A stretch of DNA of 64,000 bases, taken from contig JAQTOU010000004.1 of assembly GCA_028713125.1 (NCBI GenBank), forward strand, positions 1 through 64,000, read 5' to 3'. Positions 1 to 64,000 of the stretch are shown one piece after another. Below the pieces are notes generated by a model. It saw only the letters and a list, made by a program, of their open reading frames with translations, did no database searches and was not told where the DNA came from. A program made the translations under genes and the position numbers. Origin of the DNA: Elusimicrobiales bacterium (lineage in GTDB: Bacteria; Elusimicrobiota; Elusimicrobia; Elusimicrobiales; UBA9959). The first letter of the stretch is position 1. Every line of letters starts with the position of its first letter.

Positions 1-102
1 TTAATGGAGCGATTATCGCTGTTGGACACTTTAAATTTGAATCAAAACCGATTGAACAGGATACGTGACGGGGACTTACAGCCATTCCTGCCCTTCGCTT
101 AA
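1..102 (+). other. possible 3' end of a truncated upstream gene
   Basis: Two frames are open from the window edge. One ends at a TGA at 66-68, with a short hydrophobic-then-basic tail (begins NGAIIAVGHFKFESK); the other ends at a TAA at 100-102. The stretch is more AT-rich than what follows and is closed by the hairpin at 129-158, so a gene probably ends here. Which frame is coding cannot be decided from so little sequence, and no family is recognised. Confidence 0.3.
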
Positions 103-128
103 AAAAGTTTCTTGGGACAGCCCTGGGT

Positions 129-158
129 AAAAAGGCCTACGGCAGCGTAGGCCTTTTT
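129..158. terminator. intrinsic terminator
   Basis: A 12-bp perfect stem (left arm 129-140, right arm 147-158, six-base loop) starts with five A and ends with five T. It can terminate transcription on either strand. It separates whatever ends near base 68 or 102 from the exported protein gene at 225. Confidence 0.8.
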
Positions 159-224
159 ACTTTCCCCGGCTGGGTACTAAGACGCTTTCGTTCCGGCGGT
201 CCGCGGGCTAGACTATATATAGAA

Positions 225-1289
225 ATGAAGACCTGTAAAAACATGCTGATAGCCGGGGCGCTCGCTCTTAACTGGGCGGCGCCTCTTTTTGCGGGGCCGG
301 CGCTTTACGGTGAGGCCGCGGCGCCCTGGTCAGCCGAGCAGGCGGCGAAACTTCCTCCGGCCATCACCGCCGATTTCCTGAAAGAGGTTAAAAAAGATTT
401 CGGGACCGCCGCCGCGGACGGGCTCGCCGAGAAGAAAAACAGGGTTTCAGCCCTGCTGAATAAATTTAAAGACTGCTCTCTTAACCGGGCAGACCTGGAC
501 AAGACGGAAAAATATTTCACGCCCGGGTTCAAGGCCGAACTGCGCTATTTCGCCGGCAGGGGCTGCGCGGAATTCCGCGAGTCCGCGGTCGGTAAAGCGC
601 CCGCCGCGCGGTCGGCTTCCCTGGGCGCTATCGAGGCGGGAGCCGCCTCCGGCGCCCTTAACACCAGGGAGGGGGCCGCCAGGTTCTTTGACGGCGCGGT
701 TCATGGCGCAGGGGCGGCTCCGGTCACAGGCGGCGGTCCGGTCTACAGCGCGGACAATATGGCCGCCAAGGCCGCAGTTTCTGCCCTGCCTTCAAAGCGG
801 CTCGCCGCTAATGTCCCTGCCCCGCGCGCGGAAGCGCCGGCCCCCGGGAAAATAAAGATCAAAGCCCCGGCCAATATCGGCGAGGACGGCCGCGTGCACC
901 AGGCCGTTAATCACTGGAACGAGATGCGCGAAAATAACTGGGAGATAGCCAAGAACCCCGGAAAAGGTTCAGAGAGGGTCAAGGCCCTGCTGAAAGCCGG
1001 CGCGGCTTCCGCTTTCGAGGGGCTGCTTATCTACAGTAATCTCTCGGCCGTGGAAAAAGGCGGGGCCAGGGTGCGCTGGGACGCGAAACACGGCGCCGCC
1101 GCGGGGACTATCGCCGGGGACTCGGCCAAGCTGGCTTTTAATTCCGCGGTTTTCTTCCTGGCTTTCGCGCCGATACCTTTCCTCAAAGTGGCGAAGGCCG
1201 CCCTCGCGGGCGAGGCCTGGGCCATCGCGATGATGGGCGCGATGAGCGCCGGCAGCGTCAACCGCTACATAGTCCACGTCCCCGATTAA
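225..1289 (+). CDS. exported Ala-rich protein of unknown function
   Basis: The 354-residue product starts with a typical Sec signal peptide (basic MKTCKN, hydrophobic core to about residue 23). The Ala/Gly/Pro-rich middle (about 120-215) looks disordered. A more ordered C-terminal part (about 225-354) contains a hydrophobic segment near 300-335 that could be a membrane anchor or helical hairpin. I recognise no family. Upstream there is no strong Shine-Dalgarno, only an AT-rich stretch (TATATATAG) just before the ATG. The gene stands alone between a terminator and the inverted-repeat region at 1326-1461. Being real is supported by its length, signal peptide and codon use; function is unknown. 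Confidence 0.7.
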   Translation: MKTCKNMLIAGALALNWAAPLFAGPALYGEAAAPWSAEQAAKLPPAITADFLKEVKKDFGTAAADGLAEKKNRVSALLNKFKDCSLNRADLDKTEKYFTPGFKAELRYFAGRGCAEFRESAVGKAPAARSASLGAIEAGAASGALNTREGAARFFDGAVHGAGAAPVTGGGPVYSADNMAAKAAVSALPSKRLAANVPAPRAEAPAPGKIKIKAPANIGEDGRVHQAVNHWNEMRENNWEIAKNPGKGSERVKALLKAGAASAFEGLLIYSNLSAVEKGGARVRWDAKHGAAAGTIAGDSAKLAFNSAVFFLAFAPIPFLKVAKAALAGEAWAIAMMGAMSAGSVNRYIVHVPD

Positions 1290-1325
1290 AAATACTATCT
1301 TTTGCCGAGTATTCAGCTATTGCGT

Positions 1326-1461
1326 GCTGGTTGCCGTATGGGCCGGAACGCAAAATCGGCGTCGCGCACACCGTGCGCGCGCCTGCCGCCCTCAGGCTCG
1401 GCGCTACGCAAGCCTCGCCTTCCGGGGGGCTTTTGCTAACCCGGCCCATACTGCAACCAGC
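1326..1461. repeat. 136-bp inverted-repeat element with internal hairpins
   Basis: Arms of 21 bases at 1326-1346 and 1441-1461 are inverted copies with a single mismatch. Between them lie a perfect 7-bp hairpin (CGCGCAC-ACC-GTGCGCG, 1363-1379) and a second weaker pairing (AGGCT...AGCCT, about 1394-1415). The whole could fold as a multi-branched structure. The arms carry CCCATACGGCAACCAGC on the minus strand, resembling the ATACGGCA linker of the palindrome family near 12.0 kb. It fills the gap between two genes and looks like a small non-autonomous repeat or structured RNA; no transposase is present. Confidence 0.6.
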
Positions 1462-1508
1462 TGTGTTTTCCACTATCGGCCGCGGCTATTTTATAGAATT
1501 AACTACTG

Positions 1509-3272
1509 ATGTACGACCGCGAGAGGGTTTTTAATATACTCGGCTGGGGGGCTTTCGCCTTCGCGGCCTCGGCTTTTTTGATGCCGGTCATAAACCCGGA
1601 TATATACTGGCATCTTGCGGCGGGAAAATACACGGTGGCGCACCTTGGGCCGCCCAGGGCGGACTTCCTTTCCTGGCCGCTGGCCGGCACGGAGTGGGTG
1701 GATTTCGAATGGCTGCCGCAGGTTTTTTATTACCTGCTTCACAAAGCGGGCGGCTTCAGGGCGCTGCTTCTTTTTAAGATCCTGCTGCTGACGCTGACCA
1801 TGCTCGTTTTCCGCGCTACGGTTCTGCTTTACGGCAGGCGCGGGGCGCTGCCTTTGCTGTTGCCGCTCTTCGCCGCGGCTATAATGCCGAACTGCGACCT
1901 GCGGCCGGAGAATTTCACCCTCCTTTTCTTTTCCTTTACGCTTTACTCTATCGAGAAAAGCCGCCTTTCCTCCCTGCCTTCAGGCTGGCGGTTCAGGGCC
2001 GCTGTTTTCGTTTTCTTCGCGCTCTGGACCAATCTGCACGCAGGGTATCTTTATGGCCTGGCGCTGATAGGTCTTTATGCCGCCGGCGAATTCTTCGCCG
2101 AAGAGCTGCCTTTCATCTACGGAAAGGGGCCTTTCGCGCGCCCCGGCAGGAGCCTGGAATATCTTAAGCTATTTTTCCTGGGACTGGCCTCGAGCCTGGC
2201 TAATCCCTACGGCTGGAAGATCTATTCCGTGATCCTTAACCACCAGAAGTACATAGACACCCTGCAGGAGCATATCCAGGAGTGGGCCACCTTCGACCTG
2301 ACCAATGCCTACCAATGGCCTTATGTGCTGACGCTCGTGTTCGTGATGGGCAGCCTCGTGCTTTTCCTGCTGCGCCGCCGGTATTTGGTTTATCCGCATT
2401 TGGCCGCCGTTCTCTTTTTCCTGTGGGCCTCGGCCAGCCACTCGCGCCATATCCCTTTCTTCATAATAACGGGCCTGGCCTGTACGCTGGCTTTGCCCTG
2501 GGAAAAGCCGGCGTCCGCTTTCCGCTGGCGCGCCCTGGCCTGGGGCGGGGGGGCTCTCTGGCTGGCCGCCGCCTGGTGGTTCTACAGCGGGCTGGTCTGG
2601 ACGCAGTATACCGGAAAAGCGCAGCTTGCCAAATACGGCTCCGAGGGCATGGCGACTTTTTTGCGGGCGAACAGAACCGAGCTTTCCGGGCTCAGGCTCT
2701 ACAATTACTGGAGCTGGGGCGGCTGGGTAAGCTGGGAGCTGGGACCCGACTACAAGGCTTTCATAGACGGCCGCTACCTTTTTCATGACCGCATAACCGA
2801 AGTTACCGGGCTCAGCGGCAATGCGCCGAACTGGAAGAAGCTAATCGCGAAGTATAAATTCGGCCTGGCCCTGATAAAACTCGACGAGCCGAACGTTCCG
2901 GTGAAGCAGCGCCTGGCCGGCGGCGGCGAAGCGGTTTACTGGCGGCCAACCTATCTTTTCTACCTGCCGCGTAAAGACTGGGCCGTTGTCTACTGGGACT
3001 ATTCCACCGCGGTCCTGGTGCGGCGCGACGCGGTTCCCGCGGCCTGGCTGGCCGCGCATGAATTCCGCTACCTCCGCCCGGGCGATACGCAGAACCTGCC
3101 GGGCCCGCTCCTCTCCGGGGCTATCCCCCTGCGCGAGCTGCGCCGGGAATTAGATACTTATCTGCGCTGGCACCCGGCCGGCCTCGAGCGATCGGTGAAC
3201 GGGGAACTGATAGGTTTTGTGAAAGGGCTCGAGGCGCTTTGCGCCCGGAAGGGGGCGAAATGCGCGAAATAA
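1509..3272 (+). CDS. polytopic membrane protein, GT-C glycosyltransferase-like
   Basis: The 587-residue product has roughly 10-12 transmembrane helices in residues 10-380, then a soluble C-terminal domain (about 390-587). The first loop carries PDIYWHLAAGKY, an acidic/aromatic/His pattern seen in the first extracytoplasmic loop of GT-C and PMT-like membrane glycosyltransferases and related uncharacterised proteins. The soluble part contains YNYWSWGG and IDGRYLF motifs common in that uncharacterised group. The role is probably lipid-linked sugar transfer at the outer face of the inner membrane, but no catalytic residue is proven. The gene overlaps the MFS gene behind it by 13 bp, so the two are co-transcribed and translationally coupled. 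Confidence 0.6.
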   Translation: MYDRERVFNILGWGAFAFAASAFLMPVINPDIYWHLAAGKYTVAHLGPPRADFLSWPLAGTEWVDFEWLPQVFYYLLHKAGGFRALLLFKILLLTLTMLVFRATVLLYGRRGALPLLLPLFAAAIMPNCDLRPENFTLLFFSFTLYSIEKSRLSSLPSGWRFRAAVFVFFALWTNLHAGYLYGLALIGLYAAGEFFAEELPFIYGKGPFARPGRSLEYLKLFFLGLASSLANPYGWKIYSVILNHQKYIDTLQEHIQEWATFDLTNAYQWPYVLTLVFVMGSLVLFLLRRRYLVYPHLAAVLFFLWASASHSRHIPFFIITGLACTLALPWEKPASAFRWRALAWGGGALWLAAAWWFYSGLVWTQYTGKAQLAKYGSEGMATFLRANRTELSGLRLYNYWSWGGWVSWELGPDYKAFIDGRYLFHDRITEVTGLSGNAPNWKKLIAKYKFGLALIKLDEPNVPVKQRLAGGGEAVYWRPTYLFYLPRKDWAVVYWDYSTAVLVRRDAVPAAWLAAHEFRYLRPGDTQNLPGPLLSGAIPLRELRRELDTYLRWHPAGLERSVNGELIGFVKGLEALCARKGAKCAK

Positions 3273-4489
3273 TAGCCGAGGTAAGATCCCATCCGCTGGC
3301 GCTTTTCGCCGATTTCCGCAGGCTGTTCGCCGGGCGGGTGATCTCCGCGGTCGGGGATAAGTTCTTTTCGATAGCCATAGCCTGGTGGGTGATCTCGAAG
3401 GCCGGGGAGAATTCAAAGTTCCACCTCGGGCTGATAATGGCCGTGAACGTGCTGCCGATAGTGGTCTTCGGGCCGCTGCTGGGCACGCTCTCGGACAGGT
3501 CGGACAAGCGCAAAGTGATGCTGGCCGCGGACGCGGCCCGGGCTTTCCTTACGCTCTCCCTGGCCGCGCTGCTCTGGACCGGCAGCCTCAATCTTTACTG
3601 GCTTTACTCCATCTGCTTCCTTATTTCCGGCTTCGGCCCCCTGTTCGAGTCGGCGGTGGCGGCCTCGATCCTGAAGCTTACTTCCGAAGAAAAAATGCCG
3701 CAGGCCGTGGCGGCGGATTCTTCCGTGATGCAGTTCTCCAACGTGATAGGGTCGGCGCTGGGCAGCGTGGTGATGGCCGCCGCGGGCGTCGCCGGGGCTT
3801 TCCTGTTCAACGCTTTAAGCTTCGCCGCCTCCTTCGCGGCGGTCTGGGGCATAAAGGAGACTTTGAAGCCCGAAGCCAGGACGGAGAGCTCCTTTATCGC
3901 GGAGTTCCGCGAAGGCCTCTCCTATATCTACGACAATAAGCCCCTGCTCTGGCTTATCCTCTCTTTCGCGGCCTTCAACTTCTTCGTCGGGCCGATCCTG
4001 ATTCTTATCCCGATGATCGTCAAGTTCACGCTTAACGAATCCGTGACCTGGCTGGCCGTGTTCGAGACTTTCTTCGCGCTGGGCTCCTCCGTCCTGGCGA
4101 TAGGGCTCAGCTTTAAAAAGTCCTACGGGAACATTTATTGGTGGTTCTTCGGCTCGCTCCTGGCGGTGGGGCTCTCTTTCGGCGGGCTCTATTTTACGGG
4201 GGATAAATACGCCATCTGCGCTTTGCTTTTCGGCGCCGGGGCGGCGCTTGGCGCGGGCAATGCCGTGATTCTGACCCTTTTCCAGACCACCGTGCCAGAC
4301 GCGATGAAGGGCCGCTTCTTCTCGGTGCTGACCACGCTGGCCTATGCCGTGCTGCCGGCCACTTTCATGCTGAACGGGATGCTGGCCGAGAGCCTGTCGG
4401 TGAATTTCTGCATAGGCTTCAACGCCGCCGCCGTGCTGGCCCTTTCCTTTTTCGCGCTGTTCATTCCCAGGGTGGATTGGAGATCGTAA
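3260..4489 (+). CDS. MFS permease
   Basis: About 409 residues with 12 predicted transmembrane helices, an MFS pattern. The loop between helices 2 and 3 reads GTLSDRSDKRKV, the classic G-x-x-x-D-R-x-x-R/K MFS signature. It resembles the MFS_3/enterobactin-exporter-like group (N-terminal FRRLFAGRVISAVGDKF). I chose the ATG at 3260 because GGAAGGGGG lies just upstream; an in-frame TTG at 3239 would add seven residues. The start lies inside the end of the preceding membrane protein gene. Substrate is not predictable; the context suggests envelope-related export. Confidence 0.8.
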   Translation: MREIIAEVRSHPLALFADFRRLFAGRVISAVGDKFFSIAIAWWVISKAGENSKFHLGLIMAVNVLPIVVFGPLLGTLSDRSDKRKVMLAADAARAFLTLSLAALLWTGSLNLYWLYSICFLISGFGPLFESAVAASILKLTSEEKMPQAVAADSSVMQFSNVIGSALGSVVMAAAGVAGAFLFNALSFAASFAAVWGIKETLKPEARTESSFIAEFREGLSYIYDNKPLLWLILSFAAFNFFVGPILILIPMIVKFTLNESVTWLAVFETFFALGSSVLAIGLSFKKSYGNIYWWFFGSLLAVGLSFGGLYFTGDKYAICALLFGAGAALGAGNAVILTLFQTTVPDAMKGRFFSVLTTLAYAVLPATFMLNGMLAESLSVNFCIGFNAAAVLALSFFALFIPRVDWRS

Positions 4490-4537
4490 AAAAATACAGG
4501 AGCGGAATTTCGCGGATATTACAGGGCAGGAGGGATC

Positions 4538-4819
4538 ATGTGTAATTATAGAATGATATCGGCAGTATGCCTGGCACTCGGTCTGTGCGCCTGCGGGAAA
4601 AAGCCGGCAGAGCAGGCCGGCGCCGCGCCGGCGGGGCAGGCGGACGCCGCTACTCAGGTCGGGGTGTCCACGGGCAGCACGCTGGGCAATACGCTCAACG
4701 CCCCCGCCAACTATATGCGCGGGATGCAGAACAAGGTGGGAGCGGCGGAAAAAGCGGCGGCCGTTTATGAAAAAGCGGCCGAAACTCATGATGGGAACAA
4801 GACGGGAGACGGCGACTGA
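4538..4819 (+). CDS. small lipoprotein
   Basis: A 93-residue protein with a lipobox (LALGLCAC) near residues 14-20, hence a probable lipidated Cys. The mature part is Ala/Gly-rich with a Lys/Glu/Ala-rich helix at the end (about 65-90). A strong Shine-Dalgarno (AGGAGG, eight bases before the ATG) supports the start. No family is recognised. It is followed by a long stable hairpin and faces the CsgG-like lipoprotein gene on the other strand. Confidence 0.7.
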   Translation: MCNYRMISAVCLALGLCACGKKPAEQAGAAPAGQADAATQVGVSTGSTLGNTLNAPANYMRGMQNKVGAAEKAAAVYEKAAETHDGNKTGDGD

Positions 4820-4831
4820 AGAATGAGCGTT

Positions 4832-4879
4832 CTCCAATAGAAACAGCCGCAGGAAAACCTGCGGCGGTTTCTATTGGAG
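4832..4879. terminator. long-stem hairpin between convergent genes
   Basis: A 22-bp stem with one mismatch and an AAAA tetraloop (arms 4832-4853 and 4858-4879) lies between the convergent lipoprotein genes. It lacks a proper T tract on either side, so it may act as a bidirectional terminator aided by other factors, or protect the 3' ends of both mRNAs. Confidence 0.6.
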
Positions 4880-4987
4880 GGATAAACAAGCCTGGGTTTT
4901 AATACCCGGGTTCCCGCGATAATGTCATGCCGGGTGCGCCCGTCTTTTTCCCGGAGCGCCTTCCGGCCGCCGGCTTTAAGGCGCCGG

Positions 4988-5593
4988 TTACTTGCCTATA
5001 TTCTTTACCAGGTCCTTCGCGAGGTCTTCGGTAAGGTCCATGATGGCCAGCTGGATTATGGCCTCCGGCTTGGCCAGCTCCCCTATTTTCCCGCCGAAAG
5101 CGTGCTTCTCGGAGCTCTTGGCCTTCCCGACCACCCTGCCGGCGCCGAGCAGCTCGCCGGTCTCCAGGTTCACCAGCCTCGCCTCGGCGGCGACTTCGAC
5201 TTTGCGGTCGGTCTTTTCAGCTATCTTCACGCTCCGCCACTCGTCGTTCACCGAGAGGGCCGTTATCGAGCCGAGCACCGCGTAGCGCGCGCCTATCAGC
5301 TTGCCCACCTGGGCGGCGGTGGCGGAGTCCACCACGCCGGCGGAAGCGAGCTGCAGCTCTTTCATCGCCGCGTCGACGCGGGCGCGCTCCACCAGCCGTA
5401 TTTTGGAGGTCTGCATAAGGGAAGCCGTGAGCGCGTCCTGCAGCCCGGTCACGCTGGAGGCGTATTGCGGGTCGGAGGCCGAATAAGCGAAAGGCATCAC
5501 GCAGGCCAGCGGGCGCTGCTCGAAAGGCACGCCCGAGCTCGCGCAGGCGCCGGCCAGCAGCAGCACAGGAATGACAAGTTTAAAATTCTTCAT
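4988..5593 (-). CDS. CsgG/FlgO-like lipoprotein
   Basis: A 201-residue lipoprotein (signal peptide with lipobox LLLAGAC near residues 11-17). Residues 30-150 match the CsgG/curli-assembly-like pattern: helix ending TSKIRLVERARVDAAMKEL, then AQVGKLIGARYAVLGSIT, and paired beta strands rich in alternating residues (VNDEWRSVKIAEK, KVEVAAEARLVN). CsgG-like domains sit in the outer membrane or periplasm and range from curlin export pores to stress lipoproteins. No curli subunit gene is nearby, so an export-pore role is not supported. AGGGGG before the ATG is a good ribosome site. Confidence 0.7.
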   Translation of the reverse strand: MKNFKLVIPVLLLAGACASSGVPFEQRPLACVMPFAYSASDPQYASSVTGLQDALTASLMQTSKIRLVERARVDAAMKELQLASAGVVDSATAAQVGKLIGARYAVLGSITALSVNDEWRSVKIAEKTDRKVEVAAEARLVNLETGELLGAGRVVGKAKSSEKHAFGGKIGELAKPEAIIQLAIMDLTEDLAKDLVKNIGK

Positions 5594-5649
5594 AATAGCC
5601 CCCTGTAAACGGAATATGCGTTTATTTTACAAAAACTTGCGGTCCGGCC

Positions 5650-6405
5650 TCATGCGGGATTCGGGATGTCTATGAATTCCGTCTTGACCCCGAATTTCTT
5701 TTCCAGAACTTCGGCCAGCGCTATGACGCCGGGCTTCTCGGTATTGTAGTGCCCGGCGGAGACGAAGTTCGCGCGGCTTTCGCGCGCGAATTCCTGCACG
5801 AATTCTCCGGTCTCGCCGGTGATGTAGAGGTCGAGGCCGGCGGCCACGGCCTGCTCGAACATCCGGGCCGCGCCGCCGCTTACCACGCCCGCGGTCCTTA
5901 TTTTTTCGGTCCCGAACCTGAAGCAGAGCGGCTCCGCGTCCAGCTTTATGGCCAGCGCGGCGGCTATGTCGGACATCAAAAGGGGCTTGGGGAAGGTCCC
6001 GCTGAAGCCTATGGTCTCCCCGTCGTAACCGCCGAAAGGCTTAAGGTTCCCGGCGCCGAGCATTTTAAGCAGGCGCGCGTTATTGCCTACTACAGGATGC
6101 TTGTCCAGGGGCAGATGCCAGGCGCAGAGAGAGAGGCCGGTCTTGAAAAGCGTTTCCAGCTTGCGCTTGAAAGGCCCGGTGAAAGGCTGGGAGGCGCCCC
6201 AGAGCAGGCCGTGGTGGACTATAAGCATGTCCGCGCCGCAGGCCGCCGCGCGCTTTATGCATTCGAGCGAGGCGGAAACCCCGAAAGCGATCTTTTTCAC
6301 TTCCTGCCTTCCTTCGGCCTGGAGGCCGTTCTGGGAGGCGTCCTTTATCTTCTTCGAATCCAGGTAGGAATCCGTGAAAGAAACTATTTTATCCCTGTCG
6401 GCCAT
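5650..6405 (-). CDS. NIF3-like dinuclear metal-centre protein
   Basis: The 251-residue product is a full-length NIF3/YbgI family member (GTP cyclohydrolase I type 2 homologue). Metal-ligand signatures are visible: VHHGLLWG (about residue 83), HLPLDKHP (about 117) and the C-terminal SAGHYNTE motif (about 216), which together coordinate two metals in the toroidal hexamer of the family. The biochemical role of the family is still poorly settled. It is the last gene of a minus-strand operon, 15 bases behind the glucodextranase-C-like gene. Confidence 0.88.
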   Translation of the reverse strand: MADRDKIVSFTDSYLDSKKIKDASQNGLQAEGRQEVKKIAFGVSASLECIKRAAACGADMLIVHHGLLWGASQPFTGPFKRKLETLFKTGLSLCAWHLPLDKHPVVGNNARLLKMLGAGNLKPFGGYDGETIGFSGTFPKPLLMSDIAAALAIKLDAEPLCFRFGTEKIRTAGVVSGGAARMFEQAVAAGLDLYITGETGEFVQEFARESRANFVSAGHYNTEKPGVIALAEVLEKKFGVKTEFIDIPNPA

Positions 6406-6420
6406 ATCCCCTCCGTAGTT

Positions 6421-8106
6421 CTATATTTTCCCCGGGCGAACCGCGTAGATATAGCCGTTGGCTATTTCCTCGGCTATATAATCGGTGATAGTAAAGCCGC
6501 CGCCTTCCTTCGGGGCGAGCAGCAGGGCGGCGTAGCCCCAGAGCCCGGGATTCCCTTTGAGCCGCGCGGAAGGCACGCGCACGGAGATCAGCCCGCCCTC
6601 GGTTTTCACCTGCAGGGCCCCGGCGGAAACCGGGCCCCTGGGCGTAGTTATATAAAGGACCGCGCCGGCCGGGTTTACCTCCAGGGCGTATTCCCAGGCG
6701 TTTTCAGGGAAGAATCTAAAAGGGCGGCCTTCGAGCGGGCGGGACATTCCCGCCCTCGGGCGGTGGTTCACGTCGATATAAAGGTCCAGCCTTATATGGC
6801 TGAACCCGGAAGATTTTTTCAGCGAGTTGTTCAGCTCGAGCGGGGCGAACCGCACGAGGATCCCTTCCGTGTCGGACTGCACGCTGAAGCTTTCCAGTTT
6901 CCAGATCTTGTTGGGATCGGCTGTCTCCGGGAGCCCCGCGGTTTTCGCGGGGGGCTCGGGAGGTCTTGAAATGTTCTTTATATTGAAGCCTCCCGGCAGC
7001 GCGGTAACCTGGATCCTCTCGGCCTGCGCCGGGCCGGAGGCGGCGTCCGTAAGGCTGGAAAAGACCCAGGGCGGGGGGGCTTTCTGCATAAGGCGGTAGG
7101 CATTGCCCAGGGCGTTCCTTATCTCTATCTCTGTCTCGCTCGCGGTCTCCGGATCCGCCGAGGCGAGGACGCGCAGCTTCCCGCCTTCTTCGGCGGAGAA
7201 GTACTCGTCGAAGGCCGCGGACGCTTTGAGATAATTCCCCTGGGCCGCGTTGAGGTGGAGCATGAGGTCGGCCCTCGTCTGCGTCAGGGCGGCGAGCGCG
7301 CCGGCCTGGAGGGGGGCTGAAGCCCAGGGTGTGTAATCTCCGGCCCAGGGCGAGGCGGCGGCTTCTATTTCTGCCGGGGCGGCCGCGGTCGAGGGAACGA
7401 ACTTAAGCGCTTCGGAGACGGTAAGTTTCTTCTGCGGCGAAAAGGCTTTAAGCTCGGCCAGAAGGAGCGCGCGGATAGCGGCGGGGTCGGCCGCGGCGGT
7501 TTCGTCGAAAACAGTGAAAGACGGGCCCGTGGACGACGGGCGGGCCGCCGAAAATGCCGCGAAAGGCACGGCGTAAACCCCGCCAGCTTCCATTACGGCG
7601 GCGGAGGTGGACGCGAGGGGCCCTGCGGCGATCCATTTTACCCCGATAGCCCTGGCCAGTGGAAAATAGTCCGCCGTGAGGCCGCCGGGAGGGCTGACCA
7701 GCCCGGAGAGATTTTTCTTAAAAACCTTGAACGCCGCGTCCCTGGCCAGGCTGAGGCGGAGGGCCAGGAAATACTGGTCGGTCCGGAGCGCGGCCGTAGA
7801 CGGTTTGCCTGACCATTTTACCTGCGCGGAGGAGGGGTAATAAAGCAGGGGCAGCGGAGGGTCCCCCGCCGGGCGCAGGGCGAGCTCGAGCTGGCCGGAG
7901 CTCTCAAGTTTCTTGACGCGCTCCTCGAGATTTTTAGAGAGCGGGGTGAGGGCGGCCGTCAGGCGCAGGTTTGCGTCCTGCTCCAGCGCGGAGATAACTT
8001 CTTCGGCGCCGGCGGCGTCGGCCGGAACCCAGAGCGCGGCCTGCTGCGCCGCGAGCGCGGCGGGGAAAAGAAAAGAGAGGAGGGCCAATGCCAGTATTTT
8101 ATGCAT
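6421..8106 (-). CDS. exported GH57-like / glucodextranase C-terminal-domain protein
   Basis: The 561-residue protein has a signal peptide (to about residue 20). Residues 25-240 are arranged like the polysaccharide-deacetylase/GH57 superfamily (repeated LGLV- and P-rich loops such as GLVSPPGGL and AIGVKWIAAG), but I do not see a convincing catalytic Asp/Glu. Residues 410-561 strongly resemble the glucodextranase/SLH-like C-terminal module, with DLYIDVNHRPRAGM and GRPFRF...WEYALEV. It probably acts on or binds alpha-glucan in the periplasm. It lies seven bases behind a CBM48 protein gene, supporting a glycogen or starch connection. Confidence 0.65.
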   Translation of the reverse strand: MHKILALALLSFLFPAALAAQQAALWVPADAAGAEEVISALEQDANLRLTAALTPLSKNLEERVKKLESSGQLELALRPAGDPPLPLLYYPSSAQVKWSGKPSTAALRTDQYFLALRLSLARDAAFKVFKKNLSGLVSPPGGLTADYFPLARAIGVKWIAAGPLASTSAAVMEAGGVYAVPFAAFSAARPSSTGPSFTVFDETAAADPAAIRALLLAELKAFSPQKKLTVSEALKFVPSTAAAPAEIEAAASPWAGDYTPWASAPLQAGALAALTQTRADLMLHLNAAQGNYLKASAAFDEYFSAEEGGKLRVLASADPETASETEIEIRNALGNAYRLMQKAPPPWVFSSLTDAASGPAQAERIQVTALPGGFNIKNISRPPEPPAKTAGLPETADPNKIWKLESFSVQSDTEGILVRFAPLELNNSLKKSSGFSHIRLDLYIDVNHRPRAGMSRPLEGRPFRFFPENAWEYALEVNPAGAVLYITTPRGPVSAGALQVKTEGGLISVRVPSARLKGNPGLWGYAALLLAPKEGGGFTITDYIAEEIANGYIYAVRPGKI

Positions 8107-8112
8107 GCGCGC

Positions 8113-8574
8113 TTACTTTACGGTCAGGACCGAGACCTTGCGGCCGGCTTCCAGGTCGGTGTCGGGGTTGAGCGGGTCCAGGACGTCCTGCCCGTCGATG
8201 CGGCAAAGGTATTTGTATTTGCCAGGGGGCAGCGGAACCAGGGCCTCCCAGGTCTTGCCGTCCTTTTGGACCAGGGACAGGGCTTCCGGGTTCCACTTGT
8301 TGAAATCCCCGGCTATCTTGACTTCTTTCGCGCCGGAGATCTTTATCGAGAATTTAGCGAACCGGAGTTCCGGCTGCGGCGGCTCTACCGGCCTTTCGGC
8401 GCGGGACCTGACGGGCGGGATGACGCCGGTGCGGGAGGGTTTAATATTGGCCACGCTCCAGTGGCCGACGAAGCTGAAGTATTTTTTTATAGCGTTGTTG
8501 AAAAGCACGCTGGGCACGCTGACCAGCACAAAAGCGGCCGCGGCTAGCAGGAGCAACAAGGCTTTTCTTTCCAT
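8113..8574 (-). CDS. membrane-anchored CBM48 (AMPK-type glycogen-binding) protein
   Basis: A 153-residue protein with an N-terminal hydrophobic segment (residues 4-25) and one carbohydrate-binding module of the CBM48/AMPK type at about 70-153. The diagnostic features are VKIAGDFNKWNP, followed by W-E-ALVPLPPGKYKYLCRIDG and a closing DPLNPDT. Such modules bind alpha-1,4-glucans. The start codon overlaps the stop of the upstream radical SAM gene (TAATG), so the two are translationally coupled; the next gene, also glucan-linked, starts seven bases on. Confidence 0.85.
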   Translation of the reverse strand: MERKALLLLLAAAAFVLVSVPSVLFNNAIKKYFSFVGHWSVANIKPSRTGVIPPVRSRAERPVEPPQPELRFAKFSIKISGAKEVKIAGDFNKWNPEALSLVQKDGKTWEALVPLPPGKYKYLCRIDGQDVLDPLNPDTDLEAGRKVSVLTVK

Positions 8575-9230
8575 TAAGGCGCTTTCTCCGCTTCCAGCCT
8601 GGGCCTGAGCCGCGGCTCGGCGCCCAGCTGTACGGCCAGGGCTTTGAATTTCTCCGTATCTATCCCTTCAGACTCGACGGCGGTGGCGAAGGCCTCGGGG
8701 AGCAGCATCGAGGATTCCCTGATAAATTCTTTGACTTTCTCGAAACCCGTGGCGGCCCAGGGCTCCATGGGCCGCATCAGCTCCAGCCACTGCGCGGGGT
8801 CCGAAGTGTTGAGGCTGACGTGCACGGAATCTATGAGGCCTTTCATTTCGGGGACGACATTGCGGCCCCAGACGGCGTTCGCGAGGCCGTTCGTGTTCAG
8901 CCGGATCTTGAGCGCGCGCGGCAGCGGCTCCGCGCGGCCGTTCTTTATAAGGCGCGCGCAGGTGAGCATAGCCTCCAGGCGCATCGTCGGCTCGCCGTAG
9001 CCGCAGAAAACCAGTTCCTCGAAAGGCAGCGCCGCCCACTGTTCCTTCGCCAGGGCTATGACCTCGGCCGGGGAGGGCTCCGCCCCCTGCAGGTTAAGGT
9101 CGCTGCCGCGGTAGTCCATCTTCCAGGTTTTCTTGACGCAGAAAGAGCAGGCCGTGGGGCAGCTGTTGGTGAGGTTGACGTAAAGGCCGTTCTTGTAACG
9201 GTAAACAACGGTGGGTTTCTGTATTTCCAT
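8574..9230 (-). CDS. radical SAM protein, TatD-linked type
   Basis: 218 residues. The radical SAM 4Fe-4S motif is CPTACSFC (C19, C23, C26 approximately), after a short N-terminal strand segment (VVYRYKNGLYVNLTN). FCGYGEPT is the SAM-binding GGE-like motif and LNTNG the next strand. The compact length and the opening pattern match the TatD-family-associated radical SAM proteins, whose substrate is unknown. No tatD is in the window. It heads a four-gene operon (CBM48 protein, glucodextranase-C-like protein, NIF3-like protein) and is divergent from glycerate kinase across a 55-bp gap. Confidence 0.8.
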   Translation of the reverse strand: MEIQKPTVVYRYKNGLYVNLTNSCPTACSFCVKKTWKMDYRGSDLNLQGAEPSPAEVIALAKEQWAALPFEELVFCGYGEPTMRLEAMLTCARLIKNGRAEPLPRALKIRLNTNGLANAVWGRNVVPEMKGLIDSVHVSLNTSDPAQWLELMRPMEPWAATGFEKVKEFIRESSMLLPEAFATAVESEGIDTEKFKALAVQLGAEPRLRPRLEAEKAP

Positions 9231-9285
9231 TTGTTTCGCGGCGCGGCATTTAGCAAATCGCTTTCTATTATTCTATCATTTAGGA

Positions 9286-10419
9286 ATGAGGATTTTGATA
9301 GCCCCAAACGCCTTTAAGGGAACGCTGACCGCCGCCGCGGCCGGAGAGGCCGCCGCAAGGGGCGTCCGGCGGGCGCTTCCGGGGGCGGCCGTCGAGGTGC
9401 TGCCGATCGCCGACGGCGGCGACGGCCTGCTCGAGGCGCTGCGCCCGGCCCTCGGCGGAAAAATAATGCGGAGCCGCGTGGAGGGGCCGCTGGGCGAAAA
9501 GATCACGGCGCGCTGGCTCCTGGCCGGGAGTACGGCCGTCATAGAAATGGCCGAGGCCTCGGGTCTGTGGCGGCTTGGCGGCGCTGAACTGCGGCCGCTG
9601 GACGCCTCCACGCGCGGCGTGGGGCAATTGATAGCGGCGGCCGCGGCCAAAGGAGCGGTGAAAATTATCGTCGGCCTCGGCGGGAGCGCCTCCAACGACG
9701 GCGGCGCCGGCTGCGCCCAGGCTTTCGGCTTCGATTTGCTAGACGCGAAAGGCCGGCCGATAGCGAAAGGCGCCCGCGGCCTCGCCTCCCTGGCCTCGAT
9801 TAAAGGGGACGGGCTACTTTTTTCTCGAAAAAAAAGTAGCCTGTCCCCTTTATTTAAAGTGACCGGTCTTGCCGATGTTACCAACCCGCTTTGCGGCAGG
9901 CTCGGTTCGGCGCGCGTGTTCGGGCCGCAGAAAGGGGCCGGCCCGCGGGAAGTCGCTTTTATGGAGAAAGCCCTGCTCAATTACGCGCGGATCGTTAAAG
10001 ATCATTTTAATTTGAATATCTCCACCCTGCGGGGCGGAGCGGCCGCGGGCGGGCTCGGGGCCGGGCTGGCTTCGTTTTTCGGGGCCGACCTGGAGAACGG
10101 GGCGGATTTCGTGCTTGAAAAGACCGGGTTAGGGAAAAAGCTCGCCTGCGCCGACCTGCTGATAACCGGCGAGGGCTGTTTCGACCAGCAGACCTTTTAC
10201 GGCAAGGCCCCCGGGGCGGCGCTGGCGACCGCGGCGCGCCTGGGCAAGCCGGCTATCGTGGTCTGCGGAGTGTCCCTTCTTAAAACCCCGGCCGAACTTA
10301 AGCGGCGCGGAATCCTGGGCGTCATAGAAGCCGGGAAGGCTCCCTCTCCGGGCGCGGCCATCGAAGCCGCTGTAGGCAGGGAACTGCCCGGGATATTAGG
10401 CCTGAAGGGCAGAGGTTGA
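9286..10419 (+). CDS. glycerate kinase (GlxK/GarK family)
   Basis: ATP-dependent phosphorylation of D-glycerate to phosphoglycerate. The start at ATG 9286 begins with the family opening RILIAPNAFKGTLTA; the upstream in-frame ATG (9211) would add 25 non-family residues. Other signatures: IADGGDGLLEAL, GLGGSASNDGGAG, DVTNPLCG, and GEGCFDQQTFYGKAP near the C-terminus. About 377 residues, normal for the family. Oddly, codons around residues 173-189 are made of an in-frame copy of the GGGGACAGGCTAC inverted repeat (9802-9852), giving the basic Ser-rich loop LFSRKKSSLSPL in a place where the family normally has a short variable loop. Confidence 0.9.
   Translation: MRILIAPNAFKGTLTAAAAGEAAARGVRRALPGAAVEVLPIADGGDGLLEALRPALGGKIMRSRVEGPLGEKITARWLLAGSTAVIEMAEASGLWRLGGAELRPLDASTRGVGQLIAAAAAKGAVKIIVGLGGSASNDGGAGCAQAFGFDLLDAKGRPIAKGARGLASLASIKGDGLLFSRKKSSLSPLFKVTGLADVTNPLCGRLGSARVFGPQKGAGPREVAFMEKALLNYARIVKDHFNLNISTLRGGAAAGGLGAGLASFFGADLENGADFVLEKTGLGKKLACADLLITGEGCFDQQTFYGKAPGAALATAARLGKPAIVVCGVSLLKTPAELKRRGILGVIEAGKAPSPGAAIEAAVGRELPGILGLKGRG
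9802..9852. repeat. GGGGACAGGCTAC inverted repeat inside a gene
   Basis: An inverted repeat with about 22-bp arms and one mismatch sits entirely in the glycerate kinase reading frame. The arms read GGGGACGGGCTACTTTT and AAAAGTAGCCTGTCCCC. The same sequence occurs at 27292-27341 and as a single arm at 31395-31415, so it is a dispersed repeat rather than a local coincidence. Similar REP-like palindromes are often mobilised by Y1 (RAYT) transposases; none is present here. Confidence 0.85.
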
Positions 10420-10562
10420 GGCCGGGGAAAGAATTCTTCCCGTATGGCCGCCTATTTGAGTTTATCCTTTAATTTTAATAGTATATATATATCCAGAAGT
10501 AATTTGGAAGCTAAGCCTGGCAGGGGCCGGGACGAATGTTGTTTTACCAAAGAGAGGCTTAA

Positions 10563-11975
10563 ATGAGTTCCCACCAGTCAAACCATATTTCTTTTGGTAC
10601 GGACGGTTTCCGCGGCATCATAGCCAGGGACTTCACCTACGACGTGGTCAGGAAGATCGCGCAGGGCATGGCCGACTACTTATCCTATAAGTACATGCGC
10701 ACCGACAAGCCCACCGTGGCCGTCGGCTACGACAGGCGCTTCATGTCCGATCTCTTCGCTAAAACCCTTGCGGATATCATCGCCGCGAACGGCTTCGAGG
10801 TCACGCTCAGCTCCTCCCCGCTTGCGACCCCGGCGGTCAGCCTGCTTACCACCAAGGGCTTCGGGATAGGCGTGGTGATAACCGCCAGCCACAATAACCA
10901 CCATTATAACGGCATAAAAGTTAAGCAGAACGGGCGCTCGGCCCCTCCTTCGGTCACGGCCGAGATAGAGAACTACGTGGCCAAGGCGGTTCCGATGAAA
11001 CCCAACGGAACCCCGACCCCCGTAAAAGATTTCCGCCCGGCTTATGTCGAATATATAAATTCAAAGGTGTCCTCCTCGAAGGTCCTGGCCAAGCTGCCCG
11101 GCACGGTCGTGGTCGACTTTATGTACGGCGTGGGCGCGGAGACGGCTGGAGAGCTTTTTAATTCAAAGAACGTGGTGAAGCTGCGCGACAGGCACGACCC
11201 TCTTTTCGGCGGGATCTCTCCCGAGCCGGTGGAAAAGAACCTCCTGGACCTTGCGGCCGCCGTCAAGAAGCATAAAGCGCTGCTCGGCGTGGCGCTGGAC
11301 GGGGACGCGGACCGTTTCGCGCTGGTCTCGGACAAGGGGCAGTATATGACCCCCTGCCAGACCGCCCCCCTGATGCTTGAATATTTGCTTTCGAAGGGCC
11401 AGTACAAAGGCAAGATAGTCCAGGCCGTATCCATGGGCTTCCTGACCAAGCGCATAGCGCGCGCGGCCAACCTGCCTTTCGACGAGGTTCCCGTAGGCTT
11501 CAAGTACATAGCGGAGAAGATGCTTAACGAGGACGTGACTTTCGGGGTGGAAGAGTCCGGCGGCTACGCCTGGAAGGGCAATCTCCCGGAGCGCGACGGG
11601 GCGCTGACGGCGCTCTTCGTGATGGAGATGGCCGTGAAGACCGGGAAAACCGTTTCCGCGATGTACGCGGAGATAGAGAAGAAGTACGGCAAGTCCTGCT
11701 TCGTCCGCAGGGACTTCAAGATGGACAAGCCTATCCCCAACAAGCATTCTTTCGCGGTAAAAATAAAGAAGAAGCTCCCCAAGCTGCTCCTGGGCCACAA
11801 GATCACCGAGACCAATACCATAGACGGCCTTAAGATAGTTCTGGACAATGACTGGTGGGTACTGATGAGGCCGTCCGGCACGGAGCCGCTGCTGCGCACC
11901 TACGCCGAAACGGACAGCCAGGAGAACACCAAAAAGCTGCTCGACCTGGCCTTCAAGCTGGTGGAGCATAAGTAA
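10563..11975 (+). CDS. phosphoglucomutase/phosphomannomutase (alpha-D-phosphohexomutase)
   Basis: 470 residues, full length for the family, interconverting hexose 1- and 6-phosphates. All four signature loops are present: TASHNN with the phospho-Ser at S109, the metal loop DGDADR (D246, D248, D250), the sugar loop EESGGYAW (about 324) and the phosphate loop RPSGTEPLLRTY (about 441). The active-site loop reads TASHNNHHYNG where most members have TASHNPxxYNG, a small variation. Sugar specificity (glucose, mannose, glucosamine) cannot be read from motifs alone. AGAGAGG upstream serves as ribosome site. Confidence 0.92.
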   Translation: MSSHQSNHISFGTDGFRGIIARDFTYDVVRKIAQGMADYLSYKYMRTDKPTVAVGYDRRFMSDLFAKTLADIIAANGFEVTLSSSPLATPAVSLLTTKGFGIGVVITASHNNHHYNGIKVKQNGRSAPPSVTAEIENYVAKAVPMKPNGTPTPVKDFRPAYVEYINSKVSSSKVLAKLPGTVVVDFMYGVGAETAGELFNSKNVVKLRDRHDPLFGGISPEPVEKNLLDLAAAVKKHKALLGVALDGDADRFALVSDKGQYMTPCQTAPLMLEYLLSKGQYKGKIVQAVSMGFLTKRIARAANLPFDEVPVGFKYIAEKMLNEDVTFGVEESGGYAWKGNLPERDGALTALFVMEMAVKTGKTVSAMYAEIEKKYGKSCFVRRDFKMDKPIPNKHSFAVKIKKKLPKLLLGHKITETNTIDGLKIVLDNDWWVLMRPSGTEPLLRTYAETDSQENTKKLLDLAFKLVEHK

Positions 11976-11997
11976 ACCGGAAATTTGGCTGTCTGAA

Positions 11998-12065
11998 GCG
12001 CATAGCGCCTGGCCGTCTGATGAGCATAGCTCTTGATACGGCATGGCCATAGGCCTAATACGGCA
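11998..12065 (+). repeat. triple triloop-palindrome repeat upstream of metK
   Basis: Three 11-base palindromes of the form NNNN-ATA-NNNN follow each other at 23-24-base spacing: GCGC-ATA-GCGC (11998-12008), GAGC-ATA-GCTC (12022-12032) and GGCC-ATA-GGCC (12045-12055). The last two are each followed by TTGATACGGCA or TAATACGGCA. Related copies lie at 22769-22792, 29449-29482 and 46122-46158. Stem sequences change while pairing is kept. Confidence 0.75.
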
Positions 12066-12106
12066 CCAACGCAAGTTTTGTATAATTTGCAGATATATTC
12101 AGGAGG
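12060..12106 (+). promoter_or_regulatory. metK promoter -10 and ribosome site
   Basis: A perfect TATAAT at 12081-12086 lies just after CGGCACCAACGCAAGTTTT (12061-12079). A near-copy of that block, CGGCACAAACGCACGTTT, sits upstream of korA at 22787-22804, where it again precedes TATAAT boxes. No clear -35 hexamer is visible, so the conserved block may replace it. AGGAGGAG (12102-12109) is a strong ribosome site for metK. Confidence 0.5.
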
Positions 12107-12115
12107 AGAAAGAAC

Positions 12116-13312
12116 ATGAACTTCAAAGGTAAAAGGTACGTCAGCTCGGAATCAGTGACGGAGGGGCACCCGGACAAAGTTTGCGACCAGATCTCGGACG
12201 CCGTTCTTGACGAGATAATGAAGAAAGACCCCGCCGGCCGCGTCGCCTGCGAGACTTTCATCACCCGCGGCATGGTAGTGGTAGGCGGAGAAATTACCAC
12301 CAAGACCTACGTGGACGTGGACACCCTGGCCCGCCAGGTGATCAAGGACATCGGCTACACCCATTCAAAATACGGCTTCAACTACGAGACCTGCGCCGTC
12401 ATCAACGTGATCGGCCGCCAGTCACCCGACATCGCCCAGGGAGTGGACACCGGCGGCGCCGGCGACCAGGGCCTGATGGTCGGCTATGCTTCGGACGAGA
12501 CCCCGGAGCTTATGCCGCTGCCCCTCCAGCTGGCGCAGCGCCTTTCCATGCGCCTCGCCGAAGTGCGCAAGAAGAATATCCTTCCTTACCTCGGCCCTGA
12601 CGGGAAGACCCAGGTGACCGTGGAATACCACGACGGCAAGCCGGCCCGCATCGAGACCATCGTCGTGTCCTCGCAGCATACCGAGGAGATCCTGGACAAG
12701 AGCGGCCACCAGATCACCGAGAAATCCCGCAAGGAGATCATCGAAGCCGTGATCATGCCCATCATCGACAAGAAGATGATGGACAAGAACACCAATATCT
12801 ACATCAACCCCACCGGCAAGTTCGTCGTCGGCGGGCCCCAGTCCGACACCGGCGTGACCGGCCGCAAGATCATCGTGGACACCTACGGCGGCGTGGCCCC
12901 CCACGGCGGCGGCGCTTTCTCCGGAAAAGACTCCACCAAGGTGGACCGCTCCGCGGCTTATATGGCCCGCTACATCGCCAAGAACATCGTGGCGGCGAAG
13001 CTCGCCCGCGAAGTGACCGTGCAGCTCGCTTACGCCATCGGCGTCGCCGAGCCCGTCGGCCTCTACGTGGACACCCACGGCACCGGCACGATAGCGGACG
13101 AGAAGCTTTCCAAGATAGTGCGCGACAGCTTCGACCTGACGCCCCGCGGCATCATAAAGACGCTGAACCTGCGCTCGCCGATCTTCAGGAAGACCGCTTC
13201 CTACGGCCACTTCGGCCGGGCCGGCTTCGCGTGGGAAAAGACCAACGCGGCGGACATGCTTAAGAAGAAAGCCGCCGGCGCGCCCAAGAGCGAGTGCGCC
13301 TGCTGCTCCTGA
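12116..13312 (+). CDS. metK: S-adenosylmethionine synthase
   Basis: 398 residues making SAM from methionine and ATP. Signatures are [16 protein letters not shown] at the N-terminus, [12 protein letters not shown] (about residue 117), the catalytic-loop [19 protein letters not shown] (about 262-280) and the ending FAWEKTN. An unusual short C-terminal tail is Cys-rich (SECACCS). No SAM riboswitch fold was recognised upstream; instead the palindrome repeat and a TATAAT box lie in the 140-bp leader. A 9-bp hairpin follows the gene. Confidence 0.97.
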
Positions 13313-13332
13313 ACAGGTCAGATAAGGAAATT

Positions 13333-13367
13333 CGCGCCGCGTGCGATCGGGGGGTTGCCGCGGCGCG
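13333..13367. terminator. GC-rich hairpin after metK
   Basis: Arms CGCGCCGCG (13333-13341) and CGCGGCGCG (13359-13367) form a perfect 9-bp stem with a 17-base loop. There is no T tract, so it may be a weak or factor-assisted terminator, or an RNA-stabilising structure before the response regulator gene at 13389. Confidence 0.4.
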
Positions 13368-13388
13368 TTCCTACCATAGGGGGAGACA

Positions 13389-13748
13389 ATGAGAATACTA
13401 CTGGTTGACGATAACGCGCTTACAAGATACACCATAAAATCGCTGCTCGACAAACTTGGGCACGAGGTGGTGGCCGAAGCCGAGGACGGCGCCGGCGCGG
13501 TGAAGTTCTTTACCGAGATGAAGCCCGACCTGGTCTTCCTCGACCTGATCCTGCCGGGCCGGTCCGGGGTGGAGATCCTGGAGGACCTGCGGGCGGTGGA
13601 TCCCGCGGCCAGGGTCGTGATAGTGACAGCCGTGGAGCAGGACGAGATAGACCGCCGCCTGTCGAAAACGGGCGTGAGCGCCATACTGCGCAAGCCGTTC
13701 TCTTACGACGATTTTAAAACGCTGATGAAGGGACTGGCCAAGCCCTGA
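13389..13748 (+). CDS. single-domain response regulator (CheY-like)
   Basis: 119 residues forming one receiver domain: acidic pair in LLVDDN (D6-D7), phospho-acceptor Asp in FLDLILPG (about D52), conserved Thr in VIVTAV and Lys in RKPF (about K101). There is no output domain. GGGGGAG before the ATG is the ribosome site. Directly behind it (6 bp) is a CheC-like protein, which in known systems dephosphorylates CheY-type receivers, so the pair may form a small phospho-signalling module; no histidine kinase or chemoreceptor is in view. Confidence 0.92.
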   Translation: MRILLVDDNALTRYTIKSLLDKLGHEVVAEAEDGAGAVKFFTEMKPDLVFLDLILPGRSGVEILEDLRAVDPAARVVIVTAVEQDEIDRRLSKTGVSAILRKPFSYDDFKTLMKGLAKP

Positions 13749-13754
13749 ACTGAC

Positions 13755-14351
13755 ATGGACTCCAAAGCCGGGAAAATATTAGAGAGCGTCGTGGTGACAA
13801 GCCTTGAAAAATGCGTGTCCAAGCTCTCCCGCATCTCGGCGGGCAAGTGGAGCGTGGCGGGGGCGCAGGTCTCCTGCCGCAGCATGGAGGAGGCCGTCAG
13901 GGAATACGCCTCAGCTTCCGGCGGCGGCACCGGGGCCGCCGTCTACTTCGAAGTGCGCGGCGAATACGCTTTCACCTCCATGGTGATCTTCCGCCCTGCC
14001 GACATAGAGACCATCTCCCGCGGTTTCCTCGGCTTTTCTTTTTCAAAGCTGCCCAACCTCAACCAGGCGCAGGAACTGCTGCTCTCCGAGCTTGGCAACA
14101 TAGTGGTGAACGCCCTCATAAGCTCCCTTTCCAACACGCTCAAGCGCAGCTTCCTTCCCTCCGCCCCGAAGTGCGTTCAGGGCGAGACGCCTTTCCTCCT
14201 CGAGACCCTGTGGGCTTCCCCCGGCCGGTCGGAGAAATACAGCTTGGTCACGGTAACGCTGGACCTGCAGTGCGGCGACCAGGTCACGCGCAGCGAGGTC
14301 CTGACCATAATACCGGAGAACATGGAGGCGGCCCTGGCGGCCGTGCTCTGA
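13755..14351 (+). CDS. CheC/CheX-like protein
   Basis: 198 residues. The region around 107-125 reads LLSELGNIVVNALISSL, close to the E-x-G-N-I-x-x-N-A active-site helix of the CheC/CheX/FliY phosphatase fold, where the Glu and Asn remove phosphate from CheY. The N-terminal half has the alternating strand pattern (VYFEVRGEYAFTSMVIF) seen in that fold. Only one such helix is evident (CheC has two, CheX one). Its position behind a lone CheY-like receiver supports a phosphatase or adaptor role. The annotation is from motif and context, not full-length similarity. Confidence 0.65.
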   Translation: MDSKAGKILESVVVTSLEKCVSKLSRISAGKWSVAGAQVSCRSMEEAVREYASASGGGTGAAVYFEVRGEYAFTSMVIFRPADIETISRGFLGFSFSKLPNLNQAQELLLSELGNIVVNALISSLSNTLKRSFLPSAPKCVQGETPFLLETLWASPGRSEKYSLVTVTLDLQCGDQVTRSEVLTIIPENMEAALAAVL

Positions 14352-14384
14352 GCTCCCTGCGACGATTCAATTCGGAGAATACCA

Positions 14385-14924
14385 ATGAAAACAAACTTTG
14401 CCCGGAGTTTACTGGTCTGCGCGCTTTTCCTCTGCGCCTCCGGCGCGGCCCCGGCTTTCTCCCAGGTCGCGATCGTCAACGTCAACTGGGAAGTCTCAAG
14501 GCTGACGGGGAAAGACCGCTCGCCGTTCGAGCCGGTAAAAGAGCTGCGCGCCGCTCCCGATTTTAAATTCCCCGACCGCGTGCGCGCCCTGGTGACGCTG
14601 CGCAACCCCTCCTCGAAGCCCGTGGAGGGGCTGGTGCTGCACTACGCGCTGAGCCTCCGCCTCCTGAAGAAAGGCGACGCGCCGGAGAAAGCTTTCTGGG
14701 GCGTGCCGTTCTACGTGGAGGAGGTGCGCGTCTCCAAGGTCAACCCGTCCTCCGAAAGGCAGGCCAAGGTCATACGCTTCGAGCTGCAGACCCAGCTGAA
14801 CAAGCTCAGGAACAGCGGCTTCGAGCCGTCGGCCCTCAGGATGAGCGTGATGCTCAGCCCCCGCCAGGGAGACGAGCCCGCCGCAATCATCCGCGAGTCC
14901 ATCATAGAAATACTTAAACCGTAA
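14385..14924 (+). CDS. exported protein of unknown function
   Basis: 179 residues with a clear signal peptide (MKTNFARSLLVCALFLCAS, cleavage near APAFS at about 26). The mature part is predicted beta-rich with basic and aromatic strands, for example VRALVTLRNPSSKPVEGLVL, suggestive of an Ig-like/DUF-type sandwich. No family is recognised. It lies between the CheC-like gene and serS, all on the same strand, with a 15-bp gap to serS. Confidence 0.6.
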   Translation: MKTNFARSLLVCALFLCASGAAPAFSQVAIVNVNWEVSRLTGKDRSPFEPVKELRAAPDFKFPDRVRALVTLRNPSSKPVEGLVLHYALSLRLLKKGDAPEKAFWGVPFYVEEVRVSKVNPSSERQAKVIRFELQTQLNKLRNSGFEPSALRMSVMLSPRQGDEPAAIIRESIIEILKP

Positions 14925-14939
14925 GCCCCGGAGTCCAGC

Positions 14940-16229
14940 ATGCTCGACATCAAACTTATCCGCACCAACCCGGAAAGGGTCAAGGCCGCCATGGCCTCGC
15001 GCAGCGGCAATTACCTGCCCGCCCTTGAACAGATCATGGAGAAGGACTCCGCCTACCGCGTGGCCCTCGCCGAGATAGAGGACCTGCGCTCGAAGCGGAA
15101 CGAGGTCTCCAAAAAGATCCAGATAGCCAAAGCCTCCAAAGACGAAGCCGCCGCCCAGGCCGCCATGGCCGAAGCCGCCGCCGCCAAAGAAGCGGTGAAA
15201 GCCCGCGAAGAGAACACTTCGGCGCTGGAAAAAGACCTGAACGCGCTGCTGCTCAGCGTGCCCAACCTCCCCGACGAAAGCGTCGGCAAAGGCGGCGGCC
15301 CGCAGGATAATAAAGTTATTTTCGAGGACGTCTCGAACAGGAAAGACTTTTCCTTCAAGCCCCTGGACCATCACGCCGTGGGAGAAAAACTGGGCATCCT
15401 CGATTTCGAGACCGCCACCAAGCTTTCCGGCTCCCGCTTCGCGCTGCTGAAAGGCCAGGGCGCCCGCCTCGAGCGCTCCATCACCCAGCTGATGCTCGAT
15501 ATCCAGACCGCCGAGCACGGCTATACCGAGATCTTCCCGCCCTTCCTGGTGACCGCGGAGACCATGACCGGAACCGGCCAACTCCCGAAATTCGAAGAGG
15601 AGCTTTACAAGGTCGCCTCCGAGCCGCCGATGTACCTCATTCCCACGGCGGAGGTCCCGCTGACCAATATGTACCGCGGCGACCTGATGAAAGAGGACGA
15701 TTTGCCCAAAAAACTGACCGCCTACACCGCCTGCTTCAGGCAGGAGGCCGGGACCTACGGCAAGGACACCCGCGGCCTTATCCGCAACCACCAGTTCAAC
15801 AAGGTGGAGCTGGTCTGGCTGTCGAAGCCGGAGGAGTCCATGGCCGCGCTGGAGAAGATGCGCGCCGACGCGGAAAAAATTTTGCAGGTCCTGAAGCTCC
15901 CCTACCGGGTGCTCGCCCTCTGCACCGGGGACATGGGTTTCTCCTCGGCTAAGACCTATGACCTGGAGGTCTGGTTCCCCAGCGAGAACGGCTTCCGCGA
16001 GATCTCTTCCATCTCCAACTGCACCGACTTCCAGGCCCGCCGCATGAACACGCGCTTCAAGCGCGCCGAGGGCGGGAAGACCGAATTCATCCACACCCTC
16101 AACGGCTCCGGCCTGGCGGTGGGACGCACTTTCGCGGCCATACTTGAGAACTACCAGCAGGAAGACGGCTCGGTCATCGTGCCGGAAGCCCTGCGCAAAT
16201 ATATAGGAGCCGACAAGATCACTCTATGA
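14940..16229 (+). CDS. serS: seryl-tRNA synthetase
   Basis: 429 residues, full length, charging tRNA-Ser in the cytoplasm. The N-terminal tRNA-binding coiled-coil (about 30-105) is Ala/Lys/Glu-rich. Class II motifs follow: TAEVPLTN, motif 2 FRQEAGTYGKDTRGLIRNHQF (about residues 259-279), EISSISNC and motif 3 NGSGLAVGRTFAAILEN near the end. The stop overlaps the start of the TPR gene (ATGA), so both are likely in one operon. Confidence 0.97.
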   Translation: MLDIKLIRTNPERVKAAMASRSGNYLPALEQIMEKDSAYRVALAEIEDLRSKRNEVSKKIQIAKASKDEAAAQAAMAEAAAAKEAVKAREENTSALEKDLNALLLSVPNLPDESVGKGGGPQDNKVIFEDVSNRKDFSFKPLDHHAVGEKLGILDFETATKLSGSRFALLKGQGARLERSITQLMLDIQTAEHGYTEIFPPFLVTAETMTGTGQLPKFEEELYKVASEPPMYLIPTAEVPLTNMYRGDLMKEDDLPKKLTAYTACFRQEAGTYGKDTRGLIRNHQFNKVELVWLSKPEESMAALEKMRADAEKILQVLKLPYRVLALCTGDMGFSSAKTYDLEVWFPSENGFREISSISNCTDFQARRMNTRFKRAEGGKTEFIHTLNGSGLAVGRTFAAILENYQQEDGSVIVPEALRKYIGADKITL

Positions 16230-17422
16230 GGAAACTGATACTGACCGCCGCGCTGGCTTTCTGCGCCACGGCCGCCATGGCCGGCACGCCTAAATACGAG
16301 CCCCTGCCGGAAGAGCTCCGCACCCTGTCCAAGAAGGGGCTCGACGCTATCTACGCCGTGCAGCTGGACGAAGCGAAGAAGCAGTTCTCCCTGGCCCTGG
16401 AAAAATACCCCGATCATCCTTTCCCCCATTTCGGCATCGCGATGGCGAAGTGGGCGCAGCTCGAGTACCTGGAAGACGAGTCCGACCCCAAGCTTGAAGA
16501 GGAATACGGCGAGCTGACCGACAAGGCCGTGGACGTCGGCCAGGCCTGGATAAAGAAACACCCCGGCGACGCCAACGCCTACCTTGCGGTGGGGGGGATC
16601 TACGGCCTCCGCGCGCGGCTGGCGGTGATGCAGCACCGCTGGTGGCGGGCTTATGCGGACGGAAAAAAAGGAATTTCAAATACGCGCAAAGCCCTTAAGA
16701 TAGACCCGGAGCTTTACGACGCCTACCTGGGGCTGGGGATGTACGAGTACTATACCGGAACCCTGCCGGGAGTGGTGAAACTGCTCGCCAAGCTTATCAT
16801 GAGCGGCGACGCCAATAAAGGGCTGGAATACCTGAACCTCTGCAGGGAAAAAGGATATTTCAACGCGCTCGGGGCGAAGCTCCTGCTCATAGAGATCTAC
16901 ACGCAGCCCGGCAGCAAATACGCCAATACCGCGATGGCCGTAAAATGGTCGCGCGAGCTCCGCGCGGCTTACCCGGTGCACCCGCAGATGCATTTCGTGG
17001 AGATAGTTTCGCTTTTCGAGGATAAGAAATACGAGGAGTCGCGCAGCGAATCGCTGGCTTACCTCAAGGCCATAAACGACGGCGTGCCCGTCTACCGGCG
17101 GCGTTACCTGCCCCGCGTGCTGACGGCCATCGCCACCACCTACCTGGTGGAGAAAAAATACGACGAGGCCGCCGACTATTTCGCGAAAGCCGCGGCCACG
17201 ATCAAGGAAGACCCCGCCGCGCACCCGGCGCGCTGGGCGGTCTGGGCCATTGTCAGGCAGGCCAATGTGTACGACCTGAAAGGCGCCAGGGAAAAGGCCG
17301 TAGCGCTGTATAAAGAGGCTAAATCCTACAAGGACACCTGGGGCTTCGTGGAATTTATCGACAAATACCTCAAGAAGCCTTTCTCCGAAGCGGAGCTGCC
17401 CGGCTCCCTGCCCCCGCCCTGA
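16226..17422 (+). CDS. exported TPR-repeat protein
   Basis: 398 residues with a signal peptide (cleavage near AAMAG, residue 19). The rest is alpha-helical with tetratricopeptide-like pairs, for example GLDAIYAVQLDEAKKQFSLA (about 37-56), ALKIDPELYDAYLGLGMYEY (about 155-174) and KKYDEAADYFAKAAATI (about 312-328). TPR proteins mediate protein-protein contacts; this one acts outside the cytoplasm. It overlaps serS by four bases and the EamA gene by one (TGATG), so it is part of a tightly packed run, but the partner is unknown. Confidence 0.75.
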   Translation: MRKLILTAALAFCATAAMAGTPKYEPLPEELRTLSKKGLDAIYAVQLDEAKKQFSLALEKYPDHPFPHFGIAMAKWAQLEYLEDESDPKLEEEYGELTDKAVDVGQAWIKKHPGDANAYLAVGGIYGLRARLAVMQHRWWRAYADGKKGISNTRKALKIDPELYDAYLGLGMYEYYTGTLPGVVKLLAKLIMSGDANKGLEYLNLCREKGYFNALGAKLLLIEIYTQPGSKYANTAMAVKWSRELRAAYPVHPQMHFVEIVSLFEDKKYEESRSESLAYLKAINDGVPVYRRRYLPRVLTAIATTYLVEKKYDEAADYFAKAAATIKEDPAAHPARWAVWAIVRQANVYDLKGAREKAVALYKEAKSYKDTWGFVEFIDKYLKKPFSEAELPGSLPPP

Positions 17423-17850
17423 TGGAACTCTCTACGATCATCTTCCTGCTGCTCTGCATCCTCGGCTTCGGGCTGGGCGCTTTCTTCGACAAGGTCAGCC
17501 TCAAGCACATGGACCCGTCAGGCGCTTTTTACGTCCGTACGCTGTTCATGATCCTCATCTTCACGCCGCTCGTGCTCTGGAAGCACGCGCAGACGAAGCA
17601 GGCGCTGCTCGGCTCGGATAAATTAGGCCCTATTTTCGTGCTCTCCAGCGTTTTGGTTTCGATGGGCGGGGTTTTCTTTTATCTCAAGGCCCTGTCGGGG
17701 GGGGAAGCCACCAGGATAGTTCCGCTCAGCTCCACTTATCCGGCCGTCACTTTCGTGCTCGCGCTCCTTTTCCTGGGCGAAAGCTTTACCGTGAACAAGT
17801 TCATCGGGACCATGCTGCTTACCGGCGGCATCTATTTCATTTCGAAATGA
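17422..17850 (+). CDS. EamA/DMT-family half transporter
   Basis: 142 residues with about five hydrophobic helices, matching one EamA domain (FYLKALSGGEATRIVPLSSTYP followed by LALLFLGESFTVNKFIGTMLL). Most DMT permeases carry two such domains in 300 residues; single-domain members work as dimers. Substrate unknown. Its start overlaps the TPR gene's stop and its stop overlaps the zincin gene's start (ATGA). Confidence 0.85.
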   Translation: MELSTIIFLLLCILGFGLGAFFDKVSLKHMDPSGAFYVRTLFMILIFTPLVLWKHAQTKQALLGSDKLGPIFVLSSVLVSMGGVFFYLKALSGGEATRIVPLSSTYPAVTFVLALLFLGESFTVNKFIGTMLLTGGIYFISK

Positions 17851-18203
17851 CCCTGGAAGAGTTCGAGAAAGAAACGGCGGCGGCCATAAGGGCGCTGCCG
17901 GTTTTTTTCAGGGAGCGGCTGGTCAATGTGGCGGTGCTGGTCCGCGCCAGGCCGGCGGCCGCGCAGGTCAAGCGGTTCGGCCGGGGACTGCTGGGCCTGT
18001 ACGAGGGCGTGCCGCAGCTGGACCGCGGCCAGTCCTACAGCGGGGCCATGCCGGACAAGATAACTCTTTTTAAAACCAATATCGAGGCGGCCTGCGGCGG
18101 GGACGGCGACCTCAAGCTCGAGATCCGCCATGTCCTGATGCACGAAATAGCCCACCATTTCGGCATGGACGACGAGGAACTTAAGAAAAAAGGTCTTTAC
18201 TGA
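17847..18203 (+). CDS. small zincin-like metallopeptidase
   Basis: 118 residues of the PF06262/MtfA-unrelated small zincin group. The zinc motif is HEIAHHFGMDDEEL (HExxH plus downstream acidic residue) near residues 100-113. The middle contains LGLYEGVPQ and a conserved P-D-K-I-x-L-F strand typical for this family. It is cytoplasmic with no signal peptide. Biological substrate unknown. Last gene of the serS run, followed by a strong terminator. Confidence 0.85.
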   Translation: MTLEEFEKETAAAIRALPVFFRERLVNVAVLVRARPAAAQVKRFGRGLLGLYEGVPQLDRGQSYSGAMPDKITLFKTNIEAACGGDGDLKLEIRHVLMHEIAHHFGMDDEELKKKGLY

Positions 18204-18214
18204 AGTTAAAGGCT

Positions 18215-18257
18215 ATAAAAGAGAAAGCCCGGCAATAAGCCGGGCTTTCTCTTTTAT
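18215..18257. terminator. bidirectional terminator
   Basis: A 19-bp perfect stem (18215-18233 with 18239-18257) with an AATAA loop, A-rich on the left and T-rich on the right, lies between the convergent zincin and rimO genes and can stop transcription from both sides. Confidence 0.9.
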
Positions 18258-18270
18258 CCGTTGTCTTTTG

Positions 18271-19563
18271 TTACAAGGCCGACGCTTTGCGGAGGTAGCC
18301 GACGGCGCTGGTGATCTTCGCGTACACGAAATCCCCGGCTTTCAGCCGGCCCTTGCCCGTGACCTCGACCCTGCCGTCTATCTCGGGCGCGTCCCGGTGG
18401 GTGCGGCCGAAGAGCGGCGAGTCCATCAGGATCCCCAGCTTTTTGCCTTTGAGCTCGGAGTTGATGACGTCCAGGACCCGGCTCTGGGCGGTTATAAGCG
18501 CCTGCAGCCGCTCTTCTTTGACGTCCTCCGGGACCTGGCCGGGGAGGTCCGCTGCCGTGGTCCCGGGCTCCCTCGAATATTTGAAGACGCCGACATTGTC
18601 GAAGCGCGTCTTTTTCACGAAAGCGAGCAGCCTGTTGAAATCCTCATTGGTTTCGCCGGGGAAGCCGACGATGAAATTGGTGCGTATGCCTATATCCGGC
18701 ATCGCGCGGCGCAGTTCGTCTATCTTGGCTCTTATTGATTTTTCAGTGGAGGAGCGGTTCATGCGCTTCAGCACCCTGTCGGCTATATGCTGCAGCGGCA
18801 GGTCCACGTAATGGCACATGCTTTTGTTCGCCCGCATGATCTCTATCACCTCTTTGGTGAGGCGCTCCGGATAAGCGTACATCAGGCGCCACCACTTCAC
18901 GCTTTTGATCTGCAGCAGGGAGTTCAGCAGCCAGGCCAGGCGCGGCCTGCCATAGAGGTCCATCCCGTAAGAGGTAGTGTCCTGGGCGATCAGGGAGATC
19001 TCTACGGCCCCGCTCTCGGCGAGGTTCCGGGCCTCCTCCACCAGGGAATCCACCGGCTTCGACCGGAAGCCGCCGCGGATGGAGGGGATGAGGCAGTAGG
19101 CGCACCGGTTGTCGCAGCCGTCGGCGATCTTAAGGTAGGCGCTGTGCGGCGCGGTCAGGCGGGCCTTCAGGTGGGGGGAAGCCAGGAGTCCCTCCGACGG
19201 GAGTATATAGCTCTTCCCCAGTTTGACCGCTTCCGCGGCTTTTGAAAGGGCGTTGATCCCGATCAGCGCGTCAAGGCCGGGGAAGCGTTTCAGGAGGGCG
19301 TCCTTTTCCCTTTCCACCAGGCAGCCGGAGACCAGGACCTTGGAAAGCTTCCCTTTCTCCTTAAGCCGGAGCAGGCGCTTTATCTCGCCTTCGCTTTCCT
19401 CTACGGCGGAGCCGAGGAAAGCGCAGGTGTTTATCAGCGCCGCGTCGGCCCCGTCCTCTTCGGCAGTCAATTCCCAGCCGGCGGCGGCCAGCTCGCCGGC
19501 CATGACCTCTGCATCGGAAAGGTTCTTCGGGCAGCCGAGGGAGACGATGAATAATTTAGGCAT
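18271..19563 (-). CDS. rimO: ribosomal protein S12 methylthiotransferase
   Basis: 430 residues. RimO adds a methylthio group to the conserved Asp of ribosomal protein S12. The N-terminal MTTase cluster ligands are C11, C47 and C81; the radical SAM motif CDNRCAYC gives C150, C154 and C157. GGFRSKP and the C-terminal TRAM-like domain (about 365-430) complete the family layout. I placed the start at 19563 (PKLFIVSLGCPKN); the open frame extends 113 codons further but that part is antisense to the next gene and not family-like. It lies 56 bp behind the CorA-like gene. Confidence 0.93.
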   Translation of the reverse strand: MPKLFIVSLGCPKNLSDAEVMAGELAAAGWELTAEEDGADAALINTCAFLGSAVEESEGEIKRLLRLKEKGKLSKVLVSGCLVEREKDALLKRFPGLDALIGINALSKAAEAVKLGKSYILPSEGLLASPHLKARLTAPHSAYLKIADGCDNRCAYCLIPSIRGGFRSKPVDSLVEEARNLAESGAVEISLIAQDTTSYGMDLYGRPRLAWLLNSLLQIKSVKWWRLMYAYPERLTKEVIEIMRANKSMCHYVDLPLQHIADRVLKRMNRSSTEKSIRAKIDELRRAMPDIGIRTNFIVGFPGETNEDFNRLLAFVKKTRFDNVGVFKYSREPGTTAADLPGQVPEDVKEERLQALITAQSRVLDVINSELKGKKLGILMDSPLFGRTHRDAPEIDGRVEVTGKGRLKAGDFVYAKITSAVGYLRKASAL

Positions 19564-19619
19564 AGATGGGGGTTCGGGCCTTATAGAGGAGGCGGGCTTT
19601 GAACAGCCGGCCCTGCAGC

Positions 19620-20546
19620 TTAGTATTTCTCGACGCGCTTTATTATCCAGTAAACCCCGAGGCCTATGAGGGACATCGCGAAGATGAAGACCGGATAGGC
19701 GACCAGGTGGTTGTCTATATGCGTGATGGTCGTCAGCTCGGACATGCCGCCGACGCCGGCGAAGAAGCTGGGGATGGCTATCGCTATGACCACGGCGTTC
19801 AGGTTCTTCATCATCACGTTCAGATTGTTGCTGACGATGGAGGCCCTCGCGTCCATCAGGCCGGCCAGGATGTTGGAGTAGATCTCCGACTGCCGCATGC
19901 ACTGGTTGTTCTCGATGATGATGTCGTCCAGGAACTCCTGGCTGCGCGGGGAGAGGCCCACTTTGTCGGCGTTGTGCTTGAGGCGCTCTATGGCGTAGGA
20001 GTTCGCGTTCGTGGCGTTGAGATAATAGACCAGGCTTTTTTCCAGGGTGAACAGGTTGAGCAGATGCTTGTTCTCCATGGAGGAGTTGATCTTGTGCTCC
20101 AGCTCGTCGGCTATCATGTTGATGACCTTGAGATGCTCCATGAAATGGAAGATGGAGTTGTAGATCAGCTTCAGGAAGACCTCGCGGATGCCGTCGACCT
20201 TCTTGAAATATTTGCCGGAGAACATATTGATGTCCTCGGACAGCGCCAGGATGAGCTTGTCCTTGAACAGGAACAGGCCCATGGAGGAAACCTTGAAAAG
20301 GAAATGGTCTTTCGAAGAATAGTTCTTCGGGCGCTTGAAGATGAACTCGAGGTGGTCCGGCTCGAACTCGAGCCGGGTGGGCTCTTCCGGGTCGAAAGCG
20401 GAGTTGAAGTTATGCTCGTCCAGGGCGAAGTTCCCGACCAGCCAGGTCTTTTCGTCGTCGGTGGGGTTTATCACCACCCAGATCGAAGGCGTTTCCGACT
20501 CGACCGGGACGATCTGGTGATTGTCAATTTTATAGCGCTTTATCAT
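19620..20546 (-). CDS. CorA-like divalent metal transporter with a variant GMN motif
   Basis: 308 residues: a cytoplasmic alpha/beta domain (1-150), long helices (150-235) and two C-terminal membrane helices (about 246-300). The layout matches the CorA/MIT family of Mg2+/Co2+ channels. The pore signature, normally YGMN at the end of the first membrane helix, reads GGMS here (FFAGVGGMSE). The family is known to tolerate few changes at this Asn, so selectivity or function may differ. The open frame ends one helix later with a basic tail (KRVEKY), as usual. Confidence 0.85.
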   Translation of the reverse strand: MIKRYKIDNHQIVPVESETPSIWVVINPTDDEKTWLVGNFALDEHNFNSAFDPEEPTRLEFEPDHLEFIFKRPKNYSSKDHFLFKVSSMGLFLFKDKLILALSEDINMFSGKYFKKVDGIREVFLKLIYNSIFHFMEHLKVINMIADELEHKINSSMENKHLLNLFTLEKSLVYYLNATNANSYAIERLKHNADKVGLSPRSQEFLDDIIIENNQCMRQSEIYSNILAGLMDARASIVSNNLNVMMKNLNAVVIAIAIPSFFAGVGGMSELTTITHIDNHLVAYPVFIFAMSLIGLGVYWIIKRVEKY

Positions 20547-20551
20547 CTTAA

Positions 20552-20638
20552 AATCACGGGTCGGGAATCACGAATCGGGAATCTTGAAGGAGCGGAACTC
20601 CATTAAGAACGGCCCGGTCCCCGATTCCCGACTCTTCG
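20552..20638. repeat. GATTCCC heptamer repeats, inverted clusters
   Basis: On the minus strand 20552-20583 reads as four to five seven-base units (GATTCCC, GATTCGT, GATTCCC, GACCCGT). A second cluster in the opposite orientation (GTCCCCGATTCCCGACTC) lies at 20618-20635. TCGGGAATC (20575-20583) and GATTCCCGA (20623-20631) can pair as a 9-bp stem, so the block may also end sucD-side transcription. The same heptamer family is found within the radical SAM gene at 45021-45111. Confidence 0.7.
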
Positions 20639-20649
20639 TTTCTATTGTA

Positions 20650-21564
20650 CTATTTCCGCGCGGCCTTCGCCTTTTTAGGGGCCTTCAGCTTCGCCGCCAC
20701 GGCCGCGCCTATCTCGGAGAGATTGTCCACCACGGTAGCGCCGGCCTTCTTCAGGGCTTCCACCTTGGAAGCGTGGGTGCCCGAGTTTCCTTCCACTATG
20801 GCGCCGGCGTGGCCCATGCGGCGGCCGGGAGGGGCGGTCTTGCCGGCCACGAAGCAGAAGACCGGCTTGGTCATTTCTTTCTTTATATAGCGGGCCGCGT
20901 CCTCTTCGGCCGAGCCGCCGATCTCGCCGATCATGATGACGGCTTCGGTCTGCTTGTCGGCCTGGAACATAGTGAGCGCGTCCACGAAATTCATCCCCTG
21001 CACCGGGTCCCCGCCTATGCCCACCACGGTGGACTGGCCCAGGTTCTGGCTGGTAACCTGCCAGACGGCCTCGTACGTCAGCGTGCCGGAGCGCGAGACC
21101 ACGCCTACGGAGCCTTTCTTATGGATATAGCCGGGCATGATGCCGGCTTTGCACTCGCCGGGGGTGATGACGCCGGGACAGTTGGGGCCCACCAGCGTCA
21201 CTTTCTGCCCGGCGGCTTTCAGGGCGTTGAGGCGCTTTTTCACGCGCACCATATCCATCACCGGGATGCCCTCGGTTATGCAGATGATCACTTCTACGCC
21301 GGCGTCGGCGGCTTCGAGGATCGAGTCGGCCGCGAAAGGGGGCGGGACGAAGATCAGGGAGGCGTTCGCGCCGGTGGCTTTCACTGCCTCGCGGGCCGTG
21401 TTGAAAACAGGCTTGCCCAAATGCTCGGTTCCGCCTTTACCGGGGGTGACGCCGCCCACGATATTGGAGCCGTAGTCGATGCACTGCTGGGCATGGAAAG
21501 AGCCCTGCGCGCCGGTAAAGCCGTGCACTATCATCCTGGTTTTGTTGTTGAGAAGTATGGACAT
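20650..21564 (-). CDS. sucD: succinyl-CoA ligase, alpha subunit
   Basis: 304 residues with the CoA-binding Rossmann domain at the N-terminus ([16 protein letters not shown]) and the ligase domain behind. Family signatures: [25 protein letters not shown], and GHAGAIVEG with the phosphohistidine (about H244). It makes ATP or GTP while converting succinyl-CoA to succinate. A C-terminal Lys/Ala-rich tail ([11 protein letters not shown]) is slightly extended. The start is six bases behind the sucC stop. Confidence 0.96.
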
Positions 21565-21569
21565 GGTGT

Positions 21570-22727
21570 TTACCTCGCCGCCTTTACGGCTTTCTGCGCG
21601 GCTTCCCAGAGGGAGCCGGCCTGCTCTATCTTTATGCCGGATTTCGCGAGTATTTCCCGGCCTTCCTTCACGTTGGTTCCTTCCAGCCGCACTATCAGCG
21701 GCACGTTTATCTTAACTTTCTTGGAGGCTTCCACCACGCCGGAAGCTATATTGTCGCATTTCATGATGCCGCCGAAAATATTGACCAGCACGGCCTTCAC
21801 TTTGGCGTCCTTAAGGATTATCTGGAAAGCGCGGGTGATCTGGTCCACGTTCGCGCCGCCGCCCACGTCCAGGAAATTGGCCGCGTCGCCGCCCGCCATC
21901 TTCACGGTGTCGAGGGTGGCCATCGCCAGCCCGGCGCCGTTGACCATGCAGCCGATGTCGCCGTCCAGGCCGATATAATTAATACCTATCTCTTTGGCTT
22001 CCTTCTCTATCTCGGAGGCCTCGTGGTCCGGCTTCGCCGCCTGGGCTTTGTGGCGGAACAGGGCATTGTCGTCGGTTATGATCTTTGAATCCAGGGCGAT
22101 CAGGCGGGCGTCGCCCGTTATCACCAGGGGGTTGACCTCCACCAGGCTGGCGTCCTCGTCGATGAAGACGCGGACCAGCTGCCTGGCGAAAGCCGTGAAT
22201 TCGCGGAAATTCTTCTGGGGGATGTTCAGGTCGAAGGCAAGCTGCCGGGCCTGGAAATCGAGCAGGCCGGCTTCTACGTCCACCGCCAGCTTGATTATCT
22301 TCTCGGGCTGGGTCTGGGCCAGCTCTTCTATGGACATCCCGCCTTCGGCGGAGGCTACTATCATAGGACAGGAGTTCTTGCGGTCCAGGACCACCGAGAT
22401 ATAGATCTCGCGGGCTATGTCGCAGGCTTCGTCCACCAGGACTTCCTCAACGGTAAGGGGCTTGCCCCCGGTCTGGTGGGTTATCATCTGCATCCCGAGC
22501 ATTTTGCCGGTGAGTTCCCTGGCTTCGGAGGCGGTTTTGGCCAGCTTTACGCCGCCCGCTTTGCCGCGGCCGCCGGCCAGTACCTGGGCTTTTACGACCC
22601 AGGGGCCGGACCCGTCAAGTTTAAGGGTATCCAGGCTCTCCCCTATCTTAACTATCCCGGCCCTTTTCTGCATAGGTATGCCGTACCTGGCGAAAACGTC
22701 CTTGCCCTCGTATTCAAGTAATTTCAT
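21570..22727 (-). CDS. sucC: succinyl-CoA ligase, beta subunit
   Basis: 385 residues: ATP-grasp nucleotide-binding domain ([17 protein letters not shown] start, [15 protein letters not shown] near 45) and the C-terminal ligase domain ([32 protein letters not shown]). I placed the start at 22727, where GGAGG precedes the ATG by nine bases; an in-frame ATG 48 bases upstream would add non-family residues. Co-transcribed with sucD and divergent from korAB, consistent with a ferredoxin-linked oxidative or reductive TCA step. Confidence 0.95.
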
Positions 22728-22757
22728 CGTTGTCCTCCGGAAAATCGTCGGCCCGTT

Positions 22758-22835
22758 TGGCCGCTTTGAGCACACAGTGTTCTAGGCGGCACAAACGCAC
22801 GTTTGAACCTCTTACAATATAATTTGTAGTATAAT
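22758..22835 (+). promoter_or_regulatory. palindrome plus conserved block upstream of korA
   Basis: GAGCAC-ACA-GTGTTC (22768-22782) is a triloop palindrome like those before metK, with one G-T pair. It is followed by TAGGCGGCACAAACGCACGTTT, close to the block upstream of metK. Two TATAAT boxes follow (22818-22823 and 22830-22835). The conserved block lies about one helical turn further from the -10 than at metK. This divergent region must also hold the sucC promoter. Confidence 0.5.
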
Positions 22836-22909
22836 TCTAGGCGTAAAGTCCAGCGGAAATTGCCGGAAGCGGTGCGGTCCCAATCAACCAAACGAGAGGT
22901 TCCAATCTA

Positions 22910-24769
22910 ATGAACAATACAAAGAACAGCAGGAACGTGTGCGTCAGCCAGCTCGACTCCGTTACGGTGCGTTTCGCGGGCGACTCCGGGGACGGCATCC
23001 AGCTGGTGGGCAGCCAGTTCGCCAACGCCACGGCCATAGCCGGCAACGAGCTCAGCACACTGCCCGACTACCCCGCCGAGATCCGCGCCCCGGCAGGCTC
23101 CCTCGCCGGAGTCAGCGGCTTCCAGATCAGCTTCGGCGACGAAAGCGTGCTCACCCCCGGCAATAAGCCGGACGTCCTGCTGGCCATGAACCCCGCGGCC
23201 CTGGCCGTGAACCTGAAGAACATGGACAAGGGCTCGGTCATCATCACCAATTCCGACGCCTATACGGCCGTCGGGCTTGAGAAAGCCGGCTATAAATCCA
23301 ATCCTCTCGAGGACGGCTCCCTCGCCAATTACCGCGTCATCGGCGTGCCGGTCAACACCCTGGCCGCCGGCGTGCTGAAAGATTCCACCCTTACCCCCGC
23401 GCAGGTCCTGAAATGCAAGAATTTCTACCTGCTCGGCATCCTTTACTGGATGTACGGCCTCCCCCTGGAAGCCACCCAGACCTGGATAAAGACCAAGTTC
23501 GGCAAGAAGTCCCCGGAACTCGCGGCCGCGAACGCCAAAGTGCTCGAGGCCGGCTTCGACTATGCCGAAACCACCGAGATCTTCGACGCAAGGTTCCAGC
23601 TGAAGAAAAGCCCGGTTACGAAGGGCAAATACCGCAACCTTACCGGCAACGAAGCGGCGGCCTACGCCCTTATAACCGCCGCGAAGCTCCTTAAAAAGAA
23701 GCTGTTCTACGGCTCCTACCCTATCACCCCGGCCACGGAGATCCTTCAGACCCTCTCCAAGCACCGCGCAAATGACGTGGTGGTGTTCCAGGCCGAGGAC
23801 GAAATAGCGGCTATCTGCTCCTCCATAGGCGCGGCTTTCGCCGGAGAACTTGCGGCCACCGGGACCAGCGGCCCCGGCCTTTCCCTTAAGTCCGAGGCTC
23901 TCGGCCTCGCCGTCATCGCCGAACTGCCCCTGGTAGTGGTGAACGTGCAGCGCGGCGGTCCTTCCACCGGCCTGCCCACCAAGACCGAGCAAAGCGATCT
24001 GCTTCAGGCCGTCTATGGCCGCCACGGGGAATCCCCCCTGGTGGTCCTGGCCGCGACCAGCCCCGCAGACTGCTTCGACACCACGCTCGAAGCGGCGCGC
24101 ATCGCCGTAAAGTATATGACCCCGGTCGTGGTTCTCACCAATGCCTACCTCTCCAACGGCTCGGAGCCTTTCCGCATTCCGAAGCTGTCCGAGCTGCCCA
24201 AGTTCCAGACCAGCCCGCTGCCGAAGGTCGAGGATTATAAGTGCTTCATGCGCGACCCCGAAACTTTGGCCCGGCCCTGGACTTACCCCGGCCTCGCCGG
24301 CTACGAATACCGCGCCGGCGGCCTGGAGAAGCAGAACGTAGAGGGGAATATCAGCTATGACGCCCTCAACCACGAGGTTATGACCAATCTGCGGGCCGAC
24401 AAGATAGCCCGCGTGGTCAAAGAGATACCGGCCACAAAGATCAACGGCCCAGATGAAGGCGAACTGCTGGTGGTAGGCTGGGGCTCCACCTACGGCGCTA
24501 TCACCACGGCCATCACCGAGGCCCGGAAGACCGGGCTTAAAGTGTCCTCCGTCCACATCAAGCATATCTTCCCCATGCCGGCCGACCTCGGGACCATAAT
24601 GCGGCGCTTCCGCAAGGTCCTGGTCCCCGAGGAGAACTCCGGGCAGTTCCGGATGCTCCTGCGCTCCACTTATATGCTCGAACCCCTGGGCCTGAACAAG
24701 GTGCAGGGCCAGCCGCTCAATTCCGACGAAGTCCTGTGCAAGATACAGGAAATCCTGAGGGGGAATTAA
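22910..24769 (+). CDS. korA: 2-oxoacid:ferredoxin oxidoreductase, fused gamma-alpha subunit
   Basis: 619 residues. The N-terminal third (about 15-190) is the gamma domain (VRFAGDSGDGIQLVGSQFA, LPDYPAEIRAPAG). The alpha pyrimidine-binding domain follows (GSYPITPATEIL, EDEIAAICSSIGAAFAG, GTSGPGLSLKSEALGLA, and the transketolase-like C-terminal domain to 619). With KorB it reversibly oxidises a 2-oxoacid to acyl-CoA, CO2 and reduced ferredoxin. 2-oxoglutarate is the likely substrate because sucCD is divergent next door, but the motifs alone do not rule out others. No separate ferredoxin-like delta subunit is present. Confidence 0.92.
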   Translation: MNNTKNSRNVCVSQLDSVTVRFAGDSGDGIQLVGSQFANATAIAGNELSTLPDYPAEIRAPAGSLAGVSGFQISFGDESVLTPGNKPDVLLAMNPAALAVNLKNMDKGSVIITNSDAYTAVGLEKAGYKSNPLEDGSLANYRVIGVPVNTLAAGVLKDSTLTPAQVLKCKNFYLLGILYWMYGLPLEATQTWIKTKFGKKSPELAAANAKVLEAGFDYAETTEIFDARFQLKKSPVTKGKYRNLTGNEAAAYALITAAKLLKKKLFYGSYPITPATEILQTLSKHRANDVVVFQAEDEIAAICSSIGAAFAGELAATGTSGPGLSLKSEALGLAVIAELPLVVVNVQRGGPSTGLPTKTEQSDLLQAVYGRHGESPLVVLAATSPADCFDTTLEAARIAVKYMTPVVVLTNAYLSNGSEPFRIPKLSELPKFQTSPLPKVEDYKCFMRDPETLARPWTYPGLAGYEYRAGGLEKQNVEGNISYDALNHEVMTNLRADKIARVVKEIPATKINGPDEGELLVVGWGSTYGAITTAITEARKTGLKVSSVHIKHIFPMPADLGTIMRRFRKVLVPEENSGQFRMLLRSTYMLEPLGLNKVQGQPLNSDEVLCKIQEILRGN

Positions 24770-24771
24770 TC

Positions 24772-25785
24772 ATGGAGAAAACAATGGAAAAAACCAAGCT
24801 TACCGCTAAAGATTTCTCCTCGGGCCTGCCGGTGAAATGGTGCCCCGGCTGCGGCGACTTCGCCATCCTCAATATGCTGCAGAAGACGATGGCCAATATG
24901 GGCCTGCCGCTGGAACAGTACGCCGTCATCTCCGGCATAGGCTGCTCCAGCCGCTTCCCTTACTATGTCAGCACTTACGGCTTCCATTCCATCCACGGCC
25001 GCGCGCTCGCGGTGGCTTCCGGAGTGAAACTGTCGAAGCCGGAGCTGGCCGTATGGGTGATCACCGGCGACGGCGACGGGATGTCCATCGGCGGCAACCA
25101 CCTGATCCACACTATCAGGCGCAATATCGGCCTTAAGATAGTGCTGTTCAATAACCGCATCTACGGCCTGACCAAGGGCCAGGCTTCCCCGACCACCCTG
25201 CAGGGCTCGAAGACCAAGACCACCCCGCTCGGCGCGATAGACTATCCTTTCGACCCGACCCGGTTCGCGATCGGCCTGGACTGCACCTTCGTGGCGCGCG
25301 GCCTGGACAACGATATCGCCGGGACTTCCGCCCTCTTCGAGCGGGCGGCGAAGCATACGGGCACGGCCTTCGTGGAAGTGCTCCAGAAATGCGTGCCTTT
25401 CACGGACAAAGAGTTCGACTCGCTCAAGGACCCGGCCACCAAGGAAGACATGCTGCTCCGCGTAGAGCACGGCAAACCGCTGGTGTTCGGCAAGGACAAG
25501 AACAAAGGCATCTCTTTCCGCAATATGCGCGCGGAAATAGTTGAATTCAAAGCCGGGAGCGTTCCCGCCGAAGTGGCCGTTTACGACGAGACCAACGCCG
25601 ACATGGCCTATTTGGTGAGCGGCCTCGCCCACCCGGAATTCCCGACCCCCATCGGCGTGCTGAAAGCGGTCCGCAAGCCCGCTTACGAGGAGCTTTATTA
25701 CGACCAGGTGAAAGCCATCGGCAATACCAAAGAGCAGGAGCTTGAAGCCCTGCTTGCCGGGCCGGACGCCTGGGAAATGAAGTAA
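24772..25785 (+). CDS. korB: 2-oxoacid:ferredoxin oxidoreductase, beta subunit
   Basis: 337 residues binding thiamine diphosphate and a 4Fe-4S cluster. WCPGCGDFAILN near residue 20 holds two cluster cysteines; GIGCSSRFPYY and the TPP motif GDGDGMSIGGNH...NN (about 100-128) follow. The start at 24772 has GAGGGGG upstream and lies two bases past the korA stop; an in-frame GTG at 24736 would overlap korA. A second ATG four codons on is also possible. A strong terminator follows. Confidence 0.94.
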   Translation: MEKTMEKTKLTAKDFSSGLPVKWCPGCGDFAILNMLQKTMANMGLPLEQYAVISGIGCSSRFPYYVSTYGFHSIHGRALAVASGVKLSKPELAVWVITGDGDGMSIGGNHLIHTIRRNIGLKIVLFNNRIYGLTKGQASPTTLQGSKTKTTPLGAIDYPFDPTRFAIGLDCTFVARGLDNDIAGTSALFERAAKHTGTAFVEVLQKCVPFTDKEFDSLKDPATKEDMLLRVEHGKPLVFGKDKNKGISFRNMRAEIVEFKAGSVPAEVAVYDETNADMAYLVSGLAHPEFPTPIGVLKAVRKPAYEELYYDQVKAIGNTKEQELEALLAGPDAWEMK

Positions 25786-25815
25786 GGTCCGTCAGCGCCC
25801 GTGCGGGCGAAGTTT

Positions 25816-25851
25816 ACAGAAAAGCCGCTTAATGCGGCTTTTCTGTTTTTT
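25816..25851 (+). terminator. intrinsic terminator after korAB
   Basis: Stem ACAGAAAAGCCGC (25816-25828) with GCGGCTTTTCTGT (25834-25846), five-base loop, then a run of six T. It ends the korAB transcript. Confidence 0.93.
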
Positions 25852-25920
25852 GCGGTTTTTTACACCTTACAGCCGTTAAAGTGATACAATTACCCTGGGT
25901 AGCGGTAAATTTAAGGAGAA

Positions 25921-27282
25921 ATGATGAAAAATATAGCCGGAATTCTGTTCCTGTGTCTATGGTTTTCGGCCGCCGACGCGCGCGCGCAGTTCCAGATAGA
26001 TGAAATCCTGATGGCGGGGAATCCCATGGCAAGGAGCGATTTCTTCCAGTCTATGGTCAGGCCTTACCGCGACCGGACCGAGCGCTTCAGCAGCGCCAGG
26101 GTCGAAGCCCTGCAGATGGGGCTGGCCGTGGACGACGAGAGCAACCAGCTGACGCTCGAGAACTGGGGCGACAACCGCGCGGATCTCCGGCCCGGCTCCT
26201 CCCGGCTTAAAGCCGAGGGCGGCGGCATCAACGGCACCACCTACGACAGCCTTGGCTTCAAGGACGAAAAGCATTCCGGGAATACGGCCGGCGTTTACGC
26301 CCGCGCCGGTTCTTTCGAAATAGAAGCTTCACACCTGAAGGAGGAAGTCAGCAATTACGGCAGCACCGCGGCCCCCGACGTTTATAAAAGGAACGGCGGC
26401 GGCGCCGCTATCTCTTTCGGCGGCGAAGGCGCGCGTTTCGGCCTGCACGGGAACATGAACAACGGCAGGCTGCTCTCGCCCTCTTCCTCCTCCTCCGAAC
26501 TGAAAATACCCAACGCTTCGGCGGGCGCCGCCGTCGCTTTCCGCGCCGGTATTTTTGAACTCGGCTTTACGGGCGATATGGTGGGCAGGGGCTACGAAGT
26601 CACGGACGGGTCTTTCGAGGCGAAGCGCAACGGGCCTCAGATCGGGGTCCAGGCAATGATAAAGCCGGTCGCCGGCCTCAAAGCGGCCCTGCGGGGATCC
26701 ATGGCGCACCTCTCCGGGGAGAGCCACGCGGCCGGGAATAAATTGGATTTCAAAGGAGACAATATAGAGGGCGGCGCCAGGATAGAGTATAAGTTCGAGT
26801 TCATCCCGCTCACCCTCGCCGCGGCTTATGAAAAGATAGAGATGTCCCCCAAATATTCCCAGGGGAATTTAAGCGAGAAGGTGCAGGCCGAGAACAGGCT
26901 GAAGTCCTCCGCCGCCGCCTTCCATTTTTTCGGCGGCCGCTTCCTTATCGGCGTGGAGACGCAGAACCTGAAAATAGGTTACGACGACTACGTTAATAAT
27001 ATCTTCAGCGGCCATCAGTATTACACCATGGTCAGCATGGCCGGCGGGACCGAGATCTGGCTGCTCCCGGGCTTCTGCGTGCGCGGCTCGGTCAAGAGGG
27101 TGGACGTGCAGGACGATATAACCAAGGATGAAACCTTTCACAATACGGTCGCGGCCGGCGTCGGGCTGAAAGGCGAGAGCCTCTCCCTGGACCTCTCCGC
27201 CCGCAAAATGAAGAGCGACAACAAAGTCCCGAAGCAGGACGAGTTCACCGAAGCGAAGGCCATTCTGGCCTACAGGTTCTAA
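25921..27282 (+). CDS. outer-membrane beta-barrel-like exported protein
   Basis: 453 residues with a signal peptide (cleavage near ADARAQ, about residue 22). From about residue 100 onward the sequence alternates polar and hydrophobic residues in many short strands (AGVYARAGSFEIEASHL, GAAISFGGEGARFGLHG, GAAVAFRAGIFELGFTG) and the last strand ends AILAYRF with terminal Phe, the usual signal for BAM-dependent insertion. No specific porin family is recognised. AAGGAG precedes the ATG; a second ATG lies one codon on. The 3' end converges on the SpoIID-like gene. Confidence 0.7.
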   Translation: MMKNIAGILFLCLWFSAADARAQFQIDEILMAGNPMARSDFFQSMVRPYRDRTERFSSARVEALQMGLAVDDESNQLTLENWGDNRADLRPGSSRLKAEGGGINGTTYDSLGFKDEKHSGNTAGVYARAGSFEIEASHLKEEVSNYGSTAAPDVYKRNGGGAAISFGGEGARFGLHGNMNNGRLLSPSSSSSELKIPNASAGAAVAFRAGIFELGFTGDMVGRGYEVTDGSFEAKRNGPQIGVQAMIKPVAGLKAALRGSMAHLSGESHAAGNKLDFKGDNIEGGARIEYKFEFIPLTLAAAYEKIEMSPKYSQGNLSEKVQAENRLKSSAAAFHFFGGRFLIGVETQNLKIGYDDYVNNIFSGHQYYTMVSMAGGTEIWLLPGFCVRGSVKRVDVQDDITKDETFHNTVAAGVGLKGESLSLDLSARKMKSDNKVPKQDEFTEAKAILAYRF

Positions 27283-27291
27283 AAGTGCTGT

Positions 27292-27341
27292 AAAAAAGGG
27301 GACAGGCTACTTTTACCGGAAAAGTAGCCTGTCCCCTTTTT
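27292..27341. repeat. GGGGACAGGCTAC inverted repeat acting as terminator
   Basis: A perfect inverted repeat of about 21-bp arms (27294-27314 and 27320-27340) with loop ACCGG and flanking A and T runs. It is the same dispersed element as at 9802-9852. Here it lies between convergent genes, works as a bidirectional terminator, and its right arm contains the first bases of the minus-strand gene's TAA stop (27340-27342). Confidence 0.88.
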
Positions 27342-29454
27342 ATTTGGTTTTTTTGACGTACTTGATGCGCCTTATGGTTGTGCCGGGGAAGTAGAACTCC
27401 ATTATTTCTTTATAGGATTTATTGTACTTGCCGGCCAGGCCGGCCGCGCCGCTCTGGCACATGCCGATAGCGTGCCCCCAGCCGCCGCCGTAGATCCAGT
27501 AATTGCGCACTTTGCCGTTCTTGAAGCGGTTCATCTCTATCTCGAACAAGGTGCTTTTCAGGGAGCTGAAGCCGAGGATATTCCGGATCAAATGCTCCTT
27601 GGTGACCGTAACGGACCTTTTCTTCCCGACCAGCCTCATCGTATTCACGTTCCCCGACGGACTGCGCCTTAGCGGGATAATGTCCAGGACCTCGCCTATC
27701 CCGTAATCTCTGTTCACGCGGAAGGTCATGTCTTTCTGGCGTATTATTTTCATCCAGCGGAATTCCGAGGCCCGCACCCGGCCCGGGTAATTGCAGTTCG
27801 CGTCGGGGTTGCCGGTCAGCCAGAGGTGGAAATCCCAGGGGTCCAGCGGCGCCAGGCTCTTGGCCGGGTCTATGTCGGGTTTGGTGACCAAATAGGGGGA
27901 ATCTCCCCAGCCGGTGACCTCTTTGGAGGCCTGGATCCAGCCGCCGCAGTTCGAATGGTAGAAAGTGTAGGCGGGGCGGCCATGGTAGGTCAGGATCTCG
28001 CCCTCCGTATCCACTACGGCGTTGGTGGTGGTATTGGCCTCGTTGGATTTTCCTTTGTAGGCCTGGCAGTGCTGCCCGTCGCAGATGTGGTAGCCGTCGG
28101 CTTTATGCTGGCCGCCGCGCGCCCTGCGTATCAGGACCTGGGTTCGGGCCAGGACGGCCTGCGCTTTAAGCGATTCGTAAGGCCACTGCGGGGCGACCTC
28201 GCTGGGGACCACGCCAAGCAAATAAAGCTCGTTCTCTATGACGTTCACCACGCCCATGCCGCGGCTGCCGTTCGGGTAAAGCTCGATATAGCCGCGGTAC
28301 TGCCTGTCCGCGCCCTTGAACCAGGGGTTGTTGGTTTTGGAAGAGGCGTCGAAGATAACGGTTCCTCCTTCCTGCGCCGGCTTCACGAGTATCGGCCCCT
28401 TGAAACTGTTGTGGATATTCCCGTCGGGGCTTTTCAGCACCAGGCTCTCGCCTTCCGCCACCACCGTCCAGGCTTCGTCGGGCGGGATCTCGGCGTAAAG
28501 CTTCCCGCTGGCCTTGCCGGTAACCGTAAGGCCTTCGAAAGATTTTATTTTCAGAAGATTGTTCCTGCCCTGCTTGCCGGTATTCCCGGTGCCCAGGCCC
28601 ACGCGGATCTTCACCGAGGAAGAAAGGCTGGCCAGCGCGTCCAGAGGCTCCATCACCAGCGGTTTTGTTATCCTGAAGGGCGGGCGGATCTCCTCCGGCT
28701 GCTTGGTCAGCTTGCCCTCGAGCACCTTCATCATCTTGGAGGCTACCGGATGGCCGGGGGCGTAGTCGAGCACACGGTAATACTGGTTCCAGGCCTCGTT
28801 GAACTTGCCTTGGCGTGTGTAGATCCCGGCCAGAGGCAGGCGGGCCTCGGTAAAGGAAGGGTCCTTGCGGAGCGCCTCTATCAGCGCTTCCTCGGCTTCT
28901 TTGTGCATGTCGAAATTCATGTAGTTCCAGGCGAGGATATAATCCACCCCGGCGAAGTCAGGGCGGAGCTGGCGGTACTTGTCCAAATGCTCCAGGGTCT
29001 TTTCTTTTTCGTTCAGGTTGGAATAAACGCTGGCCAGGCCGAGTTCCGCCCTGGGGTGGAGGGCCTGTATCCTTATGGCCGCCTCGAAGGCGGAGCGGGC
29101 CCCGTCATAGTCGGCCTGGTGGAAGCGCAGCCAGCCCAGCTCGGAATAAATATCGGGGTTCTGCGGGTCGCGCTCGAGGGCCCGCACCAGGGCGCGCGCG
29201 GCGTCGTAGTAGCGCCCGGCCTGCTTCAGGCTGGCGGCCGCGTTCAGGAGCGGCCGGGGATTGTCGGGAGTCGCGGCGGCCAAAGCGAGATAAGCGGAGG
29301 CGGCCTGCTGCAGGTCGCCCTTGAGGTAAAGTTCATAGGCGGGCGCGGCGCCGTAGCCGTAGCCGGATTGCAAGAGGAGGAATAAAAGACTAATATAAAT
29401 ACCGCGCACGATTGTATATCGTATAAAATTAATAACAGGCCGTCTGTGGAGCAT
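27340..29454 (-). CDS. exported TPR and SpoIID/LytB-domain protein
   Basis: 704 residues. After a hydrophobic signal segment (about 17-36) come tetratricopeptide repeats (about 37-245: DNPRPLLNAAASLKQAGRYYDAARALV, NPDIYSELGWLRFHQADYDGA). The C-terminal part is a SpoIID/LytB domain (about 375-700) with ENELYLLGVVPSEVAPQWP, LKAQAVLARTQ, YHSNCGGW and GGWGHAIGMCQSGA. SpoIID enzymes are peptidoglycan lytic transglycosylases; non-sporulating bacteria carry LytB-like relatives for wall remodelling. The first ATG lies within a palindrome repeat; a GTG at about 29409, right before the hydrophobic segment, is an alternative start. Confidence 0.85.
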   Translation of the reverse strand: MLHRRPVINFIRYTIVRGIYISLLFLLLQSGYGYGAAPAYELYLKGDLQQAASAYLALAAATPDNPRPLLNAAASLKQAGRYYDAARALVRALERDPQNPDIYSELGWLRFHQADYDGARSAFEAAIRIQALHPRAELGLASVYSNLNEKEKTLEHLDKYRQLRPDFAGVDYILAWNYMNFDMHKEAEEALIEALRKDPSFTEARLPLAGIYTRQGKFNEAWNQYYRVLDYAPGHPVASKMMKVLEGKLTKQPEEIRPPFRITKPLVMEPLDALASLSSSVKIRVGLGTGNTGKQGRNNLLKIKSFEGLTVTGKASGKLYAEIPPDEAWTVVAEGESLVLKSPDGNIHNSFKGPILVKPAQEGGTVIFDASSKTNNPWFKGADRQYRGYIELYPNGSRGMGVVNVIENELYLLGVVPSEVAPQWPYESLKAQAVLARTQVLIRRARGGQHKADGYHICDGQHCQAYKGKSNEANTTTNAVVDTEGEILTYHGRPAYTFYHSNCGGWIQASKEVTGWGDSPYLVTKPDIDPAKSLAPLDPWDFHLWLTGNPDANCNYPGRVRASEFRWMKIIRQKDMTFRVNRDYGIGEVLDIIPLRRSPSGNVNTMRLVGKKRSVTVTKEHLIRNILGFSSLKSTLFEIEMNRFKNGKVRNYWIYGGGWGHAIGMCQSGAAGLAGKYNKSYKEIMEFYFPGTTIRRIKYVKKTK

Positions 29455-29482
29455 AGCTCTTGATACGGCATGACCATAGGTC
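29437..29482 (+). repeat. palindrome repeat spanning divergent start codons
   Basis: GAGC-ATA-GCTC (29449-29459), linker TTGATACGGCAT and GACC-ATA-GGTC (29472-29482) repeat the pattern seen before metK. The minus-strand gene's ATG (29454-29452) falls in the first triloop, and the ATG at 29470 of the sigma factor gene is the end of the linker. Element and start codons coincide, so it may set translation of both divergent genes. Confidence 0.75.
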
Positions 29483-30057
29483 TAATGTCCGAAGAACTTT
29501 CCGATTCCGAGCTTATCGCCGCCTTCAAGGGCGGGGACGCCGAGGCTTTAGGGCTGCTTATGGAGCGGCATAAAGCCGCCGTCTACGGCTACCTGCTCCG
29601 GCTTACCGGCAGGACGGACGCGGCCGACGACCTGTTCCAGGAAGTCTTTCTCAAGCTTATAAAGAATCCGTCGGCCTACGGGGAAAGGGAAAAGCTTAAG
29701 GCCTGGCTTTTCACCGTGGCCCGCAACGCCGCGATGGATCATTTCCGGCGGGAGAGCTCCCGCGGCGAGGTCCCGCTGGAGGGCCGCGGGGAGCAGCCGG
29801 GCCCCGCCGACTTCATGGCCTCCGCCGAACCGGGCCCCGCCGAGGCTTTTTACGGCAAAGCGCGGGGCGCGCGTATCGAGGCGGCCCTGGCCGCCCTCTC
29901 GGAGGACCAGCGGGAGGTCTTCTACCTGCGCCATTATTCAGGGCTGTCTTTCAGGGAGATAGCGGAAATGCTCGCCGTCCCCATAGGCACGGTGCTGGCC
30001 CGGATGAGCAGGGCGGCCGCGCATTTGCGCAAAAAGCTGGAAAAAGACCTGCAATAA
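29470..30057 (+). CDS. ECF-family RNA polymerase sigma factor
   Basis: 195 residues. Region 2 (about 15-85) contains HKAAVYGYLLRLTGRTDAADDLFQEVFLKL and the -10-binding WLFTVARNAAMDHFRR; region 4 (about 135-190) has LSEDQREVFYLRHYSGLSFREIAEML, a helix-turn-helix for -35 recognition. A Pro/Ala-rich linker separates them. An ATG at 29485 would remove five residues (MTIGL) encoded by the palindrome repeat. The following genes are a zinc-finger anti-sigma factor and a Met-rich exported protein, most likely its operon. Confidence 0.92.
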   Translation: MTIGLMSEELSDSELIAAFKGGDAEALGLLMERHKAAVYGYLLRLTGRTDAADDLFQEVFLKLIKNPSAYGEREKLKAWLFTVARNAAMDHFRRESSRGEVPLEGRGEQPGPADFMASAEPGPAEAFYGKARGARIEAALAALSEDQREVFYLRHYSGLSFREIAEMLAVPIGTVLARMSRAAAHLRKKLEKDLQ

Positions 30058-30095
30058 AACCGGGGGCCCGCGCGTTGTACATACAGGAGCGATAT

Positions 30096-30578
30096 ATGAA
30101 CTGCGGCTACGGAGAAAAACTTATCCTTTATTTTTACGGAGAGGCCGAGGGAGGCCTGAAGGCCGGCTTTGAAAAACACCTGGCCGTCTGCGCCGCGTGC
30201 CGCGAAGAGCTGGCCGCCCTTAAGGCCGCCGAAAGCCGCCTGGCGGAACGCGCCGTGGAGCCTTCCGCTTCCGTGGTGGCGGTCGTGATGGCGGCGGCCC
30301 GCGAGGCCGTTTCCGGCCGGCGCGGTTTTTCCTTCAGCTGGGGCGAGGCCCTGCTGTCAGGCGCGCTGGCTTCGCTGATGGCGGTGGGCTTCGTCTTCTC
30401 CGGGCGCGCCCCGGTCGACCTGGCCTGGAACAGCCGGGTGGACTCCGGTCTCGATTCGGTGGAATATTCAATGTACCAGGCTCAGTCCGATATCGTTTCA
30501 GTATCCAGCGATTGGGATTATAAGTACAGCGCCCTGGAAGACGAAGGCCTCCGGGCGGAGATGAAAGACGAGGGTTGA
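30096..30578 (+). CDS. zinc-finger anti-sigma factor
   Basis: 160 residues. The N-terminal zinc-binding anti-sigma motif is HLAVCAACREEL (H-x3-C-x2-C, about 29-40), followed by a helix, then one transmembrane segment (about 91-108, LLSGALASLMAVGFVF) and a short extracytoplasmic tail. It would hold the ECF sigma factor at the membrane until a signal releases it. The ATG at 30096 has AGGAG six to ten bases upstream; a TTG at 30075 is less likely. It starts 38 bp behind the sigma gene. Confidence 0.85.
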   Translation: MNCGYGEKLILYFYGEAEGGLKAGFEKHLAVCAACREELAALKAAESRLAERAVEPSASVVAVVMAAAREAVSGRRGFSFSWGEALLSGALASLMAVGFVFSGRAPVDLAWNSRVDSGLDSVEYSMYQAQSDIVSVSSDWDYKYSALEDEGLRAEMKDEG

Positions 30579-30607
30579 AGGGCGGCAATTAAATTAACGG
30601 AGGATAT

Positions 30608-31339
30608 ATGAATAAGAAAATTGTTATGTGGGCGGCGGTTATTGCTCTTGTTTCCGGCCCGGCGCTTAATGTGCTGGCGCAGGAGGGGCCCGGCCCCGGC
30701 GACGACGATGAAATTGAAATGAACGAAGGCGGCCCCGGCGGCGGCGGGCCCGGGATGCAGCCCGGCATGGGCCAGGGCCGCGGCCAGATGGGCCCCGGCA
30801 TGAAAGGCGAGGGCGGGATGGGCCAAGAGAAGATGATGATCAAAAAGAAGATGATGATGCGCGAGGGCAGGGGGGGCGGCGGCCCCGGCTTCATGCAGGA
30901 GGACGAGATCCTGGCTATGATAACGAAATACGATCCGGCCTTCGCCAAAAAGATCGGGGACCTGAAAGAAATAGCCCCGGGCAAGTACAAGATGATCATG
31001 CAGATGTCGGGCAAGATGTTCGGGATGGCCAGGATGCAGCAGAACGAGAACATAGAAAAGGACGCCGTCCGCGCTCTGTCCCTTGAATACGAGACCAAGG
31101 AACTCGGGCTCAAGTTCGAGAAATCCACCGACGCCGATAAAAAAACTATAAAAGAAACCCTCCGGGGCAAACTGGCCGAACTGTTCGACCTTAAGACCAA
31201 AGCCCAGGAGCTGCGCGTTAAACGCATGGACGCGGAGATCGCCAGCCTGAAGAAAAACCTCGAGAGCCGCAAGGTCAACAAAGCGAAGATAGTGGAGCAG
31301 CGCCTTGAGCAGATGACGGGCGAAGGCTACGGCTGGTAA
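30608..31339 (+). CDS. exported Met/Gly/Pro-rich helical protein
   Basis: 243 residues with signal peptide (cleavage near VLAQE, about residue 24). Residues 30-95 are Gly/Pro/Met-rich with the dense cluster KMMIKKKMMMREGRG. Residues 100-243 are charged helices (LEYETKELGLKFEKSTDADKK; KRMDAEIASLKKNLESRK). The helical part resembles Spy/CpxP/ZraP-like periplasmic metal- or stress-sensing proteins, but I do not see the LTxxQ motif. With the sigma and anti-sigma genes directly upstream it could be a target or sensor; methionine-rich segments often bind copper or silver, which is inference. A terminator follows. Confidence 0.65.
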   Translation: MNKKIVMWAAVIALVSGPALNVLAQEGPGPGDDDEIEMNEGGPGGGGPGMQPGMGQGRGQMGPGMKGEGGMGQEKMMIKKKMMMREGRGGGGPGFMQEDEILAMITKYDPAFAKKIGDLKEIAPGKYKMIMQMSGKMFGMARMQQNENIEKDAVRALSLEYETKELGLKFEKSTDADKKTIKETLRGKLAELFDLKTKAQELRVKRMDAEIASLKKNLESRKVNKAKIVEQRLEQMTGEGYGW

Positions 31340-31359
31340 GCGTCAGCGGGTCCTAACTG

Positions 31360-31390
31360 AAAAAGCCCCGCGATAAGCGCGGGGCTTTTT
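31360..31390. terminator. intrinsic terminator
   Basis: Stem AAAAAGCCCCGCG (31360-31372) with CGCGGGGCTTTTT (31378-31390) and a five-base loop; bidirectional by sequence. It ends the sigma operon and, on the other strand, the first subtilase gene. Confidence 0.93.
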
Positions 31391-31394
31391 CTAT

Positions 31395-31415
31395 AAAAGG
31401 GGACAGGCTACTTTT
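31395..31415. repeat. single arm of the GGGGACAGGCTAC repeat
   Basis: One 21-base arm, identical in core to the copies at 9.8 and 27.3 kb, without its inverted partner. The CTA inside it is the reverse complement of the TAG stop of the minus-strand subtilase gene (31408-31410), so a solo arm ends that reading frame. Confidence 0.75.
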
Positions 31416-32658
31416 GGGCGGCGAGGATGTTCTTTACCATATAGAATGCCACCGGGAGACCTGCCCCTTGTTCTTGCGGCGGCAGGCCTACGTTGTAGGA
31501 GGCTTTCGTAAGCGCGGCCCTCAGGGCGTCCGGGCCTTTTACGCCAAGGCCCACAGCCAGGGCGGCCAGTCCGGATATATGCGGCGCGGCCTGCGAAGTT
31601 CCGGACATCACCATGAACTTGCCGCCCGGGTAGGAGGAGAAGATCTTTACTCCGGGGGCTATGAAATCTATCTCCGGACCGCGCGAAGAGGACCCCGCTA
31701 TCTTGTTTGAAAAATCCATCGAGGCCACAGCCAGGGAATCCTCGTAAGCGGCCGGGTAGTTGACCGGGCCGGCGTCGTTGCCGGCGGCGCTGACCACAAG
31801 TATACCCGCCTCCCTGGCCGCTTTTACCGCCTTGCTCTGGGCGTCGGAATATTTCGGGGCGCCCAGGCTCATATTTATTATATCCACCCTTTGCTGCACC
31901 GCCCAGCCCAGACCGTCTATTATTTGAGAAACCTTGCCGGTGCCGCTGCTGTTCAGCACTTTAACCGGCAGTATGGTCGCCTCCGGCGCGACGCCTACCA
32001 TGCCGTTCCAGTTAAGCGCTCCGGCGATTATCCCGGCTACATGAGTGCCGTGGCCTCCGTCGTCGAACGGGACGGCGCCCGGGTTGAGCGTATTATAGCC
32101 GAAGGTGCAGTTCGGGGCGAGGTCCGGGTGGGCGCAGTCGGCCCCTGTATCCAGCACGGCGACGCGCGCGCCTTTTCCCTTCGTGCGGGCCCAGACCTGC
32201 GGAACCAGCATCTTGCCGACGCCCCAGGGCATACGGTCTATTTTGCCTTCAACGCTTACGGTGGATATATAGACGGGAGCGACGGGGGCCGGCGGGGTAG
32301 AGACCGCGGGCGGCTGGACCGGCTGCGGTACGCCGTCCCTGATGTCGCGCGCCGAAAGCGCGGCGGCTTCGGCGAAAGACGTTTCTTCCGAACCAAGCCA
32401 GTAAATTTCTTCGTCGTCCTCGGCCGCCGCCACCCCTGGCGCGCGGCTGATATCGGCCGCCATCTTGCTGTCCGGGAAGTCGGCCAGGACGGCGTTTATA
32501 AAAGCGAATTCTTTTACCACCCTGCCGCCGCGGCTCTCTATGAGCCGCGCCTGTGCCTCCGGGCTCATGGCGGCGTCGAAGGTCACTATCTTCTGCGCGG
32601 CAAAGGCCCCGCCGCAGGATAAAAAGGTAAAGATTATGGACAGTACAGGTTTAAACAT
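31408..32658 (-). CDS. exported subtilisin-like serine protease (S8)
   Basis: 416 residues with signal peptide (cleavage near GAFAAQ, about 21), an inhibitor-I9-like propeptide (about 23-85), a Pro-rich linker (about 108-130) and the S8 catalytic domain. Catalytic residues are D170 (VLDTGADCAHPDL), H203 (GHGTHVAGI) and S355 (GTSQAAPHISG), with the oxyanion Asn in AAGND. Length and layout are normal. It is a close relative of the protease encoded just upstream (32761-33990) but the Ser motif reads GTSQA instead of GTSMA. The last codons come from a dispersed repeat arm. Confidence 0.94.
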   Translation of the reverse strand: MFKPVLSIIFTFLSCGGAFAAQKIVTFDAAMSPEAQARLIESRGGRVVKEFAFINAVLADFPDSKMAADISRAPGVAAAEDDEEIYWLGSEETSFAEAAALSARDIRDGVPQPVQPPAVSTPPAPVAPVYISTVSVEGKIDRMPWGVGKMLVPQVWARTKGKGARVAVLDTGADCAHPDLAPNCTFGYNTLNPGAVPFDDGGHGTHVAGIIAGALNWNGMVGVAPEATILPVKVLNSSGTGKVSQIIDGLGWAVQQRVDIINMSLGAPKYSDAQSKAVKAAREAGILVVSAAGNDAGPVNYPAAYEDSLAVASMDFSNKIAGSSSRGPEIDFIAPGVKIFSSYPGGKFMVMSGTSQAAPHISGLAALAVGLGVKGPDALRAALTKASYNVGLPPQEQGAGLPVAFYMVKNILAAQK

Positions 32659-32713
32659 CGTTTTAGCCGCCCCCGGAAGATAAAAACGACCGCAGTCCTG
32701 ATTTTAGCAAATA

Positions 32714-32745
32714 AAAAACCCCGCGGTTCCAGCCGCGGGGTTTTT
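32714..32745. terminator. intrinsic terminator between the two subtilase genes
   Basis: Stem AAAAACCCCGCGG (32714-32726) with CCGCGGGGTTTTT (32733-32745) and a six-base loop. On the minus strand it lies behind the upstream protease gene, so the two paralogues are separate transcription units. Confidence 0.92.
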
Positions 32746-32760
32746 CAGGGCCGGTTGAGT

Positions 32761-33990
32761 TTATTTCACGAGCTTGGCCGCGTCCACGAGGCCCGCGCCC
32801 TGGTCGGTGGGCTTCAGGCCGGGGAGGGGGGTGGCCGCCGCTTTCAGGGCCGCCCTTACCGCGTCGGAGCCCTTGGCTCCGGCGCCTACCGCCAGCGCCG
32901 CCAGGCCGGCCGTGTGAGGGCAGGCCATGGAGGTCCCGGACATCGTGGTGTAGCCGCCGCCCTTGCGGGTGGAGTATACGTTCACGCCGGGGGCTATCAC
33001 CACCACTTCGGGCCCGCGCGAGGAGAAAGAGGCGAGCTTATCGGCCGAGTCGGAGGCGGAAACCGCTATGGCCTCCGGATATTTGGCCGGGTAATTTACC
33101 GGGCCGGAATCGTTGCCGGCCGCGCAGACCACGGCCACGCCCATTTCTTTGGACTTGATCATGATCTGTTTGAGGGCTTCGGTGCCGCTGCCGCCGCCGA
33201 GGCTCATATTGATCACGTTCATCCCGTTCATGACGGCCCACTCTATGCCGGCCACGACCCAGGAATACTGGCCGGAGCCGTTCTTGTCCAGAACTTTCAC
33301 GGCGTAAAGGTCGGCTTTCGGGGCTACGCCCACGACGCCGTTGGAGTCCCTCACCGCGCCGATGGTCCCGGACACATGCGTGCCGTGGCCCTGGTCGTCC
33401 ATGGGGGAGGCGGTAGAGACGATGGCGTTCCAGCCGCCTTTGTAGTTGGCCGCCAGGTCGGGGTGGGTAAAGTCCATGCCGGTGTCGACGATAGCCACTT
33501 TAACGCCCTGCCCGGCGGTGGTGTTCCAGGCGCCGGCCGCGTTGACGCGCTTCACGCCCCAGGGAATTTCTTTTTCAGCGGGGTCGACGGCGGGCCGGAT
33601 CTCGGCGAATACGGGAGCGTCCCAGCCTTCGCCGGTGCGGATCATGTTAAGGGCGCTTTCCACGGAGGGGAGGGGGACGGAGTTCCAATCTTTATAAGAC
33701 ACCGCCGGCGCGGTCGGGGCGGCCTCTATCCAGCGGATATAGCTGTCTTCGGCGACGTCGGTCACGCCTTTAAGCGAGTAGATGCTGGAATCCTTCAGAT
33801 CATCGGGGAAAGTCGCCACCAGGGAGGATATCAAGGTGAATTTACGGGAGATCTTTCCGCCTACGCTCTCGATGCTTTTGTCTATGGCGCCTTTGTAGGC
33901 GGGGTCGAAGCTCACTATCTTCTGAGAAGCCTGCGCGCCGATAGCCGAGGCCATCAGTACGACGGTAAGAAACGCTGTAGTTCTCTTCAT
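32761..33990 (-). CDS. exported subtilisin-like serine protease (S8)
   Basis: 409 residues: signal peptide (cleavage near IGAQAS, about 21), I9-like propeptide (about 23-88) and S8 domain with D169 (VAIVDTGMDFTHPDL), H202 (GHGTHVSGT) and S354 (GTSMACPHTAG), oxyanion N293. Calcium-stabilised secreted proteases of this class degrade extracellular or periplasmic protein. AGGAGGG precedes the ATG and an excellent promoter lies 50-80 bases upstream. Tandem paralogue of the gene at 31408-32658; sequence similarity includes the PWGV, VNYPA and SSRGPE segments. Confidence 0.95.
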   Translation of the reverse strand: MKRTTAFLTVVLMASAIGAQASQKIVSFDPAYKGAIDKSIESVGGKISRKFTLISSLVATFPDDLKDSSIYSLKGVTDVAEDSYIRWIEAAPTAPAVSYKDWNSVPLPSVESALNMIRTGEGWDAPVFAEIRPAVDPAEKEIPWGVKRVNAAGAWNTTAGQGVKVAIVDTGMDFTHPDLAANYKGGWNAIVSTASPMDDQGHGTHVSGTIGAVRDSNGVVGVAPKADLYAVKVLDKNGSGQYSWVVAGIEWAVMNGMNVINMSLGGGSGTEALKQIMIKSKEMGVAVVCAAGNDSGPVNYPAKYPEAIAVSASDSADKLASFSSRGPEVVVIAPGVNVYSTRKGGGYTTMSGTSMACPHTAGLAALAVGAGAKGSDAVRAALKAAATPLPGLKPTDQGAGLVDAAKLVK

Positions 33991-34025
33991 TTTCCCTCCT
34001 GCCGCTTATGTTTGTGGAATAGGTC

Positions 34026-34070
34026 TTTAGGCCTAAACCCAATATAGGACTTTTGGTTGATTATTGTCAA
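34026..34070 (-). promoter_or_regulatory. subtilase promoter with palindromic operator-like site
   Basis: On the minus strand TTGACA (34070-34065), an 18-base spacer and TATATT (34046-34041) form a strong sigma-70-type promoter. A perfect 12-base palindrome TTTAGGCCTAAA (34026-34037) sits right where transcription should start, a common operator position. The target gene is the protease at 32761-33990. Confidence 0.75.
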
Positions 34071-34160
34071 GGCTTTTAGCGGCGCCGCAAGAAGGCCATG
34101 CGGATAGACGGCCGGTAATTAATTCGCGGCGGCGGGGGGAGGGGAAGGAAGCGGTGAAGA

Positions 34161-35066
34161 TCAGAATTTTCTTACTTTGCTTGTGTCGAATTTACCGACC
34201 ATGCCCGAGACTTCGGGGTTGCTCATCAGCAGGCTCAGGGTCTGAGGGTTCTGCATGGCCAGGGTCAGAAGCTGCGGATTGTTATTGATCAGGTCTCCAA
34301 GGGCCTGGGGATCCTTCATAAGCGCCTGGGCGGCCGGGGTATTAAGCATTGCGGAGACCATGCCGCTGGAGGCAACGGCGCTGACTATCGCGGGATTGTT
34401 CATCGCGGCTTTGACCACGGGATTGTTCATGAAATTGGCCGGGCCGCTGCCGCTGAGGTATTTGGCGAGTCCCTGCGGGCTGGCGGTGGCGGCTTTTACT
34501 GTGCCCCTGGACATAAAGCCGTTGACTATATACTGGTTGTTCAGGAGCGCGCCGACGGCCTTGGGGTTGTTCATAACCTTGCCCACGGCGTAAGAAAGGT
34601 AGCCTTTCTGGTTGCCCAGCCCCATCGCTTCCTTGGCCCTGGTATCGTTGGATTCAAGCGCGGACTGGTTGGCCGATTTAACGTGTCCCTGCGTGTTGCC
34701 GGCCGCCTCCGTCCTCTGGCCCTTCCCTCTCTCCTGCGCCTGGCGCTCGTCTTCCGCCCTCCCGGCCTGACCCGCGGACTGCCGGTTCCGGGCGTCCCCG
34801 GCCTGCCCAGCGGTTTCGTCGCCGTCTCCGGAGCGGTACCGCACGGTATAGCCGCTGTCGTTGAGGCCCGGGTTATAGCCGGCGTCGTTGTGCTTTTTAA
34901 TTTCGCCTTCGGAGGCGTTGAAAGCGTTGTACTCTTCTTTGGAAAGCCCCACATCGCTGGAGTTTATCCTGGCGTTCCACCGGTAAAGCATAAGACCCAG
35001 CACGATATAGATCGGGCTCATATAGACCCAGATCTTCCAGCCGGATTTTTTCTTCTGTTCTTCCAT
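34161..35066 (-). CDS. membrane-anchored protein with STI1-like NNP repeats
   Basis: 301 residues: one N-terminal transmembrane helix (about 10-28), a charged Gln/Arg/Gly-rich linker (about 60-135), then five or more short helical units built around (N/M)NNPxxx: VMNNPKAVGALLNN, FMNNPVVKAAMNNPAIVSAV, INNNPQLLTLAMQNPQTLSL, LLMSNPEVSGMVG. These resemble the NP-rich STI1/chaperonin-binding helices of Hop and ubiquilin, which bind hydrophobic segments. The resemblance is by pattern only; no established family is claimed. Confidence 0.6.
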   Translation of the reverse strand: MEEQKKKSGWKIWVYMSPIYIVLGLMLYRWNARINSSDVGLSKEEYNAFNASEGEIKKHNDAGYNPGLNDSGYTVRYRSGDGDETAGQAGDARNRQSAGQAGRAEDERQAQERGKGQRTEAAGNTQGHVKSANQSALESNDTRAKEAMGLGNQKGYLSYAVGKVMNNPKAVGALLNNQYIVNGFMSRGTVKAATASPQGLAKYLSGSGPANFMNNPVVKAAMNNPAIVSAVASSGMVSAMLNTPAAQALMKDPQALGDLINNNPQLLTLAMQNPQTLSLLMSNPEVSGMVGKFDTSKVRKF

Positions 35067-35174
35067 AACAATAATATAACACCGAAAAACGCTTTAGTCA
35101 ACAGCGGGGCGAGCCCCTCGTCCCCGTTTTATTGCTATGGAGGCGGTCATTTTGTATTATTATCGATATCCATA

Positions 35175-35196
35175 GCCGGCGTCTTTTTGCGCCGGC
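35175..35196 (+). promoter_or_regulatory. hairpin next to the glycosyltransferase ribosome site
   Basis: GCCGGCG (35175-35181) pairs with CGCCGGC (35190-35196). The ribosome site AGGA follows immediately (35197-35200) before the ATG at 35206, so the structure could modulate initiation. No ligand-binding fold is recognised. Confidence 0.35.
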
Positions 35197-35205
35197 AGGA
35201 TCGCT

Positions 35206-36495
35206 ATGCAGAAATTGATCCTGGTAACTCTTTCCAACCTGGCGCAGGTCTTCCTGTTCGCCACCGGCCTTTTTTATTTTTTCCTGAGCTTCCGCGGTTT
35301 TTGGCGCGGCGAGAAACTTGCCCGGGCCGGGGAGCGGCGCCGCTTCGCGCTTCTGCTGCCCGCGCATAACGAGGAAGGGGTGGTAGGGCTGGCCGTGCAA
35401 AGCCTGGCCGGCATAAAGTATCCCCGCGAACTTTTCGATATCTACGTAGTGGCCGACCACTGCACCGACGGCACGGTGCGGGCGGCCGCGGACGCCGGCG
35501 CGAAGGTGCTTGAGCACACAGGCCCCGGGCTTAAAGCCGGCAAAGGCCGAGCGATGAAATGGGCGACCGAAAAAATCCTGGGGGCGGGACCAAAGAACGA
35601 GGCTCAGCGGGCAAGTGAGGTTGAGCCTCACTTGACCGGCGGGAATTATGACGCGATGTGTTACTTTGACGCGGACTCGCTGGCGCATCCGGGCTTCCTC
35701 GAGGCCATGAACGCCTCGCTGGCCGCCGGGGCCGAGGCCATCCAGGGCCGCCAGCTGGCCAAGAACACCGGCTGCCTGCTCTCCAAGATACTCGCCTCCG
35801 GGCATTACATCACCAACAGGTTCTTCCAGCTCCCCAAGCAGGCGCTGGGCCTTTCCGCCACGCTGCACGGCAAGGGAATGTGCTTCACCGCCGCCGTCGC
35901 GCGGAAATATCACTGGGACGAGACCTGCCTGACCGAGGACCTCGAGATGCAGATGCGACTGATACGCCACGGCGTGCGCATCTCCTGGGCGCAGGACGCG
36001 ATCGTTTACGACGAGGAGCCCGAGACGCTGAGCCAGTACATGTGCCGCACCATCCGCTGGACGCGCGGCTCGCTCGACACCGCCCGCCGCCACCTGCCCG
36101 GGCTGTTCTCCCGGGCGCTGCGCCTGGGCGATATCCGGGCTTTCGAGGGCGCTCTTTACTGCTCGCAGACCTACCGCTTCGTGATAGTGACGCTGGCCGC
36201 CGGGCTGGCCTGGTATACGCGCGATTCCTTTAACCTTCTGGTCTGGCTCTTCGGGCAGCTGCCGGGCATGGAATATACCATGAAGGCTTTAGCGCTAGTG
36301 CCGCTTTTACTTTACCCCGCTGTCGCCCTGGTGATAGAGCGCGCCCGGCCGGACCTCGCGGCCGCTTATTTCCTGCAGCCGCTGCTCGGGCTGCTGCGCC
36401 TGCCGATCTTCGTGGCCGGCGTGCTGCGCGGCACGGATTTCTGGGGCCGCACCGAGCATACCAGCCGCGTGGCCATAGCCGATTTAGTGGAATAA
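35206..36495 (+). CDS. GT2 family membrane glycosyltransferase
   Basis: 429 residues: N-terminal membrane helix (about 10-30), catalytic GT2 domain (about 45-300) with LLPAHNEE, VVADHCTDGT, metal-binding FDADS, acceptor TEDLE and the processive-type RWTRGSLD (QxxRW-like), then three or four membrane helices (about 320-415). This layout is that of cellulose/hyaluronan/chitin-synthase-like or biofilm glycosyltransferases. Between the two halves of the GT-A core lies an odd insert (GAGPKNEAQRASEVEPHL) whose DNA is a palindrome (35612-35634). Substrate unknown; downstream gene is exported. Confidence 0.88.
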   Translation: MQKLILVTLSNLAQVFLFATGLFYFFLSFRGFWRGEKLARAGERRRFALLLPAHNEEGVVGLAVQSLAGIKYPRELFDIYVVADHCTDGTVRAAADAGAKVLEHTGPGLKAGKGRAMKWATEKILGAGPKNEAQRASEVEPHLTGGNYDAMCYFDADSLAHPGFLEAMNASLAAGAEAIQGRQLAKNTGCLLSKILASGHYITNRFFQLPKQALGLSATLHGKGMCFTAAVARKYHWDETCLTEDLEMQMRLIRHGVRISWAQDAIVYDEEPETLSQYMCRTIRWTRGSLDTARRHLPGLFSRALRLGDIRAFEGALYCSQTYRFVIVTLAAGLAWYTRDSFNLLVWLFGQLPGMEYTMKALALVPLLLYPAVALVIERARPDLAAAYFLQPLLGLLRLPIFVAGVLRGTDFWGRTEHTSRVAIADLVE

Positions 36496-36511
36496 ATTAA
36501 TTGGAGGAACG

Positions 36512-37228
36512 ATGAAAAAACTTCTTATATTGGCGCTGCTGGCCCTTCCGGCCGCGGCCTGGTCCCAGGAGCTGAGCAAAGCCGACCTGGAGGAAACGCC
36601 GGCGGCGAAGGCCGCGGCCGCGGAGAGCGCCGAGCCCGTGCAGAGGCCGGACGCCCAGAAAATAATGTCCGAGCTTTCGGCCGCCCTGCGACTGAGCTCC
36701 AAGCAGGAGGACCGGATCTCCTCCGCCATAAACAAGCGGATGGCCCAGTTCGACAAGCTCCTGAAAGAATACGAGAAGAACGTAGCCGAAGAGAAGAAAT
36801 GGCGCTACAAGATGAACGCCAGCCGCTACGAGATGGTCAAGATGAACAGGGAGCTGCCCGACGCTATCCGCGAGTTCCTGGACGACGACCAGCGCCAGAG
36901 CTATGACGAGCTGCTCGAATCCAGGAAGCCCGCCGCGGCGGCCCTGGAGCGGGGCGCGGCCGGGGAAGAGGGCGCAGCGAAGCCCGTGAAAAAGAAGAAA
37001 ATGCTCAGGCGCAAGAAGCTTCCCGCCGGAGAGGCGGCTGTCGGCGAGGAAGAGGCCGGGCAGACCATGGTGGATAAAGAAGTCCAGCCCGCGCCCAGGA
37101 AAAAGAAGGTCCTGAAGAAGAAGGCGGCTCCCAAGGCCGAGGCCGCCGAAGCGGATGAGCCCGCCGGCGCGAAACCCACCGGCAAGGAGGCCGCCGACGA
37201 AGAAGGCGACGCCGGCTCGTATCCGTAA
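36512..37228 (+). CDS. exported helical protein with Lys-rich tail
   Basis: 238 residues with signal peptide (cleavage near AWSQ, about 19). The middle (about 45-140) is a charged helical bundle with LRLSSKQEDRISSAIN and FLDDDQRQSYDELLE, resembling Spy/LTxxQ-type periplasmic proteins. The tail (about 155-238) alternates Lys-clusters (KKKKMLRRKK, KKKVLKKKAAPK) with Ala/Glu-rich linkers, likely disordered and nucleic-acid or polyanion binding. It starts 16 bp behind the glycosyltransferase gene with GGAGG as ribosome site. No family is assigned. Confidence 0.65.
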   Translation: MKKLLILALLALPAAAWSQELSKADLEETPAAKAAAAESAEPVQRPDAQKIMSELSAALRLSSKQEDRISSAINKRMAQFDKLLKEYEKNVAEEKKWRYKMNASRYEMVKMNRELPDAIREFLDDDQRQSYDELLESRKPAAAALERGAAGEEGAAKPVKKKKMLRRKKLPAGEAAVGEEEAGQTMVDKEVQPAPRKKKVLKKKAAPKAEAAEADEPAGAKPTGKEAADEEGDAGSYP

Positions 37229-37266
37229 GGGATTTGGCGTAAATTTGAATTTCTTTTGTTTTTCCC

Positions 37267-37296
37267 TTGATTTTCGGCTGCTAGAGTATTTATAAT
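37267..37296 (+). promoter_or_regulatory. promoter of the prepilin cluster
   Basis: TTGATT (37267-37272), an 18-base spacer and a perfect TATAAT (37291-37296) lie 34 bases before the first prepilin-like gene, giving a leader of about 28 bases. There is no clear Shine-Dalgarno in that leader. Confidence 0.75.
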
Positions 37297-37329
37297 CCCA
37301 TTTAGGGGAAGGGTCGTTTAAAAAGCGCT

Positions 37330-39957
37330 ATGTCATATACAGGTATTTCCCGGATACTTTCCGGAATTCGCGGCTTGCGGCCGGGGGAAAATTCCCCTGT
37401 CCCCTCTCCTTTATGCGTCCCGCGTCCTTCGCCGGCGGGGCGCCGCGCCGGCGTTACCCTTGTCGAACTTATGATCGCGGTGGCGATACTCAGCATAGGC
37501 ATAGCCGGCCTGGTGCAGTCTTTCGGCTTCATACAAAAGGCCGTGCAAGGCTCCAAGAATAAAACCCTGGCTTCCAACCTGGCCCAGGAAAAGATGCAGA
37601 TCCTTAAGCAAAAAACCTATTACCAGGTTCTGGTCACTTCCGACCCCTCCCACAACACCACGGATTTTCCTCCGGAGGACCTGGCCTACGATACCGGCTA
37701 TTTCCCGCCCGAAACCATAGTCGAGGCGGGCGTATCCTATACGCGGTACACCTATATACAGGCTCTCAGGGAGGATTCAGGGGAGCTTGTGGATATAGCC
37801 CCGACCGTGATGGACACCGGTATAAAGCGTATTACCGTGCATGTGGTCTGGGGCTACGGGACGGGCAGGAAAAAAGTCACGATGCGCAGCATGGTTTCCA
37901 ATCCGGAAACGGTGATGGCTAATGTCGCCTATACCGGCACGATACTCACGACCGGCTCGGCGCCCATACCCAACGCCCTGGTAGGGCTTATAGAGTCTCC
38001 CGGCTGCTCCGATACCTCGAACTCGCTGGGCGTCTATTATATGAACGGAACTCCCGGAACCTATACCCTGCAGGTTACGGCCACCGGCTATTACCCGCTG
38101 CTTCTTAGCGTCGTTGCCGCCGCCGCCGAAACTAAAACCAACGACATCACCCTGACAAGGATAGGCACCGGCAGGATAGAGGGTTATCCCTGGATCACGG
38201 ATCACCTGGTCATCAGCCAGGTGGTGGGCAGCACTATCGATACGGCCGTCACTCCTAATTTCGACCAGGAGTACGTGGAAGTTTTTAATCCCACTACCTA
38301 TACCTGGACGATGAACGGCAATATCGGACTTAAATTCCAGCGTGTCCACGACGGTTCTAAAAAAACGATACAGATGAACTATTTCAGGGACGAGATCCTC
38401 AGCGGGGGGTATTACCTTTTTGCCAATACCGGAACCGTGGTCTCTTACGGGATGACCATGGACGCGGACGCCGTCTGGTCCGCCGCCAACACCGTCGCCG
38501 ACTTTCCTCATTTCGCCGCTCAGAACAATGTGATCCCCGTCGCCGAAGAGGGCGGCGGCGAGGGCTGCGCCGCGCTGGAACTCTACCGCATCCCCGACGA
38601 CTCCACCCTGGACCAGCTGGGCTGGAACAGGAACAATGACAGCAAAACCGCGCCTTTCTATGAAAACAACCCATTAGACCAGGGCATGGGCCTTAACCGG
38701 AATGAAACCTATGGCAGGAAAACCAGCACTGCCGGCGCCACTTCCACCTACGGCCCCGCCTACGATTCGAATGACAATGAAGAGGATTTCTACATTTCCC
38801 AGCCGGGCTACTATGCTGAAAACAATTCTCTTATGGCCGCCAAGCCGGTCATCTCCGGAACTCCCGCGGTAGGCGCCGTAGCTACCTGTTCGGACGGCCT
38901 TTCGGCCTATGCCGAGGCAGTCAATACCGGGAGCCATCCCTACGCGTATTTCAACGTTGTCAATGTTGCCACGGGGACCTGGGATGTGCTTATTACCAGC
39001 GGGGCTTACAGTCTTGAGCAGACCTCGGTTCCTGTAACTGCCGCAGGTTCGGTATATACTTTTTCCAGCAGTTCCACCTTCCTGACCCAGATCGACGACC
39101 GGGGCATCGTTGCCGGCCGTGTTCTCAATGTTCTAGGGGGGCCGCTCAACGGGATAGTCGTTACTTCCGGAGGCGCTAATACCACCAATACCGGCTCGGA
39201 CGGCCGCTACCGGCTGAGGGTCGCCCCGGGCATGGTTGATATAACGGCAAACCCTACGGTAGGCGGAACAGCCTCCTACGTGACCCTCACCCAGGATAGC
39301 CTCATGGTAGGCTCCGGCCAGGTCTACTCCGGCGTGGATTTCGTCCTTTACCAGGGCGGGCGGGTAAGCGGCTATATGACAAGGGACGGGGTGAACTCCC
39401 TGCCCGGAGTGGCGGTGGCGATACTCGACGCGAACAGCGTGGCACGAGACCAGCAGGTCAGCGGCACGGACGGTCGCTTCACCTCGGTGGTCCTGTCCAC
39501 GGGCTTCTACACTGTCGCCCCTTCGCTGGGTTCGCTCGAAACCTCCACGCCGCAAACTTCCACTGTTACCATCCTTACTATGGGCGGCACGATCTTTTCC
39601 TCCACTTTCACCATAGGCGGCGCGATGGGGTATGTGACCGGCACGGTGAAATCCGGCGGACAGCCGATACAGACCGGGGTTCTTATCGTGGTCACCACAA
39701 GGACCCTCGCCGGAACTCCTCCTGCGCTGCCGGACCTGAGTATTTCCAATCTTTCCGGGCCGCCTTATTATATGGTTTCCAGCATGGAGAACGGGACCTA
39801 TTCGCTGGAGGTTCGCAACAGCACCAATCCAAAATACAATGTCTACGCTTATTATCCGACGCCTGGCGCGACTACGGTCACGCTGGTCTCTTCAAAGACC
39901 GCGAATGTAAGCGTAACCGCTGGCCAGACCACTTCGGGGGTGGATTTCTCATGGTAA
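37330..39957 (+). CDS. prepilin-like protein fused to lamin-tail and carboxypeptidase-regulatory-like domains
   Basis: 875 residues. A type IV prepilin signature GVTLVELMIAVAILSIGIAG starts at about residue 41, with Gly at -1 and Glu at +5, so a prepilin peptidase should process it; the leader before it is unusually long (about 41 residues, Pro/Ser-rich). Residues 60-195 follow the PilV-like layout. A carboxypeptidase-regulatory-like beta domain follows (about 200-280), then a lamin-tail-like domain (about 285-395: YVEVFNPTT, ILSGGYYLFANTG), then three or more further regulatory-like beta units (about 585-875: IVAGRVLNVLGGPLNGIVV, GTDGRFTSVVLSTG). Pilins normally have 130-200 residues. First of three overlapping or adjacent prepilin genes. 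Confidence 0.8.
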   Translation: MSYTGISRILSGIRGLRPGENSPVPSPLCVPRPSPAGRRAGVTLVELMIAVAILSIGIAGLVQSFGFIQKAVQGSKNKTLASNLAQEKMQILKQKTYYQVLVTSDPSHNTTDFPPEDLAYDTGYFPPETIVEAGVSYTRYTYIQALREDSGELVDIAPTVMDTGIKRITVHVVWGYGTGRKKVTMRSMVSNPETVMANVAYTGTILTTGSAPIPNALVGLIESPGCSDTSNSLGVYYMNGTPGTYTLQVTATGYYPLLLSVVAAAAETKTNDITLTRIGTGRIEGYPWITDHLVISQVVGSTIDTAVTPNFDQEYVEVFNPTTYTWTMNGNIGLKFQRVHDGSKKTIQMNYFRDEILSGGYYLFANTGTVVSYGMTMDADAVWSAANTVADFPHFAAQNNVIPVAEEGGGEGCAALELYRIPDDSTLDQLGWNRNNDSKTAPFYENNPLDQGMGLNRNETYGRKTSTAGATSTYGPAYDSNDNEEDFYISQPGYYAENNSLMAAKPVISGTPAVGAVATCSDGLSAYAEAVNTGSHPYAYFNVVNVATGTWDVLITSGAYSLEQTSVPVTAAGSVYTFSSSSTFLTQIDDRGIVAGRVLNVLGGPLNGIVVTSGGANTTNTGSDGRYRLRVAPGMVDITANPTVGGTASYVTLTQDSLMVGSGQVYSGVDFVLYQGGRVSGYMTRDGVNSLPGVAVAILDANSVARDQQVSGTDGRFTSVVLSTGFYTVAPSLGSLETSTPQTSTVTILTMGGTIFSSTFTIGGAMGYVTGTVKSGGQPIQTGVLIVVTTRTLAGTPPALPDLSISNLSGPPYYMVSSMENGTYSLEVRNSTNPKYNVYAYYPTPGATTVTLVSSKTANVSVTAGQTTSGVDFSW

Positions 39958-40460
39958 AGCGCCTCGGCGTGACCCTGATGGAGATGATGATAGTCGTGGG
40001 CATAGTGTCCACGATGTTCATGGTCGCCGCGCCCATAATGAACCAGGCCAATAAGATGTTCATCATGACCCGCACGAAACTCGAACTTCAGCAGGAGGCG
40101 CGCGGCGTCATGTACATTATAACGCGCAATCTGCGCCAGGCGCAGTCCGATACCATCGTTATCAGCCGCGCCAATGCCAACCAGCCTTTTTATTCAAAGA
40201 TAGCGTTCACCACGGAACAGAGCAGCACCACCGCGGTCTCTAATTCTCTCGTCTTCCAGCAGGAAGGAACTGTCCTGTACCAGCTCATAAAAGGCAATAA
40301 GCGCGTTCTGAGCAGGAACCTGAATTACCTCGCTTTTACCTTTCCGCGTTCGGATGAGCTCGGGATAGTTTCTGTTTCCGTGACGCTCAGAAAGAATATC
40401 TATGAGGGCAGGTCAAAAGCGCTGCATATGGCTTCGGAGAAGGTGCGGGTGATGAACTAG
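39951..40460 (+). CDS. prepilin-like protein (PilW/GspJ type)
   Basis: 169 residues with a short basic leader (MVKRL) and prepilin helix GVTLMEMMIVVGIVSTMFMV, Glu at +5. The body (VMYIITRNLRQAQSDTIVIS, LVFQQEGTVLYQLI) is typical of minor pilins of the PilW/GspJ group, which initiate pilus assembly. It overlaps the preceding gene by seven bases, so the two are translated together. Confidence 0.85.
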   Translation: MVKRLGVTLMEMMIVVGIVSTMFMVAAPIMNQANKMFIMTRTKLELQQEARGVMYIITRNLRQAQSDTIVISRANANQPFYSKIAFTTEQSSTTAVSNSLVFQQEGTVLYQLIKGNKRVLSRNLNYLAFTFPRSDELGIVSVSVTLRKNIYEGRSKALHMASEKVRVMN

Positions 40461-40467
40461 GGGGCTT

Positions 40468-42081
40468 ATGAAAAAGAAAAAAGGCTTTCTCCTTGTCGGC
40501 GTGCTTTTTGTTTTCCTTTTCCTGATGATAATCGTGCCGGTGATGGTGAAGTGGATACAGAACGACACAAAGATCTCGGTAAAGGACCAGAAATCCAGCT
40601 TCGCTTTCTCCCTCGCCGAAGCCGCCGTGGACAGGGGCTACTGGAAGGTGAAGTCCTCCACTATAACTTTTGCAAGCGTCATGGACGGCCACACGCTTCC
40701 GGGCTATAACTTCGACTCGAAATATACCGATATCTCCGGCGGCAACTACCGCGTGAGCGTCACTTCCGGGCCCGGAGCCGGCCAGGTCACCATAGTAGGA
40801 GAAGGCCGCGACTGGCAGAATAAAGAAACCCGTGCTATTAAAGCGATTTTTACCAATACCAGCGTTTCCGGCGCCATAATCGCGGGCGGACTGTTGAGCG
40901 CAACCGGCGCCAGCGTTGTCCACTGGGGCCCTATCATGGCCATGGGAGATATCACCGTCAGCGGCTCCGCCGCCACTAACGGTTTTCCGCGCAAGCTGGC
41001 CAGGCAGACGGTCAAACCTTTCGATCCTACCGGCGACACCAATCCGCCCAATACGGACAGCCTTGAATGGTGGTCTAATTATAATGTGCCGGAGCTGCCG
41101 GTGTTCGATTTCACCGCTATGCGCTCCTCAGCAGCCCAGACCGGTACGCTTAACTGCGATGATGTGACCATCACCTCCACCACCTATGGCACTGAAACGG
41201 TATATAGAGGCAGCGGCTGCAGTGACCCAGGTTCCCATTGCTCCTGCGCCGATAACAAATGGGCGGGTAGCGGTTGTACCGACAGCGGCTCCAACTGCTC
41301 CTGTTCCGGTTCAGGTTCAAGCAAAGTCTGCTCCGGCTCCGGCTGCACCGGCCCCTCCGGAGTCAATTGCGTCAATACCCCTAAAACATGCTCCGGCAGC
41401 GGCTGCTCCGACAGCGGCGCCAACTGCGACGCCGTGATCTTGGTAACCACTAATACCGCCAACGTTACCGGCATGAACTGCTGCAGCTCGGTCTACTATG
41501 GCGGGCCGGTCACCTGCTCTTATGGCGGAACCGGCTGCACCGACTGCAAACTGCAGAACCTTTACGATAATGCCGCGCTGCGGGACAAGGATTATACCTG
41601 GTACTGGGACAAGAATGTCGACTGGTCAGGCAAGAACGGCTTGCGCGGAACCATCATCGTGCGCGGCAACCTCGGGATAACTGGCGGCGACTATTATTGT
41701 AAAGACTGCGTTTTACCGGTCCCGCCTTCCGCCTGGCAGGAATACCAGAAAATTGATACCAGCGATACGGACGAGTACCCTGGCGACCTGGGCCTGAAGA
41801 GCAATGCCTCCACCTACCAGATGGGTTCCTGCGGCGTCACCTGCGAGGGCGGGCCGCTTGGGGCGGACCTGGGCGTTTACGGCTTCCTCTATGTGGGCGG
41901 AGACTTCAACCGGGCCGGTGACTCCGACGTTTTCGGGGCAATGTGGGTGGTTGGAGACGTCAGCGGCGCCGGAAATACCATGCTTTTCTACAATTCTAAT
42001 CTCCAATTGCCGACCCTGAACGTAGTCCTGATAAAAGACTCCTGGCTGGAACAGAAGCCAAGTACTGTAGTCTGGCCGTAA
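40468..42081 (+). CDS. PilX/GspK-like exported protein with Cys-rich repeats
   Basis: 537 residues. MKKKKGFLLVGVLFVFLFLMII is a prepilin-like N-terminus but the +5 Glu is not present (the helix reads GFLLVGVLF), as in some PilX/GspK-like members. Residues 60-230 are beta-rich. Residues about 245-355 contain four to five copies of a GSGC(S/T)DSGSNC-like motif and more than 20 cysteines, which suggests disulphide-stapled loops outside the cell. A C-terminal beta-helix-like part (about 385-520: GTIIVRGNLGITGG, GFLYVGGDFN, GAMWVVGDV) follows. Seven bases separate it from the PilW-like gene. Confidence 0.75.
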   Translation: MKKKKGFLLVGVLFVFLFLMIIVPVMVKWIQNDTKISVKDQKSSFAFSLAEAAVDRGYWKVKSSTITFASVMDGHTLPGYNFDSKYTDISGGNYRVSVTSGPGAGQVTIVGEGRDWQNKETRAIKAIFTNTSVSGAIIAGGLLSATGASVVHWGPIMAMGDITVSGSAATNGFPRKLARQTVKPFDPTGDTNPPNTDSLEWWSNYNVPELPVFDFTAMRSSAAQTGTLNCDDVTITSTTYGTETVYRGSGCSDPGSHCSCADNKWAGSGCTDSGSNCSCSGSGSSKVCSGSGCTGPSGVNCVNTPKTCSGSGCSDSGANCDAVILVTTNTANVTGMNCCSSVYYGGPVTCSYGGTGCTDCKLQNLYDNAALRDKDYTWYWDKNVDWSGKNGLRGTIIVRGNLGITGGDYYCKDCVLPVPPSAWQEYQKIDTSDTDEYPGDLGLKSNASTYQMGSCGVTCEGGPLGADLGVYGFLYVGGDFNRAGDSDVFGAMWVVGDVSGAGNTMLFYNSNLQLPTLNVVLIKDSWLEQKPSTVVWP

Positions 42082-42127
42082 ACATCGCTCTTGCGTGATC
42101 TCTGTATTGACTGAATAGGAATTTAAA

Positions 42128-42766
42128 ATGAACATCGTGCTTTTGGGCAGTCCGGGTTCCGGTAAAGGAACGCAGTCGAGGGCTATCTCTACAAAATTAA
42201 ACCTGGTGCACTTTTCCCCCGGAGATACCTTCTGGGCCGAAATGGGAAAGAAGACGCCGCTCGGGCAGGAAGTGGAGGATTATGTGGCGCAAGGGCGCCT
42301 GGTCCCCGATTGGCTTATCCTGCAGATCCTGAAAGAAAAATTCGTCGCCGAAAAGCGCGGGCTGCTTCTGGACGGCTTCCCTCGCACCATGGAGCAGGTG
42401 GACGAGCTGGATAACTGGCTGGCCTCGCGCTCCGCGATCGTGGACGCGGTAGTCTATCTGAACCTCTCCGAGGCGGAGGCTCTTAAGCGCCTGGAGGGCA
42501 GGCGTGTCTGCACCGGCTGCGGCATGGTCTTTAACCTCGCCACCACCAAGCCTCTCCTTGAAAATATCTGCGATAACTGCTCCGGCCCGATCTTGCCCAG
42601 GCAGGACGACAGTGCGAACGTGGTAAAACAGCGCATTATGGTGTACAGGGATCAGACCGAGCCCCTTATCTCCTATTACCGCAGCAATACTGAGTTCATT
42701 GAAATTAAAGCCGCCCAGCCTCCGCAGGCCATAACCGCGCAGATACTTGCCCGGCTCAAGGCGTGA
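42128..42766 (+). CDS. adk: adenylate kinase
   Basis: 212 residues; catalyses ATP + AMP to 2 ADP. P-loop GSPGSGKGTQ (7-16), NMP-binding region and LLLDGFPRT (79-87), and a zinc-type LID with C128, C131, C148 and C151 (CTGC ... CDNC). Full length. Only four bases separate it from the HprK-like kinase gene, which begins the peptide cassette, but a housekeeping role is sufficient. Confidence 0.96.
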   Translation: MNIVLLGSPGSGKGTQSRAISTKLNLVHFSPGDTFWAEMGKKTPLGQEVEDYVAQGRLVPDWLILQILKEKFVAEKRGLLLDGFPRTMEQVDELDNWLASRSAIVDAVVYLNLSEAEALKRLEGRRVCTGCGMVFNLATTKPLLENICDNCSGPILPRQDDSANVVKQRIMVYRDQTEPLISYYRSNTEFIEIKAAQPPQAITAQILARLKA

Positions 42767-42770
42767 GCAA

Positions 42771-43586
42771 ATGAAACAGGTGAAAAAGGCTCCTGACGCC
42801 TTTTCAGGAAGCGTGGGCCTGGCGATAGCGGGTTTTGGGGTGGAATTTAAATCGGACCAGCCGGGTATCATTTCTGTTTTGAAAAACCGGTATCCCGAAT
42901 TCGCTTCTGCAGCGGCCGCGGGCCATAGGTTTGAAACTTTTGAGGTTTCCGGCAGGCAAAACCCGTTCAAACCTGCTGTCGTTCTGAGCGGGAGCTCTTT
43001 GAAAATAAAGCGCGGTGATTTTGAAGGGGTTTTAGACCTGGGAAAAGGTTCAGGAACGCTGAAAGCCGCCCCGAACGAGCAGTGCCTTGACGCTTTTTTG
43101 CGCTCTTTGATAAGTTTCCTGCTCCTCCGCTCCAGCGGCTTTATGCTGCACTCTGCCGGGCTGGTGAAAAAAGGCAAGGCTTACTTGTTCCTGGGCAAGT
43201 CCGGCGCCGGCAAGTCCACGCTCTCGAAACTGGCGGCCGCTTCCGGGGCCGAAGTTGTTAGCGACGAGATAAACCTTCTTCGTTTTGAAAAGGGCCACTT
43301 CCGCGCTTATGGCTCGCCTTTCTGGGGCGAGATGCGGTCCGACGGCAGGCAGGGAAATTGGCCTTTGGGAGGGATCTTCCTGCTGAAAAAGGCCAAGATC
43401 AACCGCGTTGGAGAAGTAAGGGCCGGGGAGGCTCTTAAGCTGCTTCTGCGCTGCCTTGTAAATTTTGACAAAAGTCACGCCGCGGCGGAGCTTGTGCTTA
43501 AGAACGCTTCCCGGCTGCTGGCAAAGGCTGAATTCAGCCGCTTGGAGTTTTCAAAAGCTGATGGCAGTTTCCTGGGCTTAATATGA
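42771..43586 (+). CDS. HprK-like kinase of a peptide-modification cassette
   Basis: 271 residues. The C-terminal half matches the catalytic domain of HPr kinase/phosphorylase-related proteins: LHSAGLV, Walker A LGKSGAGKST (142-150 for GKSGAGKST), VVSDEINLL (D165-E166) and PFWGEM with LGGIFLLKKA. The N-terminal DRTGG-like HprK domain is missing; a novel 100-residue region replaces it. Such short HprK-like proteins occur in RiPP and related clusters with PqqD proteins; in some lasso-peptide clusters they phosphorylate the precursor's C-terminal Ser. ATG 42771 is chosen over an upstream GTG/ATG overlapping adk. The 3' end overlaps the PqqD gene by four bases. Confidence 0.85.
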   Translation: MKQVKKAPDAFSGSVGLAIAGFGVEFKSDQPGIISVLKNRYPEFASAAAAGHRFETFEVSGRQNPFKPAVVLSGSSLKIKRGDFEGVLDLGKGSGTLKAAPNEQCLDAFLRSLISFLLLRSSGFMLHSAGLVKKGKAYLFLGKSGAGKSTLSKLAAASGAEVVSDEINLLRFEKGHFRAYGSPFWGEMRSDGRQGNWPLGGIFLLKKAKINRVGEVRAGEALKLLLRCLVNFDKSHAAAELVLKNASRLLAKAEFSRLEFSKADGSFLGLI

Positions 43587-43852
43587 ACCTACAAATCAGA
43601 AAAGACCTGGCCTACAGGCGCATAGCCGGCGAGCTGTTTATCGTTGATTCCGCTAAAGCAGAAATGCACGAGCTCAACGGCCCGGCCGCGCTTATCTGGG
43701 AAGGTCTGGCGGCCGGCAAAACCGAAAGATCGCTGATTTCCGCCATAACGGCGGAATTCGAAGTTGACGAAAAGACAGCCTGCGAGGACCTGGAAGCTTT
43801 TCTCAAAACGATGCAAAAGGCGGGGCTTGTTTCTTCCGTGCAGCCGCGGTAA
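43583..43852 (+). CDS. PqqD-family peptide chaperone (RRE)
   Basis: 89 residues with the PqqD winged-helix layout: start IRKDLAYRRIAGELFIVDS, then LNGPAALIWEGLAAGKTE, LISAITAEFEVDEKTACEDLEAFLKTMQKAGLV. PqqD-type proteins bind the leader of a ribosomal peptide and present it to a radical SAM enzyme. It overlaps the kinase gene (ATGA) and is followed, 13 bases on, by the 45-residue peptide that is the likely ligand. Confidence 0.9.
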   Translation: MNLQIRKDLAYRRIAGELFIVDSAKAEMHELNGPAALIWEGLAAGKTERSLISAITAEFEVDEKTACEDLEAFLKTMQKAGLVSSVQPR

Positions 43853-43865
43853 AAGGGTTCCTTAT

Positions 43866-44003
43866 ATGAAAAAGAAAAAAACTTACGAAAAGCCTGAAAT
43901 TAAGACGGAAAAGGTCTTTGAGACCGCCGCTTTGGCCTGCGGCAAGTGCCAGAGCGGGCCTATAAGCCAGCTGGCCTGCAAGTCGCTTAAGAAAGTTTCA
44001 TAA
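43866..44003 (+). CDS. 45-residue putative RiPP precursor peptide
   Basis: An ATG at 43866 opens 45 codons: a very basic start (MKKKKT), a YEKP segment (residues 7-10), a VFE segment (17-19), then a core with three cysteines (C25, C28, C38) in LACGKCQSG and QLACKS and a C-terminal Ser45. YxxP in the leader is the element read by PqqD-like RRE proteins in lasso-peptide pathways. CxxC plus a third Cys is common in peptides crosslinked by radical SAM enzymes. Position (between PqqD and peptidase genes, near the SPASM enzyme) and composition support the call; short size makes it easy to miss. No ribosome site stands out (TTCCTTAT), so expression may be coupled to the PqqD gene. Confidence 0.75.
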   Translation: MKKKKTYEKPEIKTEKVFETAALACGKCQSGPISQLACKSLKKVS

Positions 44004-44008
44004 GCGGC

Positions 44009-44329
44009 ATGGTCTCCTCTTTCCGGCTGGAAGGTTCAAGCATGCTCCCGGTCTTCAAGCCCGGGGAGTTTGCTATTGTCCTTTCAAAACGCCCTGCGGC
44101 CGGAGACTGCGCGGTTTATGAATATGAAGGCCGAATTTTGCTCCACCGGGTTTTAAAAACCGGGCCGGAAGGCGTCTGGTTCGCCGACGACGCCGGCCGG
44201 CTCGAGCCACACCTTGTCGCCTGGGAAAAAGTGCGCGGCAAGGTTGCAAGCGGCCACCCGCTTGCCGGCGGCCTCTGCGGCCGTCTTTATTCCGGGATAC
44301 GCCGCGCTATCTCCCCGCTGTTCATCTAG
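44009..44329 (+). CDS. minimal S26 (Ser/His) signal-peptidase-like protein
   Basis: 106 residues. LEGSSMLPVFKPGE carries the S26 catalytic Ser (S11, before Met), and ILLHRVLK puts His46 where bacterial signal peptidase I has the catalytic Lys. Ser-His is the archaeal/ER (S26B) arrangement. There is no N-terminal membrane anchor and only a weak hydrophobic C-terminus. It starts five bases past the precursor-like peptide and ends ten bases before the radical SAM gene, so it most likely trims or processes that peptide. It could also be an S24/LexA-like relative, but no DNA-binding domain is present. Confidence 0.8.
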   Translation: MVSSFRLEGSSMLPVFKPGEFAIVLSKRPAAGDCAVYEYEGRILLHRVLKTGPEGVWFADDAGRLEPHLVAWEKVRGKVASGHPLAGGLCGRLYSGIRRAISPLFI

Positions 44330-44339
44330 GCAGACCTCT

Positions 44340-45413
44340 GTGACACCTGAAATACCCGCAAAACTTAACGCGCTCACGCTGGGGCTCTCCATCCCGGTTT
44401 CCTTGACTTTGGAACTGACGCGCCGCTGCCCTATGGCCTGCCGCCACTGCTATTTGCCGGAAACGCGCGGCCGGGCAAAGCCAACCCGGGAGCTGAAGAC
44501 AGCCCAATGGAAGAGGATCCTGGCGCAGTTGGCAGAGGCTGGGGCGCTTTACCTGGTTTTCACAGGCGGGGAGCCGCTTTTGCGTCCGGACCTGGCCGAG
44601 CTCTGCGCCTATGCCAAAGAACTTCGGTTCGACGTCCGTATTTTCTCAACGGGTTCGGATTTAACTCCGGAACTTGCCTCTGAATTTAAGAAAGCCGGTG
44701 TCTCCGGTTTTGAAATAAGCTTTTACGGCAAACCCGCCCTGCACGACTCCGTTACAGGGGTAAAAGACTCTTTCAAGCGCAGCCTGGCCGCGGCCCGCCT
44801 GCTCAAGGCGGCCGGTATAAAAGTGAAATTAAAAACCCCGCTGATGAAAAAAAACGCGGCCCAGGCCGTCTGGCTCAAAGAATTGGCGAAAACAGAGGGT
44901 TTTGAGATCTCTTTCGACCCGACCATAACCTCCGCGAACGATGGAGACAATTCGGCTCTTAAGTTGCGCCTCTCCGGCCCCAAACTGGCAAAAGCCGTAA
45001 AATTTCTCTCTCCTTCCCCTGATCTTCGATCTTCGATTTTCGATCTTCGATTCCCGTCCCCCGATCCTCGATCTTCGATTCCCGATTCCCGATCCCCGAT
45101 TCTCGATTTTTTATGCGGCGCCGGCCGCAATGTCTGCGCCGTAGGGCCCGGAGGCGAGCTTTATTCCTGCCTGCAGGTCCCTGTAAAGCTCGGCGACCTT
45201 ACGAAGCGGAAATTCGCGGATATCTGGAAAAATTCACCCTGGCTTAAAAAGTGGCGCAGGGCGGGGGTAAAAGACTTAAAAGGCTGTGTTTCGTGCGCCG
45301 ATATAGATTTTTGCAGCCGCTGTCCCGGAGTAAGCCTGATAGAGGAGGGCGATATTCTGGCCCCGAACCGGCCCGCCTGTGAAATGGCGAAAATTATGCG
45401 CGCTTCGCAGTGA
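44340..45413 (+). CDS. radical SAM/SPASM peptide-modifying enzyme
   Basis: 357 residues from a GTG start. Radical SAM motif CPMACRHC (C30, C34, C37), then FTGGEPLLRPD (GGE-type SAM contact) and FSTGSDL. The C-terminal SPASM domain has CGAGRNVC, YSCLQVPVKLGDL and KGCVSCADIDFCSRC with a final Cys, the pattern binding auxiliary 4Fe-4S clusters in peptide maturases. Between core and SPASM lies a variable linker encoded by 13 heptamer repeats (45021-45111), so insertion or loss of one unit would shift the reading frame. The open frame continues 42 codons upstream of GTG 44340, inside the peptidase gene; the GTG fits spacing better. Confidence 0.9.
   Translation: MTPEIPAKLNALTLGLSIPVSLTLELTRRCPMACRHCYLPETRGRAKPTRELKTAQWKRILAQLAEAGALYLVFTGGEPLLRPDLAELCAYAKELRFDVRIFSTGSDLTPELASEFKKAGVSGFEISFYGKPALHDSVTGVKDSFKRSLAAARLLKAAGIKVKLKTPLMKKNAAQAVWLKELAKTEGFEISFDPTITSANDGDNSALKLRLSGPKLAKAVKFLSPSPDLRSSIFDLRFPSPDPRSSIPDSRSPILDFLCGAGRNVCAVGPGGELYSCLQVPVKLGDLTKRKFADIWKNSPWLKKWRRAGVKDLKGCVSCADIDFCSRCPGVSLIEEGDILAPNRPACEMAKIMRASQ
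45021..45111 (+). repeat. 13-unit heptamer repeat inside the radical SAM gene
   Basis: Thirteen consecutive seven-base units of consensus GATYYYC (GATCTTC, GATTTTC, GATTCCC, GATCCTC and one GTCCCCC) run without interruption through the coding sequence. Seven is not a multiple of three, so slippage by one unit would change frame. The current copy number keeps the SPASM domain in frame. Encoded residues are SPDLRSSIFDL-like low complexity. Confidence 0.9.
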
Positions 45414-45435
45414 TTTAAGTCACAGATCCGCCCCC

Positions 45436-45463
45436 TTGACTATGGGTATCTGTCTGCTATACT
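45436..45463 (+). promoter_or_regulatory. strong promoter followed by a terminator
   Basis: TTGACT (45436-45441), 16-base spacer, TATACT (45458-45463), close to the sigma-70 consensus. Transcription would start near 45470 and meet the terminator-like hairpin at 45480-45509 within about 10-40 bases, so the promoter makes either a very short RNA or a readthrough transcript into the Rrf2 gene. Confidence 0.65.
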
Positions 45464-45479
45464 ATTAATGTCAATCGGC

Positions 45480-45509
45480 GGCAGGCTTGTTTCAGGCTGC
45501 CTTTTTTTT
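45480..45509 (+). terminator. intrinsic terminator or attenuator
   Basis: GGCAG (45480-45484) pairs with CTGCC (45497-45501), with two more pairs inside a mostly open loop, followed by eight T (45502-45509). It can end transcripts from the radical SAM gene and could attenuate those from the promoter at 45436. Confidence 0.7.
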
Positions 45510-45515
45510 AAACGG

Positions 45516-45556
45516 CCATTGGACACATTGTATCCAATGGACGTTCGGTGTAGAAT
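45516..45556 (+). promoter_or_regulatory. Rrf2 promoter with overlapping inverted repeat
   Basis: TTGTAT (45528-45533), 17-base spacer and TAGAAT (45551-45556) form a promoter 30 bases before the Rrf2 ATG. An inverted repeat CCATTGGA (45516-45523) / TCCAATGG (45533-45540), nine bases apart, covers the -35. Rrf2 family proteins commonly bind such dyads at their own promoters, so autoregulation is likely. Confidence 0.7.
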
Positions 45557-45585
45557 GTTTTCCGTGTTTTGGGGCAGTCATTATT

Positions 45586-46032
45586 ATGAAACTGAACCGC
45601 ACTTTAGCCTACGGCCTCGCCTGCCTTCATTATCTGGGGCAGAATAACGGCGGAGCGTGGAACCAGGTGGGGAATATTTCAAAGTTCCAGGGCCTGCCCC
45701 CGGCGTACTGCAATAAAGTTCTGCAGGCCCTGGTGCATGCCGGTTTCGTAGAATCGCAGAAGGGGAAAGGCTACCGCCTGACCAAAGAGCTCGACGATAT
45801 CAGCGTCTGGGAACTGATGGAGTCCTTCACTTTCAACGGCGCGCCCAAGGCCGACAGAAAACAGATTTCAATAAAGCTGTACGAAAAACTGCGCGAGGAA
45901 GTGAACCACTGGCTGGTGGGCCTGAGCGTGCAGGATATCATCGAAATGATGAAAGAAGAAGAAAGGCATAAAGAAGAGGAAAAGAAAAAGAGCGCGAAGC
46001 CGCAATTAAGCGGCGGCGCGGCTGGAGAATAG
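45586..46032 (+). CDS. Rrf2-family transcriptional regulator
   Basis: 148 residues. The N-terminal winged helix-turn-helix is typical: LNRTLAYGLACLHYL, then PPAYCNKVLQALVHAGFVESQKGKGYRLTK. The [Fe-S]-binding cysteines found in IscR/NsrR (three in residues 90-105) are missing, so it should sense something other than an Fe-S cluster. The C-terminal tail is Lys/Glu-rich (KEEERHKEEEKKK). The open frame begins earlier (45487) but the ATG at 45586 fits the family start. The stop lies 14 bases from the giant gene, so it is probably in one operon with it. Confidence 0.88.
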   Translation: MKLNRTLAYGLACLHYLGQNNGGAWNQVGNISKFQGLPPAYCNKVLQALVHAGFVESQKGKGYRLTKELDDISVWELMESFTFNGAPKADRKQISIKLYEKLREEVNHWLVGLSVQDIIEMMKEEERHKEEEKKKSAKPQLSGGAAGE

Positions 46033-46045
46033 AGGCAAAAGGATC

Positions 46046-49000
46046 ATGTTCCCCAGGAACGGCCCCGAAAAAGAGAGAGTGAAACGCGGAGTGAATCCGC
46101 GCGGTCTTTCTTTTGGCCGCCTGATGAGCATGGCTCCAGTGCGGCACTGCCACAGGCTTGCCGGGGTTTTCCTGTTTTTAGCCTTCTTTATTCATCCTTC
46201 GGCCCTTCTCCGCGCCGATACCCGCATCAAGACCGTAGAATATAATTTCGGCGGCTATTATTCCAATACGGACAAGGCTTCCGCCTCCCAGAATACTTTT
46301 CCCACCCGCGCCATAAAACTGCCCGAGAACGGCAAGACCATCCGCAGCGCCTGGCTGTCCTACGAAGGTATCGCCGTAAGCGCGATAAACGTCAATCCCC
46401 TGGTCATATATTTCGACGCCGCCGCCTCCGCCACCACCGCCCGGTTTACCTCGGCGCAATACACCGTTCAGAGCGGCGAGTCCATCAGGCTTTTCGCCCG
46501 GGCCGACGTTACCGCGGCCATCCAGGCGCAGGTCGGGAACCTGGCCGCCGGCGTCAACTTCACCGCCGGCGTGAAGATAACCGGCCCGGCCAGCAACATG
46601 CACACCATGAAGCTGTATGTGACCTATGAATACGACGACCAGTCACCGCTGCAGGTAAAAACCGTGCGCTTCCCGCTCTACTCCAACTATGCCAGCGGCA
46701 TAGCCGCCTATACGGCGCAGCAGGCGGCCGGCACGATGACCATGCAATACCTGGCCGAGATAGCGGATACCGGCTACGCCCTCCAGCAGCAGTGGGTGGA
46801 AATAAAAGGCTTCCGCCAGTCCGCCGGCTCCACCACGGACGGAACCATCTACGCCCGCATCGGGACTTCGGCGGTGGAGCCCACCCTTAACATGGACGGC
46901 TCGCTGCGCGACTCCTATGAGTTCCGCTATCTTTCCAATTCCACCGTAATGGCCGGCTTCTCCACCGGAACCGTGCAGAACCTCGGTATTACGACCGTCC
47001 GGAGTCCGATAAATACTCTTAGCGGCGAGGTGGTCCTCACTTATATCGCCAACGCAAATTCCCCGGTTAAGACCAAAACCTCGAAGACCTTTGTGGGCCA
47101 GGGGCTTGCTGCCGTTACGGACGCGGTCCTCAGCGACCCGCTTTTCCTCAGGGAGGAGGGGGTGGTGATAAAGCGCGCCTATGCGCGCATCGTGGGAACC
47201 TTCGACTCGGCCACTCTCACTAATATGCCGGTGGATTCCTCGGTGGGCGGCTCGGCCATGCCCCAGGTCAGTTACGCCATACAATCGCAGGCCGCCCAGA
47301 TCTCCGGCTACCAGTTCTATCACGATATGACCGCGGCCGCTATCGCCGGCTGGACCAACGGCGCTGTCGTGGCTTCGACTATAACCGCCGCCGGCGCCAC
47401 CGGCGCGCACGGCATGGAAATGACGGTGACCTACGACTATACCAATGACGCCGCCCATACCGACGACTACGAGGTGCTCGCGGGCAACGACACCCTGGGC
47501 ACCGTGCCCAGCTCCGCTTATTCTTTCGGCGCTTATTACCCGGAGGTCAACGGAACGAAGATCATGAGGGAAGCTTATGTCTATACTGACTTCCTGAGCA
47601 ATAGCGCGACTCAGGACCCCAATACCACGATAAACTTCAACGGGAACTCCCCGGAGACCGCTTATCACCGCACCGTTACCGAGAGCTCCACGCTTAACCA
47701 GTTCTACCAGAACGTGGTGGAGTTCAGCACTTTCCCGGCCGTGGTCAGGGCCAATTACGCGCTCAGCTCGGCCGCCGGGGTCATGGGCGGGCGGGCGGCG
47801 ATAAATTACAGCTTCATTCCTTTCCCCAAACTGCCGGATACGCTGGCCCAGAAGAAGCCTGGCGGCTCCGCTCTGCCGGACGGGACCTACATCAACGGCG
47901 CGACGGTGCGGTTCGACGGCGTTATGGCCAGCTCCATGACGGTAGACAATATGTATTTTGTGATAGAGGCCAAGCCGAACGCCTCCGCGTTCAACGGCCT
48001 TGGGCTCTCCACCGGGGCCCTCGTCGCGCAGGCCGGCGGCGTCCCCGTGGCCGGGACTTTGGACATCGGCGGCCTGGTCTCCGGCACGGTCTACAAATGG
48101 CGGGCCAGGGTGCTCGGCGACGGCGGAGCCGGCTACTGGAAAGAATATAATTCCTATCCCGCTTTCGGCATCGACCTCTCCAGCCCGCCCGCCCCGGCCA
48201 TGGCCGCCATTGTCCCGGCGGCGAACGTGAACCTTAACGCCGTGCCCGCTCTGCTGGATTGGGAGGATGTGACCGATATAGACGGTTCGGGATTGAAGAA
48301 TTACGAGCTGCAGGTGGCCACCGCCGCCGACTTTACCACTATCGCCTACAGCTCCAGCCCGTTGGCCTCCATGGCGCGGCCGACGGTCTTTGTGCAGAAC
48401 CCCTACTACTGGCGCGTGCGCGCGCTGGACAACGCCGGCAACACGGGGCTCTATTCCTCAACACGCTTCTTCCGCGTCGACCTGTCCACGCCGGTCATCG
48501 TCTCCAATATGGGGGCCGGCGACCAGGCCTGGCGCAATGTGAACAATGGCGTCTATGATGTGGACTTTAACGACGCCGGCGGGTCCCTGATCAAGAAGTT
48601 CCAGGTGCGCGCCACCTCGGGGCCGGCGCAGACCGGTACCGATTTCAGCGGCGGCTGGGTGGACGTCCCTCTTACTATAGACGCCACTTTCTACAATACG
48701 GACTGGGCCCTGCCGGCCGGTTTCTGGGCCGGCCTGCAAAGCTGGACCACTAACTATATCTCCGTACAGGCCGTGGATTATGCGTCAAATACCGTTACTC
48801 TTTCCGACGCTTTCAAGGTGTTCAAAGATACCGCGGCCCCGGCTTTCACCAACGGCGAGGCCGGGGGGGACCTGACCTGGAGGAAAACAGGCAGGAGCTA
48901 TAATGTGGACTTCGCCGACCCGTATTCCAGGCTGGCCGGCGCGGTTTACGCGGCCCGCGCCTCCGCCGGAGGGGCCGGCGCGGTGCTCTTCTCCACAACG

Positions 49001-52000
49001 GCGCTCTCCGGAGTTTCCGGGGCTTCCTATACCGCGGACTGGGCGCTGAACTTCACAGGCCTGGCCGGCGACTCCACTAACTATATCACGGTGGAAATCT
49101 ACGACATAGCCGGAAATACCACCACCATCACCGACGCCTTCAAGGTGCTGAAGGATACCACGCCGCCTTCCTATATTAACGGAGAGGCCGGCGGCGATAT
49201 CGTCTGGCGCAAGAACGCGCGCAATTATAATTTCGACTTCAGCGACGGGGCTTCCTGGCTGAACGGCGCGGTTTACGCCGCCCGCCTCGCCCCCGGCGGA
49301 ACCGGGGCCATGCAGGTTTCCACCGCGGCGGTCTCCGGGGTCTCCGGGGCTTCCGCCCCGGCTGACTGGGCGCTTAATTTCACCGGCCTGGCGGGGGATT
49401 CCACCAACTACATCACGGTGGAATTCTACGATATAGCCGGAAATACCACCACCGTGACCGACGCTTTCAGGGTGCTCAAGGACACCACCCCGCCCTCCGT
49501 GCCGTCCCTCGTCTCCCCGGCGGACGGCTATAAGACGAACAATGCGAACCTTGATTTCGACTGGGGCGATTCGGCCGATAATGCTTCGAAGACCCTTAAT
49601 TACCTGCTGCAGCTGGCCACCTCCACCGATTTCACCACTATTTCCTATTCCAGCCAGCCCGCGGTGTCCGCGGCCTCGGTGCCGCTGGCCGCGGAGAGCA
49701 CTTATTACTGGCGCGTGGCCTCAAGCGACACGGCCGGTAACTACTCGAATTTCAGCGCCTGGCGCTCCATGCTGGTGGACCTCTCCACCCCTTCCATCAC
49801 CGACAACCAGTCCGGGGACGCGAAATGGCGCAATACCAATAACGGCCTTTATAATATTACCTTCAATGACGCCGGCGGTTCGCTTCTGTCCTACTTCCAG
49901 ATCAAGGTCACCTCCGGCCCTTCGCAGACCGGAACCGTCTTTTACGACTGGGTGAACGTCGCGGCGGGCATAAATTCCTCCTCCTACGGCTCTTCCTGGG
50001 CCCTGCCGGCCCCTGTCTGGGATTCGATACCGAGCGGGACCACAGGCTATGTCTCGGTCAGGGTCTTCGATAATGTGAATAATTCCTCCGCTTCGGCCAG
50101 CCACCTGTTCTATGTGCTGAAAGATACCGTGCCGGCGGTCATAACCGACGCGCAGGGCGGGGACGACGCCTGGCGCAACGCCAACCCCGGCGATATTTAT
50201 AATGTCTCGTTCGGCGACGCGGGCGGCTCAAAGCTGGACAGCATCCAGTATATTGCCTGGACCGGCGCCGGCCAGACCGGGACAAAGAAACTGGACTGGA
50301 CCTATATTTCCTCCGGTCCGGCAAGCGTTTCCTCCTACCCCGGGCCGTGGGGCGTCTCCGCTTCTTCCTGGACGGCCCTGGCCGAGGGGGGGAACTATAT
50401 TTCCGTGCGCGCCTGGGACGTGGCGGGGACCACCACCGCCCTCGACGACGTTTTTTATGTTAACAAGGACACCACCGCGCCGTACGCGCAGAATAACCAG
50501 GCCGGGGGCGACGCCTCCTGGCAGAAAGACCCGGGCAAACTCTACGACGTGAATTTCTACGATACCGGCGGGTCCCAGCTGAACGCCATAGAATATTCCA
50601 TCTGGTCGGAGCGCGGCGGGAAAGGAACGCTCAGGAAGGATTGGTACCCGGTAGTCGCCCCCCCGGCCGGAACCGGCTCATACCTGAACGACTGGGCCGT
50701 CGATTTCGCTTCCCTGGCCGAGGGCCAGGCCACCAACTATGTTTCGGTGCGCTTCACCGACCTGGCCGGAAATACCTCCACCTATGCGGACGCCTTCTAT
50801 ATAAGCAAGGACAAGACGCTGCCGGTCATAGTGGACAGCCAGTTCGGCGACGACAACTGGCGCGCCTCCTCCGGCACGGCCTATAACGTGGGCTTCACCG
50901 ACGCCGGCGGCTCCCTTCTTTCCAGCTTCGAACTTAAAATAACCTCCGGCCCCGGCCAGAGCGGAACCCTCATACAGGATTGGGCGGCGCAGCAGGGCTC
51001 GATAAATTCCGCCTCTTACGCCGCCGGCTGGAAACTGACCCAGGCGCAGTGGAACGCGCTGCCCGCCGGCATCTCCTATGTCTCGGCCCGCGTGAGCGAC
51101 AATGCCTTGAACCAGCAGGCCAAGGACGATATTTTCTACGTGCTCAAAGACACCTCCGCCCCGGCCATAGCCGACGGCCAGGCCGGCGATGACGCCTGGC
51201 GGTCTTCCAACAGCGCGGCCTATAATGTCCATTTCGCCGACGCCGGCGGCTCCCTCCTCTCGGCGTTCCAGGTAAAGATCACCACCGGCCCCGGCCAGAC
51301 CGGGACGCTCGTCGCCGACTGGTCCGACGTGGCGTCCGGCATGAACGCCGCGTCTTATGACTCTGACTGGCAGCTGACCGGGGCGCAATGGAACCTGCTC
51401 AGGTCCGGGATAAACTATGTCTCGGTGCGGGTCTCGGATTATGCCGGGTCCACCGTTACGCTGGCCGACGCTTTCTACGTGCTGAAGGACACTTCCACCC
51501 CCGTAATAACCGACGGCCAGGCCGGCGACGACGCCTGGCAGCGCTTCGGCGGCAAGGCCTATAATGTCGATTTCGCCGACGCCGGTTCCGGCCTGTCCAA
51601 TGCCGCTTACGAAGCCTGGGACGGCCCCGGCAGGACGGGGAATAATACTGTTTCCCTGAGGGATATCCCGGGCGTCTCCGGCGCCTCCTACACAGCCGAC
51701 TGGGCGGTTGATTTCGCGCTGCTTGCGCAGGGCACCAATTATATAAGCGTAACGGCCGCCGACGCCCTGGGCCAGACGGCAACGCTCGAGGATGTTTTCT
51801 ATGTGCTTAAGGATAATGTCTCCCCTTCCATTACCGACAGCCAGGCCGGGGACGATAACTGGCGCAAAGCCGACCCGGGCGCCGTCTACAATGTCGACTT
51901 CGCCGACCTGACCTCCGGTCTTACCACGGCGCAGTACCGCATAACCACCCTGCCCGCGCAGGGCGGGACCGTCCTGAAGGACTGGTCCGATATAGTTTCG

Positions 52001-55000
52001 GCGCCGGCCGGGATCCCCTCTTACGCCGCCGACTGGGGCGTTGATTTCAATTCCATCCCGAGCGGCTCCACGGGCTATGTGAGCGTGCGCGCTTACGACA
52101 AGTCGGATAACCCGGCCCAGGTGAACGACGCTTTTTATGTGCTGAAGGATACGGTAGCCCCGGTGATAGTCAACTATCAGGCCAAGTACGGGCCCTACGC
52201 CTCCAACCCCAACGCGGTGATCGACGCGGACTTCTTCGACGCGGGCGGCTCCGGGATAAACACCGCGCAGTATAAGGTAAATACCGGGCCCGCTCAGGGC
52301 GGAGCGCTGGTCAAGGACTGGACCAATATAGCCGCGCTGGCGGGCGCCACCTACTATACGCAGCTCTGGGACGTGGACTTCTTCGCCCTGGAGACCCAGC
52401 CCGCCACCAACTATTTCTCGCTGCGGGTGACCGACCTCGCCGGCAATACCTCATCGTATATCGACGCTTTCAGGCTTTTCCGCAGCACTTACCCGCTGGA
52501 GATAGTCAATAACCAGGTCCCGGACGGCGCCTGGTATACCGCCTATGATCCCGGCAAACTGTATGACGTGGACTTCGACAGCCTTGAGAACGGGGTCAAC
52601 CTGAGTTCCTTCGCGGTGCAGGCCTGGACCCTGCCGGGCCGCACCGGCGCGATGACCGCCGGCTTTACGAAGGTCCTGGACATTAACGCGACTTATTATT
52701 ACACCGACTGGGCCCTCCCTCCCGCCGTCTTCGACCTGCTAGCCGACGGCACGAATTACATCTCGGTACGCCTCTGGAACGTGAACAATACCAGCGCCAC
52801 GCTGGAAGACGTGTTCTATGTTAAGAAAGACACCACCCCGCCCGCCGTGACCGACCTGCAGGGCGGGGACAATACCTGGCGCGCGGCCGCGGGCTCGGTT
52901 TATAATGTCGACTTCGCCGACCTGGGGTCGCGGCTGACCACGGCGCAGTACCGGATCTACAGCCAGGCCGGCCAGGCCGGCCAGCTTATCAAAGACTGGA
53001 CGGACATAGTAAGCAATCCCGCCGGGCAGCCCTCCTATACGGCTAACTGGCCGGTGGACTTCAACGCGCTGCAAAGCTGGACCACCAGCTATGTCTCCGT
53101 AAGGGCTTTCGACCAGGCCGGGCTTTCCTCCTCCGTTAACGATGTCTTCTATGTGCGCAAGGATACCACGCCGCCCACCTCCGCCGATAACCAGGCCGAC
53201 GCCTCTTCCTTCCTTTCCGCCAATACCGGGCTTTACAATGTGGATTTCGCGGACCCGGGGTACGAGTCCGGCCTGCTGAAAGCGCAGGTGCGCGTCTCCA
53301 CCCACCAGGCCAGCGCCCCGCCTTACCTGCTTGACTGGACCGACGCGCTCGCTCTGTCCGGCAGGACCTATTCCTCGGACTGGGCCCTGCCGGCGGCGGC
53401 CTGGGACGAGCTCCCCAGCGGCGTCACCGCCTATGTATCGGTGCGCGTGCAGGACGCGGCCCTGCTTTCAAGCGATACCTATAACGTCTTCACCGTGTGG
53501 AAGGACACGGCGGCTCCGGAAGTAGTGGTCAACCAGGCCGGCGACGACGCCTGGCGGCTTACCGACCCCGGCGCCGTCTACGACGTGGACTTCAAGGACC
53601 TGGAGTCCGGCGCCGCCACCGCCCAGTACCGCCTCTATTCGCAGCCGGGGCAGGGAGGTACTCTGCTCAGGGACTGGACCGATATCTTCAATAATCCCGG
53701 CGGTACCGCGAACTACGCGGCCAACTGGGGCGTGTCTTTCGCGGCGGCCATAGAGGGGGAGAACTATGTGACCGTGCGTGTCTTTGACCGGGGCGGCCTC
53801 TCCGCCGCGGCGCAGGACGCTTTCTACGTGCGCAAGGACACCACGCCCCCGGTCATCGTGAACGGGCAGGCCGGGGATTATTCCTGGCGGGGCTCGCCCG
53901 GCGCCGTTTACAATGTGGACTTCTATGACAGGTCCTCCGGGCTTTCCGCGCTGGAGTACAGGGTCAGCACGGCGCCCGCGCTCGGCTACCCGGTAAGTTC
54001 CTGGCAGGCGCTGGATATCCTTACCGGCTATCCCACCTACTATACGGATAACTGGTCCGTGCTCTTCTCCACGCTGGCCGAGAACACTACCAATTATATT
54101 TCGGTCCGCGCCTACGACCGGCTGGGCCTGGTTTCCGTTTCCAGCGACGTTTTCAAGGTCTTCAAGGACGTGACCCCGCCCTCCGTCTCCGACAACCAGG
54201 TGGGCGACGACAGCTGGCGGAACTCCTCCGGCACCGTTTACAATGTGCAATTCGGGGACGAGGGCGGCTCCCGGCTGGATAAATTCCAGGTGCGCCTGGT
54301 CACCGGCCCGGCGCAGCTCGGCACGGTCATCGCCGACTGGACCGATATGGCCCTTGATATCAATTCCACTTATTATTCAATGCCGTGGACCCTGCCTTCC
54401 GGCCTCTGGTCGCTCCTGCCGCAGGGGCAGACCTATGCTTCGGTGCGGGTGTACGATAAAGCCGGGAACGAGCGTGAATTGTCAGACCCTTTCTATGTGC
54501 TTAAAGATACCACCCCGCCGGCCATTAACAACTTCCAGGGCGGCGATACGGCGTGGCGCGCGGCGAACACCGCGGTTTATGACGTGCGTTTCGCCGATAC
54601 CGGCGGCGCGCTTCTGCAGCAGGTAAAAGCGAAGCTGGCCACCCAGCCCGGCCAGGCCGGGACCGTTCTTGCGGACTGGACTCCGGTACTGGAGGGCATC
54701 GACGCGGCCTCTTATTCCACGCCCTGGCCGCTGACCGCTGGGCTCTGGAACTCGATACAGAGCGGCGTTACCGCCTATGTTTCAGTGGCGGTCTTCGATA
54801 ATTCCGGCTCCAGCGCGACACTGACCGACGCTTTCTATGTGCTGAAAGATACAGTCGCGCCCGCCTACACCGACGGCCAGTCAGGCGATGCCGTCTGGCG
54901 CAATGCCAATTCGGGATTTTACAGCGTCGCTTTCGCGGACGCCGGCGGCTCTCTTCTTTCCAGGGTTCAGGTGAAAGCCTCGAGCGGGGCCGCCGGAACC

Positions 55001-58000
55001 GGCGCCGCAGCCTTCGGGTATACGGATAATGCGGCGGGAATAAATTCCGCTTCCTATCCCGGCCCCTGGTCTTTGGCCCCCGGCCTGTGGGACCTGCTGC
55101 TGCCCGGGACCAATTATATTTCAGCGCGCGTCCAGGATAATGCCGGAACCTATGCGGAGGTGACCGACGCTTTCTACGTGCTCAAGGATACCCAGAACCC
55201 GTCGGGAACTCTTTCGCCGCCCGCCTTCGCCGGCTCGCTCGGCTTTAACGTGGCGTATTCCACTTCCGACGCGGGCCCTGCCGGCGGCGCTTACGTGAAA
55301 CTTTACTATACCTACTCTGCCCAGGTCCCGTATTCCTGGACGCAGTTCGGCCCGGCTTTCAGCTCGAGCCCTATCGCCTTTACCGCCCCGTCGGGGGGGA
55401 ACGCGGGCTTCAGGCTGGTGGTTTACGACAAGGCGGGCAATAAGGACGAGACCGACCCGCCCGGAACCGACACCGCCCCGGAAGCTTTCACCTCGGTGGA
55501 CCTGACCGCCCCGGCGGCCATCAACAACCAGCCCGGCGACAATGCCTGGCGCAATTCCGCCGGGACCGTTTACAACGTAGATTTCAGCGCGGCCGGCGGC
55601 TCCCTGCTTTCTGCAGCGCAGTACAAGGTCACTTCCGCCGCGGCCCAGGGCGGGACGGTGCTCAAGGACTGGACGAACATAGCTTCCGGCATCAACGCGG
55701 CCGACTATACGGCCGATTGGGCGGTGGATTTCTCGGCCCTTAAATCCAGTTTCAACTATGTGAGCGTACGCGCCTGGAACCTGGCCGGAACCACCGCCAC
55801 CGTGAACGACGTGTTCTATATCAAGAAGGACACTGAAGCCCCGGTTTTCGTCAACAATCAGCCCGGCGACGACACCTGGCGCTCCTCCGGCCCGGGCGCG
55901 ATATACAATGTCGACTTTAACGATCCTTTCTCCCTGCTTTCCAAAGCGCAGTATTCCGCCTCTTCCGCCCAGGGGACCGCTTCCGGCAACCTGAAGGCCT
56001 GGACGGATATAGCGGCCGGTATCTCCGCGGCGTCCTTCACCAATAACTGGGGCGTCGATTTCGCCGCGCTTAATTCCGGGGCCACCTCCTATATCTCGCT
56101 GCGCGCCTACGACCTGGCCGGCAATGTGGCCGTGAGCACCGACACTTTCTATATCCTTAAGGACACCGTGGCGCCCTCCATGGTAAATAACCAGGCCGGC
56201 GACAATACCTGGCGCGCTTCCAACACCGGGCTCTATAATGTGGATTTCGCGGACGCCGGCGGTTCAAAACTTCTGAGCGCCCAGTACAATATCTGGTCCT
56301 CCACCGGCAGGACCGGGGCGGAACTGGCGGCCTGGACGGATATTTCGCCGGCGCCCTCCGGGGACTCTTCCACCGCCGATTGGGCTTTAAGCGCCGGCGC
56401 TTTCACCCTGCTGCAGCCCGGGACCAATTACGTGTCGGTGCGCGTCGCGGACGCGGCCGGTTCCGCCACCACGCTCTCCGACGCTTTTTACGTGCGCAAG
56501 GATATCGCCGGGCCGGTAATTACGAACAACCAGACCGGCGACGACGCCTGGCGCTCCTCCAATAGCGGTTCATACGATGTTGACCTGGAGGACCTGCTTT
56601 CCGGTCTGGGCTCTTTCCAGGTGAAAGTGACTACCGGCCTTAACCAGACTGGTACCGTGCTTGCGGACTGGACCCAGGTTTCAGCCCTCTCCGGGGCGTT
56701 CTATACGGCCGACTGGGCACTGCCTCCGTCCGTCTTTGCCGCAATGCTGGAAGGTTCCAGCTACGTTTCGGTGAAGGCCGCCGACTCGCTTGGGAATGAG
56801 ACCTCCCTGTCCGACGCTTTCTTCGTGAAAAAAGACACCTCCGGGCCTACGATCACGAATAATCAGTCCGGCGACAATGTCTGGCGCAACTCCAATGCCG
56901 GCGTATATAATGTGGACCTGGCGGATAATAGGTCGCTGGTCGCTAAATTCCAGCTGAAGGCTATGACCGGCCCCGGCCAGACCGGGTCGCTGGCCTTCGA
57001 CTGGGCGGACTCGGCCGCCGGGATAAACGCGGCTTCATATACTACGGACTGGACCCTCCCGCAGGGGCAGTGGGACCTGCTGCTCCCGGGAACCAACTAT
57101 ATCTCGCTGCGGGCCTACGACATGGGCGGTTCTTCCTCGTCCCTGGCCGATGTATTCTATGTGCGCAAGGATACCGTCCCGGCGGCGGCGGTAAGCCCTT
57201 TGTCCGCGGTCGTGGCCTCGGAGGGGGCGATAGCCCTTTCCTGGACGGCGCCGGACGACGGCGGTGCCGCGGCCAGCGCCTACCTGCTGAAGGTCTCTTC
57301 CTATATAAACATCGACGCCGGCAATTTCGAAACGGCCGACACTTATCCCCAGGCCTGGGTCCCGGTCCAGCCCGGCTCACCGGAGAGCTATAACCTCACC
57401 GGCCTTGAAACCAACGTGCTCTATTATATCGCGATAAAATCAGTGGACAGGGCGGGGAATGTTTCTGATATTTCAAATACCCCTTCAGCCTTTTCAGGCC
57501 CCGACTCCACGCCTCCCGGGGCTATCTCCGGCCTGGCCGCGCTGCCCGGCGGTTTCGACGGGCAGATCTCGCTCTCCTGGACCGCCGTGGGCGATAACGG
57601 CCTGTATATAGGCACCGCTGCGGCCTACCAGGTGAAGTACCGCACCGACCAGGCCATAACCACCGGCGGTCTCTGGGACAGCGCCGCCGTTTACAGCCAG
57701 GCCTGGGTCCCGCAATATCCCGGCGTGACGGAGTTCCAGACTATAGACGGAATGACCCCGGGAACCACCTATTACTGGGCGGTAAAGACCGCGGACGAAG
57801 CCAATAACACTTCGCCCCTTTCCAACAGCCCGGACGCTTACGCCACCACCGGCCGCGGCACCGACGGCAATCTGATGTACGGCAAAGGGACCGGGAATAC
57901 GCCGTATACGCGCAAGTGGACCCCGCCCAACTTCGAGGCGGAGCTGCCCGGCCTCGCCACTGCCGCGCTCGGAACTTCGGTGGCAAGGCACACTATAGTG

Positions 58001-61000
58001 CGCGCCTCGCCGCTCAGGAACGAGAAAATGGCCGGCATACTCTCCTCCGACGGAGTGCTTCAGATACAGCGCTATGACGGCTGGACCGGGACCTGGACCA
58101 ATGAATGGAGCGTCACGGATATAACGGCCACCAACTCCGCTTACCGCGGCTTCGACATAGCCTATGAGCAGAATTCAGGGCGGGTGATGGTGCTGTATAA
58201 TTCCGCCACCAACGGGCAGCTGAAATATAATATTTACGACGGGAACTCCTGGAGCGGGGCGCAGGCTTTCGCCGCCGGCAGCGCTAATGCCGCTTTGTGG
58301 GTGCGGCTGGAGGCCCGCCCGAAGTCCGACGAGCTGATGGCGGCCTTCTCCAACGCCACCTCCTTCAGGCTTACCGCCGCGCGCTGGACCGGTTCTGCCT
58401 GGGATACTCCGGCTACAATAGTCGCCAGCCTGGGCCTTATCACCTACCAGAATTTCGACGTGGCCTGGGAAAGCCTGAGCGGCCACTGCCTGGTCACTTA
58501 CGGCGGGACAGCCGTTCTCGGCAGGGCGAACACCACTTTATGGAACGGTGTTTCCTGGGCGGCCGTCACTTCCAGCTATTTCTCCTTTATCGGAGCCAAC
58601 GGCAACGCGAACTGGATACGCCTGGCCTCCGACCCGAATTCCAATTATGTAGGCGCCGCATCGGTCGACTCGGGCAGGGACTGGAACGCGGCTATCTGGG
58701 ACGGAAGCATCTGGTATCCTTCTGCCACCGAGAACGGGAGCGTGGCCAGGAACGCCAACCAGTCCCGCACCATGGACGCCGTCTGGGACGGGAAGACCGG
58801 GACCTTCATCGTCGCCTCCGCCCACCGGACGCTGTTCGCGGTGCTTTATTCCTACTGGTCCCTCGCCGGCGGCTGGGGCAGCACGCTGGCCGCCGCGCCT
58901 ACGGTGGGCAACTGGACCAACCTGGTCAACGGCGTACAGCTTGAACAGGACTCGAAGACCAATGCCGTGATGCTTACCGGCTGGTCGGCGTCATCCGACC
59001 TCAGGAGCGCGGCCTGGAGCGGCAATGTCTTCACTCTTAACCCGACGCCGCATACCACCACGCTCTCGGCCGCCACCTACATGCCGGCCATGCTTGCCAT
59101 ACACCGCCACGACATCGTTCCGCCCACCGTTACCGACAACCAGTCCGGCGACGACGCGTGGCGCGCCTCGAATACCGGCGTCTACAATATCGACGCGGCC
59201 GACACGGGCGGTTCCCGCCTGCGCGGCATACAGACGAAGGTCTATTCGGGCGCCGGCCAGACCGGGAGCCTGCTTCAGGACTGGACCTCGCAGGTTTCCA
59301 CCTCCGCCGTCGACAGCTATACCGATAACTGGCCCCTCGGCGCCGGTACCTGGGCCGCGATGGAGGAGGGTTATAATTACGTGACCGTCCGCTCCACCGA
59401 CGGGACCGGCAATGTTTCGCTCAGCCCCGTGGTGGACGCTTTCTACGTAAAGAAAGACACCACGCCGCCCACCGTTCCTGCCCCGCTCGCTCCCGCGGAC
59501 GGAGCCTTCCTTAAGAACCCGGCGGTTTTCTTTGACTGGGGTAATTCTTCCGACCTGGCCAGCGGCCTGAATAACTACGAGCTGCAGGCGGCCACCTCCG
59601 CGGATTTCACCACGCCGGTTTACAGCGCTTCACCGGCCGTTTCCGAGTCCACTTCCCCGGCGCTGGCCAGCGGCAGGTACTACTGGCGCGTGCGCGCCAG
59701 GGACCTGGTCTCGAATTATTCCGGTTATACCGCCGCTTATTCCGTTTTCGTCGATACCGTTCTGCCGGTCACGCAGAATTACCAGGCCGGCGATAATACC
59801 TGGCGCAATTCCTCCGGCACGGTCTATAATGTGGATTTCGCCGACTCGGGAAGCTCGCTCCTGGACGCCGTAAGCTACGCCGCTTACAGCGCGCCCGGCC
59901 GCACCGGGTCCCAGCTCGTCTCCTTCCCGGCCGGGGTCATAGCTTCCGGCCTGGCGGCGGCTTCCTACAATACCGACTGGAAGCTCTCCGCCGCTAACTG
60001 GGCGCTGCTCGCCAACGGCACCAACTATGTGTCGGCGCAGGCCTCCGACCGCGCGGGCAATATTACTACCACGGACGACGTTTTCTATATACGCAAGGAC
60101 GTCCTGGCGCCGGTCATAACCGATAACCAGGCCGGCGACGATGTCTGGCGCTCCGCGCCCGGCGCGCTTTACAACGCGGACTTCACCGATGCCGGCGGCT
60201 CCCTGCTTGACAGGTTCCAGCTGAAAATAACTTCCGGGCCCAACCAGACCGGGACGGTGATCTCGGACTGGTTCGACCGCGTCACCGGAATAAACGCGCC
60301 CGCCTACACGGCCGACTTCGCCCTGGGCGCCTCCACCTGGACGGCCCTCCCGGAGGGGCAGTCCTATGTCTCGGCCAGGGCTTACGATAATGCCGGCAAT
60401 TCCACGCTGCTCAGCGATATCTTCCACGTCAGGAAGGACACCTCCGCGCCTTCCGCGGTGGCGGTAGTCGCGCCCGCGAGCGGCACCGTCACCAACAGCG
60501 CTAATGTGACGCTGGACTGGACCGACGCTGCCGACGCCGGTTCCGGGGTCTACGGCTACGAGGTCTTTGTAGCCACCTCTACGGATTTTGCAGTCCTCTA
60601 TTCAAGCGCGCTTGGCCCCATTTCGCAGTATTCCGGCGTCTTCGCTTCGGGCCTTTACCACTGGCGCGCCCGGGCGCTGGATAATTCAGGCAACTACGGC
60701 GCCTATTCCTCCACCTATGCCGTGCGCGTGGATACCGCCCCGCCGACCGTGGCCGATAACCAGGCGGGCGACGACGCCTGGCGCTCCTCCGATCCCGGCG
60801 CGGTCTACAACGTCGATTTCGCCGACGCCGGCGGCTCTCATATAGAGTCGCTTGAGTATTCTGCCTGGTCCGGCGCCGGCCTCACCGGTACGAACAATGT
60901 TCCCTGGACGGTGATAACCTCCACGCCGCTGGGCGCCGATTCCTTCGCCGCCGACTGGGGCGCGAATTTCGGCCAGCTTGGAGACGGGACCGATTTCGTC

Positions 61001-64000
61001 TCGGTCCGGGTCTGGGACGGCGCGGGCTCGACCGTCACGGTCAGCGACGTTTTCTACGTCAGGAAGGACGTCTATCCCCCCAATATAGTCGACAACCAGC
61101 CCGGCGACGAAGTCTGGCGGCAGGCCCCCGGCACGGTGTTCAATGTCGATTTCCAGGACAGCGGCGCTTCCCTCCTGTCCCGCTTCCAGCTTAAGATCAC
61201 CTCCGGCCCGGCGCAGACCGGCACGGTGATCTCGGACTGGTTCGACAGGGCGGCCTCCATCAATTCAGCTTCTTACTCTTCCGATTTCGACCTGGGCATC
61301 TCCACCTGGCTGCTTCTGCCGCAGGGAACTTCCTATATCTCCGTACGGGTCTACGACAATGCCGGGAACGGCTCCTCGCTCAGCGACGTCTTCTATGTGA
61401 GGAAGGACACTACGCCGCCGACCATAACCGACGGCCAGGCCGGGGACGGCACCTGGCGCGCCGTGAATACCGGGCTTTATAATATCGATTTCGCCGATAT
61501 CGGCGGGTCGAAGCTCGCTTATTTCCAGGTCAAGGCCACCACCGGGCCCGCGCAGACCGGCACGGTAGCGGCCGACTGGTCCACCGTAATTTCCGGGATA
61601 AACGCGGCCTCTTATTCCGCCGACTGGGCGCTGCCGCAGGGCGTGTTCGACGCTCTCGCCAGCGGGATCAACTATATTTCAGTGCGGACCTACGATAATG
61701 CGGGGCTCTCCAGCTCTCTTTCAGACGCTTTCTATGTGCGCAAATCCACCGCCGCGCCGCGTATAGTGAACAACCAGGCCGGCGACGATACCTGGCGCTC
61801 CGCGCCCGGAACTTTGTACGACGTCGACTTCCAGGACGCCGGGAGCTCCGGGCTTGATGCCGCCCAGTACAAGGTCACCTCTCTGCCCGGTCAGGCGGGA
61901 ACGCTTATAAAGGATTGGACCTATATAGCGTCCAATATCAGCGCGCAGACTTACACTTCAGATTGGTCGGTGGCTTTCTCCGCGCTGGCCGAGAACGGGA
62001 CCAATTATGTTTCAGTGCGGGCCTGGGACGTCAGCGGCGCTACCACTACCGCGAACGACGTCTTCTATGTCAGGAAGGATATAACCGCGCCGTCCGTAGC
62101 TAATAACCAGGCCGGCGACGATACCTGGCGCTCCGTCAATAACGGCGCCTATAATGTGGACTTCGGCGACGCCGGCGGCTCCGCCCTTGAGCGCTTCGAG
62201 ATAAAAATAACCACCGGCCCCGGGCAGACCGGCACAGTAGTTGCCGGCTGGTATGCGCCGGCCTCCGGGATAAATTCCAACAGCTACACCGCCGACTGGG
62301 GGCTTGCCGCCTCCACCTTCACCGCCCTGCCCGAGGGCATAGGCCGGGTGTCGGTGCGTGTTTATGACAATGCCGGCAATATGGCGGAGCTTGCGGACGC
62401 TTTCTACGTTAAAAAAGACACCACTGCCCCGTCCGCCCCGGCGGCGGTCTCGCCCGCTGACCTTGCGCCGCGCGCCACGCTGTCGCCGCTGTTCGACTGG
62501 TCGGACTCTTCCGATGGTTCCTCCGGGATATACGGCTATTCGCTTGAGGTTTCCACCGCGGCCGGTTTTGCTCCGCTGGCTTATTCCGCCTCTCCTTCCG
62601 CTTCGCAGCAGGCCGGCGCGCTCTCCGCCGGAACTACGCATTACTGGCGCATACGGGCCCTGGATAATGCCGGGAATTATTCCGGCTACAGCGCAGCTTT
62701 CAGGGTAGTGGTGGACACGATCGCCCCAGTGATAACCGACAACCAGGCCGGGGAATTCAGCTGGCGCAATGCTGACCCGGGCGCCGTCTATAATGTGCCT
62801 TTCACCGACAATATGACGGGGCTGGACACCATGGAGTATTCAGCGTGGACGGGGCCGGGGCAGACCGGTTCGAACCAGGCGGGCTGGACCGTTATCTCTT
62901 CCGGTACCCCCAGGCTCTCTTATCCCGGCCCGTGGGGGATAAATTTCAGCCTGCTGGGCGCCGGGACCAATTATATCTCCGCCCGCGCCTGGGACGTGGC
63001 GGGTTCCACGGCGGTGCGCGCGGACGTCTTCACCGTGCTCAAGGACACCTCCGGCCCCGACTTTATCAATAACCAGGCCGGTGACGACGCCTGGCGCGCC
63101 TCCAATCCCGGCGCGGTCTACGACGTGGACTTCAGGGACCTGTATTCCAAAGTGGCCACGATCCAGTACCGCATAACCTCCCTCCCGGCGCAGGGCGGCT
63201 CCGTTCTCGTGGACTGGTCCGATATCGCTTCGGGCCTGAGCGTTTCCACCTACAGCGCGAACTGGGGCCTGTCCGCCGGTAATTGGGCGCTGCTAGCCCA
63301 GGGCGCCAACTATGTCACCGTGAGGGCTTTCGACAGGCTGGACCAATCTTCGGCGCTGGCCGACGCTTTCTATATAAAGAAAGACACCACCGCCCCCGCG
63401 GCCGCCGACAACCAGGGCGATGTCGCGCTCGCGGCCAGCCAGGCGGACGTGCAGGCCATGAACGTCGATTTCTCCGACACCGGCGGCTCCCTGCTCTCCA
63501 GGGCGCAGTACAGCGCCTGGACCGCTCCCGGCCGCACGGGCGGGGAGGTGATAGCCTGGACCGATATAGCCGCGAATATAAACGCGGCGTCCTACACGGC
63601 GGACTGGCCGGTAAATTACCTCGCCCTGCCGAACCTGGCCTTTACCTATATCTCGGTGCGCGTTTACGACAATGCCGGGAACGTGTCTTACTACAATGAC
63701 GCTTTCAGCGTATACAAGGAGGGCTCCGGGCCGTCCATAATAAACAGCCAGGCCGGGGACGATACCTGGCGCGGCTCCAATGACGGGCTCTATAACGTGG
63801 ACTTCCAGTCCGAGTCGGGTTTCAACCTGGACTATTTCCAGGTCACCGCCGCCACTTCCGCCGCTTCACCCTCCTACCTGGTCGCCTGGACCAGCGCGGC
63901 CTGGAGCATCGGCTCTACGGCCTATTCCGCGAACTGGGCCCTGCCGCAGGCCGTGTTCGACGCCCTGGCGCCGGGCAAGAACTATATCTCGGCCCGCGTT
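46046..64000 (+). CDS. giant repetitive surface protein, 3' end beyond window
   Basis: The frame stays open for 5985 codons to the window edge, with no stop at any point checked (I verified the frame at about 49, 52, 57 and 64 kb). AAGGATC before the ATG suits translation. N-terminal: an extended basic leader (about 25 residues) before the hydrophobic signal core (about residues 39-56), cleavage near RADT (residue 57). Residues 58-600 are four related beta-rich units; 600-810 two FN3-like domains; from about 814 to the end, about 36 Ig-like units of about 111 residues, plus FN3-like spacers and a beta-propeller-like block (3935-4355). No enzymatic or anchor domain is visible; the anchor is probably in the missing C-terminus. 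Large adhesins of this kind are usually secreted to the cell surface. Confidence 0.9.
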   Translation, partial: MFPRNGPEKERVKRGVNPRGLSFGRLMSMAPVRHCHRLAGVFLFLAFFIHPSALLRADTRIKTVEYNFGGYYSNTDKASASQNTFPTRAIKLPENGKTIRSAWLSYEGIAVSAINVNPLVIYFDAAASATTARFTSAQYTVQSGESIRLFARADVTAAIQAQVGNLAAGVNFTAGVKITGPASNMHTMKLYVTYEYDDQSPLQVKTVRFPLYSNYASGIAAYTAQQAAGTMTMQYLAEIADTGYALQQQWVEIKGFRQSAGSTTDGTIYARIGTSAVEPTLNMDGSLRDSYEFRYLSNSTVMAGFSTGTVQNLGITTVRSPINTLSGEVVLTYIANANSPVKTKTSKTFVGQGLAAVTDAVLSDPLFLREEGVVIKRAYARIVGTFDSATLTNMPVDSSVGGSAMPQVSYAIQSQAAQISGYQFYHDMTAAAIAGWTNGAVVASTITAAGATGAHGMEMTVTYDYTNDAAHTDDYEVLAGNDTLGTVPSSAYSFGAYYPEVNGTKIMREAYVYTDFLSNSATQDPNTTINFNGNSPETAYHRTVTESSTLNQFYQNVVEFSTFPAVVRANYALSSAAGVMGGRAAINYSFIPFPKLPDTLAQKKPGGSALPDGTYINGATVRFDGVMASSMTVDNMYFVIEAKPNASAFNGLGLSTGALVAQAGGVPVAGTLDIGGLVSGTVYKWRARVLGDGGAGYWKEYNSYPAFGIDLSSPPAPAMAAIVPAANVNLNAVPALLDWEDVTDIDGSGLKNYELQVATAADFTTIAYSSSPLASMARPTVFVQNPYYWRVRALDNAGNTGLYSSTRFFRVDLSTPVIVSNMGAGDQAWRNVNNGVYDVDFNDAGGSLIKKFQVRATSGPAQTGTDFSGGWVDVPLTIDATFYNTDWALPAGFWAGLQSWTTNYISVQAVDYASNTVTLSDAFKVFKDTAAPAFTNGEAGGDLTWRKTGRSYNVDFADPYSRLAGAVYAARASAGGAGAVLFSTTALSGVSGASYTADWALNFTGLAGDSTNYITVEIYDIAGNTTTITDAFKVLKDTTPPSYINGEAGGDIVWRKNARNYNFDFSDGASWLNGAVYAARLAPGGTGAMQVSTAAVSGVSGASAPADWALNFTGLAGDSTNYITVEFYDIAGNTTTVTDAFRVLKDTTPPSVPSLVSPADGYKTNNANLDFDWGDSADNASKTLNYLLQLATSTDFTTISYSSQPAVSAASVPLAAESTYYWRVASSDTAGNYSNFSAWRSMLVDLSTPSITDNQSGDAKWRNTNNGLYNITFNDAGGSLLSYFQIKVTSGPSQTGTVFYDWVNVAAGINSSSYGSSWALPAPVWDSIPSGTTGYVSVRVFDNVNNSSASASHLFYVLKDTVPAVITDAQGGDDAWRNANPGDIYNVSFGDAGGSKLDSIQYIAWTGAGQTGTKKLDWTYISSGPASVSSYPGPWGVSASSWTALAEGGNYISVRAWDVAGTTTALDDVFYVNKDTTAPYAQNNQAGGDASWQKDPGKLYDVNFYDTGGSQLNAIEYSIWSERGGKGTLRKDWYPVVAPPAGTGSYLNDWAVDFASLAEGQATNYVSVRFTDLAGNTSTYADAFYISKDKTLPVIVDSQFGDDNWRASSGTAYNVGFTDAGGSLLSSFELKITSGPGQSGTLIQDWAAQQGSINSASYAAGWKLTQAQWNALPAGISYVSARVSDNALNQQAKDDIFYVLKDTSAPAIADGQAGDDAWRSSNSAAYNVHFADAGGSLLSAFQVKITTGPGQTGTLVADWSDVASGMNAASYDSDWQLTGAQWNLLRSGINYVSVRVSDYAGSTVTLADAFYVLKDTSTPVITDGQAGDDAWQRFGGKAYNVDFADAGSGLSNAAYEAWDGPGRTGNNTVSLRDIPGVSGASYTADWAVDFALLAQGTNYISVTAADALGQTATLEDVFYVLKDNVSPSITDSQAGDDNWRKADPGAVYNVDFADLTSGLTTAQYRITTLPAQGGTVLKDWSDIVSAPAGIPSYAADWGVDFNSIPSGSTGYVSVRAYDKSDNPAQVNDAFYVLKDTVAPVIVNYQAKYGPYASNPNAVIDADFFDAGGSGINTAQYKVNTGPAQGGALVKDWTNIAALAGATYYTQLWDVDFFALETQPATNYFSLRVTDLAGNTSSYIDAFRLFRSTYPLEIVNNQVPDGAWYTAYDPGKLYDVDFDSLENGVNLSSFAVQAWTLPGRTGAMTAGFTKVLDINATYYYTDWALPPAVFDLLADGTNYISVRLWNVNNTSATLEDVFYVKKDTTPPAVTDLQGGDNTWRAAAGSVYNVDFADLGSRLTTAQYRIYSQAGQAGQLIKDWTDIVSNPAGQPSYTANWPVDFNALQSWTTSYVSVRAFDQAGLSSSVNDVFYVRKDTTPPTSADNQADASSFLSANTGLYNVDFADPGYESGLLKAQVRVSTHQASAPPYLLDWTDALALSGRTYSSDWALPAAAWDELPSGVTAYVSVRVQDAALLSSDTYNVFTVWKDTAAPEVVVNQAGDDAWRLTDPGAVYDVDFKDLESGAATAQYRLYSQPGQGGTLLRDWTDIFNNPGGTANYAANWGVSFAAAIEGENYVTVRVFDRGGLSAAAQDAFYVRKDTTPPVIVNGQAGDYSWRGSPGAVYNVDFYDRSSGLSALEYRVSTAPALGYPVSSWQALDILTGYPTYYTDNWSVLFSTLAENTTNYISVRAYDRLGLVSVSSDVFKVFKDVTPPSVSDNQVGDDSWRNSSGTVYNVQFGDEGGSRLDKFQVRLVTGPAQLGTVIADWTDMALDINSTYYSMPWTLPSGLWSLLPQGQTYASVRVYDKAGNERELSDPFYVLKDTTPPAINNFQGGDTAWRAANTAVYDVRFADTGGALLQQVKAKLATQPGQAGTVLADWTPVLEGIDAASYSTPWPLTAGLWNSIQSGVTAYVSVAVFDNSGSSATLTDAFYVLKDTVAPAYTDGQSGDAVWRNANSGFYSVAFADAGGSLLSRVQVKASSGAAGTGAAAFGYTDNAAGINSASYPGPWSLAPGLWDLLLPGTNYISARVQDNAGTYAEVTDAFYVLKDTQNPSGTLSPPAFAGSLGFNVAYSTSDAGPAGGAYVKLYYTYSAQVPYSWTQFGPAFSSSPIAFTAPSGGNAGFRLVVYDKAGNKDETDPPGTDTAPEAFTSVDLTAPAAINNQPGDNAWRNSAGTVYNVDFSAAGGSLLSAAQYKVTSAAAQGGTVLKDWTNIASGINAADYTADWAVDFSALKSSFNYVSVRAWNLAGTTATVNDVFYIKKDTEAPVFVNNQPGDDTWRSSGPGAIYNVDFNDPFSLLSKAQYSASSAQGTASGNLKAWTDIAAGISAASFTNNWGVDFAALNSGATSYISLRAYDLAGNVAVSTDTFYILKDTVAPSMVNNQAGDNTWRASNTGLYNVDFADAGGSKLLSAQYNIWSSTGRTGAELAAWTDISPAPSGDSSTADWALSAGAFTLLQPGTNYVSVRVADAAGSATTLSDAFYVRKDIAGPVITNNQTGDDAWRSSNSGSYDVDLEDLLSGLGSFQVKVTTGLNQTGTVLADWTQVSALSGAFYTADWALPPSVFAAMLEGSSYVSVKAADSLGNETSLSDAFFVKKDTSGPTITNNQSGDNVWRNSNAGVYNVDLADNRSLVAKFQLKAMTGPGQTGSLAFDWADSAAGINAASYTTDWTLPQGQWDLLLPGTNYISLRAYDMGGSSSSLADVFYVRKDTVPAAAVSPLSAVVASEGAIALSWTAPDDGGAAASAYLLKVSSYINIDAGNFETADTYPQAWVPVQPGSPESYNLTGLETNVLYYIAIKSVDRAGNVSDISNTPSAFSGPDSTPPGAISGLAALPGGFDGQISLSWTAVGDNGLYIGTAAAYQVKYRTDQAITTGGLWDSAAVYSQAWVPQYPGVTEFQTIDGMTPGTTYYWAVKTADEANNTSPLSNSPDAYATTGRGTDGNLMYGKGTGNTPYTRKWTPPNFEAELPGLATAALGTSVARHTIVRASPLRNEKMAGILSSDGVLQIQRYDGWTGTWTNEWSVTDITATNSAYRGFDIAYEQNSGRVMVLYNSATNGQLKYNIYDGNSWSGAQAFAAGSANAALWVRLEARPKSDELMAAFSNATSFRLTAARWTGSAWDTPATIVASLGLITYQNFDVAWESLSGHCLVTYGGTAVLGRANTTLWNGVSWAAVTSSYFSFIGANGNANWIRLASDPNSNYVGAASVDSGRDWNAAIWDGSIWYPSATENGSVARNANQSRTMDAVWDGKTGTFIVASAHRTLFAVLYSYWSLAGGWGSTLAAAPTVGNWTNLVNGVQLEQDSKTNAVMLTGWSASSDLRSAAWSGNVFTLNPTPHTTTLSAATYMPAMLAIHRHDIVPPTVTDNQSGDDAWRASNTGVYNIDAADTGGSRLRGIQTKVYSGAGQTGSLLQDWTSQVSTSAVDSYTDNWPLGAGTWAAMEEGYNYVTVRSTDGTGNVSLSPVVDAFYVKKDTTPPTVPAPLAPADGAFLKNPAVFFDWGNSSDLASGLNNYELQAATSADFTTPVYSASPAVSESTSPALASGRYYWRVRARDLVSNYSGYTAAYSVFVDTVLPVTQNYQAGDNTWRNSSGTVYNVDFADSGSSLLDAVSYAAYSAPGRTGSQLVSFPAGVIASGLAAASYNTDWKLSAANWALLANGTNYVSAQASDRAGNITTTDDVFYIRKDVLAPVITDNQAGDDVWRSAPGALYNADFTDAGGSLLDRFQLKITSGPNQTGTVISDWFDRVTGINAPAYTADFALGASTWTALPEGQSYVSARAYDNAGNSTLLSDIFHVRKDTSAPSAVAVVAPASGTVTNSANVTLDWTDAADAGSGVYGYEVFVATSTDFAVLYSSALGPISQYSGVFASGLYHWRARALDNSGNYGAYSSTYAVRVDTAPPTVADNQAGDDAWRSSDPGAVYNVDFADAGGSHIESLEYSAWSGAGLTGTNNVPWTVITSTPLGADSFAADWGANFGQLGDGTDFVSVRVWDGAGSTVTVSDVFYVRKDVYPPNIVDNQPGDEVWRQAPGTVFNVDFQDSGASLLSRFQLKITSGPAQTGTVISDWFDRAASINSASYSSDFDLGISTWLLLPQGTSYISVRVYDNAGNGSSLSDVFYVRKDTTPPTITDGQAGDGTWRAVNTGLYNIDFADIGGSKLAYFQVKATTGPAQTGTVAADWSTVISGINAASYSADWALPQGVFDALASGINYISVRTYDNAGLSSSLSDAFYVRKSTAAPRIVNNQAGDDTWRSAPGTLYDVDFQDAGSSGLDAAQYKVTSLPGQAGTLIKDWTYIASNISAQTYTSDWSVAFSALAENGTNYVSVRAWDVSGATTTANDVFYVRKDITAPSVANNQAGDDTWRSVNNGAYNVDFGDAGGSALERFEIKITTGPGQTGTVVAGWYAPASGINSNSYTADWGLAASTFTALPEGIGRVSVRVYDNAGNMAELADAFYVKKDTTAPSAPAAVSPADLAPRATLSPLFDWSDSSDGSSGIYGYSLEVSTAAGFAPLAYSASPSASQQAGALSAGTTHYWRIRALDNAGNYSGYSAAFRVVVDTIAPVITDNQAGEFSWRNADPGAVYNVPFTDNMTGLDTMEYSAWTGPGQTGSNQAGWTVISSGTPRLSYPGPWGINFSLLGAGTNYISARAWDVAGSTAVRADVFTVLKDTSGPDFINNQAGDDAWRASNPGAVYDVDFRDLYSKVATIQYRITSLPAQGGSVLVDWSDIASGLSVSTYSANWGLSAGNWALLAQGANYVTVRAFDRLDQSSALADAFYIKKDTTAPAAADNQGDVALAASQADVQAMNVDFSDTGGSLLSRAQYSAWTAPGRTGGEVIAWTDIAANINAASYTADWPVNYLALPNLAFTYISVRVYDNAGNVSYYNDAFSVYKEGSGPSIINSQAGDDTWRGSNDGLYNVDFQSESGFNLDYFQVTAATSAASPSYLVAWTSAAWSIGSTAYSANWALPQAVFDALAPGKNYISARV
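46115..46164 (+). repeat. palindrome repeat in the giant gene's signal peptide
   Basis: GAGC-ATG-GCTC (46126-46136) and a weaker GCC-ACA-GGC (46149-46157), with linker GTGCGGCA, follow the same order as the repeat near metK (GGCCGTCTGATGAGCATAGC there, GGCCGCCTGATGAGCATGGC here). The element is coding (about codons 24-40). It provides alternative in-frame ATGs at 46124 and 46130. Confidence 0.65.
46217..47840 (+). repeat. four N-terminal beta-rich repeats of the giant protein
   Basis: Residues about 58-600 divide into four units of 130-150 residues. Each begins with an F/Y-rich strand, contains a line like TIRSAWLSYEGIA, WVEIKGFRQSAG, VIKRAYARIVGTF or KIMREAYVYTDFL, and ends on a strand such as MKLYVTYEYD, VVLTYIAN, MTVTYDYT or AAINYSFIP. 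They form a paralogous set distinct from the later Ig-like array. Confidence 0.6.
48487..64000 (+). repeat. array of about 36 Ig-like repeats (about 333 bp each)
   Basis: Each unit follows NNQAGDDxWR ... YNVDFxDAGGS ... FQVKxTxGPxQTGT ... DW ... YxxDWALPxxxW ... GxNYVSVRVxDNAGN ... DAFYVLKDTTAP. The period is 320-345 bases and DNA identity between neighbours is often high. FN3-like spacers interrupt at about 49.5, 55.2, 57.2-57.8, 59.5, 60.45 and 62.4 kb. Unit starts fall near 48.49, 48.84, 49.17, 49.78, 50.13 kb and continue to the last, partial unit at about 63.73 kb. Confidence 0.9.
57850..59110 (+). other. beta-propeller-like module within the giant protein
   Basis: About 420 residues (approximately 3935-4355) break the Ig-like array. 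They contain six or seven blade-like lines ending in W(D/N)G-x-x-W: YDGWTGTW, YDGNSWSG, WTGSAWDT, LWNGVSWAA, IWDGSIWYP, and WSLAGGWGS, AWSGNVFT. This is the pattern of a seven-bladed propeller such as BNR/Kelch-like repeats. It may be a ligand- or carbohydrate-binding head carried on the Ig stalk. Confidence 0.6.

Follow-up and report, generated by a model that had tools for sequence, protein, structure and literature searches.

A five-gene cassette of Elusimicrobiota with a near-invariant three-cysteine peptide and the predicted enzymes of its maturation

The cassette and its neighbourhood

The window analysed is a 64,000-nt stretch of an Elusimicrobiales contig (JAQTOU010000004.1, assembly GCA_028713125.1). 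Five plus-strand genes at 42771-45413, for a kinase, a PqqD protein, a 45-aa peptide, a peptidase and a radical SAM/SPASM enzyme, form a compact cassette among the following features.

37330..42081, + strand: type IV pilin-like genes (875, 169 and 537 aa), from an N_methyl domain on the 875-aa protein and from synteny
42771..43586, + strand: HprK/PEPCK-fold kinase, predicted to act on a precursor Ser, from motifs, weak family matches and predicted fold
43583..43852, + strand: PqqD-family RiPP recognition element (RRE), Pfam PqqD 57.4 bits (cut-off 23.4)
43866..44003, + strand: 45-aa precursor peptide MKKKKTYEKPEIKTEKVFETAALACGKCQSGPISQLACKSLKKVS, from phylum occurrence, in-frame pN/pS and invariant residues
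43884..43895, + strand: YxxP leader motif, residues 7-10, putatively RRE-binding (Y 53/53, P 53/53)
43917..43925, + strand: FET, predicted leader cleavage site with the cut after Thr20 (Phe 45/53, Glu 53/53, Thr 44/53)
43938..43949, + strand: core C-G-K-C (C 53/53, K 53/53, C 53/53)
43977..44000, + strand: Cys38, the third Cys, to the C-terminal Ser45, predicted phospho-acceptor (Ser last in 53/53)
44009..44329, + strand: predicted S26-like Ser/His(/Asp) leader peptidase, from conserved residues and predicted fold
44340..45413, + strand: radical SAM/SPASM maturase, GTG start assumed, from Pfam domains and conserved cysteines
45021..45110, + strand: heptanucleotide repeat, about 12 GATYCCC-like units, in frame within the radical SAM gene, from sequence
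45586..46032, + strand: Rrf2-family regulator (Pfam Rrf2 63 bits), conserved downstream neighbour in its own family and class
46046..64000, + strand: start of a giant exported protein gene, N-domain RIKTVEYNFGGYY, which co-occurs with the peptide

The order, single strand and tight spacing proposed in a sequence-only reading of this DNA are borne out by the ORF coordinates: kinase and pqqD overlap by 4 nt, and gaps of 13, 5 and 10 nt separate pqqD from the peptide gene, the peptide gene from the peptidase gene, and the latter from the radical SAM GTG. The adenylate kinase gene at 42128-42766 was rejected as a member of the unit, since it was found at none of the other loci. The type IV pilin-like genes are probably also outside the cassette; relatives of the last of them (537 aa) lie upstream of it in most family loci.

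On the downstream side, most family loci have the Rrf2 regulator, as do L127 and L128. An unexpected observation was that a giant exported repeat protein adjoins the cassette here, and that the peptidase is fused to that protein family in three genera. The giant protein measures 9,418 aa in all (its gene ends at contig position 74302, outside the window), with many Ig-like repeats and C-terminal beta-propellers; PQQ_2-type propellers occur at its C-terminus and in the next gene.

A near-invariant peptide inherited across the phylum

Of the 40 columns of aligned peptide codons, 38 vary at the third position, versus 18 and 18 at the other positions, and among 33 family sequences pN/pS is 0.23 in the peptide's own frame and 1.8 in the other two. 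Because of this purifying selection in its own frame, together with its occurrence across the phylum, the 45-aa ORF is confirmed as a real gene rather than a chance one. The peptide matches no family model in Pfam or NCBIfam. Invariant in 53/53 peptides are the Tyr and Pro of the leader motif, Glu, Leu, C-x-K-C, the third Cys and the C-terminal Ser, with Lys27 as invariant as the cysteines; leader position -11 is Ser or Thr in every one, and Cys38 stands seven positions from the terminal Ser in 52/53. Directly before C-G-K-C, A-L-A forms an alternative, AXA-type cut site (A/S/T at -3, A/G at -1). Mean pairwise identity is 0.66 for the peptide against 0.35-0.43 for its partners, every one of which is less conserved.

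A profile of the peptide matches 54 of the 341 Elusimicrobiota genomes, 53 of the 54 with a single copy, and the full cassette recurs, in two gene orders, at 46 loci besides the window; the genomes in which the cassette was seen all come from uncultured organisms. The recurrence supports the view that the five genes are conserved as a unit and act on a single peptide; conservation of the ORF in homologous loci is the opposite of the outcome that the sequence-only reading had set beforehand as its refutation. The gene tree follows families and class. Searching genome contigs with the radical SAM protein yielded four Elusimicrobiota cassettes; at the other five matches (Kiritimatiellota/Victivallales), family profiles showed no further gene of the cassette. 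A weak peptide match in genome G109 was rejected, with no cassette around it. For the peptide, a sample of the phylum around Kiritimatiellota returned 0/388, a negative without a positive control, and plasmids searched with peptide and peptidase queries gave no match. Plasmids of Butyrivibrio, Phocaeicola and Prevotella do carry kinase-PqqD-S24/S26 trios lacking the radical SAM gene, and the kinase profile matches the Butyrivibrio kinase at 7e-25.

The processing proteins

The kinase is recognized by motifs and fold: Walker A GKSGAGKST, His127 and S-D165-E166 are invariant across 56-58 sequences, and an AF2 model (pLDDT 94.4) resembles PEPCK/HprK folds (PEPCK Z 13.3; HprK E 1.7e-4). By sequence it matches HprK_rel_A weakly (33.8 bits, cut-off 200), and the ScmC and HprK_rel_B models weakly as well. 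With PqqD_rel_X at 27.1 (cut-off 35), both HPr-rel-A system models fall short of their cut-offs. The kinase is not the housekeeping HprK, which is encoded separately at contig position 104654.

That the PqqD protein presents the leader as an RRE is supported beyond its Pfam score by its best PDB match, LppB (9x8z, E 2e-6). Asn32, Asp69 and Phe73 align with LppB N33, D70 and F74, which hold the leader Tyr/Pro, and are conserved in 52/59, 58/59 and 56/59 sequences.

For the peptidase, the proposal of a Ser/His S26-like leader peptidase also finds support. Sequence gives a weak S24/S26 match (17.8, cut-off 23.3), and structure prediction (pLDDT 93.9) gives signal-peptidase/LexA folds (SipA Z 10.7, LepB 10.3, LexA 10.3). 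Position 11 is Ser (Cys in 9/51), with His46 in 51/51 and Asp61 in 48/51; the keeping of an S/C-H-D triad, through a Ser-to-Cys swap of the nucleophile in 9/51, argues that the protein is probably catalytic. It differs from S26A type I signal peptidases, whose hallmark is a Ser/Lys dyad behind an N-terminal membrane anchor: His46 stands where S26A has Lys, and the protein starts at the first strand. With no transmembrane segment at its N-terminus, the protein would have its catalytic domain in the cytosol.

The last enzyme has the features of a radical SAM/SPASM RiPP maturase, namely CxxxCxxC, the SPASM cysteines, an RRE partner and a precursor gene. Pfam scores are clear (Radical_SAM 86.4, cut-off 29.5; SPASM 29.1, cut-off 21.5), and CxxxCxxC and the six SPASM cysteines are conserved in about 52/53. 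It lies below every NCBIfam cut-off, PqqE (118.1/381) and MftC (120.4/265) included, and heme-synthesis models score as high as peptide maturases, such that the product class is not callable from sequence. Given three invariant cysteines, a sactipeptide- or ranthipeptide-type Cys thioether is possible.

Comparison with known systems

The sequence-only reading had taken the combination with a Ser/His S26-like peptidase to be undescribed, a claim overtaken by the linear polyphosphorylated peptides (LPP; lppA-K-B-S-D-N) of Bacillota (PMC13381572, 2026). Their HprK-like kinase, RRE and signal-peptidase-like LppS have been shown experimentally, as has, biochemically, the YxxP...FET leader logic; the leader reads YxxPxVLxHQxIxFETxxS, LppS cuts after F-3 E-2 T-1, and the kinase phosphorylates core Ser3 (PMC13381572). 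The cassette likewise has an HprK-like kinase, a discrete RRE, of which LppB is the closest solved relative, and a signal-peptidase-like Ser/His/Asp peptidase beside the RRE gene, so the kinase/RRE/leader peptidase combination is already known from LPP. YxxP and, at the frequencies listed above, F-E-T recur in the leader, with 13 residues from Tyr to Thr rather than 15, and HQ is absent. The cassette differs from LPP in the following: (i) the +3 residue after FET is Leu in 53/53, versus Ser in LPP; (ii) the LPP NTP transferase and MsbA-like exporter are absent from the cassette and the scanned flanking ORFs; (iii) the core, variable in LPP, is nearly invariant across the phylum; and (iv) the cassette has a radical SAM/SPASM enzyme, a three-Cys core and a C-terminal Ser.

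Phosphorylated lasso peptides of the paeninodin type share the HprK-like kinase and the discrete RRE, and the target of the paeninodin kinase is a C-terminal Ser. Lacking from the cassette by Pfam and NCBIfam, however, are the lasso macrolactam synthetase C and B2 protease, and its relatives keep the same five genes; paeninodin leaders have WxxP, not YxxP, which is also known from lasso leaders. The SynChlorMet cassette brings together HprK-like ScmC, PqqD-like ScmD and radical SAM/SPASM enzymes, yet its NCBIfam models score far under cut-off here (ScmC 30.5/125, ScmD 16.6/100, ScmE 84.9/400, ScmF 67.2/400), and our cassette has a single radical SAM enzyme plus the S26 peptidase. PQQ and mycofactocin systems also set PqqD and a SPASM radical SAM enzyme on a conserved short peptide; they differ in the kinase and S26 peptidase present here and in family scores under cut-off. 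On Butyrivibrio plasmid pNP243 (L135), a kinase, a 57-aa YVKP Cys-rich peptide, PqqD and an S24/S26 peptidase are consecutive, but the core is unrelated, the radical SAM gene is missing, and ABC transporters and a nucleotidyltransferase lie nearby.

Open-licence literature on HprK/PqqD/radical SAM, SynChlorMet and Elusimicrobiota RiPPs gave no description of the cassette, which is weak as evidence of absence; what is unmatched in the literature searched is the added radical SAM/SPASM enzyme together with a near-invariant, three-Cys, C-terminal-Ser peptide.

Proposed maturation and alternatives

What we read from sequence is which genes are present and that they are inherited together, the leader motifs, the intact catalytic residues and the invariant Cys, Lys and C-terminal Ser; from these we infer the reactions, their order and the product. 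We lean, with moderate confidence, towards a single scheme in which the cassette matures one ribosomal peptide by RRE binding, radical SAM bond formation, phosphorylation and leader removal. PqqD would bind the leader via Y7-x-x-P10, and the radical SAM/SPASM enzyme would take the RRE-bound precursor and form a bond within its core CGKC...C; the likeliest bond would be a thioether from at least one of the three invariant cysteines. The HprK-like kinase would phosphorylate Ser, perhaps repeatedly, most likely at the invariant Ser45. Docking through the RRE, the S26-like Ser/His peptidase would then cut off the leader, most likely after Phe-Glu-Thr20, to leave 25 residues (AALACGKC...S); a cut after Ala24 is the alternative, and both sites would fit. 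Counting against the scheme are this choice of two sites, the Leu that stands where the LPP kinase has its core Ser3, the lack of an exporter in the cassette, the weak sequence matches of kinase and peptidase, and a radical SAM product class that sequence does not reveal.

An LPP-type pathway with the phosphate elsewhere than on Ser45, and a radical SAM change other than Cys cross-linking (e.g. Lys- or backbone-centred), is unlikely though the strongest of the rivals. It could draw on Lys27, on the constant Ser or Thr at leader position -11, and on radical SAM scores that are equal for heme and cofactor enzymes; three invariant cysteines beside a SPASM enzyme and a fixed C-terminal Ser nevertheless fit the simpler reading.

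Somewhat less probable is a peptide from which a small redox or metal cofactor, PQQ- or mycofactocin-like, is made for a partner enzyme or the adjoining beta-propeller proteins. Near-invariance, single copy and vertical inheritance would suit such a role, mycofactocin and PQQ enzymes are among the top radical SAM family matches, and PQQ_2-type propellers are at hand; in most cases, though, PQQ_2/BamB propellers bind no PQQ, a second set of enzymes for processing a cofactor was not seen, and a dipeptide-type cofactor would not need the whole 21-residue core conserved to the C-terminus.

We give still less weight to the S26-like protein being a dedicated signal peptidase of the giant exported protein that leaves the peptide untouched. 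Its fold and the fusions in three genera are what this would predict, but it lacks an N-terminal transmembrane segment, the peptide and peptidase genes remain neighbours at loci with no giant protein beside them, and LppS, which matches it in function, cleaves the leaders of RiPPs. Chance grouping around an untranslated ORF, for which the want of a matching family model could be cited, is already refuted by in-frame pN/pS and phylum-wide conservation.

Implications

Under the maturation scheme that we favour, a core that hardly varies, the single gene copy and the giant exported proteins encoded alongside suggest that the product has a stable function, at the cell surface or like that of a cofactor, and is not a diversifying antibiotic. 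More speculatively, and we would call this possible but doubtful, the product is a radical-SAM-modified, C-terminally phosphorylated RiPP, fixed in the phylum by descent, whose role is not in microbial competition but in the service of giant exported proteins, for which it is an anchor, a cross-linker, a cofactor or an assembly factor; the peptide system would then form one surface system with the giant protein of the RIKTVE type, sometimes as a fusion.

If the scheme is true, a single peptide is subject in this cassette to radical SAM chemistry, to HprK-type phosphorylation and to leader removal of the signal-peptidase type, and the signal-peptidase-like RiPP systems, described only recently, would extend beyond Bacillota. 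The peptide provides a search signature: Y-x-x-P, F-E-T, C-x-K-C and C-x6-Ser at the C-terminus. In contrast to the many RiPPs that diversify, this one has hardly changed across a phylum and lies beside or fused to giant exported proteins, which would make a RiPP function in cell-surface biology directly testable.

The peptide cassette and its distribution

Two features of the window concern us here:

42771-45413, + strand: five-gene cassette encoding an HprK-like kinase, PqqD (an RRE), a 45-aa precursor peptide, an S26-like Ser/His peptidase and a radical SAM/SPASM enzyme (rSAM), with one 4-nt overlap and then gaps of 13, 5 and 10 nt; the rSAM start codon is assumed
46046-64000, continuing out of the window to contig position 74302: giant gene, a single ORF of 9,418 codons starting downstream of an Rrf2 gene

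Judged from its pattern of variation, the 45-aa ORF is a real gene: among 33 sequences from the family of the window genome (own family), pN/pS is 0.23 in its own frame versus 1.8 in other frames. Mean identity of the peptide is 0.66, versus 0.35-0.43 for the four cassette proteins. Across 53 phylum peptides there is no variation in a Tyr, Pro, Glu and Leu, in the C-x-K-C motif or in the third Cys; every peptide ends in Ser (53/53), and the third Cys lies 7 from this Ser in all but one (52/53); differences in core length are confined almost wholly to the loop joining the second and third Cys.

The window's genome is 3.48 Mb, its named relatives in one scan of named genomes are Elusimicrobia MAGs, and the genomes compared are mostly metagenome assemblies. 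The peptide profile matches 54 of 341 phylum genomes and 25 of 100 genera, with a single copy in 53 of the 54 positive genomes; the complete five-gene set occurs at 46 loci besides the window. The own-family order is kinase-pqqD-peptide-peptidase-rSAM, and other families place the rSAM gene between pqqD and the peptide. A tree of kinase, RRE and rSAM keeps families together and puts same-class families next to the own family; this agreement with family and class fits mostly vertical descent with losses.

One genome (G011, L130:585-960) has a second, apparently decaying cassette copy whose peptide is in frame and intact (FETAALACGKC...KKNS) and whose peptidase frame looks broken. Outside the own family (L112, L117, L118, L126), a ~370-aa ORF abuts the kinase on its upstream side; at L112, the only locus scanned with Pfam, it has an HD domain (PF13487), and CCA/polyA-polymerase and ABC ATPase genes lie farther upstream.

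Domains, folds and comparison with LPPs

PqqD, Radical_SAM and SPASM exceed Pfam cut-offs; by sequence, the kinase and peptidase fall below them. AlphaFold2 models of these two, made from alignments combining the window with related loci, are confident (pLDDT 94.4 for kinase, 93.9 for peptidase). The peptidase model resembles signal peptidases, with SipA aligned over 83 residues at rmsd 1.9 (Z 10.7) and LepB at Z 10.3, and also LexA. The kinase model aligns with PEPCK over 233 residues (rmsd 4.3, Z 13.3), and Foldseek also matches it to HPr kinase (E 1.7e-4); PEPCK and HprK have a P-loop fold in common. Within the rSAM gene, ~12 copies of a GATYCCC-like heptanucleotide (45021-45110) form an in-frame insert between the radical SAM and SPASM domains, and the motif also occurs near 20567-20632.

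The linear polyphosphorylated peptides (LPPs) of Bacillota were described in PMC13381572 (Nat Commun, May 2026). There the kinase LppK adds phosphate to core Ser3 repeatedly, and YxxP is bound by a discrete RRE, LppB. LppS, which resembles archaeal-type signal peptidases and has Ser, His and Asp, requires LppB to cleave after F-3 E-2 T-1 (PMC13381572). The top PDB match of the cassette RRE is LppB (9x8z, E 2e-6), with lasso RREs ranking behind, and it retains the counterparts of the residues with which LppB holds the leader Tyr and Pro. The cassette leader has YxxP, then F/I/L-E-T/Q/K/S (Glu in 53/53), and the peptidase retains the triad, with Ser replaced by Cys in 9 of 51 sequences. Recognition and leader removal are therefore probably LPP-like. 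We do not claim assignment to the LPPs, because four LPP features that were tested (a phosphorylated core Ser3, an NTP transferase, an exporter and a variable core) were not found in the cassette, which, unlike LPP loci, adds a radical SAM enzyme.

The nine peptidases with Cys for the S26 catalytic Ser (GGCMRP; L113, L114, L116, L120-L124, L127) may have switched nucleophile. Plasmid records from Butyrivibrio, Phocaeicola and Prevotella carry kinase-PqqD-S24/S26 trios lacking an rSAM (L135, L136, L137: Butyrivibrio and Bacteroidota), so the trio reaches beyond Bacillota, the phylum to which the LPP paper refers. An own-family variant (L078:3024-5282) combines pqqD, kinase and rSAM with another three-Cys peptide, of 47 aa (KYEKPKLS...NCGTNAGNC...GGTCNL), and no S26 peptidase was seen there.

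Proposed maturation

We infer that the RRE would bind the precursor leader, with cleavage following either FET or the AXA-like Ala-Leu-Ala that precedes Cys25; the rSAM would modify the C-x-K-C...C core, and the kinase would act on the C-terminal Ser. This Ser is the predicted acceptor because it is invariant and by analogy with paeninodin kinases, a precedent for a C-terminal Ser acceptor. The inference is strongest for binding by the RRE and for leader cleavage, and weakest for the type of cross-link; any function of the product is hypothetical.

The giant exported protein

The giant, among the larger bacterial proteins, comprises a signal-like segment, an N-domain (RIKTVEYNFGGYY), a long Ig-like repeat region, Lamin-tail domains and C-terminal beta-propellers; the next gene encodes a propeller protein with Por_Secre_tail. 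Related giants in relatives range from 4,000 to >10,000 codons. The N-domain is present in 25 of the 341 genomes, 23 of them also matched by the peptide profile (Fisher p ~1e-18); among the giant-bearing genomes of other families, 13 of 14 are peptide-positive (p ~4e-17). Both p values overstate the association, because related genomes are not independent. In one of the two N-domain genomes lacking a peptide match (G004), the kinase and pqqD genes lie at the end of a contig. In three genomes (G323, G327, G328) the peptidase forms the N-terminus of the giant protein, and in G333 its fusion partner is a different exported protein. Many own-family members lacking the N-domain carry another giant exported protein at this position (six open frames, 4,556-4,732 codons). 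The link between cassette and giant is thus strong but, because of exceptions such as L061, L064, L071 and L075, not strict.
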